64,000 nucleotides of DNA. Source: Cymodocea nodosa. Lineage: Eukaryota; Streptophyta; Magnoliopsida; Alismatales; Cymodoceaceae. Positions within the stretch are counted from its first letter, which is position 1; each line of letters begins with the position of its first letter. The stretch is taken from contig CM072345.1 of assembly GCA_036874045.1 (NCBI GenBank), positions 5,295,501 to 5,359,500 of the forward strand, given 5' to 3'. The translations under genes and the position numbers were made by a program. Shown piece by piece: positions 1 through 64,000 of the stretch. The notes beneath the pieces were generated by a model. That model did not search any database. It was not told where the DNA came from and saw only the letters and a list, made by a program, of their open reading frames with translations.

Positions 1-1097
1 TGTGCTTATCATGCATTATTACAAAAACTTAAAGTTTGTAAACTAGAAAATAAGAATATTAGAAACTCTTTATCCATTGTGGAAGAAGAAAATTGTTTCA
101 TGTCTACTACTTTAGAAAAGTTTAAATGTGATAATGAAAATCATGCTAGAGATTTGCATAAATTTAGATTTAATGAATGTGTCTTGCATGAACAAATACA
201 GAATAAAAATGCTGAAAAATTAAAGATAGAATCTAAAATGAAATGTTGAGAAAAAATATAAATGATCTCGAATTAGAGATTGATAAATTAAAAATGAGAC
301 AGCTAGATTTAAATTCTACCATTGAGAAATGGAATTTAAGTCAAACTAAGTTAGACAAACTAACTAGTACCCCTGCGATGTCATGTAAATTTGGTTTAGG
401 ATTTGATTATCCTAAATATCCTGAATCTCAAGCCAATAAAGGATTTATTAGTTGCAGCTCAAGTAAATCTAAGACTAAAATTCCTTTTATCATGAAACAA
501 AGTAATAAATATGTAGAAGTAGGTACTTCAAGGGATGAATCATGTAGTAATAATATAAATCAATGTGATTTGTCTAAATGTACTTGTAACATAACTATTA
601 ATGTTTCTAAAAATCTTATTTCTTATTCTGGAAATTCAATTTCTAATGTTTCTAAAATTTCAGACAATTGTAGTAAACTGAAAATTCAAAAACCCAAGCA
701 TGTAATTCAAAACACTAATGTTGGACCAATTACTCATTCTGCATGTGATAAATCTGAAAATTGTTGTGTAGAAAAAGATTTTTTATGTACTAAAAATTCA
801 AATACATGTTCAAAATCTTGGTATGAACTTACTGAAATATATAAGCATGACCAAAATAAATTAACATCTGATAAAAATCGGTTTGGTATTAGTTATACTA
901 CATCTGAAAGCAAAAAGAATGATTATAAGAGCAATAATGCTATAAGTAAGTATGATACTAATGATAAGTCAATAGTACTTACAACTAATAAGAATGTAAA
1001 TGAAAATGCTAAACTATTTTTAAACAAAAAGAAGAAATATGCGTTTAATGAACTTGGTCCTCAACAACATTGGGTACCAAGAAAAAGTTTTTCTTAA
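1..1097 (+). pseudogene. Copia A gag C-terminal / pre-protease linker, coiled-coil rich
   Basis: This is a low-complexity, Lys/Asn/Glu-rich reading frame with heptad-like segments in its first part. Such a segment usually lies between the gag zinc knuckle and protease in this Copia group. Bases 1-249 are open in frame 1 to a TGA, and a frame change then leads into the frame open from 243 to 1097. It ends with a conserved HWVPRK-type motif, matching the WVPK motif before protease in relatives, then a TAA. No zinc knuckle is visible, so that part lies outside the window. The identification rests on position and on the same arrangement in elements B and C. Confidence 0.65.
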
Positions 1098-1111
1098 TTT
1101 GTTTTGTAGGA

Positions 1112-1454
1112 GGAAACAACATCAAAATGAATCTTGGACAATGGAGCGTCAAGTCACATGACCGGATAGAAAAGTCTATTACAAAATTTTACAAATACCA
1201 TGAATGGAAGTGTAACATTTGGAAACAAAAGCAAGGATAAAATCATAGGTATGGGTAATGTTCAAATAACTCCGACTTGTGTTATTTTGAATGTACTATA
1301 TGTAGAAAACCTAGGATTTAATTTGTTGAGTGTTATAAAACTAACTGAGAATGGATATTATGTAGTGTTTGAAGATAATGTATGCAAAATTATTGATAAA
1401 AATACAGATGAAATTAAGTTTATTGCTAAAAGAAAAGGTTCTGTGTGTATTTAA
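1112..1454 (+). pseudogene. Copia A aspartic protease remnant lacking the catalytic motif
   Basis: Around 1135 the sequence reads as the protease start (Trp-Thr-Met), but the bases encoding the catalytic Asp-Ser-Gly are missing. The downstream Ala-Ser-Ser-His-Met-Thr follows in another frame. Compared with the usual arrangement this is a deletion of about 7 bases. The rest, open from 1200 to 1454, has the family pattern (VTFGNKSKDKIIGMGNVQI, then NLLSVIKL) and ends in TAA. Function would be polyprotein processing; this copy cannot encode an active enzyme. Confidence 0.75.
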
Positions 1455-1461
1455 TCTTTAC

Positions 1462-2533
1462 TTTCTAGTGTAGTTGATTTAAATTCATGTTTACTAGCTG
1501 AAACTAGTGATGCATATCTATGGCATAGAAGGATTGGGCATATAAATATGAAACTGTTACATAAATTATCTAGAAAACATTTAGTGAGAGGTTTACCAAA
1601 GATTAAATACTCAAAGGACTTTATGTATGATGCATGTGAGTTAGGTAAACTTCACAAAAACTCTTTTAAATCCAAAACTGATATTTGAAGCAAGAGAGTC
1701 TTAGAACTTATACATATAGATCTATTTGGACCAACAAGAATCATGAGTCTTGGTGGTAAACGGTATGCATTTGTTTTAGTAGATGACTTCTCTAAACAAA
1801 ATTGGGTATATTTTCTAACATCTAAGACAGAAGTTTTTGAAAAGTTTAAAATATTTTGCAATTTTGTTCAAAATGAACAAAATATCTCTATTCAAAAACT
1901 TAGGAGTGATCATGGTACAGAATTCGATAATGATCAAATGGATAATTATTGTAATGAGTACGGCATTGATCACAGTTTTCTTTTCCAAGAGCAACGTCTC
2001 AAAATGGTGTTGTTGAGAGAAAGAATAGATCACTTAAAGAAATGGCCAGAACTATGTTGAATGAACATAAGTTACCTCAAAATCTTTGGGCTGAAGCAAT
2101 GAATACAGCTTGTTATGTTATTAACAGAAGTCACTTAAGACCTCATGTTAATAAAACTCCTTTTGAAATTATGTTTAAAAGGGTTCCAAAAATTTCCTAT
2201 ATGAAACCATTTGGTAGCAAGTGTTTTATTCTTAATACTAAGGATAAAAGGGATAAATTTCAAGCCAAAGTGGATGAAGGAATTTTTGTAGGTTACTCTA
2301 CTAGAAGTAAAGCCTATAGAGCATATAACAAAACTTCTAGGACTATTGAAGAAACTCTCCATGTAAGCTTCAATGAAAATTCTTTTAGAGAATCTAAATC
2401 TATAGTTGATAATGATGATATGATCAATTTCCCAAAAGAGTTAGAGATCAATAGAGAGATTGAAGATTTATCTGAGAAAATCAAAAATATGAACTTAAAT
2501 GATCAAACTAATGATGAAAGTGATGGATCTTGA
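1462..2533 (+). pseudogene. Copia A integrase (pre-integrase zinc region plus catalytic core), frameshifted
   Basis: The pre-integrase motif LWHRRIGHINMKLL is visible near 1518. The following zinc pair is damaged: the first Cys of the usual CDAC is Tyr (YDAC). The core shows HIDLFGP with the first catalytic Asp and RSDHGTEF with the second. Near 1979 a one-base insertion throws the region of the catalytic Glu (usual NGVVERKNRSL) out of frame. A third segment, open from 2042, gives the C-terminal integrase pattern (LWAEAMNTACYVINR, FGSKCFILN, GIFVGYSTRSKAYR). It stops at TGA 2531, after which RT follows in the same frame. TGA at 1686 is a further break. Confidence 0.88.
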
Positions 2534-4216
2534 GATGTTGATGAGAATATTGAGGAAAATCAGAGAAATTGGCATTATTCTTCATCACATCCCATTACTC
2601 AAGTCATTGGTAATATTAATGAGGGAGTTAAAACTAGAGTTTCAGTAAATTTAAATAGTATGTGTATGTTTGTTTCTATGGTGGAACTAAAAAATATACA
2701 AGAAGCATTATCTAATGAAAATTGGATAGTGGCAATGCAAGAAGAACTAAATCAATTCATCAAAAATGATGTTTTGGAATTAGTCTCTCCACTAGAAAAT
2801 CAGTCCATAAAAGGTACAAAGTGGATCTTTAAAAACAAAACTAACGAAACTGGTCAAGTTATAAGGAACAAAGCTATATTAGCTACACAAGGGTATACAC
2901 GGGAAGAAGGACTGGATTATGATGAAAGATTTGCTCCTATGGCTAGGTTAGAAAGTATTAGACTATTATTGGCTTATGCTTGTTATATGGATTTTAAATT
3001 ATATCAAATGGATGTAAAGAGTGCATTTCTAAATGGTTTAATTAATGAAGAAGTCTATGTAAAACAACCATCTGGATTTGAAGATATTAAAAATCCTAAC
3101 TTTGTGTATAAATTGAAGAAAGCCTTATATGGTTTGAAGCAAGCACCTAGATCATGGTATGAAAGATTATCAACTTTTTTAATAGAACAAGGTTATATCA
3201 TGGGAAAAGTGGATTATACTCTATTTATCAAGAGAGATGGTAAAGATCAGATTGTTGTTCAAATATATGTGGATGATATAATCTTTGGAGCAACTTCTGA
3301 TAAACTGATAAAAATATTTTCTGAAGAGATGACTAGTTAGTTTGAAATGACTATGATAGGAGAACTTTCATATTTTCTAGGACTTCAAATTAAGCAAATA
3401 GATAAAGGTATATTTTTAAATTAGGAAAAATATGCAGATGAAATGCTTATGAAATTTAATTTTAATGATACAAGGATTCGAGGAACTCCTATGAGTACTT
3501 CTTTAAAGTTAGATATTGATGACATAGGAAAATCAATAGATCAAAGAAAATATAGAAGTATGATTGGTTCTTTACTTTATTTGACTGCTAGTAGACCTGA
3601 TATTATGTTTGTTGTGTGTGTTTGTGCTAGACTTCAATCTAATCCTAAAGAATTACACTCAATTGCAGTTAAAAGAATATTTAGATATATACAAGGAACT
3701 AAAAATTTCGGATTGTATTATTCTAAGAATAGTTCAATAGATCTTATAAGATATACTGATGCTGATTATGTAGGAACTAAATTTGATAGAAAGAGTACTA
3801 GTGGCACATGTCAATTATTGAGAAATAATTTGGTGTCATGGTTTAGTAAAAAGCACAACTATGTAGCACTTTCTACTACAGAAGCTGAATATGTTGCTGC
3901 TACACTGTGTTGCACTCAGATTCTATGGATAAGGCAAACTTTAAAAGATTTTGGATTATCTTATGATACAATTGAGATTTATTGTGATAGTAGTTCTACA
4001 ATAAATCTTTCCAAAAATCTTGTATTACATTCTAGAGCAAAGTATATAGATGTTAGACATCATTTTCTAAGAGATAACGTAATTAAAGGAAAAATTAAAT
4101 TAGAATTTGTGTCTAGTAAAAATCAATTAGCTGATATATTTACAAAACCTCTAGACAAAAATACATTTTGCAACATAAGATTAAATTTGGGTATTTGTAG
4201 GCTATGTGACGTGTAA
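2534..4216 (+). pseudogene. Copia A reverse transcriptase and RNase H
   Basis: One reading frame runs through RT and RNase H with only two internal stops (TAG near 3338 and 3422). RT motifs are [35 protein letters not shown] and the catalytic YVDDIIFG. RNase H shows STTEAEYVAATLC, an IYCDSSSTINLS stretch and the terminal LADIFTKPL. The usual RDIMF-type segment is present as SRPDIMF. The frame ends in TAA at about 4214. The stop near 3422 sits where relatives have Gln (LN*EKY), consistent with CAG to TAG. Confidence 0.93.
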
Positions 4217-5778
4217 AATGCTTAAACTCCACAAAAAGATAAATATTATTGATGATGTTGTTCACCTCATAGATATTATATACTTATCATAAATATCTAA
4301 GTAATATTTAAATTGCTGCTTAAGATACTATGTATTTATTGAAAAATCGTAATAATATCTTATTGATTTTAAGTAAGTTATCAATTTTAATGGTTTTCAC
4401 GATTTTAAGTGGAAGTGTAAATGAAAAACATTAAATACTTCTGAAATTCTGAAATTTTGATTAAGTGTTTTCTTTGAATCAAGGAAAGTGCATATGATCA
4501 TGCATAAATTTGACTTAATTGATTAAACTTGTAGAATAATTTATATGTAACTCATCTTAAACTGTTAATCAAAAGTATAAGCTTATTGAAACTGATTCAT
4601 ATTTTCAGTAAAATCATAGAAGTAAGAATTGTATGAGATTTGTGTTTTATTGCATCTGTATTAATGGAATATATATATACTGTGCTTAAAATGAAAAGTG
4701 CTTACAAAGTGAAAATCTTTGAGAGTTTATTGATTAGTTTGATTACGAACCTTTTGTACTTGAGCAGATAGGTATGTAAGGATTGTTGTCCTAAAAAAGG
4801 ATTCTTGAAATCTGGCAACCTAAGGTCCTGATCAGATATAGGATTGTTGACTAAAAGCTCATTACACGGGTACATTAGAAAGCTCTTGTATGATTCAAGC
4901 TTTTCAAACTAACTTTTTTTAATAAAAAAAATGTGTTTCATTAATTATAGATATCTTTGAATCGAATATAGTTTCTACCAATATGATTACTGATTTATTG
5001 AATCAACATTAGTACTTTTGAAAATGTTTATTTGGGATACATTCTTTTATTCTCCTTGAATTAATCATATTGAGTTCAAAGTTGTGTTTTGATTCATATA
5101 CAGTAGGAATTGATTCTAGAAATCATTTTTGATGAATTTAGGATAACTGAAGTTTCTAAAAAGAAAATTTAAAAGTCTAGTTATACTTAACATCTATTGT
5201 TATACAAGTATATTTTGTATGTTATTGAATATATAAGAAGTATATTTGTAAGGGGAGGATTAACAATGTCCAAAACAGATTAATATATTCAAAATACAAA
5301 TCTTGGTTAATCTGAATTAAAGTCCTCTTAAGATCTTGATGAAACAATTTGAAAAGACAAACAAACTATTTTAGATTCATAAGAAGAGGATGTTAGAATA
5401 ATTTACAATGTTCTCAAGATAATGTTAAGTATAGCATGTGTGTTGTCTTCGGAAGGTTTCAATTGAAAGCATTCGAAATTTTTTTTTTGTTAAGTGTACT
5501 AACTAAACGTTATGTTATATAAGGTAATGTGTAAAACTACCTCTAGACAACATTTTACTCAATAGGTTAGTTAACTCAACGAGTTATACTGGAATTTTTT
5601 GGGTACCTTGATTGAATAAACTATATTCAATACTCATTTGAAATCCAAACCCAACTTATACACATTGAGTTATTCACCTAAAAAGCCCTATTTAAACACT
5701 TATTACATGGGCACTTAGGTTATTCGTAAACTTTGTCAAGAAAATCTTTCTCGCTTGTTACTGTTACAACTTGCGACG
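4217..5778 (+). other. Copia A spacer between RNase H and env-like ORF, containing a Gypsy-shared block
   Basis: No ORF is supported here. From about 4300 to 5180 the sequence matches the reverse complement of the 3' noncoding region of Gypsy G1 (about 46080-47000). The best stretch, 4720-4915, is close to 90% identical by eye and includes GAGCAGATAGGTATGTAAGG. From about 5565 a short LTR-like hairpin appears (TTAGTTAACTCAACGAGTTA), just upstream of the env-like ORF. The rest is AT-rich without recognisable signal. Confidence 0.75.
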
Positions 5779-8016
5779 ATGGTCTCCAAGTTCTACAAAG
5801 GTCGTGGCAGAGGAAAAGGCAAAAGCAGAGGAGATGCAAAAGGAAAAGAAATAAATACTAATGAAGTTCCACACATTTGGTTCAAGAAAATACTTCGAGT
5901 GGACAAAAGGTTAGCAGAAATTTATAGAGATTACTTCTTTCCTCAAGGTATAATAGATGAAGTTAGACAAGAGCTTCAACATACAAATGAAAATATTACA
6001 TACATGGGTATTCATAGTAAATTTGATAGAGAATACAGAATGAAATGTGCTAAGATTGCATTTCTCGAACAATATGCAAAATATTTGGAAAAAGGTGTAG
6101 GTACATCAACTAGAATTCCTCAAATACCTATAAACGGTACAAGACTACATGCATTTGAGGAAGAGCATGAATCATCTATCCCTACTCCTTTATATTCAAA
6201 ACAAGTAGAATCATATATTGTTGTAGATAAAAGAAAAGTTGACAGTCTTCGAAAGGCTATAGCAATAGAAAGTGCCTTTGAAGAATTAAAGCAGAAAACT
6301 TTTCTAGAGCAATTTGAAAAGAAAACAGCAATACTTGCAGAGGAGAAACAGAAATGTTATAGAAGAAGAAAAGTTAGAAAAATTATGTCTACAGAAATAA
6401 AGTCTATTGGACAAGGACAATCAGATGAACATTTATTTCCAAAGGACAATGTATGTCTAGACATTGTACCTTACAGTGCATCTGATAAACTCATCAGTTC
6501 CAAGCATATTGAAACTGATGATGATAATGAGACTTTATTTTCTCTTGCTAGAAAAGTTGAGAAGAAATGCAAGTCAAATATGAGCTCAAGTTTTTCTATT
6601 AGTACAAGTCTTAATGATGTAGAAATTGAAAAATCAGAGCATTAGGCACTTGACATTGAAAAAGTTATTGCAGATATAATTGACAATGTTGAGGCAATAA
6701 CTAGTTCACAGGTTGAATTGTCTATAGTACCACATATTGAAAACGTTAAGACTCTAGAAGAGTTAGACGTCAACCAGCCTTCTTCAGAATCTATAGAAGC
6801 AGAGTCTGAGAATTCATAGCATGTACAAATGGAACTATCTATTGCAGAAATTGAAAAATTACAAACAGATACACAGGCTGATGAATTTGTGCAAAATATG
6901 AACTTTGTATTTTCTATAGAAATTGAACAAATGAATGTGGCAGATATTGAAAATGTTCCTTACACTGTTGAAGCTAAAGAATCAAGTGTACATACGCAAC
7001 TTCAAGACAATATTTTGACAAAGGAACAACATGACATTCATTTTGAAGAAGAAGTTTCTGAAGATGAATTAAACTCTAAATCACAGCTTCAGGTATCACC
7101 TTCTTTATGTACAGTATTACAAATTCAGGGACATTCAATTTATTTTAGATCTGAGGAAATTCAGATTTTGCATGCTCAATCAATAAAATTCAGAAATTTG
7201 ATTGATATGAGAGATTTATTTAAGTATCAAGGCCTCATTCAATTCTTGCCAATTGGAACAAAATGGAAGCAGTATAAAGAGCTTATTGCAGCTTTTTACA
7301 GCAATCTAGTCAAGAATGAAAATATACTGAAAACTCAAATAAATAAACAGGAGTTAATATTGTCTCCTGAATTAATTTTTGAAATTTTGGGAGTAAAGAA
7401 TGAAGGTGTTGTTGTTACAAACAGGTTTGACATGATTAGACAACTAGAATGGAACATTAAGTCTTTATCAAATATTCTAGATGTATATTCTGAAATGAGA
7501 CTTATGGAAAATCTAAATGCAAAGGTAAGGTTTATTGCAAATATATTGCATGCCAATTTATTTCAGAGAGTCAGACACAGTATGGAAGTCAACAGAAGCT
7601 GTTTATATGCAACTTATGGTCTACTGAATAGAATTCAAATCAATTGGTTTGATGTTTTTACTTCTCAACTACAGCATATGAGTTCAAAGTTATTTTATGG
7701 TGATGTTGTATGTAAACTCCTTGCAAGCCAATTGAATTTATTTGACTAGCCCTTTGAAGCTAAAGGCATGAGAGCTTTTAGTATAAAAGATTTGCAAAAA
7801 TTTCAGGCCATGCATAAACCTCAACGACAACAACAACAACCTAATTGTATAGACCATATACAACAACAACAACAAAGTTATTTAGTTCAAGCAAAATAGC
7901 AACCCTAGATACCTCCTGACCTAGATGATGTGTTTAACGACATCAGAAATGATATTAGGCATCTAGGAGATAAAATTTGTAATACTATAAGTGATATACT
8001 TCAGAGGAATAGATAA
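5779..8016 (+). pseudogene. Copia A env-like ORF with five in-frame TAG codons
   Basis: The ATG at 5779 is chosen because it gives a basic Gly/Arg/Lys-rich N-terminus (GRGRGKGKSRG) like the ORF of element D. The frame continues without any indel to TAA 8014, interrupted only by TAG at 6643, 6817, 7747, 7897 and 7906. The first part has a helical repeat (RDYFFPQGIIDEVRQEL). The middle is acidic. At about 7190-7745 lies the conserved domain: LFKYQGLIQFL, FYSNL, ILGVKNEGV, NRIQINWFDVF and KLFYGD. The tail is Gln-rich. I recall a similar domain in plants as 'putative plant transposon protein'; no database was consulted. Its role is unknown; in Sireviruses this position is called env-like. No convincing signal peptide or transmembrane segment is seen. 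Confidence 0.78.
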
Positions 8017-8502
8017 CTACTTGCTTGCTTGTATCTGAATACAAAATGTAATGTTTGTATTCATTATTTGATTCATTGAATAATACATTTTTCTGTAAAT
8101 GTTTACCATTCTTATTCTTGTTTATAGAAAGCATTGTTGTAAATATATCTCTTACTATATATATTCTATGTAATTATCTTTTTGATTATTGACAAAAAGG
8201 GAGAGAAGTGTTATATAAAAAAAGATGATTATGATTTTAATTGCATATAGTATAAAGGGAGATGATATTTATATGGTTATTATAATCTGACAAATGATAA
8301 TGTAATCTAAAAGGTAGAGAAATGATACTTATATAATTATTGACATCTGGAAGTTTTATTTCTAAGAGGTGAAATTTACACAAACAATAGAAATAAGTTA
8401 AGTCAACAAACTTGTTTGTTGAAGTAAAAGTTAACCCAACAAAGTTGCTTTGTTGAGTTAAATATATTTCATAATTGATTTAATATGATTTTGTCATCAT
8501 CA
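8017..8502 (+). other. Copia A 3' untranslated stretch with hairpins
   Basis: No gene is supported. The stretch is AT-rich with several GGGAGA purine runs (about 8199-8205 and 8258-8265) resembling weak polypurine tracts. A hairpin series at about 8398-8462 has arms of the GTCAACAAAC / GTTTGTTGA and CAACAAAG / CTTTGTTG type. It leads directly into the polypurine tract. Confidence 0.6.
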
Positions 8503-8516
8503 AAAAGGGGGAGATT
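8503..8516 (+). promoter_or_regulatory. Polypurine tract of Copia A
   Basis: AAAAAGGGGGAGAT lies immediately before the TG of the 3' LTR. It would prime plus-strand DNA synthesis. The same tract precedes the LTRs of elements C and D. Confidence 0.92.
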
Positions 8517-10058
8517 GTTGAGTATTTTGTTTTGATGATGTGTGCTGAATGAAAAATAATCATATTTGCTCAATTACTATTTCTTATGAAAGTAAATTAA
8601 GTACATCAATTAATATAGAAAAAGCTTATTGATATAATACTTGTCTATATTGGATCTAAAATTATACCAAGTTAATAACTAGTCATTTTATTGCATTAAT
8701 TTCTCATTTAACTAAACGTTAAGTTAACGTGTGTTTTTATTGAAAAACATGATATGCTTTAAAGTTATATTTTCTATATCATGAACAATGCACGTTTAGA
8801 CAACTCATTAAGTTAGAGTTTTGTTTGTATAGAGATCACGTGAGAACTCGTTAAGTTAGAGGCTTAAAGGTTAAAATAGGTCACGTGAGAACTCATTAAG
8901 TTAGTGAGTAAAAGAAGAGACGAACTCATTAAGTTAGTGTTGTATACGTGGTGAAATTATAAGTTACAAATGTTATATTGTATCATGTGAAGTGCACAAG
9001 TTTAACTCGTTAAGTTAACATAACTAAATGCGTTGAGTTGCTATTTTGAACACTAAGGCAACGCGTTAGGTAAGCGTTATAAACTTAAGTTGTCATTTTT
9101 GCACGTGGTAAAATTTTTATTATAAAAACATTTGTTTACTACTAGTTCGTTGAGTTAGCGTAACACAACGGAGATGGTTCATTGAGTTATCATAACACAA
9201 CGGAGAATGTTCATTTAGTTAGCTACAATACTTGTCACGTGAGTTGGCACATGAGGAACTCGTTAAGTTAGAAATGTTAAGTTATATATATATATACTTG
9301 TGTTACTCATTTAGTTAACATTAAAGTAATGACTTCTTATTATACTTGATGAAAAATTTTGGAAGAGAGTTTATTTTGCAGAAAATTTTTCAGAGATCCA
9401 GGATTGATAATTAAAGAAAATTCGAAATGTAAATGTAGGCTAGAACGTGTGTATTTCGATGAAGAAAAAAGAAAAGACATGAAGAAGTGGAAGACTAATA
9501 GTGATTAAATGTGGAGGATATGCATGAAATGAAGATACAATATAAAAGGCATAGAATTCTCGTTGATTAGTTATCCCTGCACATGAAAAATCTTTTCAGG
9601 GATCAAAAACACCTCTTCGGGGAAAAGCTCTCAAGTGGAAGAAAATTCAGTGAAGTAGAAAAAGGTAAGATATATGTCACTGAAGATTTAAAGTATCAGA
9701 AGAAAGAAAATTCAATGAAGTAGAGAAAGACAAAATATTCGTCATTGAAGAATTGTTGAAGAAGAAAGAGAAGAAGAAGAAGAAAGATCACAAATAGGGA
9801 GAAATGTTTTAAATTCTGCAAATTAGTTTTCTCTGTTTGTAGTTATAAAATTGTATAGATGAAACATGGTATCGATATATAATTGTATCTACAATTTCTG
9901 AGGAGAATTGAATTGTATATTGTAATTGAAACCTTGAATAAAAATGATTTTATGAAAACAGTGTCTCGACTTGTTTTTGAGTTTTAAAGTTTCAATTATA
10001 TTTGAAAATATTGAAAAACACAATTCACCCCCCTCTTGTGTAGCCATACGATCCTACA
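8517..10058 (+). repeat. 3' LTR of Copia A
   Basis: The LTR begins TGTTGAGTATTTTG right after the polypurine tract and ends GATCCTACA, with the CA terminus and the CACCCCCCTCTTGTG tail typical of this group. Length is 1542 bases. The U3 part (about 8800-9330) is full of AACTCATTAAGTTAG-type half-palindromes and CACGTG boxes. The junction at 10058/10059 is precise because the following bases are uninterrupted Gypsy env-like coding sequence. The partner 5' LTR is outside the window. Confidence 0.9.
9541..9549 (+). promoter_or_regulatory. TATA box candidate in Copia A LTR
   Basis: TATAAAAGG lies within the LTR, about 520 bases before its end, downstream of the hairpin and CACGTG-rich region. 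Position and sequence suit the element promoter. This is inference from motif and location only. Confidence 0.5.
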
Positions 10059-10632
10059 GATAACTCCAGAGCTTCTCCACAATATTTTTGGAGTGAAAAA
10101 TGAAGGGATAGAAATTCTAGAGAACACAACTATAATCAAGTGGATAGAACAAGAAATGAAAGACAGTTTAGCTATCAATCTTGGTGTGCCATTATTAAAC
10201 AGATTGAAGCACTTAAATGGTAAATCACACATGGTAGCTAACATTTTAATTAAACTTGTTTATTAGAGACAAGGCCACGACATTGAACTTAGTCAATTTG
10301 TTAAATGGGCCACGTATGCAGTTATAAATAGAATTCAAGTTAACTGGTATCAAGTCTTCCTATTAAAGATAAAGTCTGCAAAGAAGAAACTATTTTATGG
10401 GGATTTGTTACCAGTATTAATGGAGGACAGTATTGACTTCTCGAAATGAACATCTAAAAGGATAAGATCTAGAGCCATTTTAGTGACGGAGTATAGAAAT
10501 TACAATGCTATAGCTGTTGAGATAACTAGACCTTCTAGAGACATTATAGGAGTTGTTGAACGGATAAATTAATTAGAACAACAACTAGAAAAGCTCTAGA
10601 AGGAAGTAGATGAACTTAGGAAAAAGGACTAA
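10059..10632 (+). pseudogene. Gypsy G2 env-like ORF, C-terminal part
   Basis: The frame begins mid-ORF at the Copia A junction and ends at TAA 10630. It matches the G1 env-like protein: LLHNIFGVKNEGIEIL, LLNRLKHLNGK, QFVKWATYAVINRIQVNW, KKLFYGDLL, then RPSRDIIGVVERIN and a short coiled-coil tail. In-frame stops are TAG 10264, TGA 10447, TAA 10570 and TAG 10600. The last one is at the same codon as a TAG in G1. The role is unknown; see the G1 entry. Confidence 0.85.
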
Positions 10633-11679
10633 TTGTATTATTCATCACTTGTATTGAAAAAATATTTGACTGTATGTAAATGTAAACTATTTATATAAAT
10701 GAATGATTGAATTTCAGATGTTTTTGAAGTCATGTTTGAGAATGAATGATATAATTAAGAATTGCATTGAATATTATATAATTGTTCAAAAGATGTGCAA
10801 GACTGTCTAAAAGTTTTACAATTTTATGAATGACATGGTTAAATGCACAATAATTGGTTAATGCTTGAATACATCTACATGCTGAAAAGTAAAATGTAAA
10901 TTCTACATAATAGGAAGTGAATTGTAAGTTAAATATGCATATAATGTTTAGATTTAAATGAGTTAAATTAGAACACTACATTAATGACATGTATTTAACT
11001 TTAATTAAGTTGACAAAATGTAGAGAAAGAAAAAAAGAAGAAGAAGTTAATACGAGGAGTAAGTTTTAGAAAAAAATTGCTAAGTGTTAACTCAACGAAG
11101 TTAGTCCATTGAGTTACCCTTAACTCCATGAGGTCAATAATAAAATATAAGGTCACTCCATTGAGTTATCTATAACTCAACAAAGTTAGTCTGTGGAGTT
11201 AGCAAATAAGCAACAAAGCTAGTTCATTGAGTTAGCTGTAACTCAACGTGGTTAGTTCGTTGAGTTAGAAACAGTAACTAAAGCTAGTTCATTGAGTTAA
11301 CTGTAACTCAACAAGGTTAGTTCGTGGATTAAGCTGAATAGTTATTCTTTTAGCCACGAATGAAACTTCGTAGGCTTAGTGGTTACTGAAATATGAAATT
11401 ATAAGTGGAACACGTATCTATAAAAATAGGAACCATATTGCACGCTACAAGACACGTTCTTGCAACGAGATTCATTTGCCTTATGGATGTGAATTATAAA
11501 TATAGAACAGAATGTTATTTACGAGCTACCAGCACTTGAGGAAAGAAAGAAAATTCGTTGGGAAATTGGAAGGAGAAGCAGCTAATTCAACTTCATCCGT
11601 CAACAACTATTTACAGAAAACAAAGCAGTAGACTAGTATGTAATTAATTTTTTACTATTTTACTTTATGTTAAGAGTTT
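10633..11679 (+). other. G2 spacer upstream of gag with hairpin array
   Basis: No gene is supported. The first part is plain AT-rich DNA. At about 11085-11345 there are repeated LTR-type hairpins: arms of the form GTTGAGTTA and TAACTCAAC, or AACTCAACG and CGTTGAGTTA, recur at least four times. About 330 bases separate the array from the gag ATG. The G1 copy has the same array before its gag, so the feature is conserved in the family. Confidence 0.75.
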
Positions 11680-13027
11680 ATGAGCACATGGATTCGTTCT
11701 CCTAGCACTAAACGATTAGTAAGAACACCTATACAGGATTATTCAACATAGAGGTGTACTGAAATATTTTCTAAATTGGACTTTAATGAAATCCTTAGGG
11801 GTGTAGCTAACCTTCTTTTAAAAGAAAAAGAAGATAGGACTGCTTTAGTAGAAAAACCATTAGAGGAAATTTTGTATCCTGAATTAGTTGATGAACATTC
11901 ATGTATTCGATTGCTAAACTTTGAGGGAGATAAGTTTGAATTGAAATCTAATTATATTAGTCAATTGCCATACTTTCATGGATTAGAAAGAGAAGATGCT
12001 AATTATTTCCTTAGAAAATTTAACAAAGTTTGCCAAATGATGAAAATGCCAAACATGAGTATTGATGCTATTAAACTTAAATATATCCCTTTGCTTTAAA
12101 AGACACACCTAAGAGATGGTTATATACTCTGTCACTTAATTCAATTTCTACATAAATTGAATTTTGCTCTATTTTTCTAGAAAAATATTATCCAACACAA
12201 CAAACGATTAAAAAGAAAAAGGAAATATTAATGTGTAGCCAAAAATAGGGAGAATCATTCTAGAAATATTTTGAAAGATTTAAAGATTTACTGACTCAAT
12301 GTCCACATCATGCAATGAGTAAAGCACAATTAATAGGTATAATTTATGAAGGCATAGATGTCTCAACGAAATCTTTATTAGAATCTACTTGTTAGAATGG
12401 ATTTTTAAAATTATGTAGTGAGAAAGCATGGGCATACTTAGAAAACTTTGCAAAAAGAACTGCATAGTGGGAAAACTCGACTAAAGCTATTACAGATAAA
12501 AGAATATTGTCAAGGGGAATGCATGAAATAGATTCAAGTACTATGCTTGAAGTTAAATTAACTGAATTAACAAAGAAAATAGAAGAGCTATCATTAAATC
12601 AAAGGCTAGCAGAAAAAAATGCAAACATTAATGATTTAGATATTATTTATGCTAGAAACCAGAAAGATAACTTTGGAAATTCTTATATTCCTAATTGGAG
12701 AAATCACCCGAACCTATCTTGGAGAAATAACAATTTCCAAGGAGGAGAAAATATAAATGATAAAAATATAAGTTATGAAGCATTAATTGAATAAGGATCT
12801 AGAATAGAGAAGTTAGAAAAGATAATTCAATAATTAAACAATCGTCTAGATCATGTATTTGGAAATGCTGCCATTCAAAATCAAAATATGAATAGAAATA
12901 TACCCCCTAGACAAAAGGAATCAATAGAAGTTAGATCTACTAGAGGATTGCCAATGCAAGCAGTACCTAACCTTGTCAATAGAACTATTAATGAAATTGA
13001 TACCTCCTATGGGAGGGAAGTTGAATG
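11680..13027 (+). pseudogene. Gypsy G2 gag capsid region, 3' located
   Basis: The ATG at 11680 corresponds to the gag start of G1. The family pattern is clear: CIRLLNFEGDKFELKSNYIS, YFHGLEREDANYFLRKFNKV, MSIDAIKLKY, KYYPTQQ-like sequence, then SKAQLIGIIYEGIDVS and the WRNHPNLSWRNNNF segment. It aligns along its length with the G1 gag. Frames are broken by several TAG codons and by a frameshift near 12095. The TAG after GESF (about 12260) is shared with G1. It ends VNRTI-NEIDTS and TGA 13025 without a zinc knuckle. Its position between env-like ORF and F-box gene is abnormal for a Gypsy gag. Confidence 0.85.
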
Positions 13028-13132
13028 AAGCAGTATAACTAAAGTAACTATGTATAATATAGTAAGTAGAAAAATATAAAAAAGAAAAAAAATGTAAGTT
13101 TAATTATAGTTAGTAATATCGTAAAGTTATTA

Positions 13133-13190
13133 CTTAACTCAACAAACTTAGTCTATTGAGTTATGAAGTAACTCAACGAGGGTAAGTAAG
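13133..13190 (+). repeat. LTR-type hairpins before G2 F-box gene
   Basis: AACTCAACAAACTTAG, CTATTGAGTTATG and AGTAACTCAACGAGG lie in tandem about 60 bases before the F-box ATG. The arms ATTGAGTTA and TAACTCAAC pair. The same arrangement precedes the F-box gene in G1. Confidence 0.7.
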
Positions 13191-13250
13191 TAGCTATGTT
13201 AATTTTATCTCTATTAAATTTTTTGTTTATGTTATACAAAATTACAACAG

Positions 13251-14213
13251 ATGGAATTGATGAAATTACCACTAGGTGCACTAAGGGAAGTACTGAGTAA
13301 CTTATCAACTAAAGATCTATGCAGATTGTGCTGTGTATCAAAAGAAATTAAAGATTGTGTTAGAGAAAAATATTTTCATGGACTACAAGCTGCAAAAATG
13401 ACTAAGATTAGAGATAGATTTTTATGGAAGTCATTTAATCGTAGTTCAATCAGCTATGAATATCTGAATATGGAAGAAACTGCTCGAATTCCACCTAATA
13501 CATTAGAAGGAATAGATCATATTATGGGGATAGATGAAAGATTAATTATTTACAGAACCAAACCAAGGTATGCAATTCTGTTACTTGATATTTTGATTAG
13601 AAATCCTATCATTAGAGAAGAATGGAATATAGGAAGGCCTCATAGATTTGAAGTACCAATTGAAAATTGTGGGTCAACATTAACATTTTCTAATAAAAAT
13701 TTGACCATTCTTGAAAAATTATATTACTAGAGACCAACTGGAAATTGGGATGAAGATCTATGCTTAAGTGTGTATAATTTTCTGAATAGATCTTGGACTG
13801 AAAATACTATGATATATCTAGGACAAAAAACATTAATTAACAACATACATGTCATACTTGATGGATATATATATTTAGTGTTAGATATATCAGTTGCATT
13901 TAGATTTGATTTATACATAGTAAGTTTAGATAGTTATGATGACGACTTTATAGAAATATTGCCTATACCGAGTGATATAACTAAACTACCGTCTGTAGAA
14001 TATGATAAAATTCAATTAAGGATGTGGTATAATGAATATGATGATCCTACTTTATGTCTGATAAGATGGTGGGATGAATTGATGAAATTTCAAATATGGA
14101 TTATGAAAGACCTAAATGAATGAAAGTGGGAAGAGGAATATATTGAAATAGATGTAGAAATAGAAACAGCTACATTATCTTGGAACAGAAAAGGATCCCT
14201 TTCTTCCAACTAG
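13251..14213 (+). pseudogene. F-box-like gene carried by Gypsy G2
   Basis: The N-terminus has the F-box signature: KLPLGALREVLSNLSTKDLC, then RLCCVSKEIKDCV and a Phe, as in SKP1-binding adaptors of SCF ubiquitin ligases. The rest (about 250 residues) resembles the C-terminal region of plant F-box proteins only in general character, for example PTGNWDED, SVYNFLNRSW and IRWWDELMKFQIWIM. One frame runs from ATG 13251 to TAG 14211 with two internal stops (TAG about 13728 and TGA about 14121). The homologue in G1 occupies the same site between gag and LTR, so this is a gene carried by the element family rather than a chance neighbour. Function in the element is unknown. Confidence 0.8.
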
Positions 14214-14252
14214 TTAGATCTTAGTTTGCTAAGGGACTAGCAAAATATAACT

Positions 14253-14262
14253 ATGGGGGAAT
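14253..14262 (+). promoter_or_regulatory. Polypurine tract of Gypsy G2
   Basis: ATGGGGGAAT precedes the TGTTTAGAATG start of the LTR. The G1 counterpart is GGTACGGGGGAAG on the minus strand. Confidence 0.75.
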
Positions 14263-16103
14263 TGTTTAGAATGAAAAAGTGCATATTATTAACAATTAAA
14301 TGATGGTTAATTGCATAATATTTAGCTTATCATATGAGAATTAAGCCATTATGTTATAATTACACTATTATATGCTTTAATGAAAGAATTTGCATAATTT
14401 TAGGAAGTTAACATTAATTAAGTATATTTCTGAACTGTCGATGAATTACAAGCTTTGAAATTCCTAAGTATCTGAATTTTCTATTATTTCAGAGAGTTAT
14501 ATTGCATGTATCGGACAATTATGTTTTTAACGATAGAAGAATATTTTATTATTTCCTAGAGTACACGTGTTGTAACCTTAATGCATGACTTAAGTGAATG
14601 TTCGGTAAGTTATTTGTTAACTATCCGAAATGCATCTAAGCATCGAATGCTTAGGTTTGTAAGTATCCAAAATATCTGAACTAGTTATTTCTTTATTATT
14701 GCATGTGTTTTATAGTTAAATCAATGAAGTCCATTAAGTTATCTGTAACTTCACGGACCATTTATTTTCTAATATGCTACTATAGTAGTTGCAAAAACAG
14801 GAAATTTGAAGGAAAACCACGATTACACGTATCACGTAGGAATTCACTTGTGAAATGTAGAAGAAATCACCATCATTGATATGAATGAAGGAAATCCAAC
14901 CGATCATCTAAGCAGAAGCAGTTACTACTGAACTAAATATAAAAGAAGAGGAGAAAGACAAAGAAGGTGTGCGTGTAGAGGTGGAGAACCGCGCTAACTA
15001 CAGGAAGCGTCAGAAGTTCCCTAAAGCTCCACACCACCACCAAAATCACCAACGATCGAATGTCTGGGAGGATACTTTCTTGATGTCGGGTTGATTTTGA
15101 GCCAAACATGGTGACTAACAACCACTATGAGGAGTGATTGCGTCGTGGGAAGGGAAGCCATTTTCACCAAGTATCGACTTATATCTTAGGAGATTGTAAA
15201 GCTTTTAACCTTGGTTTTAGGTTGATGCCAGTATGTTGAAGAGGAGATCATCTTACAATTCTTGATTCGCGATTCTATAGGGAGAGGAGGCAAGATTGTA
15301 AGTGATTAAGTTTTTAGTGGTGTAATCGTGTTGCATGTAATGACAGAAGTTTTTACTGTCAATAGAGATTTTTACATTTCACCTTTCGTTCATCTTCAAG
15401 AACATATTAAAAGAAAAATACCAAAAACAACAAATTATCTATGTTTACATTTAGTATTAAAGTGTTGTATTGTTTGTTTTGTATCGTGATTAATGTTATC
15501 ATTGTTCGTATTGTGAATGTTTTATGTTTGTTTGATTCAAAAAATAGAAAATAGTTTTATTATTTACTAAAATTGATTTGTTCCAAATACTTAAAGATTT
15601 TAATGGTTACTGTTTGAAATATCTAAATGTTAGTATTGCTTAATGATAAATCTAATATTAACAAACATTAAAGAGCTTAATTGATGTTATTTACATTTTG
15701 TGGAACTGCCCAATGGTTGACCAAATTCCTTTGTAAATAGTAGTATTTAATTGGAAAGGTAGGCTCATGGAGTTAACTTAAGTCCACAAGGTTAGTCCGT
15801 TGAGTTAACCATAACTCCACGAACTAGGACCGTTGTATTAACTATAACTCAACAGAGTGCTTAACTGAACACATATAAACTCCAATATAAAAATCGAAAT
15901 AGTACACAATTCTTACTCAATCTCTGTGGGATCGACCTGTACTTGCACATAAATACAATATACACTGTGCACTTGTAGTTAAAAATACAAATTGGATTTA
16001 ATATCTAATTTGTGTGAAAGGTTGTTTGTTTACTTCTAAAAATAATTATTTATATAAGCATAAAAACAAATTAAACAAGTTTTCTAACATTGCTGTATAA
16101 ACA
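14263..16103 (+). repeat. 3' LTR of Gypsy G2
   Basis: It starts TGTTTAGAATGAAAAAG like both G1 LTRs and ends near TGTATAAACA. Its 1841 bases compare with 1859 for the G1 3' LTR. Internal landmarks are shared with G1: hairpins around 15760-15860, the GGGATCGACCTGTACTTGCAC stretch near 15930 typical of Gypsy LTRs of this clade, and a GAGCCAAACATGG region. The exact 3' end is set by alignment with G1 and could be off by a few bases. Confidence 0.85.
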
Positions 16104-16130
16104 AGTTTATGATTTAACTTTTCACAACAA

Positions 16131-17060
16131 TACAAGTATCGTTGTATCACAAGAGAAGGGTGAATTATGTCTTTAGTAATTAAAATTACTAGTAGATAAA
16201 ACAAGACCACAAAATACTCATAAATAAAATTCTATTCTTTTAAAACTTTAAAGAAAGAATTTACAATATCTTTTTAGCTCAATTCCCTTCTTGACGGTTT
16301 TGATATAGTAATGTCTAATATACAATTCAAATAGAAAATGAAGTCCTTATTCAAAACTAATTTCGAATTGTATAAAACCTGATCTTTATGCACGTAGCTC
16401 CTTTCCTTCTTTTTACTCAGCTTCTGTATCTCTTCTTCTCTAGTTGTTGAATTTCCAGACTTCTTGCATTTGCAACTCCTTTTCTGAAATTGCTTGGAAT
16501 TTCAAACTTCTTCTAATGTTGGAAATTTTTTCTAAATATGAATATTTAGACTTGATTTTTTAGTTTGGGATTTGGATTGAATGTTTAGACTTGATTTTTG
16601 AGATTAGGATCCTCATTGTAATGTAGCTCGTACTCTCTATTAGTAGTTAAACTCTGACTTCATGTTCAACATATTCATCCACTTAATCCATAATCCATGT
16701 ACTAATTTCAAATTCAAATTATCCACGATTTCCACTATCTTTTTGAATTTCCACTATGTCCACTATCATTTTGAAATTTTCACTTTCTCCACTATCATTT
16801 TGAATTTCCATGATTTCCACTAGTAGATTCACCGAAACTTTATCTTCCTGGAGACTTGTAGAATATCTTCTAAGTCTTCATTTTAGTCGAACACTTATCT
16901 TTTAAGTCCTGTAAAAACTCAAACACTTATCTATAACTCTTTGAGTTTTTGCACCTGCAAAATATAGGACTGAAAAAGGAAAACTTATCTCTTCATTAAT
17001 CATTTTATAAAACTCGAACAGTTATCTAACTCTTCGATTTTTATTACCGAACGCACATGG
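16131..17060 (-). repeat. Inverted fragment of a D-type Copia LTR
   Basis: Read on the minus strand, this ends TCACCCTTCTCTTGTGATACAACG, matching the tail of the Copia D LTR, and follows that LTR back to about its base 300. There it is cut by the start of Copia B. Neither PBS nor PPT adjoins it. At about 16636-16652 it contains the uninterrupted version of the site where G1 is inserted in the D LTR, so it serves as an empty-site control. The 27 bases at 16104-16130 are unassigned. Confidence 0.75.
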
Positions 17061-18793
17061 TGGTAGTTCATTTATTTATCAATTAATTTTGATGATGAAA
17101 AACGTGTGGTTTAATTATTTCTGCCATATTTTAGATGTCTTTTTACTCAAATGAATTTTGGCTAACTGCTATGTACTTAAAGTCTTTGAAATTAGATTTC
17201 GGTAGGTTATTTTGTCTACAGTGTATTGATCGGAGAGTTATTTTATAAGTCATCGAACAAAATAAGACAAATTGGATGGTTATGTCTCTCTCTCCTAGCT
17301 TTTCGGACGGTTATATCAGTAACTATTCGAAAAGTATTTATCTTCGGTGAGTTAAGTCTTTTTATGTCCAGATATGATTTTTCTGGTAAGTCTCCGAAAT
17401 CCCTTTGGTTTCGTATAGTTAAGGTTTTTATTCCGAAGAGTTAACTGTTTCTCTGATTTAATATATTTTCAGTTACTTTCTTCTAAAGGACACGTGTTAG
17501 TCTCTCATCGCTTGACTTAAGTGCTTTTCGGAAGGTTACGATGTAACTATCCGAAAACTTGTAAGAATCAGAGAGTTATCTTCAGTAAGTATCCAAAAAT
17601 AGTTTTAAGCTTCGGATGGTTGAGTTTTCTATTATTTTCTGACTTAAGTGACTTTTTGGAAGGTTACTTGTGTAACTATCCGAAATGACTTAAGGATCGG
17701 AGAGTTATCTTTATAAGTATCTGAAACATGTCCACTTTATCAGATAGTTTATTTTTAATATTTTATAACGTTGTTTCAGAAGGACACGTGTTTCAATTTT
17801 AATACATGACTTAAGTGGTCTTTCAGAATGTTAATTCTATCTATCCGAAATGTTTTTGAGTTTCGACAGGTTATCTTTCTAAGTCTCTAATTTTCTGAAA
17901 GCCTCCGAAGATTTTATTTTTACAGAAACTGTAACTATTATTAATTGGCTAATCTTTGTGGCAAGATATATTTTATTTGTAGATCTCAACTTTATTATGA
18001 TTGAAGGTTGCCGGAAATGAATTCCTATATAAGGCATCTGACCATTTTAGAATTCTTTCCACTTGTGCAAATCTCGAAGGAAAAATAAAAAAGATTTTGC
18101 AGAAAATTGAAAGAGACACACACAGAATTTTTCAACACTCAAAAGGAGAAATTGTCTACTCAATAATTTTGCAAACACTTTGAAGATTTGTCTGCAACAA
18201 AGTCCAGAAGATCAACAGCTGCAGATCAATCAAGAATTCTCCTTAGAGCTTCTATGTCAACTCTTCAATGGAGTTGATCTAGTCTTGTGTGTCGTGTTCA
18301 TTTTGAGTTTGTGACTCTTGGTTTTAAACTGTTGTCCTTTTTGTGTTAAAACCTTAACTCACAAGGGTGTTGTGAGTATACCTTTACAAGGTCAGGGCCT
18401 TGGTGAAGAGAGTGAAGTGTGATACTTCACTTGCTCAAGATTGGGGTCTTGAGTACACAAAGTTGGTGCTTTGTGTGAGGTTTTTGTTTAGCATTTAAAA
18501 ACATTTGTAAGGTTGTTGCTTAGCCTGTAAAAGTAACTTGTTTAAGGTTTGTGCTTAGCCTTAAAAGCACTTAGTGGAATTCTTGAGGTTGTGACCTTGA
18601 GGAGTGGACTACCCAGTTTGGGGAACCACTATAAATCTCTTTGTGTTCCTTACTTTTTACTTTACTAGTTTTAATTCTAAAATCAATTAATCAGGGTTCA
18701 ATAGTGTCAACAGCTTCCGAATTTTTTAAAAGCAAAATAAACTTTATTAGGACACTATTCACTCCCCCTCTAGTGTGTCATTTGATCCTTTCA
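17061..18793 (+). repeat. 5' LTR of Copia B
   Basis: The end is firm: TTTGATCCTTTCA, two bases before the primer site. The start, TGGTAGTTCATTTATTTATC, is placed where homology to the neighbouring D-type LTR stops, with the AATTTTGATGATG motif near the start as in the other Copia LTRs. U3 holds at least six hairpins of the TTCGGAnnGTTAC..GTAACTATCCGAA type. One is TTTTCGGAAGGTTAC 17525-17539 pairing with 17543-17557 across a 3-base loop. CACGTG boxes lie nearby. Confidence 0.82.
18026..18034 (+). promoter_or_regulatory. TATA box candidate in Copia B LTR
   Basis: TATATAAGG follows the hairpin-rich U3 region and lies about 770 bases before the primer site. It is the best TATA match in this LTR. 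No transcription start is known. Confidence 0.5.
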
Positions 18794-18795
18794 AG

Positions 18796-18813
18796 TGGTA
18801 TCAAAGCTTGGTT
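18796..18813 (+). promoter_or_regulatory. Primer binding site of Copia B
   Basis: TGGTATCAAAGCTTGGTT begins two bases after the LTR. It matches the initiator Met-tRNA site (TGGTATCAGAGC) used by most plant Copia elements, with one difference in the first 12 bases. Confidence 0.88.
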
Positions 18814-18846
18814 ATCTCTGTAATAGATTTAATCAATCTGAGATCA

Positions 18847-19280
18847 ATGGAAGAGGGTCAGCATGTTCATCGACCTCCACTCTTTGATGGCAATAACTAT
18901 AGTTTTTGAAAAAATAAAATGACTAACTTTTTAAAATCTATGGATGTGAAGGTATGGAGAGTAGTGGTTCGTGGTATACAACTTCCAGATGTTCCTAAAG
19001 ACATGCAGAATGATGAAGATGAGAAGAAAATACAAATGGATGCAAGAGGAATGAATGCACTAACTTGTGCAATCACAACTGATATATACAACAAGATCTC
19101 TGCTTGTTCTACTGCACATGAAGCTTGGCGTGCATTAGAAATTACATATGAAGGAACAAATGAGGTGAAGGATACAAAAATAAGTTTCCTACTAAGGAAA
19201 TATGAAATGTTTAAAATGAAAGAGAAGGAGAGTATCACTGATCTCATTTCTCATTTCATTGAGATAATAAATGGACTGAA
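18847..19280 (+). pseudogene. Copia B gag, N-terminal part (interrupted by Copia C)
   Basis: The ATG at 18847 gives the Copia gag start HRPPLFDGNNYSF. After an in-frame TGA (18907), which replaces the Trp of the usual YWK, the frame continues through KMTNFLKSMDVKVWR, MDARGMNALTCAI, ISACSTAHEAWRAL and FLLRKYEMFKMKEKES. It is cut at 19280 by the 5' LTR of Copia C and resumes at 26921. The fold is that of plant Copia gag (UBN2-type) proteins. It would form the particle core. Confidence 0.88.
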
Positions 19281-20599
19281 TGAAAGGACCTCTAGATTTT
19301 GATAATGCAAAAATCAATGTGAGGATTTAAATTATAGTTCTTTGGCTTAACAGTCAACAAGAGAGCAAATGCTGATACAAATAGTTCAAAGTGTGCTGCA
19401 AGTGATAAAAAGGTTTTCAAAAGGTTATCAGGCTTAACTATCCGGAAGAGAAATATTTTTCGGTGAGTTAACAGACTAAGTATTCGAAAGGCAGTATAAA
19501 GTAGTAGCAACACTATTGGACAGTTAGAAGATTAACTATCTGAAAGTAGAAGGCTTCTGGAAAGTTAGAAAGATAGATATATGAAGAATCAGAAAGTTAC
19601 TGTAGCTAACTATCTGAAACTTAAGTTATTGAATTTCCCACGTGTAGAAATCCAAACAGAAGCTTAAAAGGAAAATCAGAAAGTTACTGGAGCAAACTAT
19701 CCGAACTCTTGAAGAGTTTCGATGAGTTACATGTATAACCATCTAGAACTTAAGTTAGTCTATTATGCACGTGCTGAATTAAACAAAGCAGTCAAAAACT
19801 TAATGAAGGATTTCGTAGGATTACTGTAGCTAACTATTCGATAGTTCAATAATAGTTTGGTAAGTTACAACTGCAAGTATCCGATTGAATGACAGCTCTT
19901 ATGTACGATCTGAAATCCTACATGGCAGAAAGACTTAAGTGACTTTTCGGTAAGTTACAAGTATTCTTCGAAGAGTTACATGACTAAGCCTCTGAAAAAC
20001 CCAAGAAATTGGATAGGTATCTTGAAATACCTCCCTGAACGGTAACTTACCATATTTAGGACTAAAATCTTACCAAGTATAGTAGAATACATCCGTTGGA
20101 AGAAAAATATGATCGTTACACATGTTTAATATATATACAAGCAACGAACAACATAATTAGATAGCTTTTTCTCATACATATATTTACACCAAGTTCAACA
20201 GCAGAAAGCCTTAGAGATCAAATCATCTTCAGCATTTACAAACTCAATTTCAGAAGCTCATCACGCACTCAACTCTGATACTTTCAAGCTAGTGTTTACT
20301 GAAGTGCACGGATCAAAACTTCAGAGAAAGATTGGTTGGAGCTACGACCTGAAAGCTCAATCAGTTGGTTGGTTCTTGCTTAAACCTTAAAGCAAGTGAT
20401 TGTAAGTTTGAGAAAGTTTAGTGAAGCCCAAGTGTACCTTGGGGGTGGACTAGCCATTAGTGGTGAACCACCTAAAATTCCTATGTGTATTATTGTTATT
20501 GTGTGCTTGCTAACTCTTTATATCAATCAGCCATTAAATAACAAAAAATAATAGATTATTACCATTCACCCCCCTCTGGTAAGTCATAAGGTCCTAACA
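19281..20599 (+). repeat. 5' LTR of Copia C
   Basis: It starts TGAAAGGACCTCTAG and ends GTCCTAACA directly before the primer site. U3 contains many AGTTA/TAACT hairpins with flanking TCCGAA/TTCGG arms, and CACGTG boxes. A TATATATAC stretch near 20129-20138 is a possible TATA box. Confidence 0.93.
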
Positions 20600-20601
20600 A
20601 T

Positions 20602-20613
20602 TGGTATCAGAGC
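20602..20613 (+). promoter_or_regulatory. Primer binding site of Copia C
   Basis: TGGTATCAGAGC is an exact copy of the common plant Copia primer site complementary to initiator Met-tRNA, three bases after the LTR end. Confidence 0.95.
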
Positions 20614-20651
20614 AAGGTTGATCTCGTTAATAGATTTAACCATCTGAGATC

Positions 20652-21548
20652 ATGGCTTTCCACACTGCAAAGGGTCAGAATATCCATCGACCTCCCCTCT
20701 TTGATGATAGCAATTATAGCTACTAGGAAAATAGGATGGAGTGCTTTCTCAGGAGTACAGATGTGAAACTTTGGAGAATGGTTGTACATGGTACACCAAT
20801 TCCAATCAGTCATGAAAGTGACTGAACTGAGGAGGATGAAAGAATCATCCAGATGGATGCTCGTGGGCTTAATTCCATTTACTGTGCACTAACTGGTGAA
20901 CAATATAATAAAATATCAGCTTGTAAATTCTCTCATAAAGCTTGGAAGATCCTTCAAATTACCTATGAAGGAACCAGCCAAGTTAAAGATACTAAAATCA
21001 GCATTTTGTTAAGAAAATATGAATTATTCAAAATGCTTGAAGAAGAAAGTATTACTGAAATTTTTTCTAGATTCACAAAAATTGTGAATGAACTAAGAGG
21101 CCTTAGAAGGAGTTTTTCTAATCGTGAATAGGTACAGAAGATCTTAAGAAGCTTGACAATCGAATGGAAGCGGAAGTCTACTTACATACAAGATTCAAAG
21201 GATCTGAACAACTATTCAGTTGAAGATCTGTTGGGAAATCTTCTAGCCCATGAAGTTCAGATGAAGGAATGGAAAGAAGAAGAAGGAGCCACTGAAAGAA
21301 AAGGCTGAGAAAAAGAAAGAACTAGCCTTTCCCTCAACAGAAGATCAATCAAGCTTGGATGAGGATGAAGTATTACTGGCTAGAAACTTTAGAAAAATGA
21401 TGAGACAAGGAGTCAAAGCCAGCTCCTCAAGATCAAAAGTCCCTACATGCTACAAGTGCAAAAAGCTGGGACACATTCAATTGTATTGTCCTTTCCAATA
21501 GGAGGAGGACAAACAAAAGTGGAAGAAGAAGAATAAAAAGAATATGCT
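20652..21548 (+). pseudogene. Copia C gag with zinc knuckle
   Basis: The ATG at 20652 gives a Copia gag start (HRPPLFDDSNYSY). The body shows MDARGLNSIYCALT, ISACKFSHKAWKIL, ILLRKYELFKMLEEES and YSVEDLLGNLLAHE. The zinc knuckle CYKCKKLGHIQLYC (C-x2-C-x4-H-x4-C) lies at about 21450-21491. In-frame stops are TAG 20724 (where relatives have Trp), TGA 20823 and TAG 21129, and TAG follows the knuckle near 21499. A frameshift lies near 21305. The product would package element RNA. Confidence 0.88.
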
Positions 21549-22200
21549 TTGAAAGCCACATGGGATGACAGCAGTTCATCCAACAGCTCATTAGACTCAA
21601 ATGAAGAGGCATATGCAAGCGTGTGCTTTGCTACACAAGAGGTATGCTCTACATCTCCTTATTGCTTAGAAAAGGAAAATGATGATGTAGATATAGATAG
21701 TCTTCTCTGTATAGTAGATAACTTATATGTAAAATGTAAGAAATATAAGAAAGAATTAAAGAGTTTAAATTCCTATCTAGAAGATGTCTTTACTGAATTA
21801 GAAAAAGCCCTAGTTGATAATAGGGAATTAAAAACTAAGATGGATAGCTATAGTTGTAAAAATTTTGATCTGAAAGAAGAAAATAAGAATCTATTATCTG
21901 AAGTTACTGATTTAAAGAAAACTGTATGTAAATTTACTAAAGGTGAAAATAGTTTAAACAAAATCATAGGATCCCAAAGAATAGGAAGAAGTAAATTTGG
22001 CCTAGGGTATGCTGTACCATAGGAAACTCCCTACTGTGGTGGAAAAATTAGATCTTATAGAGATGGCACAACTATTTTTGTCATTAAGAAGAGATCTACT
22101 TCTATATGGCTACCAAAAGGCAACAGGTTCAATATACAAAGGACTAACACTAATGGACCCAAGAAAATATAGGTACCAAAAGTCTTAATTTCAACATGAT
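21549..22200 (+). pseudogene. Copia C linker between gag and protease, coiled coil
   Basis: An acidic start (DDSSSSNSSLDSNEE) is followed by a helical coiled-coil segment (DNRELKTKMDS, ENKNLLSEVTDLKKT) and the conserved SKFGLGYA motif before TAG 22020. A further part reaches KKI*VPK, where TAG (about 22169) replaces the conserved Trp. The same TAG is present in element B. No enzymatic motif is expected here. Confidence 0.75.
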
Positions 22201-22560
22201 TTGCAGGACTGCATAGACAAGAAAGCTCAAACGTCCAAGTGGATTATTGACAGTGGATGCTCAAAGCATATGACAGGTAAAAAAAGATTTCTAGAATCTA
22301 TTAAATCAATAAATTTAGAATCTGTTAAGTTTGGTAATAATGAAAAATGTAGAATTACTACCATAGGAAATGTTGCATCTAAAAATGGAAAAATAGAGAA
22401 TGTCTTACATGTAAATGGTTTAAAATAGAATCTGCTAAGTATAGGTCAATTATGTGACAAAGGTTACAATATACTCTTTACTGTAGAAAACTATTTTATA
22501 TTACAATAGGATACACATGAAATCAAATTTACTGGATATAGAAATAATTCAATTTATGCT
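22201..22560 (+). pseudogene. Copia C aspartic protease
   Basis: The catalytic motif is intact: WIIDSGCSKHMTG near 22240-22278 contains Asp-Ser-Gly. Downstream are VKFGNNEKCRI and LLSIGQLCDKGY, as in Copia proteases. TAG codons at about 22426 and 22507 break the frame. The enzyme would cleave the gag-pol polyprotein. Confidence 0.85.
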
Positions 22561-23546
22561 TTGGAATTTCCATTTGATAATATATCTAGTGATGCATGTT
22601 TAGTTGCTTCTAATGAAGATGAATGGTTATGGCATAAAAGATTAAATCATGCGAACATGAGACTTCTAAGAGAATTGACCAAACGTGATCTTGTTAGAGG
22701 TGTGCCTAAGCTCAAATTCAAGAGAGATAAATTATGTAGTGATTGTACAATTGAAAAACAAAAGAAATCAGTACACAAGAGTATTGAAGACATTGCCACA
22801 CGTCAACCATTAGATCCATTGCATATGGACTTGTTTGGTCCTACACAGACAACCAGTTTAAGAGGAAGAAAATATACCTTAGAAGATTCACTTGGGTTAC
22901 TTTCTTAACACATACAAATAAAGCCTGCTATGAATTCAAACATCTCTGTATTAGAATTCAAAATGAAAAAGAATTGATTGTGAAGAAGATTAGAAGTGAT
23001 CATGGAGGTGAATTTGAAAATTCTGAATTTGAAGAATTATGCAATTCCTTTGGCATACTGCATGAATTCTCATGTCCAAGAACTCCTACACAGAATGGAG
23101 TTGTAGAAAGGAAAAATAGATCAGTACAAGAAATGGTAAGGACAATTCTTAATGCATTTGATCTACCAAAGTCTTTATAGGTTGAAGTTGTAAATACTGC
23201 ATGTTACTCTATAAACAGAAATCATCTTAGGCCTATCCTACATAAGACACCTTTTGAATTATGGTATGGTAAAATACCAAATGTTGGATATTTCAAAGTC
23301 TTTGGATCAAGATGTTTTGTGCTTAATACTAAGGATCAAAAGGACAAATTTGATGCAAAGTCTGATCTTGCTCTACTTGTTGGATACTCTTCGAGAAGTA
23401 AGGCTTATAGGGTCTATTTTGAACATGAAAGAAGAGTAGAAGAGTCAATTAATGTATCCTTTGATGAAGACATAGTAGAAAAATTGAAGAAGCTAAAAAT
23501 AGATAGTGAAAGTGAAAGTGAATCAATAAATCATAAAATTCCTTAG
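22561..23546 (+). pseudogene. Copia C integrase with internal deletion
   Basis: The pre-integrase region LWHKRLNHANMRLL and the zinc Cys pair CSDC are present, then HMDLFGPTQ with the first Asp. Near 22880 the usual VDD(Y/F)S segment is missing and the frame shifts. Downstream pieces resume with THTNKACYEF and then KIRSDHGGEFEN (second Asp) and TQNGVVERKNRS (catalytic Glu). TAG 23178 stands at the Trp of the usual FWAE. The C-terminal KAYRVYF region follows to TAG 23544. Without the deleted part the core cannot fold normally. Confidence 0.87.
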
Positions 23547-25244
23547 AGAAAGGATAATTCAACATTGTCTGCAACTATTGTGACAGAAAAATCATAGAAG
23601 ATAAAGTCTGGACATCCCATTAGACAAATTATTGGGAATATAAATCAAGGTGTTCAAACAAGAAGCAAAATTCAAAATATTTGTAATTATTGTGCTTTTG
23701 TGTCTAAACTTGAACCTTCAACAGTTGAAGAAGCCTACAATGATGAATACTGGATTATGGCCATGCAAGAGGAACTAAATCAGTTCAAGAAAAATGAAGT
23801 CTGGAATTTAATTGAAAGGCCCATCAAAAAATCAATTATTGGAACTAGATGGGTGTTTAAGAATAAACTTGATAATAATGGCAGTATTATCAGAAATAAA
23901 GCTAGACTTGTTGCTCAAGGATACAACCAGCAAGAAGGAATCGACTATGAAGAAACTTTTGCACCTATTGCAAGACTTGAAGCAATTAGAATGTTGCTTG
24001 CCTTTGCAAGTAGTATGAAAATTAAGCTTTATCAGATGGATGTTAAAAGTGCCTTTCTTAATGGCATTTTGCAAGAAAAAGTTTATGTAGAACAGCCACC
24101 AGGTTTTGAAGATGATGAAAGACCAAACCATGCATACAAACTGAATAAAGCTCTTTATGATCTGAAGCAAGCACCACATGCATGGTATGATAAACTAAAG
24201 AGTTTCCTTCTTGAGAATAAGTTTAACATAGAAACTACAAACAACACTTTATTTATCAAATCAGAAAGTTCTCATATGTTGATTATTTAGATCTACATGG
24301 ATGATATTATTTTTGGTGCTACTCATGAGAAACTATGTCATGATTTTCAAATCTTAATGAAGAATGAATTTGAAATGAGTCTTATGGGAGAATTAAAATT
24401 CTTTCTAGGATTACAAATTCATCAACTTCAGCATGGCATTTTCTTAAATCAAGAAAAAATTTGCAAAGAGATTCTCTTGAAATTTGGTATGGATAAATCC
24501 AAAGTAGCAAGTACACCTATGAACTCAAATGAAAAACTTGATAAGGTCATCTCTGGCAATTCAGTAGATCAAAAGAAATACAGAGGCATGATTGGATCAC
24601 TTCTGTATCTAACAGCTAGTAGACCAGACATAATGTTCAGTGTTTGTGCTTGTGCAAGATATCAAGCCTCTCCAAAAGCATCACACTTAAAAGCAGTTAA
24701 ACATATATTTAAATATCTACAGGATACCAAAGATTTTGACTTATTTTATTCTTCACAAAATCATTTGATATTAGCAGGATACATTGATGGAGATTATGTA
24801 GGATGCAAATCAGATTGAAAAAGCACTAGTGGGACATGTCAGTTGTTGGGTCATTCACTTGTTTCTTGGTTCAATTAGAAACAAAACTCTATAGCTCTAT
24901 CCACCATTGAAGCTGAATATATGACAGCAGGCCTATGTTGTGCACAGATTTCAAGGATGCAACAAACTCTAGCAGATTATAAGCTAAATTTTCAGAATAC
25001 CATTATTTACTGTGACAGTAGCAGTACCATCAATCTCTCCAAAAATACAATTTTACACTGTAGAGCAAAATATATCGAGATTAAGCACCACTTTCTAAGA
25101 GACCATGTTGAAAAAGGTCATATTTCCTTAGAATATGTCTCTACTAAAGAACAACTTGCAGATATTTTCACCAAACCATTATCTGAATCTGCATTTAATC
25201 ATATTAGACGAAATTTAGGGATTTGCTCTTTATATGATCTATAA
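23547..25244 (+). pseudogene. Copia C reverse transcriptase and RNase H
   Basis: A single frame runs to TAA 25242 with stops only at TAG 23595, TAG 24288, TGA 24816 and TAG 24876, and no frameshift. RT motifs are [39 protein letters not shown] and YMDDIIFGA. Two changes from consensus are visible: Asp for Gly in ALYGL, and Met in the YVDD box. RNase H motifs are STIEAEYMTAGLC, IYCDSSSTINLS and LADIFTKPL. TAG 24288 is where relatives have Gln (QIYVDD). Confidence 0.92.
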
Positions 25245-25397
25245 TTTCATATCTATCTACTCTCCAAGCTCACAACTAGGAGCTTGTTCTACTAACATCT
25301 CTATTTTGTAGCAACTTAGTCATTCTTTTGATAACCAGCTATAATTGCTCCACCAAGTCAGTATCTTACTTCTCACTCCTTTTGACAATTGGCAAAC

Positions 25398-25599
25398 AAG
25401 GGGGAGAAAGACCATATTTTGGTAGCAGGCTGTAGTAAAATAGGGGGAGAAACTTAGGGGGAGTAATCTCAGAAAAATAGGGGGAGTTTTTAAATTTAAT
25501 TATTCTGTATTCTTCGTGTGCTTTTTTGTATAGATTTATAGGGAGAGAAATGCATATAATATATTGTAAGGTTTTTGCCATTATCAAAAAGGGGGAGAT
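25398..25599 (+). promoter_or_regulatory. Multiple polypurine tracts of Copia C
   Basis: At least four GGGGGAG tracts lie between about 25400 and 25490 (AAGGGGGAGAAAG, ATAGGGGGAGAAAC, TTAGGGGGAGTAA, ATAGGGGGAGTTT). The functional tract AAAAAGGGGGAGAT is at 25586-25599, directly before the LTR. Repeated polypurine tracts upstream of the LTR are a known trait of Sireviruses. No ORF is present in 25245-25599. Confidence 0.85.
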
Positions 25600-26920
25600 T
25601 GAAAGGACCTCTAGATTTTGATAATGCAAAAATCAATGTGACGATTTAAATTGTAGTTCTCCAGCTTAACAACCAACAAGAGAGTAGAAGTTGATATAGA
25701 CAGTTCAAAGTGTGTTGCAAGTGATAAAAAGGTTTTTGGAAGGTTACCACGCTTAACTATCCGGAAGAGAAATATTTTTCGGTGAGTTAATAATCTAAGT
25801 ATCTGAAAGGCAGTATAAAGCAATATCAACGCTATCGGACAATTAGAAGATTAACTATCTGAAAGTAGAAGGCTTTCAGAAAGTTAGAAAGATGGATATA
25901 TGAAGAATCGAAAAGTTACTGTAGCTAACAATCTGAAACTTAAGTTATTGAATTTCCCACGTGCAGAAATCCAAACAGAAGCTTAAAAGGAAAATCAGAA
26001 AGTTACTGGAGCTAACTATCCGAACTCTTGAAGAGTTTTGGTGAGTTACAGGTATAACCATCTAGAACTTAAGTCAGTTTATTATGCACGTGCTGAATTA
26101 AACAAAGCAGTCGAAAACTTAGCAAAGGATTTCGGAGGATTACTGTAGTTAACTATCCGACAGTTAAATAACAGTTTGGTAAGTTACAGCTACAAGTATC
26201 TGATTGAATGACAGCTCTTATGTACGATCTGAAATCCTATATGGCAGAAAGACTTAAGTGACTTTTTGGTAAGTTACAAGTATTCTTCGGAGAGTTACAT
26301 GACTAAGGCTTTGAAAAACCCAAGAAATCGAACAGGTATCTTGAAATACCTCCCTGAACGGTAACTTACCATATTTGGGACTAAAATCTTATCAAGTACA
26401 GCAGAATACATCCGTTGGAAGAAAAATATGATCGTTACACATGTTTAGTATATATACAAGCAACGGACAACATAATCAGATAGCTTTTGCTCATACATAT
26501 ATTTACACCAAGTTCAACAAAAGAAAAGCCTTAGAGATCAAATCATCTTCAGCATTTACAAACTCAATTTCAGAAGCTCATCACGCACTCAACTCTGATA
26601 CTTTCAAGCTAGTGTTTACTAAAGTACATGGATCAAAACTTTAGAGAAAGATTGGTTGGAGATACGACCTAAAAGCTCAATCAGTTGGTTGGTTCTTGCT
26701 TAAACCTTAAAGCAAGTGATTGTAAGTTTGAGAAAGTTTAGTGAAACCCAAGTATACCTTAGGGGTGGACTAGCTGTTAGTGGTGAACCACCTAAAATTC
26801 CTATGTGTATTATGGTTTTTGTGTGCTTACTAACTCTCTATATCAATCAGCCATTAAATAACAAAAAATAACATATTATTACCATTCACCCCCTCTCTAG
26901 TAAGCCATAAGGTCCTAACA
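25600..26920 (+). repeat. 3' LTR of Copia C
   Basis: It runs from TGAAAGGACC to GGTCCTAACA, matching the 5' LTR throughout with many substitutions. The host gag reading resumes in the bases that follow. Confidence 0.93.
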
Positions 26921-27536
26921 CTAAAGAATCTCGGGAAATAATTTCCCATGAAAGAACATGTTATCAAAGTTTTGAGAAGCCTGAATAAAGACTAGAAAGC
27001 TAAGGCTACCTCCCTACAAGATTCAAAGGATATGAGGACTTTCACTCTAGAAGATCTCACTAGCAATTTGTTAGCCTATGAGACTCAACTGAAAAATTGG
27101 AAAGAAGAGGAAGGAGAAACCTCAAGGAAGGTTGAAAAGAAAAAGGAGCTTGCATTGAAGGCTCAACAACCATCTGAGGGGTCTGTTAGTGAGCTTCCAA
27201 AAGAATTGGCCTGTATTATCAAAAAATACAGAAAATTCTGGAAGAAAGGAAAAAGTCATGATAAAGGGAAGCAATCTACTACTAATTGCTTCAACTGCAA
27301 CATAATTGGGCATTTTCAGAGCCAATGCACATATCAAAAGAAGGATAAAAGAAAGAACTTTGACAAGAAGAAATCTCATGGAAAACAGAAGTTTCATTAG
27401 AAAAGATTTAATCAAGGAAAGAAGAAAGCATACCAAGTTACTTGGGATGACTACAGATTCTGAAGTATCTGAAGGTACCAGTACTGATGGTACATAGATT
27501 GAGTCTGAGTCTGAAGAGCTAGCCAATGTCTATTTT
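26921..27536 (+). pseudogene. Copia B gag, C-terminal part with zinc knuckle
   Basis: This continues the gag cut at 19280. It shows VIKVLRSLN, a TAG near 26993, then FTLEDLTSNLLAYETQLKNW as in element C (YSVEDLLGNLLAHE), and a basic stretch. The zinc knuckle CFNCNIIGHFQSQC lies near 27289-27330. TAG 27398 interrupts, and an acidic Ser/Thr/Glu segment follows in another frame. Confidence 0.85.
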
Positions 27537-28301
27537 ATGGCTAACACCAATGAGATACATTCTAATTCAAATATAGCTGATGAAATGATTTCTGATAATG
27601 ATTCTGATGTATCAGATATAAATCAAGATGATTATAATGAATTATTGGAAGAACTGAAAATTGTTACTTTGGAAAATTCTATGTTAAAAAGGAAATTATC
27701 GAATAGTAATAAAACTGTTGCTAAGTTAGAAAAGGAAATTACTGCATTAAAAACTGAAAATTGTACATTAAAGAAGAATAAATTTGTTGCTAATAGTTCT
27801 GATATGCATGATAAAATTTCTAAACTTGAAAAATATAATTCAAAACTTATTAAAAATTTGAAGGATAAATTCTTAGAAAACAAAAGGCTACAAGATGAAA
27901 CTGAAAAATTGAATGAAAAATTTAAAAATCAATGTGTAGAAAAATCTAGTTCTAATTCTGATATAGAAAAATTAGAACAAGAAATTGGTAGACTGAAATT
28001 TAAACTAGGAGCTTTTACCAAAGGAGATAAGAAACTAACCAATATTATTAATAGTTATAAAGTCCTTAGTGATAGAACTGGTATAGGTTTTAACTATGAA
28101 CCACCTAAAACATATGCTTCTATTAACATTTCAAACAGCTATAAAATGGATTATGAAAATGGTTATTTGAAAACAATTAATAAAGAAAAAGTTATCTATG
28201 TATTAAAAAGAAATTCTATTAATCAAAATAATACATGGATATCAAAAAAGAATAGATTTCAAATCTTTTCCACTGACAAAAATGGACCCAAGAAAATATA
28301 G
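27537..28301 (+). pseudogene. Copia B gag-protease linker, long coiled coil
   Basis: About 250 residues are open, starting with an acidic region and continuing as a strong coiled coil (NELLEELKIVTLENSMLKRK, KLEKEITALKTEN, SDIEKLEQEIGRLKFKLGAF). It ends with the RTGIGFNYE motif and GPKKI followed by TAG, where the conserved Trp of WVPK would be. Element C has the same TAG in the same short sequence. Confidence 0.72.
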
Positions 28302-29937
28302 GTACCAAAGGATGTGATTATGACTATCCTTGCAGGTCAAAACTAAAAGATCTCAATGGGTGATGGACAGTGGTGCTTCAAAGCATATGATTAGAGATAA
28401 ATTTGTCCTAAAAGACCTGAAGAAGATCGATGGAGGAAATGTCTGATTTGGCAATGATCAAAAAGGTAAGATTATTGGTATCGGATCTATCTATGTAAAT
28501 GATAAAATGGTTATAGATAATGTCTTACTAGTTGAAAATTTAGAGCATAATTTAATCAGTATTACTTAGTTAGAAGATAAAGGTTATATGGTTTTGTTTA
28601 AATCTAAGAAATGCCTTGTTATTGATGAAAACTCTAATGAAGTTAAATTTACTACTCATAGAAGAAATGATGTATGCTTTCTAAATTTACCTGATGATGT
28701 TTCTTCAACTGATTCTTGTTTAATTGCTAATAATTTAGACAATGCATGGTTATGGCATTGTAAACTAGGTCATATTCATATGAAGCAGCTTGATAAGTTA
28801 GCTAAGAAGAACCTAGTAGATGGTTTACCCATTTTGAAATTTAAAAAGGATAAAATCTGTGATGCATGTGAATTGGGAAAACAGAAGAAGAGTTCTTTTA
28901 AATCGGGAAAGTAAATTATATCTAGAAGAATTTTGGAATTAATTCACATGGATTTACTTGGCCCTACTAGAATAGAAAGTTTAGGTGGAAAGAAATATGT
29001 ATTTGTTCTAGTTGATGATTTTTCAAGATATTCTTGGGTAATATTTCTAAGACATAAGAGTGAAGTATTTGAGGAGTTTAAAATTTTTCTGAATATGATT
29101 CAAAATGAAAAGTAATTGAAAGTTCAGAAAATTAAGAGTGATCATGGAGGGGAATTTGAAAATGAAAATATGGAAAAACTTTGCCAAGATCTAGGAATAG
29201 AACATAGATTTGCTTTTCCTAGAGCCCCTTCTCAAAATGGAGTTGTAGAGAGAAAGAATAGATCTCTTCAAGAAATGGCTAGAACTATGCTGAATGAAAA
29301 CAAGGTTGCTTATTATTTTTGAGCTGAGGTAGTTAGTACTGCATGTTATATTTTAAATAGAGTAACCCTAAGAAGAGACATGAATAAGACTCCTTTTGAG
29401 CTATGGATGGGAAGAATTCCTAAAGTACATTATTTTAAAGCTTTTGGATCTAAATGTTTTATTCTGAATACAAAAGAGAATAAAGATAAATTTGAAGCAA
29501 AATCTGATGAAGGTATATTTTTGGGATATTCTTCAAGAAGTAAAGCATATAGAATTTATAACAAAATTTCTTTAGTTGTTGAAGAATCTATGCATGTAAA
29601 TTTTGATGAAGAGCCAAGTAATACTTCAAAAGAAATTATTGATACTTCAGATTATGAATGTGATGAATCAAATATTGGAGAATCTAGTACCATGGGTCAA
29701 GAAAGAAATGATAATCCTTTGACTCATAAATTTTTGCCTCAACACCTTAAGGAGTTTATTATTGGTGATATTTCTAAAGGTGTGCAAACAAGATCTAGGA
29801 TTAATGTTTTCGGGTGTTATACATTTCTATCTGTAATGGAACCTAAAAACATTGATGAGGCATTAAATGATGAATTTGGATTAGTGCCATGTAGGAAGAA
29901 CTTAATCAATTTAGAAGAAATGAAGTTTGGGACTTAG
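28302..29937 (+). pseudogene. Copia B protease and integrase
   Basis: The protease motif WVMDSGASKHMI near 28356 retains Asp-Ser-Gly. The pre-integrase region LWHCKLGHIHMKQL and the zinc motif CDAC follow. The integrase core has HMDLLGPTR (Asp), FVLVDDFSRYSW, KIKSDHGGEFEN (Asp) and SQNGVVERKNRS (Glu), so all catalytic residues are present. Stops are TGA about 28444, TAG about 28567, TAA 28912, TAA 29113 and TGA 29320 (at the Trp of FWAE). The C-terminal part (FGSKCFILN, GIFLGYSSRSKAYR) continues to a frameshift near 29880, at the start of the RT domain. Confidence 0.9.
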
Positions 29938-31368
29938 TTTCTAAACCTCTAGATCATTCAATTATTGGCACTAAATGGATATTTAAGAATAAATATGATG
30001 AATCAGGACAAGTAATTAGAAATAAGGCTAGACTAGTAGCCCAAGGGTATAACCAATAGGAGGGAATAGATTTTGAAGAAACCTTTGCACCTGTAGCTAA
30101 ATTAGAATCTATTAGAATTTTTCTAGCTTCTACTGCTCATATGAATTTTAAACTATATCAAATGGATGTTAAAAGTGCATTTTTAAATGGTTTCATTAAA
30201 GAAGAAGTGTATGTTAGGCAACCACCTGGTTTTGCTGATGCTGATTTTCCTAAGCATTTTTTCAAACTGAAGATGGCCTTCTATGGCTTGAAACAAGCTC
30301 CGAGAGCTTGGTATGATAGGCTGAAATTCTTTCTGTTAGATAATGATTTTTCTATTGGTAAGGTTGACAATACCTTATTTTTTAAGAAAAATCATCTAGG
30401 ATTGTTAGTTGTTCAGATTTATGTAGATGATATCATTTTTGGAGCAACTAATGAGAATTTAAGTAATAAGTTGCAGATTAGATGAAAAATCAGTTTGAGA
30501 TGAGTCTTATGGGTGAGTTGACATTCTTTCTAGGATTGCAGATTAAACAAGTTGTAAAAGGAATTTTTGTATATCAAGAGAAATATACAAAGCAACTTTT
30601 AGAAAAATTTGGAATGAGTAATTACAAGTCCTCAAGCCTCCTATGAGTTCATCAATTAAATTGGATAAAGATGAATCTGGACCAGCTGTTGATATTACTA
30701 AATATAGAGGAATGATAGATTCTCTTCTTTATTTAACAACTTCTAGACCTAATATCATGTTCAGTGCTTGTGCTTGTGCTCGTTTTCAAGCTCAACCAAA
30801 AGAATCTCACCTATCTACAATTAAAAGGATAATGAAATACCTACAAGGAACTTCAAATTTTGGTTTAATGTATTTCAAAGATAGCAGTTTGGATCTAATT
30901 GGATATAGTGATGCTGATTATGTTGGATGCAAATATGATAGAAAGAGTACTAGTGGAACTTGCCAACTGTTTGGCAGTTCATTAATTTCTTGGTTCAGTA
31001 AGAAGTAGAATTGTGTTGCCCTATCAACTACTGAAGCTGAATATGTTGCTGCTGCCCTATGTTGTACACAAATTCTTTGGATGAAACAAACTATGAAAGA
31101 TTATGGAATTACATATGGAAAAACACTTATTAATTGTGACAGTAATATTGCAATAAGTTTGTCAAAGAACCTTGTGTTGCACTCTTGGGCAAAACATATT
31201 AAGATAAATCATCATTTTTTGAGAGATAATGTTATGAAGGATAACATTGAGCTGAATTTTGTTTCTACTCATGAGCAGTTGGCAGATATTTTTACAAAGC
31301 CTCTTGAAGAAAAACAGTTTATTAAATTGAGAAGAGATTTAGGAATATGCTACCTAAATGATTTTTAG
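29938..31368 (+). pseudogene. Copia B reverse transcriptase and RNase H
   Basis: RT shows [35 protein letters not shown] and [12 protein letters not shown] 30057 is at a Gln of the usual NQQEG. A frameshift near 30480 separates the end of RT from the RNase H part open from 30643. RNase H has SRPNIMF, STTEAEYVAAALC and LADIFTKPL and ends at TAG 31366. TAG 31006 sits at the Gln of SKKQN. The DSN stretch in NCDSNIAISLS lacks two residues of the usual DSSSTI-type loop. Confidence 0.92.
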
Positions 31369-32840
31369 CTTTACCTACTATCTTTTATATTTTCTTCACC
31401 ATCTTATTTTCTATTATCTGTTTTAATTATATTGAGTTATTTTGATAATCTATTTCTATCTAATTCTTATTTTGAGTTATTGCTTGAGAATATTTACAAA
31501 TTATTATTCTTCAAACTTTAAAACAAAAACAAAACAACAAACACTCTTCATGGGATTTTCTACTGAGTTTATAAATTACAATGAGTTCATACATCTATGT
31601 TAAAATCAACTCAGAATAACTCAACATTATTGAAGGTTTCTGCTCCACAAATAGAATAATGTCCACATGACACTTAGAATGGGGATCTAAATCTAAAAAA
31701 TAGCCAAGTTACCTTAATTAATTCAGTAATTGTATTCCTATTTGCTAGTCTGAATGGTTCATGATTAGAAAATTTAGAGGTTTTTAATATGTGAGGGTGA
31801 AAAACAAGGAAAAGTGGTTGGAAGCAATAAGACTCAAGATATTTAACTTGACCTTGTCCAAATGTTTTTAACTTTCTACACTTTCCATTTTTTAGTACTA
31901 TCAAAATGATTGCCATTGTTAAAAAAAAAAAAATGGAATGTTTGTTGCAAAGAGCAACCAACACCAATTTACAAAAAAAAAAAAAATTGATTATTGGCTA
32001 TGCAGTACTGACAATTTCATAATTCTCAAAGATCTTCCTTTCTTCTTAGTTAATTACATAACAGGCATTGTTAAGGGAAAATATACCTTGGGGTTGCTTC
32101 ATGGAAATTTCAAACTGGTCGGAGAGAACATATTAAATAATTCTGAATTTTTCTATTCTAAAACCATTAAGTTATAGCACTGAAGTTTATGAAAACTGAT
32201 TTTTTTTTAAGGTTAATAAGGTGAATCATAGGATCAAGTTCTTATCCTAAGTGGAATGTGTTCTTTATCTTAATGTGGAGTCTTGAATATTTCAGTAATT
32301 CTCACACAATTAAAATTTAAATAAATATATATGTATATATATAATAAAAATATTATAAAAATACAAATACCTCAACAAAAAGTTTTTTTTATTTTATTTT
32401 ACTAATTTCTTTTATTCATATATTCAGGGGGAGTTTTTTTTTCTTTCATATGTTTGATTTTCTCAATTTTAACATCTCTTTCTTTCTTAGTCAGCATATC
32501 TTTAGGGGGAGTTATTTTCTTTAACTAGTTAGGTGCTGAAAGTTTTTAGAGAGTTAGCATACTATTTTTGTAGGTTTTCGGACAGTTCAGTTAGTAACTA
32601 TCCGAAAATTCCTACGTTTTGGCAAGTTACTGTCTTTTGGCCTTTGTACCTCTTTTTGAGACAGTTATCCTGTAACTATCCAAAAATTCTTTTCTTTTGG
32701 TAAGTTAGGCCTCTAACTCACTGATCTTTTGAACTTTCCGATTTTTATATGCTTTCGGAGGGTTATCTTCTCACTCTATCTCAACCTTCCGATTCTCAAA
32801 TCCTTCATCTACTTCATCCGTTTTTCGCGCCTTCTCCTTC
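31369..32840 (+). other. Copia B spacer before env-like ORF
   Basis: No gene is supported. The stretch has two A-tracts (about 31921-31933 and 31973-31985), two polypurine-like AGGGGGAG sites (about 32425 and 32500), then from about 32540 to 32760 a hairpin-rich stretch. The hairpins have arms such as TTTTCGGACAGTT / AACTATCCGAAAA and GACAGTTA / TAACTATC. These look like U3 hairpins of the B LTR and sit directly before the env-like ATG. Confidence 0.7.
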
Positions 32841-32926
32841 ATGGCTTCATCTAGATGTTTTTTTGCCCTTTCTCGGCAAGAGCAAGAACAGCGGATTCAA
32901 AGAATGGAAGAAGATCTCCAGACAGG
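32841..32926 (+). pseudogene. Copia B env-like ORF, first exon-like piece before solo LTR
   Basis: The ATG at 32841 opens a short frame with a Gln/Glu-rich helix (SRQEQEQRIQRMEEDLQT). The solo LTR interrupts it at 32926, and reading continues in frame at 35071 once the insertion and one copy of the 5-base target repeat are ignored. The start is chosen because it is the first ATG of the frame that joins the downstream part. Confidence 0.65.
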
Positions 32927-35065
32927 TGTAACACTTTTATGTGTTGTTAAATTAACGGCAAAAGCGCAAATTTTACATTTATAACCGCAAGCACATGGTG
33001 CCCATTGTAATAAGCATGTGCAAGTACGGGTCGAATCTACAAGGAGTTTGTCTTAAATAATTTTATTAAAATGATTATCCGATTAAATATCTACATTAAA
33101 CTAATTCATAATTAAACTCTAATTACTTAATATTAATATACAAAATTCGTAGCACAATTAAAGTTTATAAGATTACCCCAAAATCCAATTAGTTATGATA
33201 AAATATTTAAGAAATCAACGAGTATTAATTCGGAAATCACAAAATTTATGCTCAACTTTTAACTCTAATAACTTCCAACTTGAACGTTTAAAAATCCAGA
33301 ATAAATAACGGTTGGAAAGATCCTCGAAATATCTTTCAAATGGTAGTGATTTCGTTGATTAACACAAATTAAAATGCTAGCAATATCTTATTTAACAAAC
33401 GGGCGCAAACGATTATGGAAACTTTCCAAAAATGCACCTTTGGTGCAAAAATCAAATCTACGTCAAATCTTCATGAAATACTACGAAATAAGTGCGCCTT
33501 GAAAGTAGATCCGTTACACTAACAAGGAAAATTTACAGAACTGAATTCCAAAAAATACACGATGCAAGCACAGCACAGGCGTCAAGCTCAAAATTAGCAC
33601 TCGACAGAGACTCAAAACCGCTGATACCTTCACAAAATAAAATCGAAAATCTTTGGAAAACATTCTAAAAAATTCTAAAACTTTGTAAACTTGTTCTACA
33701 TTCATTATACTTACAAAACAAAACAAAAAATGGAATTTATAGATGACGAACAAGTAGATACAATTCGAAGAAAAACTACTAACAATCTGGCCATCTAAGA
33801 ACGGAAAACCGCCTTCACAATTCACATCATCACATTCATTCACACTAAACATATAATATGAACTCAATCATGATATCAATTAACATCAAAACAGTATGTG
33901 ATCTTTAATATAGAACATTTGAAACAAAGATTTATGCATAGAATTTCATCCTTCCACATACTCATACATATAAAATTGTAAAACATGAAAACAAGTATGA
34001 GTATCTCTCCTTTCCATCATACTTTTTAATCCTCCACATTTCTTCAAGCAATGACTCCCCAAAGTCCTTGAAATCGATGCTCCATAGGGTTGTCACCACC
34101 TGTAGCACGTCCAAGTGAAGCTTCTAAGGTTGCCTTGAAGAAGAGTGGTGCATGTCCTCAAGATCTTGCCTCCAAGACCCACAACTTTGGCTTCCACATC
34201 TAAGAATGATGCTTCTGATGACTCAACCCTAAAGATCCTAACCTTTTGCTCCACTCCAAATCAGTCACACGAGCCTCCCAGTCACCAAGATGAACGCCCA
34301 AGGAGATCCTAACGTATGGCCATCTGAATTGAAGAGAATGTGTCTTCTAGGAGGAGTGGAAGACGCCAAAGCTCACCATTCTTGAAGGGAGCTTGTTCAA
34401 GATCAAGGGGAAGATGGGACTTTCCGGATGGAGATGCTGGAATGGCTGGAACCGCCAGCTTCAATGTGTTGGAAGAGGAGGAGATAGCCTAGAATTGAGT
34501 GGTCAAACACTTTAAATACTCTAGGCTTTTGTTGCGTGGGCTCCAATAAGTTGCATCCAATGGCCCACGTTTTTTTTCCTCTTTGATCTACCTTGATTTC
34601 ATGATTTATTGACCTATAAAACTCAAAACCAAGTTGGATGCACATATACATTGAATATAAATCATATGATGCAAATATAGTATACATGCATGCATGAGTT
34701 GCCATATATGGAAAGTTGCCAAATTAGGAAGGTTTTGGTCTACAACTTTTTCACATGTACATACATGAATTACTTAAAGTTCTTTAGTTTAACATCATAT
34801 TTAAGTGATTTGGCAATCATACAATGTATATAAAGTCATATATTGAAGAATTATAAAAATTATGTCTAAAACAAGGGCTATTGACTAGGTGTTTAATTGA
34901 TAAAGGATAAATTTGTACATTATCAACTATTTAATCCCTAATTCATGCATATGTCTAAAAATATGATTTTCATGTAATCTTTCATAAGAACATATATAAT
35001 GATGACTTATAATCCTTAACATGCATCAATTAACATATATAAAATGCACAAATTGATACTTTACA
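32927..35065 (-). mobile_element. Solo LTR of a Gypsy element, minus strand
   Basis: The 2139-base unit has TG...CA ends (TGTAACACTT at the left, ATACTTTACA at the right). It is flanked by ACAGG on both sides (32922-32926 and 35066-35070), a perfect 5-base target duplication. Near the left end, on the minus strand, is ATTCGACCCGTACTTGCAC, which resembles the 3' region of Athila/Tat-type LTRs, including those of G1. No primer site, polypurine tract or element ORF is inside. Short ORFs within it look accidental. Unequal recombination between two LTRs is the likely origin. Confidence 0.85.
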
Positions 35066-35070
35066 ACAGG

Positions 35071-36929
35071 TATGGCAGATCTTTCTCCTACAAATGCTCA
35101 ACTCATTATTTCTGTCGGAGAAGAGGTCATTGATATTGAGTCAGTATATGGAACGTTAGATATTGTCACTTGTTTATTATGTTTGGAGAAACCATTGTCT
35201 GTTCTTTGTAAATTTCATCCTATTACCACCATTGTTAAAAGTGGAAAACAGTTGAAAACCAAGAAGCCTTCCTCGAGAAAATACACTAAACCTTCTACTG
35301 GTCATAAGAACTAGAAGACCACTTCTACCTGTGCTTCACAGAGTAGTAAAACAGATGGTGTTGATACTAGGGTTTCTAAGGATTCTTCTTCGGATGATGA
35401 AGACATATTTATTGCCAAAGTGAACTCCTTAGAACCTCAATTTAAATCTGTTTATGAGGCTTATGTTAGCCAATTTTTGAATACTTCTAAGGATACTAGG
35501 GCATCTGAGAAACAAGCATTGCATATGGCCCTACATCTACAAGATATTCTAGTCAGGAGGAGAAATCAAGCATTATTGCATAAACTTAGTGAGCAACTAG
35601 GAATTAAAATTCAAGAGCCTGCTTGTCTTCATGATTTTTCTGATATGGCAGAGAAGAAGAAATCAGTGGCTAAACCTGAATTCTTTTTGCCCTAGAAAGG
35701 AATTGATTTCAGGCATGTGGCTGGCCATTCATATCCTCCAATTCCTGAGTTATGTATTGGAATTCTACACCAACTTGCTCCTAGTCCTTCTCATTTGATC
35801 TCCTCAGCTAGTCCAATTTTGCCTACAGTTGTCTCCTATCCCCTTCCATCTACTTCATTCACTTACTCTCGGAGAAGAAAGAACTCTTTCTTCTCATTCA
35901 AGTTTTTCCCAATCTCTACTTGTACATAGAGAAGAATTCACACCTCCTCTTTCATCTGATGTAGAATCTCAACCAATTCCTTCTCACACTCAAATGGTGA
36001 TACAAGGATTGTATGAAGATTCAGGTTTTGTCTCTGCTCCTCAATCCCCTCCTCCTTCTGCAAATCCTCCAGTAGATGAAAATCTAGAGGTTGAAGTCAA
36101 TTTTTCCTTAGACATCCCTACAGATGTATATTATTTCAGATCTTCTGCAGCTAGGGATCTCTTTTTCAATAAATACCAAGGCATGAAGATCATTTACAGC
36201 AGACCTGTAAATTTTAAAGGAATGGATTTGATTCATAGTCTACTAATTCATCAAGGGCTTTTAGGTCTTATTTCTTCCCCCTCAGGGTTATTTGTTTTTG
36301 AAGACCTAATTCCCCTTTTCTACTCAAACCTTGAGATATTTCCTCATTTTTGTCTCTTACACCTACAAAATCAAACAATAAGGATTAATGGAGATTTTTT
36401 GGAGAATCTGTTTGGAATACCATCTACTGGTATAAATATTGCTCTTTTTCCATTAGAGCTTGGGTGGTAGGAATCCGAGTTGAATAAATTGATTGGAAAA
36501 ACTCCTGATAGAAAATTCAAGTTAGTTAAGACTACAGATCTAAATGGTTTGGCTTAGATGATTGCTACAATTCTGTCTACCTCTGTATTTCAAAAGATTG
36601 GTCATGTAGATGAATTGGAAAGGAAAGTCTACCAAGCCACTTATGTTGTGATGGTTGGTATCAAGGTTAACTAGGCAAAAGTTATTATTGCTCAGATTTC
36701 TCATCTGCAAAGTTTTATGTACTATGGAGATTTTATTTATCATCTGATGGCTAGATACATTGATTTTTCTGGCAAGCCTTTGAAATCTATTAAAAGAAGA
36801 GTATTACAACTTAAGGATCTTTAGAGAATGTCATCTTCTGATCTGGTTGAGTTGCCTTCTCATTTTCAACCATCTACAATTACTGTACTTATTGACAATC
36901 AAGCAAAACTGTATTCATGCCTGCTATAA
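35071..36929 (+). pseudogene. Copia B env-like ORF, main part
   Basis: The frame continues from 32926. It has a Ser/Asp-rich acidic segment (SKDSSSDDEDIF), a helical stretch, a Pro/Ser-rich linker and then the conserved domain at about 36120-36770: IIYSRPVNFKGMD, LIHQGLLGLI, LIPLFYSNLE, ENLFGIPSTGI and FMYYGDFI. Stops are TAG 35312, 35693, 36468, 36555, 36672 and 36822, with one frameshift near 35860. No TGA or TAA occurs before the end. The domain is homologous to the env-like ORFs of A, D and Gypsy G1, but more diverged (YYGD for FYGD, FGIPSTG for GLKNEG). Function is unknown. Confidence 0.75.
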
Positions 36930-37574
36930 TTACTGTACTTATTGTCAAATCTTTTACATTGAGGATAATGCAAAATGTAGGTATGGGGGGGAGGTAATTA
37001 AAGTAACAGCCATGTAAGTTTGTTAATTAAAGGAATTAAAATGGTACTGTAAAGTTTTGAGGAAATTGAAAATTTTTATGAACTTGCTGTAACTATCCGA
37101 TAATTGAGACTGTAAAATTTTTATAAACTGCTTAAATGTTATATTTAGAAGGCTATAGAAGATGCAATAGAATTTATTATTTATGTAAATCTAGATATAG
37201 TATCTTATGATTTTTCTGAATTTCATGAGTTTAACAGTTTCACGATTTTAAAATGAAATCAGAATATTTAATGCTTAATCAGAAAATTATCTGAAGTCCT
37301 AAAGGAGCTGAGATGTGAATTCTAGATTAAATGAATCACATATGATGAAAGATACATTTACTTTGACTAATTGAACTTGTAGAATGATTTATGTGTAGAT
37401 CTTATTAAACTACAGATAAAGTATGAGCTTATTGTTATGGATTCATATTTTTAGTAAATGATAGAAGCAAGATTATATGAGATTGGTGTTTTACTGCATC
37501 TGTATTAATGAAATACGTGCATATATAGTATGTGATTAATGCTTTGTTTTGTGTGTGCATTTATTTTTATTTTT

Positions 37575-37613
<39 letters not shown>

Positions 37614-37624
37614 TTGAGAGTTTA
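36898..37624 (+). repeat. Gypsy-derived noncoding fragment at a recombination junction
   Basis: From GCAAAACTGTATTCATGCCTGC to CTTTGAGAGTTTA this matches the minus strand of G1 (about 46520-47220) at about 90% or better by eye. It includes a G-rich tract (ATGGGGGGGAGGTAAT) and a run of 33 A at 37579-37611. In G1 the A-run is present but mixed with G. At 37625 it changes abruptly to Copia RT coding sequence (GLQIKQLDQG). It therefore bridges the truncated 3' end of Copia B and the truncated 5' end of Copia D. Confidence 0.8.
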
Positions 37625-38461
37625 GGCTTACAAATTAAGCAATTAGATCAAGGTACTTTTATTTCATAAGAAAAATATACTCAAGATTTATTAAAGAGGT
37701 TTGGTTTAGACAACACTAAAACAAAGAATACACCAATGAGTATTATCACCAAGTTGGATAAAGATGACTTTGGAAAAACTGTAGATGTAAAACAATATAG
37801 AAGTATGATTGATTCATTACTCTATTTAACAACTAGCCGACCAGATATTATGTTTAGTGTGTGTACTTGTACTAGATATCAATCAAATCCTAAGGAATCA
37901 CACCTAATTGATGTTAAACGAATTTTTAAATATCTATTAGGAACCATCAATTTCAGACTGTTTTACTTTAAACATAGTTCTTTAAACTTAATAGGTTATA
38001 GTGATGCTGATTTCGTAGGATGTAAGTCTGAAAGAAAAAGCACAAGTGGCACTTGTCAATTGTTAGGTAATTCTTTAGTGTCATGGTTTAGCAAAAAGCA
38101 AAATTGTGTAGCATTATCTACAACTGAAGCTGAATATATAGCTGCTACACTTTGCTGTGCTCAAATCCTGTGGATCAGACAAACCTTAAAAGATTTTAAT
38201 TTAAACTATGAATCAACTAAGATTTTCTGTGATAGTAGTTCTACAATAAGTTTATCTAAAAATCCTGTCTTACATTCACAAGCAAAACATATAGAAGTTC
38301 GACATCATTTTCTAAGGGATAATGTTATAAAAGGAAAAATAGTATTAAATTTTGTTCCTACCACAGAACAATTAGCAGATCTATTTACAAAACCCTTAGA
38401 TGAAAATACATTCTCAAAATTACAATTAGAACTTGGTATCTGTAGGTTATCTGATATTTAA
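37625..38461 (+). pseudogene. Copia D RT C-terminus and RNase H
   Basis: The sequence enters mid-domain at GLQIKQLDQG, has a TAA in the usual QEKY motif (37667 region), then SRPDIMFSVCTC, SDADFVGCKSERKSTSGTCQ, STTEAEYIAATLC, FCDSSSTISLS and LADLFTKPL. TAA 38459 ends it. From 37736 to the end the frame is fully open (241 codons), so this is the best preserved RNase H in the window. Confidence 0.93.
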
Positions 38462-40338
38462 ATGGTCTTATTCATTGTATTTTGGTTTGTTATAAGGTAG
38501 TTTTAGAATTTAATGTCTTTATTATTAAAAAAAAAAACAACATTTCTATTTTCGAATTACAATTTTCTAGTAGTTAAAAATTTATGAAATTCTGATTTTT
38601 ATTGAAGTCAATTTATTTAAGAAAAATTCAGAAAAGATTACTTAAGGAAAAGTTAAATTGATTCAATGTGAGTGCCAACTATATTTTTGTTACTTATGTA
38701 TATGCTATTACAGAGATTTTAATAGGAAAATACATAGAAAGTATGTACTTTTTATTAAAGGAAAGTTATTAACATTCTGTTAGAAAAATTAAGTCTTGCG
38801 GTTGCCTCTAATTTTAATTTACTGTCTTGTTTTATTTTTGGTTATTTTTTGTCTATAATTACTTGAGTAATTAAGTCTGTTGGGGGATCTTAAACCCTAG
38901 TCACTTAAACCAACTGGTTTGGGATGTGCTCTCTAAAAACTCATTTTGCAAGTAATTCAGATTATATTTAAAAAAAAAAATTTTACCTGTTCTCACTTGT
39001 CATTGAGTAACTGGTTATCTTTCCCCTAAGCAAGGGATTATGATCACGTAAAAAGATGATATTATGGGAGGTAATACATAAAATATATATATATGAATAA
39101 AAAAAAACAAAAAACAAAAAACAAAAGGGGGCAATGTACTCAAGCTTAATTTATTTGTCAAGGTGTTATAACAATCCTGACATAATCTATGCATATAATC
39201 CTTATTATTTTTTGTTATTATCTACTCTTTACATATAATATACGATATTTATTTGTCTTAAGTTGTGTACTCATTATTGAAATCTTTTAAGTTTCTGTAG
39301 GTATATCTCTATGAATTATCTTTTGTAAACTGAATAAGATAAAAGCCAGAAAGTCTAAATTGTTAACTCTACTACTTATTTATGTATTTCATTCAAATTA
39401 AAAAAAAAAAAAGGAGAGACTCAAATCTATTTAAGGCTTAGCATCCTCTTTAAGTAAGCTATTTGACCTTTTTAAGCCAACTCTACTTAGGGCTTGGCAA
39501 CCTAGATTAAGTACGCCATAGATTCTTTACACTACATTTATGTAGGGGGAGCAATTTCTCCTATAATAATTCATAACTTTTGAACTATTATATGTTTTCA
39601 TGAAAGAATCTGCATAATTTCAAGAAATACACCTTAATTAAGTACATTTCTAAACTGTCGATGACTTGCAGGTATTTTAATTCTTAAGTATCCGAATTTT
39701 CTATTGTTTCGGCAACTTATATTACAAGTATTAGACAGTTGTGTTTTAAAACGTTCAATAGACTATTTTATTATTTCCTGAAGTACACGTGTTGTGATCT
39801 GGATGATTAACTTAAGTTATCTTTCGGAAGGTTATCTGTAACTCTCCGAAATGCACCTGAGCATCGGATAGTTAGGTTTATAAGTCTCTGAAACTTTCTG
39901 AACACCTTAAGTTCAAATTGTGCACGTGTTGAATTTCACTGCTTTATAATGTCTCAGTCGAAACTCGAACAGTTATGTTTAAATCTTCGAGTTTTCACAC
40001 CTATTCCTTCGAGAAACTTGAACAGTTATCATAAATCTTCGAGTTTTCTCACTTTTTCACTTAGCTTGAAGTTATTTTCTTTATATGCACAATTACGCTA
40101 AGTATTCTGCAATTGTTGGTTGTAAGACTTATATAGTTATTGCAAGCACTCGAGTTATTTATCGGTAACAGATCTTATATTTATGATTTCAATGATTGAA
40201 TCCGTTTGTCCATTTATAAACTCGAAGAATTATGAATGTTTTCCTAACAACCTTTCATGTTTCTACCTTGGTAAAACCCTAGCCTCACAATCTTTCCTTC
40301 CACTAAGTTCTACAGTGCAAAGCGAAGATTAATCAACA
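38462..40338 (+). other. Copia D spacer before env-like ORF, with Gypsy-LTR-like segment
   Basis: No gene is supported. A-rich and purine tracts occur (for example AAGGGGGCAATG near 39125 and TAGGGGGAGCAA near 39544). From about 39590 to 39930 the sequence resembles the first part of the Gypsy LTR (G2 14370-14720), about three quarters identical by eye, including AAACTGTCGATGA and TACACGTGTTGT. From about 39960 to 40180 there are hairpins with AACTCGAACAGTTA / AATCTTCGAGTTT arms, like those of the D LTR. The env-like ATG follows. Confidence 0.7.
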
Positions 40339-42911
40339 ATGTCAGGACGTGGAAGAGGACGTAGTAGAATTACCAAAGTGCAGAAAAGAGAGCTGGAACT
40401 TTAGAAAATGCAGAATGAAATCAACAATATTTACTCCAGGTACACTTTTTCAAACAAAATACTACACGAAATCAGAAAGGCTATTCAAGATGAGAAAAAT
40501 TTATGTTGGAAATTTATTCGAAATTATGCTGAAACACAGTTTAGACTAAAACAGACTGAACTTTCCGCATTGCATTTATGGAAAAGAAATTTACAACCTA
40601 ACCCTGCAGTTGTAAGTTCTGGACATGTACCAGAGACATCGGTACAGTCTATCACTTATTATGGAAAGAAGTGGGGACCAATGATCGAAAATGCAAACAA
40701 GGAATTACAATCCTTGTATTCCCAACATTATTTTCCCCCAACTGTTTTAGATGATATTAAACAGTATATCGATGAACAGAAAACTGCCATTAGCAAAATG
40801 GGCATTCGAAGTGAAGGACAAAGAGTTTATCAACTCAAAATGGCAGAGGTGGAGAGCTTAAAACTCTATATTCCATTATTACCATCTAGGCATCATGGTG
40901 AAGGACCATCAAGACTACAGGTGCCTTTAACAGGAGAAATTAAGACAATTTTAGAACCTCCTGAACAACTTGAAACACTGCAGACATATAGTCGGAAAAA
41001 GACAATTGAATATTTTGGACTAACTGCAAGTGTACAAGGAATATTGCAGCAAAAAGAAGAATTAGTGAAAAATGGAAAACTATGCTCCATTGCAGAAGCT
41101 AGACAAACATTTTTGTGAGGAATCCCAGCAGATGTGACAAATATTGGCTTACAAGCATATACTCTAAGGTATTGTGTCACATTAGTGCATAATGTATCTT
41201 TTAATACAATGGATAGTTTTTCACACAATGCTACAAGCACGCATTCTTTTCCTACGGAAAGTGAGAATGTAGGAAATTTTGATGATATATATACAGATGA
41301 TATCAAATTTGATGATATTATTGATGACATAGACACTAAGTCTTGAATTTTGAAGATATTTCATCTAAAGAGGAATGTACAGATATTCTTTCTCTTACTG
41401 TATCTCGAACAGAGACTTTTGAATTTTGGTACAGTTGCTTATACTACACTTTATATGTATGGTTATGTCTGTTACAATATATCGTATACTTGTTGATAAA
41501 AGTATATAATCAACAACATACACAGTTACAAATAGAATATGATACTACCAATGTCTCACATATACAAATTTCAGAAATACAGGATGATTCTATTCCACAG
41601 ACAGATATAGAACATTCTTTCATATAGAGACAGTTGTATAGATCACATATTGATATGCAGGTTGCTGATATACAAATTGTTACAAAGACTATTGCTACTG
41701 AAATGTTTCCAGAAGAACAAATAGAAGAAATTCAGTAGATTATTGATACGACAATAACAGATATTTCAGACATTTATACTAGTTTTGATAGAAATTCCAC
41801 CAGTTCTGAAAGATCTGACAATATAGATGCTGCTGATAATATTGAAACAAGTCCCAGATCAGAACATCATGACAGGAAAATACCTAATCCTGAACAGAGT
41901 TTAGATGCAAATACACTATTATGGTTCAGAAATAATTCCTGTTATGACAAATTTCAGACATATAAAACTTTTATAGTTTTATATTCAAGACTAGTTAAGT
42001 TTGAAGGGATGGCACACATACGTGAACTGTTTGAATTTCAAGGCTTGTTGACTCTACTTCCACAACAGCCAGGCCATCTTGCTATACCAGAACTTCTCAG
42101 TTGTTTTTACTCAAACTTAACAGTGGAAGAAGGTATTCCTGTTTCTAATATACAAGAAAATGACATATATTTAACTCCAAATTTACTTCATCAGGTACTT
42201 GGTCTGAAAAATGAAGGAGTTAAATTATCAAAAAGAAAACAGGTTTATCGATTGGGATGAGACATTACAAGTTTAGCCAAAGATCCAACTGCCAACAAAC
42301 CATTGACATTACTAAATGACTTAAATGGCCAAGCACATTTTATTGCAAAAATATTGCATGCTACATTGTTTCAAAGGTTTGGTCATGGGGCATAAGTTGG
42401 TAGATGTTGTGTTTATGCTACATACACATTAATCAACCATATACAGGTGAACTGGTATGATATTTTTGTTTCTCATATCTTACATTTGCAGAGTAAATTA
42501 TTTTATGGTGATACAATTTTGAGAATTGTGGCAAGTCAAATAGATATTACACCTTGGCCACAGAAAAAATTAAAGTCATGATCTTTCTTTGCAAAGGAAC
42601 TCCAAAAATACCAAGCGGCAAATACACCTATCCTCAGACAACAACAACAACAAGTTTGGCAAACACAGCAACAATCCACAGAATTTACAAAAACACAACA
42701 ACATCCAGATATACAACAAGGTATACACAGAGAAATACATACAGGTATAGATACAGACATACATACTGAATTTTTACAGCAACCATCACAAGTTTCTCAA
42801 AATGATTTAGATCAGGCATTACTTGATCAGATAAACAGAGTTAGTACAGATATTGCAAAGACAATTTCAGATACCCTATTTGATATTTTTCGAAGACAAA
42901 GAGGCTTGTGA
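40339..42911 (+). pseudogene. Copia D env-like ORF
   Basis: The ATG at 40339 gives SGRGRGRSRITK, like the Gly/Arg-rich start in A. Two similar helical units follow: NEINNIYSRYTFSNKILHEI and NKELQSLYSQHYFPPTVLDD, an internal duplication; A has one unit. An acidic linker leads to the conserved domain at about 42010-42570: LFEFQGLLTLL, CFYSNLTVE, VLGLKNEGV, HIQVNWYDIF and KLFYGD. The tail is Gln-rich (QQQQQVWQTQQQ), with TISDTLFDIF at the end. Stops include TAG 40402, TGA 41116, TAG 41625, TAG 41736, TGA 42258, TAA 42393 and TGA 42579, with a frameshift near 41343. No membrane-fusion features are evident. Confidence 0.78.
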
Positions 42912-43223
42912 TTATACAAATTATGTATTACATGATTTATTTTTTGTAATTTGTAACCAAAACCATTATGTAAACTGTTTACTGATTTTAATGTTACGTG
43001 ATTATTTTTCACAGTTTATGATATTAAACAGTTTTTGTTTAATCCATAAATCCTATGTATGATTGACACTATCGTTTTGATTAATATATACTTAGTAAGA
43101 TATCCTTCCTTACATTTATACAACTTAACTTCCTAAAAAGGGAGAAAATAGTTTGTTTACTTTTTTATAATGCCAAAAAGGAGTAGATATAAATAATGTG
43201 ACTTATTAGGTTTTGACATCATC
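42912..43223 (+). other. Copia D 3' untranslated stretch
   Basis: Plain AT-rich sequence between the env-like ORF and the polypurine tract. It contains AAAAAGGGAGAAAA near 43136 and AAAAAGGAGTAG near 43174, which look like decayed extra polypurine tracts. No gene is seen. Confidence 0.6.
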
Positions 43224-43237
43224 AAAAAGGGGGACAT
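43224..43237 (+). promoter_or_regulatory. Polypurine tract of Copia D
   Basis: AAAAAGGGGGACAT directly precedes the TGTTAGG start of the LTR, as in A and C. Confidence 0.88.
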
Positions 43238-43944
43238 TGTTAGGTATTTAATTTTGATGATGTATGCTTTATTACCGTATTTAAATAAGTCTACATAATA
43301 TTCTCTAAGTATATTTCTCTAAGTATAATAGTTAACAGATTATCGGAAAGTTTCATTTTTATGTCGGATAAATTAAAGATTTTCGAAGAGCTAGATTTGC
43401 AATAGTTAAACTTTCAGATAGTTAACGTTTCGTTTTTGTCGAATACTTTATGTTAAAAACTCGTATAGTTAAGTTATCCGCACGTGTGTTTTTAATGTTT
43501 TAAGTTGTCACGTGTTTTCCATGTTCATTTGGTAATGAAAAATCGAATAGTTAGATAACTGTTCAAGTTTTTATATGCATGGATAGATAACTGTTCGAAT
43601 TTTGTAAAAGGACTAACGAATAGATAAGTTTCCTTGTGTAGTCACGTGTATTGCAGGTACAAGAACTCAAAGAGTTAAAGGATAAGTGTTCGAGTTTTGA
43701 CAGGAGTTAAAGGATAAATGTTCAACTTAATCGAAGACTTAGAAGATATTCTACAAGACTCCAGGAAGATAAAATTTTGGTGAATCTACGAGTGGAGATC
43801 GTGGAAACTCAGATTGTCAATAAAAGAAAGTGAAAATTTAAATAGAAAGTAATTTGGATTAAAGAGAAAATTAGTACGTGGATTATGGATTGTGGATCAA
43901 GTGGATGAACATGCTGAACGTGAAAGACAACAGAGTTCGACTAC
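43238..43944 (+). repeat. Copia D 3' LTR, left part
   Basis: It begins TGTTAGGTATTTAATTTTGATGATG. Its hairpins have arms like ATCGAATAGTTA / TAACTGTTCAAG and AACTCAAAGAGTTA, and CACGTG boxes occur near 43482, 43508 and 43644. It is interrupted after GTTCGACTAC by Gypsy G1 and resumes at 60919 with ACTACTAATAG. Confidence 0.9.
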
Positions 43945-45803
43945 TGTTCGTGTTTTCCCAGCACTACACTAGAAAAACTTGAATTTGTTACTTCTATTTT
44001 TACTTAGTTAATTTATCTTTATGCCTATTCTTTCTTTTAGAAGTAAACAAACAACATTTAATACAATTTAGATATTAATTCCAATTTGTACTTTAACTGC
44101 AAGTGCACAATGTCTATTGTATCAGTGTACAAGTACAGGTCGATCCCATAGGGAATTGCTGACAAATTTAAGAAATGTTTGATTGTGAACAATTCAAATT
44201 TATATTCAATAAGCACTCCATTGAGTTACAGTTAACTCAACGGACTAAGTTCGTTGAGTTATGGCTAATTCAACGGACTATCCTCGTGGACTTAAGTTAA
44301 CTCCATGAGCCTGTCTCTTCTTTATAATACTGCTATTTACAGAGGAATTCGGCCAACCATTGGGCGATTCCATAGATTGTAAATAACATCAATTAAGCTT
44401 TTTAATGCTAGTTAACATTGGATTTATCATTATGCAATACTAGCATTCAGATGATACAAATAGTAACCATTAAAATCTTTAAGTTGTTTTGTACGAACCA
44501 ATTTCAGTAAACTGTAAAATTAAAACTAACATACAACAATCATAAAACTAATATAGATAACATTAATCACGATACAACACAAACAATACAACACTCAAAT
44601 ACAACATACAAACAAAGATAAATTGTTTTTGGTATTTTTGTTTTGATGTGAACATGGAAATGAGCGAAAGGTGAAATGTAAAGTAATTTCACTTGACATA
44701 AATACTTCTGACACTACTTGCAACGTGATTACACCACTGAAAATTGAACCACTTACAATTCTGTCTCCTCTCCCTATAGAATCACGAGTCTAGAATGGCA
44801 AGATGATCTCCTCTTCAGCATACAGGCATCAACCCGAAGCCAAGGCTAAAAGCTTTACGATCTCCTGAAATATGAGTCGGCGCTTGGTGAAAATGTCTTC
44901 CCTTCCCGCGACGCGATCACTCCTTACAGTGGTTGTCAGGCATTGTGTTTGGCTCGGAATCGACCCGACATCAGGCAAGTATCCTCACAGACCTCCAATG
45001 ATTGGTGATTATGGTGGTGATACGATGGTTGGTGTGATACTTCGGAGAATCGTCGATACTATCTGCAGAAAGCTCAGTGCTCCTCCTCTGTATACACTGG
45101 CTGTCCATCTATCACACTCTTTCTTTTCTCTTCTTTTCTTTTATATTTCTTTAGTGGTAACTGCTTCTACTTGAATGATCGGTTGGATTTCCTTTCTTCA
45201 GATCAACGGCGATGATTTCTTTCTCCCTACGCAATTGAATTCCTGCGTGATACGTGCAAACGTGATTTTTCCTTCCAACTGTCTGTCCTGCAACCGCTAT
45301 AGTGGCATATTAGAAAATATATAGTCTGTGGAGTTATAGATAACTCAACGGACTTCCTTCGTTGATTTAACTATAAAACACGTGCAAAAATAACAACTTA
45401 AGTTTATAACGCTAACCTAACGCATTGCCTTAGTGTATTTTCATGTAACTCAGCGCGTGCAGTTATACTAACTTAACGAGTTATAACGTAAGTAAATCTA
45501 CCAGCTCTCAACATGTGTCAGTAGCAGTTTAAACATAAAATAACATTTCGGAGAGTTACAGGTATAACTATCTGATGCTCAAATGCATTTTCAGATACTT
45601 AAGAATTTCACAGCCTGCAATTTACCGATAGTTCATAAATGTACTAAATTAACATTAATTCCCCAAAATTAAGCAGATTCTTCAATTAAAGCATATAATA
45701 GTGCAATTATAACATAATGGCTTAATTCACATATGATAAGCTAAATATTATGCAATTAACCATCATTTAACCGTTAATAATATACACTTTTTCATTCTAA
45801 ACA
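43945..45803 (-). repeat. 3' LTR of Gypsy G1
   Basis: On the minus strand it runs from TGTTTAGAATG to GGGAAAACACGAACA. Perfect 10-12 base hairpins with TCCGTTGAGTTA / TAACTCAACGGA-type arms lie near 44215-44275, with related copies near 45325-45360. The ATCGACCTGTACTTG stretch on the minus strand is a clade landmark. An ORF on the plus strand inside it is considered accidental. Confidence 0.95.
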
Positions 45804-45816
45804 CTTCCCCCGTACC
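45804..45816 (-). promoter_or_regulatory. Polypurine tract of Gypsy G1
   Basis: GGTACGGGGGAAG on the minus strand ends exactly at the LTR start, as expected for plus-strand priming. Confidence 0.85.
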
Positions 45817-47805
45817 TAAATTTTGCTAGTCCCTTAGCAAACTAAGATCTAATTAATTGGTCTTTCAAAAAGTGCTAGAATTAATTCTTCCCCTTTTGTT
45901 TTTTTTTCTTCTGTTTAGCATAAACATATATTCTGTATGTTTCAGTAATCAACCTGCAAAGATATTTAGAATATATGTAAATTACATACAAAGTATATCA
46001 TCTTCATATAGGTGTTAATTATATTATCGTTTGTTCTTCTTTTCATCATCTGTAATCCTGAATTTTCCAATAAGTTTTTCTAGAAGAAATTTCAACAACA
46101 TACAAATTAAAGTACAATCCAATTCAATCTGATTAAGACAAGTAAAATAAAGAATTGTATTTCCACTAAACAACTTCAAAAGTCAATTCCAGATTCATAT
46201 TTCAGTAATTCTAGATAATAGAAAATATACTCGATTCATAAGATATCTGTATCTCATAAAACACTTGTATCTTTTCAGAACAGAATATGTTTTTTTTTTT
46301 TCTTTTTTTTTTCTCTTTTTCTTTTTTTGTACTTTAAAAGTTAATTTGACAAGCTTGAATCATGCAAGAGCTTTCTAATGTACCCATGTAACGAGCTTTC
46401 AGTCAACAATCCCAGATCTGATCAAGATCTTAGGTTGCCAAATTTTCAGAGTCCTTTTTCAGGTCAACAATCCTTACATACCTATCTGCTCAAGTACAAA
46501 AGGCTCGTGATCAAACAAGTCAATAAACTCTCAAGGTTTTTTTTTTTCTTTTCTTTTTTTTTTCTAAAAATAAATGCACACACAAAACAAAGCATTAATC
46601 ACATACTATATATGCACGTATTTCATTAACACAGATGTAGTAAAACACCAATCTCATATAATCTTGCTTCTATCATTTACTAAAGATATGAATCTATAAC
46701 AATAAGCTCATACTTTATCTGTAGTTTAATAAGACCTACACATAAATCATTCTACAAGTTCAATCAGTCAAAGTAAATGTATCTTTCATCATATGTGTTT
46801 CATTTAATCTAGAATTCATATCTCAGCTCCTTCAAGACTTCAGATAATTTTCTGATTAAGCATTAAATATTCTGATTTCATTTTAAAATCGTGAAACTGT
46901 TAAACTCATGAAATTCAGAAAAATCATAAGATACTATATCTAGATTTACATAAATAATAAATTCTATAGCATCTTCTATAGCCTTCTAAATATAACATTC
47001 AAGCAGTTTATAAAAATTTTATAGTCTCAATTATCGGATAGTTACAGCAAGTTCATAAAAATTTTCAATTTCCTCAAAACTTTGCAGTATCATTTTAATT
47101 CCTTTAATTAACAAACTTACATGGTTGTTACTTTAATTACCTCCCCCCCATACCTACATTTTGCATTGTCCTCAATGTAAAAGATTTAACAATAAGTACA
47201 GTAATTGTAGTAGGCATGAATAAAGTTTTGTTTGATTTAAAATTCAGGATAAGTAATTGGTTACATACCTTGTTCCATTTGTATCTCTTTCTGCATATTC
47301 CGATTTTTGATTCTGAAAAACTTTTCATTCCCAGATAAACACAAAATATAAAACAAAATAACATTTAACAGATATTAATAAATCAGTGTCTTGTGTGGAA
47401 CCCAGGCTCCTATGCCTTTGGTGGCTCACAAGCAAGCTAGTTGGTTTCCCAGAACAGATACCAACAAACTGATTGATATTTTGTTTTGTTCGTTTTCTAT
47501 TTTTTTTTATTTTATAAAATGAACATGAAAAACTTCAAAATTCCTTTTTTTTTTTTCTAAAAATAAATGCAGAATACACAACATTAAACACACAAAATCA
47601 CAGCTTAAGAACATGATTGAAAAGTAGAAACAAATGGAATAAATGTATCAGTCCTAGGAAACTTTTTAGGCATAGTTCTTCTTGCTATTAATTCTGTTTT
47701 AATGCAGTTCTTGGTCCTTTTTAATTTGTAAACATGCAATATATTATAAATTCCAAATACGAGTGTATTACCATTAATGATATGTAATGCAAAAAGGGAT
47801 CCTTT
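45817..47805 (-). other. G1 3' noncoding region, with blocks shared with Copia elements
   Basis: No ORF is supported in nearly 2 kb. About 46080-47000 is homologous to the Copia A spacer (4300-5180), and about 46520-47220 to the junction fragment 36898-37624. The region contains a G-rich tract (GTATGGGGGGGAGGTAAT on the minus strand, near 47145) that looks like a second polypurine tract with no LTR behind it. Several A-tracts (minus strand) are present near 46291-46328, 46540-46563 and 47546. G2 lacks this region: there the LTR follows the F-box gene by about 50 bases. Confidence 0.75.
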
Positions 47806-48743
47806 CTAGTTCCAGGGTAATGTAGCAGTTTCTATTTCTACATCTATTTCAATATACTCCTCTTCCCACTTCCATTCATTCATGTCTTCCATAATCCATA
47901 TTTGAAATTTCATCAGTTCATCCCACCATCTTATCAGACATAAAGTAGGATCATCTTCTTCATTATACCACATTCCTATTTGAATTTTATTAAATTTTTT
48001 AGATGGTGGTTTAGCTATTTCACTCGGTATAGGTAAAATTTCTGTATAATCATCATAATTGTCTATGCTCACTATGTATAAATCAGATCTATATGCTATA
48101 GATATCTCCGTGACTAAATAAATATAACCATTAAGTATGACATGTGTTTGGTTAATTAATGATTTCTGTCCTAGATATACTATAATGTTTTCATTCCAAG
48201 ATCTGTTCAGAAAATTATACACACTTAAGCGTAAATCTTCACCCCAATTTCCTGTAGGTCTCCAATAATATAATTTTTCAGGAATTGCAGAATTTTTATC
48301 AGAAAATATTAAAGTTGACCCACAATTTTCAGTTGGTGCTTCAAATATATTAGGTCTTCCTATATTACATTCTTCTCCTGTTATAGGATTTCTTGTCAAA
48401 ATCTTAGGTAATGATAAACTTGCATACCTTGGTCTCGTCTTGTATATGATTAATCCTTCATCTATCCCCATAATATGACTCATTCCTTCTAATGCATTGG
48501 GTGGAATTCCAGTAGTTTCTTCCATAGCCAGATATTCATGGGTATTTGAACTACGATTAAATGACCTCCATATGAATCCATCTCTAATCTTAGTCATTTT
48601 GCAGCTTGTAGTCCCTGAAAATATTTATCTTTAATACAGTCTTTAATTTCCTTTGATACACAACACATCCTACACAGATCTTTAGCTGACAAGTTACTTA
48701 GTATTTCCCTTTGTGCATCCAACGGTAATTGCATTAATTCCAT
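47806..48743 (-). pseudogene. F-box-like gene carried by Gypsy G1, one frameshift
   Basis: From the ATG (48743) the first 49 codons give the F-box: QLPLDAQREILSNLSAKDLC, MCCVSKEIKDC and KYFQGLQAAK. A run of four A near 48598, where G2 has five, then shifts the frame. The remaining 263 codons are fully open: PPNALEGMSHIMGIDEG, NCGSTLIFSDKN, PTGNWGEDLRLSVYNFLNRS, IRWWDELMKFQIWIM, then TAG 47806. One single-base length difference is the only lesion. The protein is about three quarters identical to that of G2. SCF substrate recognition is the known role of F-box proteins; what it does for the element is unknown. Confidence 0.83.
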
Positions 48744-48938
48744 TTGTCTATTCTGTAAAATAAAAACAAAAATTTAGTAGAGACAAAAATTAACATAACT
48801 ACTGCACACCCTCATGGAGTTAAGGCATAACTCAACGGACTAAGTTCGTTGAGTTAAAAATTAACTCTACGATACTATTAACTTAAAATAAAAATAAAAA
48901 CATATATACATACAGATAGTTGCTTCAAATATGTTGCT
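48744..48938 (-). repeat. LTR-type hairpins between gag and F-box gene in G1
   Basis: At about 48805-48872, on the plus strand, CATGGAGTTA, GCATAACTCAACGGAC, TTCGTTGAGTTAA and TTAACTCTACGA follow one another and pair as AGTTA/TAACT stems. The array lies about 70 bases upstream of the F-box ATG. No gene is present. Confidence 0.75.
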
Positions 48939-50282
48939 TCATTCAGCTGCCCTCCCAGAAGAGGTATCAATTTCATTAACCGTTCTATTAACAGGATTAG
49001 GTATAGTTTGTATTGGCAATCCTCCAGTAGGTCTAACTTCCATTGGTTCCTTCTGTCTAAGTGATATATTTCTATTCTGATTTTGATTTACAGCATTTCC
49101 AAATATAAATTCTAGACGATTGTTTACTTGTTGGATTATCTTTTCTAATTTCTCTATTCTAGCTCCTTGTTCAATTAATACTTCATAACTTATGTTCTTC
49201 TCATTTATATTTTCTCCTCCCTTGAAATTGTTGTTTCTCCAAGATAAATTCGGGTGATTTCTCCAATTAGGATTATAAGAATTTCCCAAGTTATCTCTCT
49301 GGTTTCTAGCATAAATAATATCTAAGTCATTTATGTTTGTATTCTTTTCTCCTAGCTTTTGATTTAATGATAACTCTTCTATTTTCTTTGTTAATTCATT
49401 TAATTTCACCTCAAGCATAGTATTGGAATCTATTTCATTCATTCCTCTTGGCAATAATCTTTTATCTGCAATAGCTTCAGCCGAATTTTCCCACTGTGCA
49501 GTTCTTTTTGCAAAATTTTCTAAATATGCCCATGCTTCTTCACTACATAATTTTAAAAATCCATTTTGACAAGTAGATTCTAATAAAGATTTTATTGAAA
49601 CATCTATGCCTTCATAAATTATGCCTATTAATTGTGCTTTACTCATTGCATGATGTGGACATTGAGTCAGTAAATCTTTAAATCTTTCAAAATATTTCTA
49701 GAATGATTCACCCTGTTTTTGGCTACACATTAATATTTCTTTCTTCTTTTTAATCGTTTGATGTGTTGGATAGTATTTTTCCAGAAAAACAGAGCAAAAT
49801 TCAGTCCATGTAGAAATTGAATCAGGCGACAGAGTATATAACCATCTTTTAGTTGTATCTTTTAAAGCAAAAAGGATATATCTAAGTTTAATAGCATCTA
49901 TACTCATGTTCGGCATTCTTATCATTTGACAAACTTCGTTAAATTCTCTAAGGAAATAATAGGCATCCTCTCTTTCTAATCCATGAAAATGTAGCAATTG
50001 ACTAATATAATTAGATTTCAGTTCAAACCTATCTCCGTCAAAGTTTGGCAATCGAATACAAGAAGGTTCATCAATTAATTCAGGATACAGAATCTCTCCT
50101 AATGGTTTTTCTACTGGAGCAGTCATCTCTACGTCCTCTTTTAAAGAAAGGTTAGCTATACCCCAAAGAATTTCGTTAAAGTTCAGTTCAGAAAATTTTT
50201 CAGTACTCCTCTGCAATGAAAATTCCTGGATAGGTGTTCTTACTAATTGCTTAGTGCTTAGAGAACGAGTCCATGTGCTCAT
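48939..50282 (-). pseudogene. Gypsy G1 gag capsid region at the element's 3' side
   Basis: The ATG at 50282 starts MSTWTRSLSTKQ. Pattern residues of Athila/Tat gag are clear: CIRLPNFDGDRFELKSNYIS, FHGLEREDAYYFLREFNEV, MSIDAIKLRYILFALKDTTK, WLYTLSPDSISTWTEFCSVF, KYYPTHQTIKKKKE. After one TAG (near 49697) come RFKDLLTQCPHH, AYLENFAKRTAQW and a coiled-coil segment. The only internal stop in about 447 codons is that TAG, and it is shared with G2. It ends NEIDTSSGRAAE without a zinc knuckle; the knuckle sits 8 kb away before protease. An ORF from 50556 in another frame overlaps the leader and seems accidental. Confidence 0.88.
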
Positions 50283-51226
50283 AAATAAATAACAGAAGAT
50301 TAATTACATACCAGTCTGAAGCTTTCCATTCTATAAATATTTGTTGTCGGATGAAGGTTAAATTAGCTACTTCTCCTTCCAGTTCCTCCAACGCTTTCTC
50401 ATTTCTCTTAAAAGTGCTAGTAACTCGTAAATAACATTTTGTTTCATATATATACTGCGCATCCATAAAGTGAATAAATCTCGTTGCAAGAACGTGTCTT
50501 GCAACGTGCATCGTGGTTCCTGTTTTAATGGGTACGTGTACCACTGCTAATTTCAAATTTTGGTAACCGCTAAACCGACGAAGTTTCGTTTGTGGTTAAA
50601 AGAATAACTATTCTGCTTAATCCACGAACTAACCTCGTTGAGTTACAGATTACTCAACAGAACACAGTCGGTTACTGTTGCTAACTCCACAGACTAACTT
50701 CGTTGAGTTACAGATAACTCAACGGAGTGACCTTATATTATATTACTGACCTCGTGGAGTTACGGTTAACTCAACGGAATTACTTCGTTGAGTTAACACT
50801 TGGCAACTTCTCAGTTTCACTCTTGTAAGTTTTCTATTCTGTTTTTTTTTTCTTTGTCATTCTGCTAACTGTAATAAAGTTAAATCTATGTCATTAATGC
50901 CTCATTTTGATTAAAATACATTTAAATCTGAACATTATATAAAGATTTAAATTGCAAATTATTTTATGTTATGCAGAATTTACATTTTACCTTATAACAT
51001 GCAGAAATTTTTAAGCAGTTATCCTGTCATTCAGCAAATTGTAAATCTGTTACATATTCATAAAGTTCCACAAATTACATAATATTCAATAAATTCCATT
51101 CATTTCACATTCAAATACATATGAAAATTGCATCTGAAAAATTATATTCATTAATATGAATCAATTACATTACAAGTACATCATACAATTTCATACAATT
51201 TTACACAAGTAGACGAACAATACAAT
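50283..51226 (-). other. G1 spacer between env-like ORF and gag, with hairpin array
   Basis: No gene is supported. At about 50630-50800 the plus strand reads repeated CTCGTTGAGTTACAGATTACTCAAC, TTCGTTGAGTTACAGATAACTCAACGG and TCGTGGAGTTACGGTTAACTCAACGG stems. At least three have 9-11 paired bases and 2-4 base loops. G2 has the counterpart at 11085-11345. The rest is AT-rich. Confidence 0.78.
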
Positions 51227-53445
51227 TTAATCTCTATGCCTAAGTTCATCTACTTCCTTCTAGAGTTTTTCTAATTGCTGCTCTAATTGATTTATCCTCT
51301 CTACTGCTCCTGCAATTTCTCTAGAAGGTACAACTAATTCTGCAGCTACAAAATTTCTGTATTCTTTCACTGAAATGGTTCTAGATCTTATCCTTTTTGA
51401 TATCCATTTAGTGAAATCAATACTATCCACCATCAGCAGTGGAATCAAATCTCCATAAAATAATTTCTTCTTCACTGTTTTCAGCTTAGAGATAAAAACT
51501 ACAGACCAATTTATTTGGATCTTATTTACAACTGCATACGTGGCCCATTTGACAAATTGACTTAATTCTATGTCATGGCCCTGTCGTTGATAGACATTCT
51601 TAATCAGAATGTTAGCTACCATGTGTGCTTTACCATTTAAATGCTTCAATCTGTTTAATAATGGCACACTAGGATTGATAGCTAAACAATCCTTAATTTG
51701 CTACTCAGTCCATTCAACTGCAGTTGTATCTTCCAAAATTTTTGTTCCTTCATTCTTTAAACCAAATATGTTGTGGAGAAGCTCTGGTGTTATCTGTACA
51801 TCAGCTTCCTCCACGTTTGAAATTAATCCTCCTTCTCCTTCTCTTAAATTTGCATAGAAACAGGGCACTAAATTCTCATATACTGCATGCCCTCTTTCTT
51901 GAGATATAAATTGCAGTAGACCTTGGAATTCAAATAGATCTTTGATTTCTTGCATTCCATCCCAATTTACTGGTCTACTGTAAATAATATCGTAACCCCT
52001 TATTTCTTGGTATTTGGTATAAACTTTCTGACTACAAAAATGTACTTCATTCAAAATTGTTGTTTCAGTCGGGTTAGGAAGGTGACTTTGTTGCTCTAGA
52101 GGGGTTTGCTCTTGCTCTTCCTCCAGCATAGGCTGCATTTGGACATTCTCTTCAGATTCCTGAATTTTTGCTTTTGCTTCTGTCTGTGGTGGTGAGCCGG
52201 TAGAACTCTCCACTCTACCTTGAATTCTTTCCATAATTTGCTGAAGAGTTTCTTGCTCTTTAGTGGAATCTGTGAAATTATTTTTGTCCAAATGGCTTCT
52301 TTCAGCCTCTTCATTTTCTACTCTTTCTTCTTCCTCCTGACTACCAATCTGTTCTGTTACTGTTCTTTCTGATTCTGTAACAGATTGGGATGGAGTCACG
52401 GGCAATTCAGTTTCTGCCCTTATTTCTGTTTCTTCTTGTACAAGCTGCAAACTAATTTCAGCCAGATTTTTTTCTTTTCTTTGCTCCTCCTCAGATTCGG
52501 ATAGCAGGTTAATAAAAATCTGCTCCACAAGCCCTGTAAAATTTGGTACTTCAGATTTAATTTCTTCATAATCAGGCACTTTTTCTTTTTCTTTCTTTTT
52601 TCTAATTAGTTGTGCCTGTTCTTCCTTTTCATCTTCTGAAATTAAATCTACAAAAATAGGCTCTGTAGGCTTTCGAACCACAGGTACTGGCTCTTCCTGT
52701 TTAATTCTTCCAATAATTGCTGGTCTCGAAGGACCAGCTTCAGCTTCTTTTGCAGCATATCTAATAGCAGTTTTGGTAGTAGCTTCTTGATGCTGTTCCA
52801 CTTTAATTTTATATTGAGCTTTCAACTTTTCTGCAGCCCTCTTTTTGTACAGTGCATCAAACACCAAGTGTGCTTTAGCCACTACCAAATCTTCTGATTC
52901 TCCTTGGTTTTTTCCAACTTGAACTAGTTCTACAAATTCTCTTATTTCTTCTTCAATCGAAGGCCCCATCATTTCTGCTCGTGCCAATGGCTTAAATGGT
53001 GGAACTGAAGGTCCAAACTGCTACTCCTCAAGAACAGGTCTTTCAGCAGTTGGTTCCTCCCGTTCTTCAGTTGTCTCTTCATTTACTTTCCTTTCTTGCT
53101 CCTAGATCACCCGTTTAGCTTGTCTACAGATTCGTCTTTTGAACCAGAGTCGGGACTTACGCTGGATTAATTCTAGGGAACTTCATTACTTGGCCTTATT
53201 TGTCTTTCCTTGCTTACAGCTATTTCTGTTGCTATTCTGATTCGTGTTTCCATTATTTGAGGTATTTGTATATCCATATCTACTAAATCTCTTCTAAACT
53301 TGAAAAGTTCTGATTCTACCTTCTGTAGCTATTTCTCTTTTGTCGTATTTCTGATCTTCTGCCGCGTGTGCCACTCTTCTGATTCCTTCAGAAATTCTGA
53401 TGTATCAACAACATCTTCCTAGAATTTAGGTGTCGTCTTCCTCAT
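51227..53445 (-). pseudogene. Gypsy G1 env-like ORF
   Basis: The ATG at 53445 is the first plausible start. The N-terminal part is broken by several stops. From about 52987 a 428-codon frame is open: charged Glu/Lys/Gln-rich region, then the conserved domain from about 52030: IIYSRPVNWDGMQ, LFEFQGLLQFI, LVPCFYANLREG, LLHNIFGLKNEG, TAG near 51701, LLNRLKHLNGKAHMVANIL, TYAVVNKIQINW, KKLFYGDLI, DFTKWISKRIRS. TAG 51260 (shared with G2) and TAA 51227 end it. The position after integrase is that of the Athila env-like ORF. The domain is homologous to Copia env-like ORFs A, D and B. No clear signal or membrane segment is seen. Confidence 0.8.
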
Positions 53446-54285
53446 CGTGGAGTTACACAACAGCACGGAATCGCTCTGATTTCTACTGTTCTAGATTCTA
53501 AATGATTTGTCGGATAATGCCCCCAAAATCCTAGGTTTTAGTTTAAATAAGCACTAAGTTTAGGCGGGTAATCGGGTCATTTCCCGAACCAACTATTACT
53601 ATTTTATCTACGGTCTTAGCTACAATACTCTGTTGTGTTACAGGTAACTCAACGGAATAAGCTCGTTGACTAACTCAAGACTTAATGGAGTATGCTCGCT
53701 GAGTTAAGCGTAACTCAACAGACTCCCCGTACAAGCAATTATAACAATAAAAATATTACAGAGAATAGTTTTTCTATTTTTTTATAGGTTTAACCGATAC
53801 TATGCTTCGGTCAGACCTAAATATTTTTTATTTTTTTTATTTTTCTTTCGGTTGAACCGATACTATGTTTCAGTAAAACCAATATTTTTTCTGAAAATTA
53901 ATATACAATTTTTTTTCCGGTTTAACCGATACTATGCTTCGATCAGACCAAAATATTTTTTATTATTTTTTTACTTTTCTTTCGATTGAACCGATACAAT
54001 GTTTCGGTAAAACTAAATTTTTTTTTAATGTTCCGGTCATACCAATGCTACGCTTCGGTCAAACCTAAATATTTTTAATTTTCCGGTCATACCGATGGAT
54101 CCAGTCGGTTGAACTGCAACTATTTTTATGTTTTATATATATTTTTAATGTTTTATATATATATATATAAACATAAAAACTGATTTCTTACTAAGTAAAA
54201 CTCGAGTAGTCCTCTACTCTGACTTCTTCTATAATTCCAAAGGAGCTTTTTGGTGTTTTCAGAATAGGTTTAAGTCTTTGTCCAT
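53446..54285 (-). other. G1 spacer between integrase and env-like ORF
   Basis: At about 53625-53720 LTR-type hairpins recur (TGTGTTACAGGTAACTCAAC, GCTGAGTTAAGCGTAACTCAAC). At 53786-54111 there is a degenerate tandem repeat, described separately. No ORF is supported. Confidence 0.75.
53786..54111. repeat. Degenerate tandem repeat with GGTTTAACCGATAC core
   Basis: Six units start near 53787, 53853, 53923, 53988, 54038 and 54079. Each has a CGGTTxAACCGATAC-type core (itself palindromic) followed after a few bases by CTTCGGT or TTTCGGT and a T-rich spacer. Spacing is about 50-70 bases. Alternate units are more alike (TATGCTTCGGTCAGACC versus TATGTTTCAGTAAAACC), suggesting duplication of a dimer. 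Confidence 0.8.
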
Positions 54286-55296
54286 TTAATTTAAATATAT
54301 TCTGATTTTTAGGATTTCAATTTCAATAGCTCCATAAGGATAAACATTTCGAACTATGTAAGGTCCTGCCCATCTAGATCTTAATTTTCCTAGATGGTTA
54401 TGGAGTCTAGCCATATAAAGATATACTTCTTGTCCTATTTCAAAGTTTTTAGGAATAATTTTTCTATCATGCCAGAATTTAATTTTCTCTTTTTCTCTTA
54501 CAGTCTTTGAATAAGCTTCATTTCTAAATTCTCCTAATTCAATTAGTTGCATTTTCCTATTTTCAGCAGCTTGATTTAAATTAGTGTTCAGAGTTTTTAA
54601 TGCCCAATAAGCTTTATGTTCTATTTCAGCAGGTAAATGACAATTTTTTCCATATACTAGCCTAAAAGGTGACATACCTAAGCTCGCTTTATAAGCAGTT
54701 CTATAAGCCCAAAGTGCATCAATCAATCTATTAGCCCAATCTGTTCTAATAGGATTTACTACTTTTTCCAAGATTAATTTAATTTGTTTGTTTACACTTT
54801 ATACTTGTCCACTTGTTTGCGGATGATATGATGTTGCAATTTTGTGGTTTATTCCATATTTCTTCATTAAGGCTTCAAAACTTTTATTACAGAAATGAGT
54901 TCCTCTATCACTGATAATAGCTTTAGGTATTCCAAATCTGGCAAATATATTTGTTCTTATAAATTGTATTACCACTTTGTTATCATTAGTTTTTGTAGGA
55001 ATAGCTTCTATCCATTTAGATACATTATCCACCCCCAACAATATGTAATTAAATTGATTAGATATAGGAAATGGACCCATAAAATCTATTCCCCACACAT
55101 CAAAGATTTCAACCTCAACAATAGGATTAAGAGACATCATATTCCTCTTTGATATTCTTCCTATTTGTTGACATCTTAAACAACTTAAGCAATATTTATG
55201 AGCATCTTTGAATAGTGTTGGCCAATAAAACCCACATTGCAGAATTTTTGTAGCAGTTTTCCCTGAACCAAAATGTCCTCCACAAGCTTGGTCATG
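54286..55296 (-). pseudogene. Gypsy G1 integrase with stop at the catalytic Glu
   Basis: The zinc region is HDQACGGH followed by CLSCLRCQQ (HHCC). The core has WGIDFMGPF (first Asp) and IISDRGTHF (second Asp). Exactly 35 residues after the second Asp, following HPQTSGQV, the codon expected to be catalytic Glu is TAA (54799-54801). The C-terminal part open at 54286-54771 is typical of Athila/Tat: [52 protein letters not shown] and YGAIEI. This copy cannot make a complete integrase. Confidence 0.92.
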
Positions 55297-57195
55297 ACAG
55301 AAAGACAATATGCTCGAATATTCAGTTTCTAGAGTACACCTCCTTAAAACTAGATCAAGACATTTCTTAAATAAGTAAGGGTCTTCCCAATAGTAATATT
55401 TTACTCTTGAAAAAAATAATTTCTTATCCTGTCTATTCCAATCCTTAGGTGTTAAACCAGTAACTAAGTAATTAACTATGTCTGCATACCAAGGCATTGT
55501 GTTGATGGTCATTAATTGTTCATCAGGAAAATTATCTTTAATTTCAATATTTGATTTTTCTATTTGTAATCTTGATAAATGATCTGCTACTACATTCTCA
55601 CAACCTTTTTTATCTTTAATTTCTAGATCGAATTCTTGCAATAATAATATCCATCGGATCAATCTAGGTTTAGTTTCTTTTTTCTTTATTAGATGTTTTA
55701 GAGCTGAATGATCCGTGTATACTATTACTTTAGCTCCAATCAAATATGATCTAAACTTTTCTAAAGCAAACACAACAGCTAATAATTCTTTTTCAGTAGT
55801 TGTGTAATTAACTTGAGCATCATTTAAGGTTTTGCTTGCATAATGAATCACTCTAGGAGATTTTTCTATTTTCTGTCCTAACACTGCTCCTACAGCAAAA
55901 TCAGAAGCATCGCACATTAATTCAAATGGATGGTTCCAATTAGGTGCTTGAATTATAGGAGTTGAAATTAAGTTAGTCTTAAGTCTAAAAAATGCTTCCT
56001 TGCAATTTTTATCAAAGTTAAATGGAACATCTTTTAATAGATTAGTTAAAGGTCTAGCTATCTTGCTAAAGTCTTTAATAAATCTTCTATAAAAACCAGT
56101 ATGTCCTAGAAATGATCTAATATCTTTTACTGATTTAGGTTCTGGTAGATTAGAAATTACTTTTATTTTAGGTTTATCTACTTCCAACCCTTTTTTAGAA
56201 ACAACATGCCCTAAGACTATTCCTTGTTTAACCATGAAGTGACATTTTTCCCAATTTAAAACCAGATTTTTTTCCACACAGCGTTTTAATATTTGGTCTA
56301 AATTGCTTAAACACACTTCATATGAGTTGCCATATATAGTAAAATCATCTATAAATATTTCTAAAAATTCATCAGTCATTCCAGTAAATATGCCCTACAC
56401 ACACCTTTGAAAGGTAACTCGTGCATTGCATAATCCGAATGGCATTCTTTTAAAAGCATAAATTCCATTAGGACAAGTGAAAGTTGTTTTCTCTTGATCC
56501 TCTAATGCTACTGGAATTTGATTATACCCTGAATACTTGTCTAGGAAACAAAAATATTCTTGCCCTACTAATCTTTCCAACATTTCATCTATAAAAGATA
56601 AGGGAAAATGATCTTTCCTAGTCACAGCATTCAGCTTTCTATAGTCTATACATACTCTCCAGCCTGATTGAATTCTAGTAGGTATCAAGTCTTGACTTTC
56701 ATTCCTAATAACTGTTAATCCTGATTTCTTGGGAACTACATGGATTGGACTAACCCACAAGCTATCAAAAATCAGATATATTATATCATTATCTAACCAT
56801 TTAACTATTTCCTTCCTGACTATTTCCTTAAGGTTTGGATTTAATCTCCTCTCAGGAATTCTAATAGGTTTAGCATTCTCTTCTAAATATATGTGGTGAC
56901 AGCATAAAGTTGAACTTAACCCTTTTATATCAGTCATAGTCCATCCTATTGCTTCTTTATAACTTTTTACTACATCTTTTAATTTAGCTATTTGATCCTC
57001 TTTCAAATCTGAAGCAATAATGATTGGACATGTCCGTTTATCTTCCAGAAATATATAGGTTAATTCAGGAGGTAAATGTTTTAATTCTAAACGCTGCCCA
57101 TCAGAAGCTAGAGCTCCTAATTGAACATCATCATTTTTTAAATTAATTTCTTCCTGATCTCCTTCTATATTTATGCTTTCACTTTCTTCTAAAGT
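55297..57195 (-). pseudogene. Gypsy G1 reverse transcriptase and RNase H
   Basis: The upstream part has LELKHLPPELTYIFLEDKRT and IGWTMTDIKGL, the usual lead-in to this clade's RT. RT motifs are RRLNPNLKEIVRKEIVKWLD, WVSPIHVVPKKSG, CIDYRKLNAVTRKDHFPL, KYSGYNQIPV and the catalytic FIDDF. TAG at about 56392 lies shortly before FIDDF and is the only stop within RT. RNase H shows [34 protein letters not shown] and [11 protein letters not shown]. In IIYLIFDSLWVSPI the usual Tyr-Pro-Ile of IYPISDS is changed. Confidence 0.94.
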
Positions 57196-57207
57196 TTCAG
57201 AATTGAT

Positions 57208-57895
57208 TTACCTATTTAATTCTTCTTGAATCACATCATCTAACCTATGTCCTTCATCCTCTAAAAAATCTATAGTACGTAAGGACATTTCTAACTCCTC
57301 AAACCTTTCTTGTTTGAAAATATTTAATTGAGTATCCTCATTACCATATGCTAACTTCATTACTCCAGTTTTACAATTTATAACAGCCCCTGATGTTGCT
57401 AAAAATGGCCTTCCCAAAATTAAAGATGTATCACTATTTTTATGCTTAATTTGTTGGGAATCCAAAATTACAATATCAATAGGATATATAAAATTCTTGA
57501 TTTTAATTAAGACATCCTCTAGGGTATCTTATACTTCTATCAGCTAATTGAATAATCGTATTAGTAGGAGTTAAGCCTTTTAATCCTAAGGATGCAAATA
57601 TATCACTTGGCATAACATTTATACCTGCACCTAAGTCTATTAAGGTTCTTTCTAGAATGGTATTTCCTATGGTGCATGATATAACAGGGATTCCAAGATC
57701 AGATAACTTTTTAGGAATTTGTGGCAGAAATAGGGAACTACTTTGCTCAGCTAAAAAGACCTTTCTAAGAACTTTTCGCTCTCTTTTCTTAGTACACCAA
57801 TCCTTCAAAAATTTAGCACAAGGTGGCATATTCTGCAATAGATCTAACAAAGGAATGTTAACTTGTACTTTTTCAAAAATTTCTATGATTTTTTC
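57208..57895 (-). pseudogene. Gypsy G1 aspartic protease
   Basis: The family landmarks are VNIPLLDLLQNMPPCAKFLK and KKLSDLGIPVISCTIG, then the catalytic IDLGAGINVMP, with Gly where DLGAS usually has Ser. A frameshift near 57500 leads to LILGRPFLATSGAVINCK, the C-terminal flap-side motif. TAA near 57208 ends this part. The frame upstream is separated by TAA near 57894. Confidence 0.88.
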
Positions 57896-58825
57896 TTATT
57901 TTTCAGGAATTGTTTGTTGTAATCTTTTAGGATAGGGTGCTAAAGATTTTGATTTCAAAGACTCTTTTTCTTTCAGTTGATTTGTTTGATTATTTTTAGC
58001 TTCAATTGCAGATTCAGATTGTTCTTTAGTGATTTCTAGATTTTCAGCTATTACATTTTCATTATCATTTTGATTTTTACTCTTGTCCACCTTCATATCA
58101 TTTTCATTTTGAGTTCTTGGTGGTATATCAGTTCTAGATCTTAATGTTACACATACATCTTCCAGATTTTCGTTACTTTCATGATGTTTTTGTATATCAT
58201 TTTCGTGATTATGATCTTCAATTGTTTTTAGTTTTAAAGTGCATTCTTTAAATTCTCTTACATTTGTGTTTCCTGTTTGTTGTATATTTTGCAAGTTGTG
58301 CAGGTTTATAACATTATAATTTTCATTGTCCTATTGTAAAACTTATATTTTCATTGCATTTTTGTCTAATGTTTTTAATTTTGTTTCCAGATCATCTAAT
58401 TTCATTGCATTCAATTTTTGATCAATTTTCTTTATAGCTTTTTCAATTTCGTAAATTATATCATGTTTAGGTTCTAAATATGCCTCCTTATAGTTTAATT
58501 GGTTGACTTCTTATTGTTGACACACAAAGTATTCCAGTTTGTCCAGATTTTGCTCTATACTATGCTCCAGTCTGTCATAGCTATCCCAAACTTCAGTGTC
58601 TCTCATCATATTACACATTCTATACTGACCATCAGTTGGGTAAACTATAGGATTCTCATACTCAGCTCTATTATATTGAGGATAATTCATTTGTTGTCCA
58701 TGGGATCTATCAATCAGTAAATGTCTCAATTTCAAACAATCAGAAATGTCGTGTCCTTCAGAATTACAGAATTCACATATGCTAATTAAAGGTTTCAGAA
58801 ATCTTTGAGCATAAGCATATGTCAT
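57896..58825 (-). pseudogene. Gypsy G1 zinc knuckle and linker (gag C-terminal remnant)
   Basis: The ATG at 58825 is only about 85 bases after the primer site. The N-terminus AYAQRFLKPLIS leads to the zinc knuckle CEFCNSEGHDISDC (C-x2-C-x4-H-x4-C). A Tyr/Asn/Glu-rich segment follows, then several stops (near 58511, 58335 and 58350) and a charged linker ending APYPKRLQQTIPEK, which usually precedes protease in Athila/Tat. No capsid-like sequence lies before the knuckle, so the main gag domain is absent here. Confidence 0.85.
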
Positions 58826-58829
58826 ATTC

Positions 58830-58908
58830 TCAATTCAATTCAGTTCAATTCAATTCAATTCAGTTCAATTCAATTCCGATCAATTCAATTCAATTCAGTT
58901 CAATTCAA
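58830..58908. repeat. (CAATT)n-like microsatellite after the G1 primer site
   Basis: CAATT and CAGTT pentamers repeat about 15 times with one CCGAT interruption. It occupies almost the whole leader between the primer site and the first ATG of G1. Confidence 0.9.
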
Positions 58909-58909
58909 T

Positions 58910-58927
58910 TCCCCGGCAAGGGTGCCA
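58910..58927 (-). promoter_or_regulatory. Primer binding site of Gypsy G1
   Basis: On the minus strand TGGCACCCTTGCCGGGGA lies 7 bases after the 5' LTR. It matches the Asp-tRNA-type site TGGCGCCGTTGCCGGGGA of Athila-like elements at 16 of 18 positions. Confidence 0.88.
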
Positions 58928-58934
58928 TAAAACT

Positions 58935-60918
58935 TGTTTGTGTTTTCCCAGCACTACACTAGAAAAACTTGGATTTGTTACTTCTATTTTTACTTAGTTA
59001 ATTTATCTTTATGCCTATTCTTTCTTTTAGAAGTAAACAAACAACTTTTAATACAATTTAGATATTAATTCCAATTTGTACTTTAACTGCAAGTGCACAG
59101 TGTCTATTGTATCAGTGTGCAAGTACAAGTCGATCCCATAGGGAATTGCTGACGAATTTAAGAAATGTTTGATTATGAACAATTCAAATTTATATTCAAT
59201 AAGCACTCCGTTGAGTTACAGTTAACTCAACGGACTAAGTTCGTTGAGTTATGGCTAACTCAACGGACTATCCTCGTGGACTTAAGTTAACTCCACGAGC
59301 CTGTCTCTTCTTTATAATACTGCTATTTACAAAGGAATTCGGCCAACCATTGGGCAATTCCACAGATTGTAAATAACATCAATTAAGCTTTTTAATGCTA
59401 GTTAACATTGGATTTATCATTATGCAATACTAGCATTCAGATGATACAAATAGTAACCATTAAAATCTTTAAGTTGTTTTGTACGAACCAATTTCAGTAA
59501 ACTGTAAAATTAAAACTAACATACAACAATCATAAAACTAATATAGATAACATTAATCACGATACAACACAAACAATACAACACTCAAATACAACATACA
59601 AACAAAGATAAATTGTTTTTGGTATTTTTGTTTTGATGTGAACATGGAAATGAGCGAAAGGTGAAATGTAAAGTAATTTCACTTGACATAAATACTTCTG
59701 ACACTACTTGCAACGTGATTACACCACTGAAAATTGAACCACTTACAATTCTGTCTCCTCTCCCTATAGAATCACGAGTCTAGAATGGCAAGATGATCTC
59801 CTCTTCAGCATACAGGCATCAACCCGAAGCCAAGGCTAAAAGCTTTACAATCTCTTGAAATATGAGTCGGCACTTGGTGAAAATGTCTTCCCTTCCCGCG
59901 ACGCGATCACTCCTCACAGTGGTTGTTAGACACTATGTTTGGCTCGAAATCAACCTGACATCAGGCAAGTATCCTCACAGACCTCCGATGATTGGTGATT
60001 ATGGTGGTGATACGATGGTTGGTGTGATACTTCGGAGAATCGTCGATACTGTTTGCAGAAAGTTCGGTGCTCCTCCTCTGTATACACTGGTCGTCCATCG
60101 ATCACACTCTTTCTTTTCTCACAGACCTCCGATGATTGGTGATTATGGTGGTGATACGATGGTTGGTGTGATACTTCGGAGAATCGTCGATACTGTTTGC
60201 AGAAAGTTCGGTGCTCCTCCTCTGTATACACTGGTCGTCCATCGATCACACTCTTTCTTTTCTCTTCTTTTCTTTTATATTTCTTCAGTGGTAACTACTT
60301 CTGCTTGAATGATTGGTTGGATTTCCTTCCTTCAGATCAACGGCGATGATTTCTTTCTCCCTACGTGATTGAATTCCTGCGTGATACGTGCGAACGTGGT
60401 TTTTCCTTCCAACTATTTGTTCCTGCAACTGCTACAGTGGCATATTAGAAAATATATAGTCCGTGGAGTTACAGATAACTCAACGGACTTCCTTCATTGA
60501 TTTAACTATAAAACACGTGCAAAAATAACAACTTAAGTTTATAACGCTAACCTAACGCGTTGCCTTAGTGTATTTTCATGTAACTCAACACGTGCAGTTA
60601 TACTAACTTAACGAGTTATAACGTAAGTAAATCTACCAACTCTCAACACATGTCAGTAGTAGTTTAAACATAAAATAACATTTCGAAGAGTTACAGGTAT
60701 AATTATCCAATGCTTAAGAATTTCACAGCCTACAATTTACCGACAGTTCATAAATGTACTAAATTAACATTAATTCCCCAAAATTAAGCAGATTCTTCAA
60801 TTAAAGCATATAACAGTGCAATTATAACATAATGGCTTAATTCTCATATGATAAGCTAAATATTATGCAATTAACCATCATTTAACCGTTAATAATATGC
60901 ACTTTTTCATTCTAAACA
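58935..60918 (-). repeat. 5' LTR of Gypsy G1
   Basis: It pairs with the LTR at 43945-45803. The length difference of 125 bases is explained by a 144-base tandem duplication here (59975-60118 and 60119-60262) and a deletion of about 19 bases near 60705. Hairpins are intact: TCCGTTGAGTTA at 59207-59218 pairs with TAACTCAACGGA at 59223-59234. Confidence 0.95.
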
Positions 60919-61429
60919 ACTACTAATAGAGAGTACGAGCTACATTACAAAGGGGATCCCAATCTCAAAAACCAAGTCTGAATGTTCAATCTGGATCCCT
61001 AACTGAAAAGTTAAGTTTGAATATTCATATTCTGAAAAATTCTCCAACATTAGAAGAAGTTCGAAATTCTAAGCAATTTTAGAAAAGGAGTTGCAAATGC
61101 AAGAAGTCTGGAAATTCGACAACTGGAGAAGAAGAGATACAGAAGTTGAGCAAAGAGAAAGAAAAGAGCTATATGCATAAAGATCAAGTTTTATACAATT
61201 CAAAATTAGTTTTGAAAAAGAGCTTTGTTTTCCTATTTGAATTGAATATCAAAAATTACTGTATCAAAACCGTCAAAAAAGGAATTGAGCTGAAAAGATA
61301 TTGTAAATTCTATCTTGAAATAAAAGAATAGAATTTCATTTACGAGTGTTTTGTGCTCTTGTTTTATCCGCTAGTTTAATTACTAAAGACACAATTCACC
61401 CCCCCTCTTGTGATACAGACGATCCTACA
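60919..61429 (+). repeat. Copia D 3' LTR, right part
   Basis: It begins with the second copy of ACTAC and continues the LTR cut at 43944, ending CACCCCCCCTCTTGTGATACAG-type sequence and CCTACA. The inverted D-type LTR at 16131-17060 shows the same sequence without interruption. Confidence 0.9.
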
Positions 61430-62299
61430 TACAAGATAATGTTCGAGTTTTTTAGAGAGCTACAAAATAACTATTTGAGTTTTTCAGAAAGTTACAAACC
61501 CAACTATCCGAACTTGAAGACACACATGTAGAACTTAAAGGATCATGTGACAAGTATAACTGTTCGAGTTTTTCAGAGAGTTATAGAACAACTATTCGAA
61601 TTTTCAGAAGATTACAATAGGTAACTAACCAAAAATCAAATAGAATCGAAAGGCTACATAAAAGATAGTATATAGAATGGTAACTTACCATTTTTAAGAC
61701 TAATTATATAGTAAGTACAATAGGACAAATACCATTAGAATAAATATAATTGTTATACCTCTTGGTATAAATATGATCAGTAAAGGGAAGATAAAGACAA
61801 CAATTATCATTTTTTTTGTGAGCTACATCAAAATTCCACAATAAACATTTTGCAAGTACTAAAGAAGAGGAAAAGCAAAAAGCATACTAAAGTATAGAAA
61901 GCTTCCTATGCACAAACTCTATTCAAAGAAAGTATTAGTTTGTGAGTTTGCACCTAAAAACTCATTGTTAGTTAAGAGCTTCCACCTGAGAGTTAGGAAG
62001 AAATGTTGGTTTAGAACTTCAACCTGAAAGTTCTTGTGTTGGTTCTTGCTTTTACCTAAAAGCAAGTGTTGTAAGTGTTAATTCACTTAGTGAAACCCAA
62101 GTGAACATTGAGGGTAGACTAGCTGAGTTGGTAAACCACCTAAAAATTTCCTTGTGTCAATTATTTATTACTATTGTGCATGCTTATTTAATACTTGTGC
62201 TTATTGGTTAATTAAATTAATTAACTAAGTTGGAAAAGAATTAAAATTATCCATAGATCACCATTCACCCTCTCTCTAGGTAGTCATATGATCTTAACA
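61430..62299 (+). repeat. 3' part of another Copia LTR, related to LTR C
   Basis: Hairpins with TTCGAGTTT / AGAGAGTTA arms are followed by landmarks of LTR C: AAGCAAGTG, AGTGAAACCCAAGTG, GGTAGACTAGCTGAG, AAACCACCTAAAAATTTCC, CATTCACCCTCTCTCTAGG and the end ATCTTAACA. The beginning is missing, cut by Copia D. No primer site follows, so it may be a remnant or solo LTR. Confidence 0.78.
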
Positions 62300-64000
62300 T
62301 TATCAAATTTAGATTAAAATTATTAAAAATTTCTCTTAATCCAAATATTATATCTAGCAACTATACCATAGACAATATATTCAATTTCTTATATATATAT
62401 ATATATATATAACTATACATCATTCCTTCTTAATACCTTAAGATATAACATCACATTCAAAGATGAATATGTCTTGAAGTAAACTTTCTTTCATCTTTAT
62501 AACCACCAAAATCTATATTTGTGAAACTAAATACATTAAACTCTTTTACATGATATATAAGTTTGTACTTCAAATTTCTATTAAAATATTTTATTATTCT
62601 TTTAATACCTTCTCAATGTGTTATTTTGAAATTATTTTGCTATTTATTAACCAAATTCACAAAATATGTGAAATTTGATTTAATACACAACATAATATAC
62701 GTTAAATTTCTTACTACTAAGTAACGGTACTTATTTTATTTCAAACAAATTGGTCGTTAATCTTCTCTCATACACATATAGTATTGATTTTACATACCAA
62801 ATTTTTATAGTACTAAATGTAGGTTTTTTAATTTATATGTAATGTTCTAGACTTCCAACTTTTAAGGATTTATATTCAAAGGACATAAGATATTTCTTTT
62901 ATACCATTCACTTCAAATCTTAAGCTAAGTTCTTATTTTATTACCTAGCAAATCAATATTATTTCTAACGAGCAAACTATCACTATATACAAAAATAATA
63001 TTATACAATTCTTCTTACTTTTCATAACATAATTATCTAATCTATTTGAAATAAAAAGATACCATTGTCTAAAATATTGTTTTTAATTTGAACACTTCAT
63101 TTTTATGTACTTCTACATGAAAATTTTTAAGTTGACATATATATAATAGATTTCTTACAAATTCCTTCAAAAATGTAATTTTTACATTTATTCAATGTAA
63201 TTCTAAATTGAAGTATACTATTATAGTCAATGCCATTTTTATAGTGGAAACTTTACCATTGAGGCACTCTTTACCTTATCACTTAAAATGCTTAATCAAC
63301 TAAATCATGTAATCAAAATTTTATTTCAAACATTTAATCACTTAATTAAATCACTTAAATATTTTGATTAACTTGTTTAAAACACCTAATTAAATCATTG
63401 AATCTTATAATTAATCACTTAATCCTTTCATTAAGAAATTGTAATCAAATTACTTAATCAAATCACTTAATTAAAACACTTAAATCTCTAAATCACTTAA
63501 TTGAAATCATCAATCAATTTACTAATTTAGAGCATTCACATAGGTGAGAATCTTAAATTTTTTATTAAGTAGATCTTAAAACCCCAAGTAGAATAAAATT
63601 GTGAAGAGAATCTCCTTTTCTTTTGTAAAGGATAATGCTAGTGATCGTTAATTTCAATGCATCTAATAATCAAAACTGTGATTTTTTCACTTGACATGAA
63701 ATTAGATCGCTCTTAAAAGTATCACCATTCACAATCCCACGAAAAGAATATATCTTTTAGCATGACACAATTCATTAATCACACATTAAGAATTACCAGT
63801 CAAAATCAAAATTTTCCTAAAAACAGAAATAAAAGAGTTTACTACATAGATCCTATTCGAAAACATGACAGTCGATGGAATTGAACTCTATCGGATCTTT
63901 TAAGGACTCATCTAAGATTGCATTTGTTCGACTTTACCTTTGATCAAAACTCCATATTTTACCGAATTGTCTGATTGGGTTAACTTTTGAAAATGGCGAC
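62300..64000. other. AT-rich region, mostly unassigned
   Basis: No intact ORF is present. There is an AT microsatellite near 62388-62412. At about 63275-63540 CTTAATCA/CACTTAATTAAA-like short repeats occur. Part is a decayed Copia RT on the minus strand, listed separately. From about 63550 to the end I see nothing recognisable. Confidence 0.5.
62800..63300 (-). pseudogene. Strongly decayed Copia reverse transcriptase
   Basis: Read on the minus strand, fragments recall Copia RT: INVKITFLK (compare QMDVKTAFLNG) near 63185-63205, then about 200 bases on FVYSDSLLVRNNIDLLGNK (compare YVDDLLV) near 62940-62997. Spacing is right but stops are frequent. This lineage differs from A-D. The call is tentative. 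Confidence 0.45.

Follow-up and report, generated by a model that had tools for sequence, protein, structure and literature searches.

Position of gag behind integrase in a probable clade of abundant Athila-like Ty3/gypsy elements

The window analysed here, i.e. the whole 64,000-nucleotide stretch of Cymodocea nodosa DNA, contains an LTR retrotransposon, G1, in which the capsid part of gag follows integrase and an env-like ORF, and this permuted order is confirmed as genuine. We think it likely that G1 belongs to an abundant clade of Athila-like Ty3/gypsy elements with a relocated gag, and this reading, taken as a whole with its proposed origin and mode of expression, is the best explanation of our results. 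In LTR elements and retroviruses it is close to a rule that Gag comes first and that Pol is made in molar deficit; a clade with gag after integrase breaks the Gag-first order and has multiplied.

The original prediction of a complete element bounded by LTRs and the ACTAC repeat, with its gag capsid behind integrase and an env-like ORF, was confirmed by domain matches, by the LTRs and by the GTAGT repeats. The boundaries of G1 are:
43945-60918, minus strand: G1, LTR element flanked by 5-bp target repeats
60919-60923, minus strand: target-site repeat GTAGT (ACTAC on the plus strand), 5' side, read from the sequence
58935-60918, minus strand: 5' LTR
59974-60264, minus strand: 147-bp tandem duplication inside the 5' LTR
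58910-58927, minus strand: primer binding site, after the 5' LTR, read from the sequence
45804-45816, minus strand: polypurine tract, ahead of the 3' LTR, read from the sequence
43945-45803, minus strand: 3' LTR
43940-43944, minus strand: target-site repeat GTAGT, 3' side, read from the sequence

Between these boundaries the order on the minus strand is LTR, zinc knuckle/linker/protease/RT/RNase H/integrase, env-like ORF, gag capsid, F-box ORF and LTR. The LTRs are 96.5% identical across 1839 aligned columns, and BLAST aligns them as two pieces (97.2% over 1186 bp and 92.7% over 821 bp). The primer binding site, which we take to be of the tRNA-Asp type, and the polypurine tract have identical positions in other copies.

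The first ORF of G1 runs from the knuckle to integrase:
58514-58834, minus strand: zinc knuckle CEFCNSEGHDISDC at the start of the 5' ORF, without capsid; CX2CX4HX4C seen
57899-58330, minus strand: gag-type linker with the TLRSG-like junction VTLRSR
57211-57895, minus strand: aspartic protease, with a sub-threshold Pfam match (E 0.0093)
56398-57207, minus strand: reverse transcriptase, first part (PF00078)
54289-56394, minus strand: end of RT, RNase H and integrase (PF17917, PF17921, PF00665)

The knuckle region of G1 had no Pfam match and was recognised by its CX2CX4HX4C pattern, and the strict motif is present in the 5' ORF of seven of eight other copies. It had been predicted that only a zinc knuckle remains before protease; the knuckle is there, but so are the gag-type linker and the TLRSG-like junction. 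The protease of the G1 copy is frame-shifted, and a single frame from knuckle to integrase was found in 2 of the 8 copies read. G1 and the surveyed copies have the PROT-RT-RH-INT order typical of Ty3/gypsy elements, and integrase does not precede RT in G1, as it would in a Gmr1-type order. The earlier Athila/Tat label was reduced to Athila-like and Tat was dropped; the name comes from the type of primer binding site, the TLRSG junction and the env-like ORF, features which we presume to mark Athila elements. In Pfam scans no chromodomain was matched in the integrase ORFs, and for RNase H the matches were to RT_RNaseH models alone, in scans that relied on general models and not on a profile dedicated to the second, archaeal-type RNase H of Tat elements. 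The Athila ORF-1 domain PF03078 had no match in the domain scans; according to the accessible text of PMC6317226 it is found in 16% of Athila elements and is not a required feature.

The 3' half of the element contains the following features:
53629-53723, minus strand: pair of 29-bp palindromic motifs between integrase and env, differing from the pattern at 3 and 6 positions
51263-53020, minus strand: env-like ORF; PF20167 below cut-off
50634-50779, minus strand: three palindromic motifs between env and gag, interrupted by a TATA-like stretch
48939-50282, minus strand: displaced gag, capsid and gag C-terminal linker
48817-48867, minus strand: two palindromic cores between gag and the F-box ORF
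47806-48743, minus strand: F-box protein ORF

The 3' gag ORF has its own start and its own stop, lacks a zinc knuckle, and matches Retrotrans_gag PF03732 (8.9e-8, 49701-50303, minus strand). In G1 it carries one in-frame stop (49698-49700), as does the env-like ORF (51701-51703), and the F-box ORF has a frameshift near its start relative to G2, the partial copy described below. The F-box domain was matched in G2 and in one other copy, the G1 ORF itself being weakly FBA_1, and among 127 candidate F-box relatives in the protein database none was significant. The env-gag spacer resembles the LTR, but mainly through the palindromes, and we do not claim it as an old LTR.

The window holds a second copy:
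10055-16080, plus strand: G2, partial copy of a related subfamily, with env end, gag, F-box and LTR

As predicted, G2 is collinear with G1 from env end through gag and F-box to LTR (~75-89% identity); however, the pol side is absent, so G2 alone is no proof of the order. G2 also lacks the stretch corresponding to 45860-47793, between F-box and 3' LTR, which had suggested an insertion in G1. This was rejected: copies holding both F-box and 3' LTR have the G1 spacing, so the stretch belongs to the family, and G2 has probably lost it.

The region is rich in nested repeats, as would suit an account with a chimeric contig or with insertion of a gag-F-box element downstream of env. When gag (48939-50282) was used as a genome query, 40 scored matches of 4207 candidates were obtained at 97-100% identity, G1 included, and 39 of the 40 span all 1344 bases; the G2 gag likewise gave 40 scored matches (90-100%, G2 included). 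The full permuted order was present in 7 of 10 further copies of the G1 family (family A), so that it is not limited to the G1 locus, and in none of the 10 did gag lie before the knuckle or protease within one LTR-bounded unit. Target repeats were found in all three copies with both ends covered (AATGT and ATAAC exact, GTGCC/TTGCC at 4/5), and LTR identity was 95.2-96.9% in six copies, the 5' LTR being cut in three of these; this comparison left out copy C23 (truncated 5' LTR, 0.628). One copy (C11) consists of elements in tandem sharing an LTR and another (C15) is a mosaic. Since copies have their own target repeats and LTR pairs, the permuted unit of family A has transposed as a whole, in line with the original prediction of a lineage transposing with its gag in the displaced position. 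With identical junctions recurring across numerous loci and contigs, and own target repeats where tested, a nested insertion or chimeric contig is scarcely credible; the copy survey rejects nested insertion, misassembly and a single-locus accident, and for family A they are refuted.

The permuted order is not confined to family A. With a second query, gag lay 368-440 bp 3' of integrase in 34/34 rows of families B and C, and all seven family B loci read have integrase and then gag. An apparent overlap of gag with the integrase end in family B was rejected, as other B copies have ~380 bp between the matches; it is a deletion in that one copy. When a gag protein of outside origin was the query, integrase was upstream at 12/12 loci (partial at L051), and protease was found downstream of gag, within about 1.5 kb, at none of the 12. 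Among the matches listed, 17 of 66 distinct pol loci had gag within 3 kb, always downstream (17/17), and the other 49 had none listed within that distance; a canonical gag-to-integrase protein aligned by its pol part alone at all 42 loci among the matches listed. At three of three family H loci read, the 1 kb directly downstream of the pol match contained no gag. These loci and the 49 pol loci without a listed gag count against our reading. At least six families of the integrase tree show the arrangement, as does family C. It has spread over several families, and the lineage had been predicted on too small a scale. At the loci where gag was located, a GAG-before-PROT order within one element was not found. 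Palindromes were absent from the two B/C stretches scanned and were rejected as a feature of the whole clade, and viral contigs searched with two gag queries yielded no relatives. MatK fragments, although badly broken, indicate a plant host.

All eight family A gags read contain in-frame stops, and the copies read are therefore dead. This would be expected if the 3' gag were a passive captured fragment and the elements, non-autonomous for capsid, borrowed Gag in trans, and gag-less clusters are described in Retand elements (the available part of PMC11963269). However, no stop position is common to more than three of the eight copies, 11 of 103 gag places keep a frame of 454 aa that is free of stops within the match, and the start region of gag is alike in six families. 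Between G1 and G2 the gag frame gives w 0.35 (0.23-0.51), compared with 0.14 for the env end and 0.44 for the F-box; an off-frame control of this test is likewise below 1 (0.51, 0.35-0.79; third frame 0.96), which leaves some room for passive cargo. Since the two copies split gag has changed far less than the spacer: identity is 0.888 in gag vs 0.761 in the env-gag spacer and 0.775 in the LTR, with 0.031 vs 0.114 transversions per site in gag and spacer, and gag transversions by codon position (11, 12, 19) show no clear difference. At the level of sequence comparison the moved gag is shown to be conserved as coding sequence, and passive capture is improbable.

One gag stop is common to G1 and G2. 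It was rejected as ancestral because it occurs in two of the eight copies, G1 being one of them; it sits in a CHG context, as read from the sequence, and parallel deamination is the likelier source. Loss of CG and CHG sites is frequent.

In the integrase tree all 16 permuted rows fall in one clade (96/95) with the two rows of canonical order outside, a result which draws on those two canonical rows only, next to 24 rows of unknown order. The tree excludes L033, which is short, and includes no element labelled Athila. Labels shuffled 500 times were as clustered as the permuted rows in 16 cases. These data support, rather than establish, a single origin of the permuted order. Several origins by recombination between families would fit the several open forks of the tree and its two known canonical rows, the mosaic copy C15, and the frequent recombination of Athila families (as given in the accessible portion of PMC2410132); against this stands the single clade holding 16/16 permuted rows, and we regard repeated origins as quite unlikely.

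For a single origin, we propose that in the ancestor of the clade a copy of gag came to sit 3' of integrase via a tandem or duplicated intermediate, and that the 5' copy would then have shed its capsid part while retaining zinc knuckle, linker and protease junction. The first ORF would thereby have become nucleocapsid-like + protease + RT + RNase H + integrase. The alternative is relocation of the capsid part alone, e.g. through a circle, with the knuckle staying in place and no duplication involved. Family A by itself fits such a move, as its knuckle is in the 5' ORF only and its capsid is 3', but family B has a zinc knuckle in both the 5' ORF and the 3' gag, and the 3' knuckle is kept in families B to G, as read, the family C gags among them; relocation alone is thus unlikely. 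Under the duplication model the family A 3' gag would have lost its knuckle later, placing capsid and knuckle in different proteins. The 5' knuckle could also be a new CCHC domain.

With this layout the full-length RNA would serve for translation of Pol from its first ORF, and capsid would come from a separate RNA, spliced or internally initiated, with the F-box protein made from a further spliced RNA. Transcription or splicing would then set the capsid:Pol ratio, a task otherwise performed by frameshifting, readthrough or the processing of a single gag-pol. The gag start of family A has no clear 3' splice site at a distance of up to 75 nt. Reasoning from gene order, we give even chances to the proposal that a deep clade inverts the retroviral plan, with a Pol-knuckle first ORF and a separate 3' capsid gene, and that in family A packaging would proceed via Pol while a subgenomic RNA sets the capsid excess.

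In literature listings limited to open-licence papers we came across no description of a gag that lies behind integrase. The accessible text of PMC6317226 defines Ty3/gypsy elements by the order GAG-PROT-RT-RH-INT, and states that in a survey of 13,863 classified sequences, mostly from plants, unexpected domain orders were removed every time as likely mispredictions. Standard pipelines could therefore discard a lineage of this kind, and elements lacking gag ahead of pol may be classed as gag-less.

The G1 clade shares with Athila elements the PR-RT-RH-INT order, long LTRs, an env-like ORF after integrase (family A), sequence relatives of gag and pol and, presumably, the type of primer binding site. 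It differs from them in having gag after integrase (or env), a knuckle fused to Pol and a separate gag start. Gmr1-type Ty3/gypsy elements were reportedly described by Goodwin and Poulter in 2002. They too are of the Ty3/gypsy lineage with an altered domain order, but there it is integrase that occupies a Ty1/copia-like place, and a moved gag is not reported in the available part of PMC2774666, which cites them. The gag-less Retand clusters likewise have no gag domain ahead of pol, but the portion of PMC11963269 accessible to us reports no gag elsewhere in the element. Sireviruses also carry palindromic repeated motifs in the LTR and upstream of env, for which an internal promoter was proposed, not shown; their palindrome differs in sequence, they belong to Ty1/copia, and the available text reports no moved gag (PMC2829016). 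The clade described here offers a natural test of whether packaging of the enzymes depends on a Gag-Pol fusion. In foamy viruses gag is the first gene. These viruses (Spumaretrovirinae) make Gag and Pol separately without a Gag-Pol fusion, a likeness that in our elements is one of gene order alone, and as described in the accessible part of PMC7828637 it is their pol that is expressed from a spliced RNA; with no relation claimed, the two arrangements are mirror images of each other.

The original prediction of a complete element with gag behind integrase and an env-like ORF agrees with the structure of G1, which was read directly, as follows (window positions; the last line gives a repeat associated with G1 and with its partial relative G2).

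60918 to 43945, minus strand: G1 element, both LTRs
Both sides of G1: target repeat, GTAGT
58910-58927, minus strand: primer binding site of G1
45804-45816, minus strand: purine tract of G1
About 10000-10055, 16135-17028, 60918-61426 and 43584-43842: repeat with CACAAGAGGGGGGTGAATTG

Read from 5' to 3', G1 begins its coding part with the start of a zinc-knuckle ORF, followed by a gag-type linker (TLRSG-like junction) and the protease, RT, RNase H and integrase domains; next come the env-like ORF, a gag matched by Pfam Retrotrans_gag, the F-box ORF and finally the 3' LTR. A knuckle is therefore kept before protease as predicted, but it is not all that is kept, as the linker and junction are there too. 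Only ~80 bases, mostly simple repeat, separate the primer binding site from the knuckle ORF, so a capsid cannot fit between them. The tRNA type of this site, and Athila as the lineage name of G1 and its relatives, are our assumptions. G2 is collinear with G1 from the env end to the LTR with the order unchanged (the pol side is absent), so the env-gag-F-box-LTR order attributed to both copies holds.

The 5' LTR of G1 contains a perfect 147-bp tandem duplication (59974-60264), which is probably younger than the insertion because the 3' LTR lacks it, and the integrase-env spacer (53742-54080) contains imperfect repeats with GGTTTAACCGATACTATGCTTCGGTCAGACC. The CACAAGAGGGGGGTGAATTG repeat lies on both sides of G2 in opposite directions (left side by eye), and another copy of it was the insertion target of G1. 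Three more env-like stretches (6829-7809, 36108-36860 and 41802-42620; ~26-40% aa to G1 env) belong to diverged elements, and part of the long F-box-3' LTR region of G1's family, family A, also occurs behind another env-like stretch (36897-37624 and 46524-47237 are 94.5% identical). ORFs at 1390-4217, 18754-25238 and 27032-31362 mark several degenerate elements, presumably Ty1/copia-like.

We searched the one genome (374.6 Mb, 28 contigs; a plant, as its matK fragments indicate) for further copies, scoring only the best candidates, and the counts are lower bounds or best-match samples. The best 40 of 4207 candidates for G1 gag were 97-100% identical, G1 included, with all 1344 bases covered in 39 of them; the best 40 of 3528 for the F-box were all 97-100%, and the best 40 of 4674 for G2 gag 90-100%. 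The ten best gag matches after G1, hence the most similar copies and not a random sample, were read together with their flanks, 10 kb on the upstream side of gag and 5.5 kb on the downstream side. Seven (C7, C23, C21, C12a, C12b, C5a and C5b) had the full order LTR-knuckle-linker-protease-RT-RNase H-integrase-env-gag-F-box-LTR, some with internal deletions and C23 with a truncated 5' LTR. C11 lacked env and F-box but otherwise kept the order, and beyond a shared LTR it ran on into knuckle and pol belonging to a second element; C10 had nested LTRs in place of the pol side, and C15 was a mosaic. In none of the ten did gag precede knuckle or protease within one LTR-bounded unit: a neighbour's protease or pol lay beyond the 3' LTR in C10, C11 and C12b, and an upstream gag piece at C15 belongs to another, nested element. 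Where both ends were covered (three copies besides G1), target repeats were exact in C7 (AATGT) and C12b (ATAAC) and matched at 4/5 positions in C12a; LTR identity was 0.952-0.969 in six copies, in three of which the stretch end cuts the 5' LTR. These target repeats and LTR pairs show that the permuted element moved as a unit and, with the shared order, bear out the proposal of a mobile lineage with displaced gag rather than a single accident.

The permuted order also occurs outside family A. Upstream of C15 lies a diverged element, family B (53-68% aa over RT to integrase; LTRs 93% alike), in which a TLRSG-bearing knuckle ORF precedes the protease-to-integrase part and a partial gag comes last, with no env. 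This gag overlaps the integrase end, which we attribute to a local deletion because the matches are about 380 bp apart in other family B copies. A query across the family B integrase-gag junction gave 41 integrase and 34 gag rows; each of the 34 gag rows had a same-strand integrase row 368-440 bp upstream, and integrase identity divided them into families B (90-94%) and C (78-79%). All seven family B loci read had integrase then gag. With the outside gag protein P0005 as query (best 103 places of 6074 candidates scored), integrase was just upstream of gag at all 12 loci fetched (the integrase end only at L051, which has a second gag on the opposite strand), and none had protease, knuckle ORF or TLRSG within ~1.5 kb downstream of gag.

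Canonical order was sought with a Prunus protein whose gag spans residues 3-87 and precedes RT, RNase H and integrase. At all 42 matches listed (best of 21,023 candidates) the query aligned only from about residue 315, i.e. its pol part, leaving gag unaligned; 11 had a frame of 1489-1491 aa, stop-free inside the match. Among the gag matches listed, gag lay within 3 kb at 17 of 66 merged pol loci, always downstream; the other 49 had none among these listed matches, which does not count against a gag there. No gag was found in the first kilobase after the pol match at three top pol loci. Upstream of one is a single frame with knuckle, linker and protease; if its reported length of 1471 aa is stop-bounded, this frame would start close to the start of the fetched stretch, and a capsid would have no room ahead of the knuckle. 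The canonical-type gag P0003 gave at least 116 rows, 34 judged by eye to be new relative to the P0005 places, and a Cynara gag at least 112, whose best place (C9:2.66 Mb, several stops) could be a canonical remnant.

For an integrase tree, we combined pieces from 16 permuted loci of this genome with 26 database proteins (L033 was dropped as short). The permuted loci, representing families A, B, D, E, F and G, formed one clade (support 96/95), and one Prunus and one Rosa protein with N-terminal gag lay outside it. One origin of the permuted order is supported by this tree rather than shown, because only these two rows are of known canonical order, 24 are of unknown order and 16 of 500 label shuffles clustered as strongly as the permuted rows.

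The knuckles suggest how the order may have arisen. When six outside relatives were aligned with G1 gag, four (P0001, P0002, P0003 and P0007) had a strict and two (P0005 and P0006) a near-CX2CX4HX4C between capsid and the WRNHP motif, and this piece is missing from G1 gag. No knuckle was found in any frame of family A gag (0/8 copies); the 5' ORF has one in seven of eight, the eighth having its last Cys changed. The 3' gag keeps its knuckle in families B and C and at 11 of 12 P0005 loci, and the family B 5' ORF also has one. In the simplest path, we infer, gag would have been duplicated behind integrase, the front copy would have lost its capsid, and the second knuckle, in the 3' gag, would then have been lost in family A. 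At C11 (L013/L014) two family A elements are apparently in tandem with a common LTR, the kind of intermediate that could yield the permuted order.

We took the G1-G2 gag divergence as later than the move because both share env-gag-F-box order. In the gag frame w was 0.35 (bootstrap 0.23-0.51; 438 codons, 8 skipped), and off-frame controls gave 0.51 (0.35-0.79) and 0.96 (0.67-1.49), so the signal is partly not frame-specific; w was 0.14 for the env end, 0.44 for the F-box C part and 0.13 for its N part (39 codons). Identity was 88.8% in gag, 76.1% and 71.0% in the env-gag and gag-F-box spacers and 77.5% in the LTR, and transversions per site were 0.031 in gag versus 0.114 in spacer, with little difference between codon positions in gag (11, 12, 19). 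Taken together, w, the identity contrast and the transversions support a gag that would work as a gene in its new place. Present family A gag copies each have at least one stop (8/8), mostly private, with no position common to more than three of eight.

The knuckle-to-integrase 5' ORF was in one frame in two of eight copies read, with stops. In families A, B, C, D, E and G, gag starts at an ATG of its own and the N-terminal patterns resemble one another, although the start could not be fixed at four of ten loci compared. GTATGT lies 29 bases before gag in 11/11 family A copies, an ACAG acceptor-like site precedes the F-box ATG in 8/9 besides G1, the LTR GTAAGT of family A is kept in G2, and two family E loci have a strong 3' splice-like sequence just before gag. 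The LTR and three spacers (integrase-env, env-gag and gag-F-box) share a palindrome, whose strict core matches 16 times in the window, always inside G1 or G2, versus none in 40 first-order Markov simulations. These signals would fit separate RNAs for capsid and F-box, via an internal promoter or splicing. The F-box ORF (PF00646; 47806-48743), at the 3' end of family A, is open over 389 codons in two of nine copies, and a diverged F-box match (32% aa) lies behind gag at L042 3306-3974. That an element-borne F-box might act on host silencing is speculation.

A literature search of open-licence papers found no report of a displaced gag, and one survey removed elements with unexpected domain order (PMC6317226). 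A separate RNA was likewise suggested, not shown, for Sirevirus env (PMC2829016). In Gmr1 it is integrase that is known to have changed place (PMC2774666), whereas in the permuted elements here it is gag that moved. Gag and Pol are separated in foamy viruses too, but the other way round (PMC7828637).
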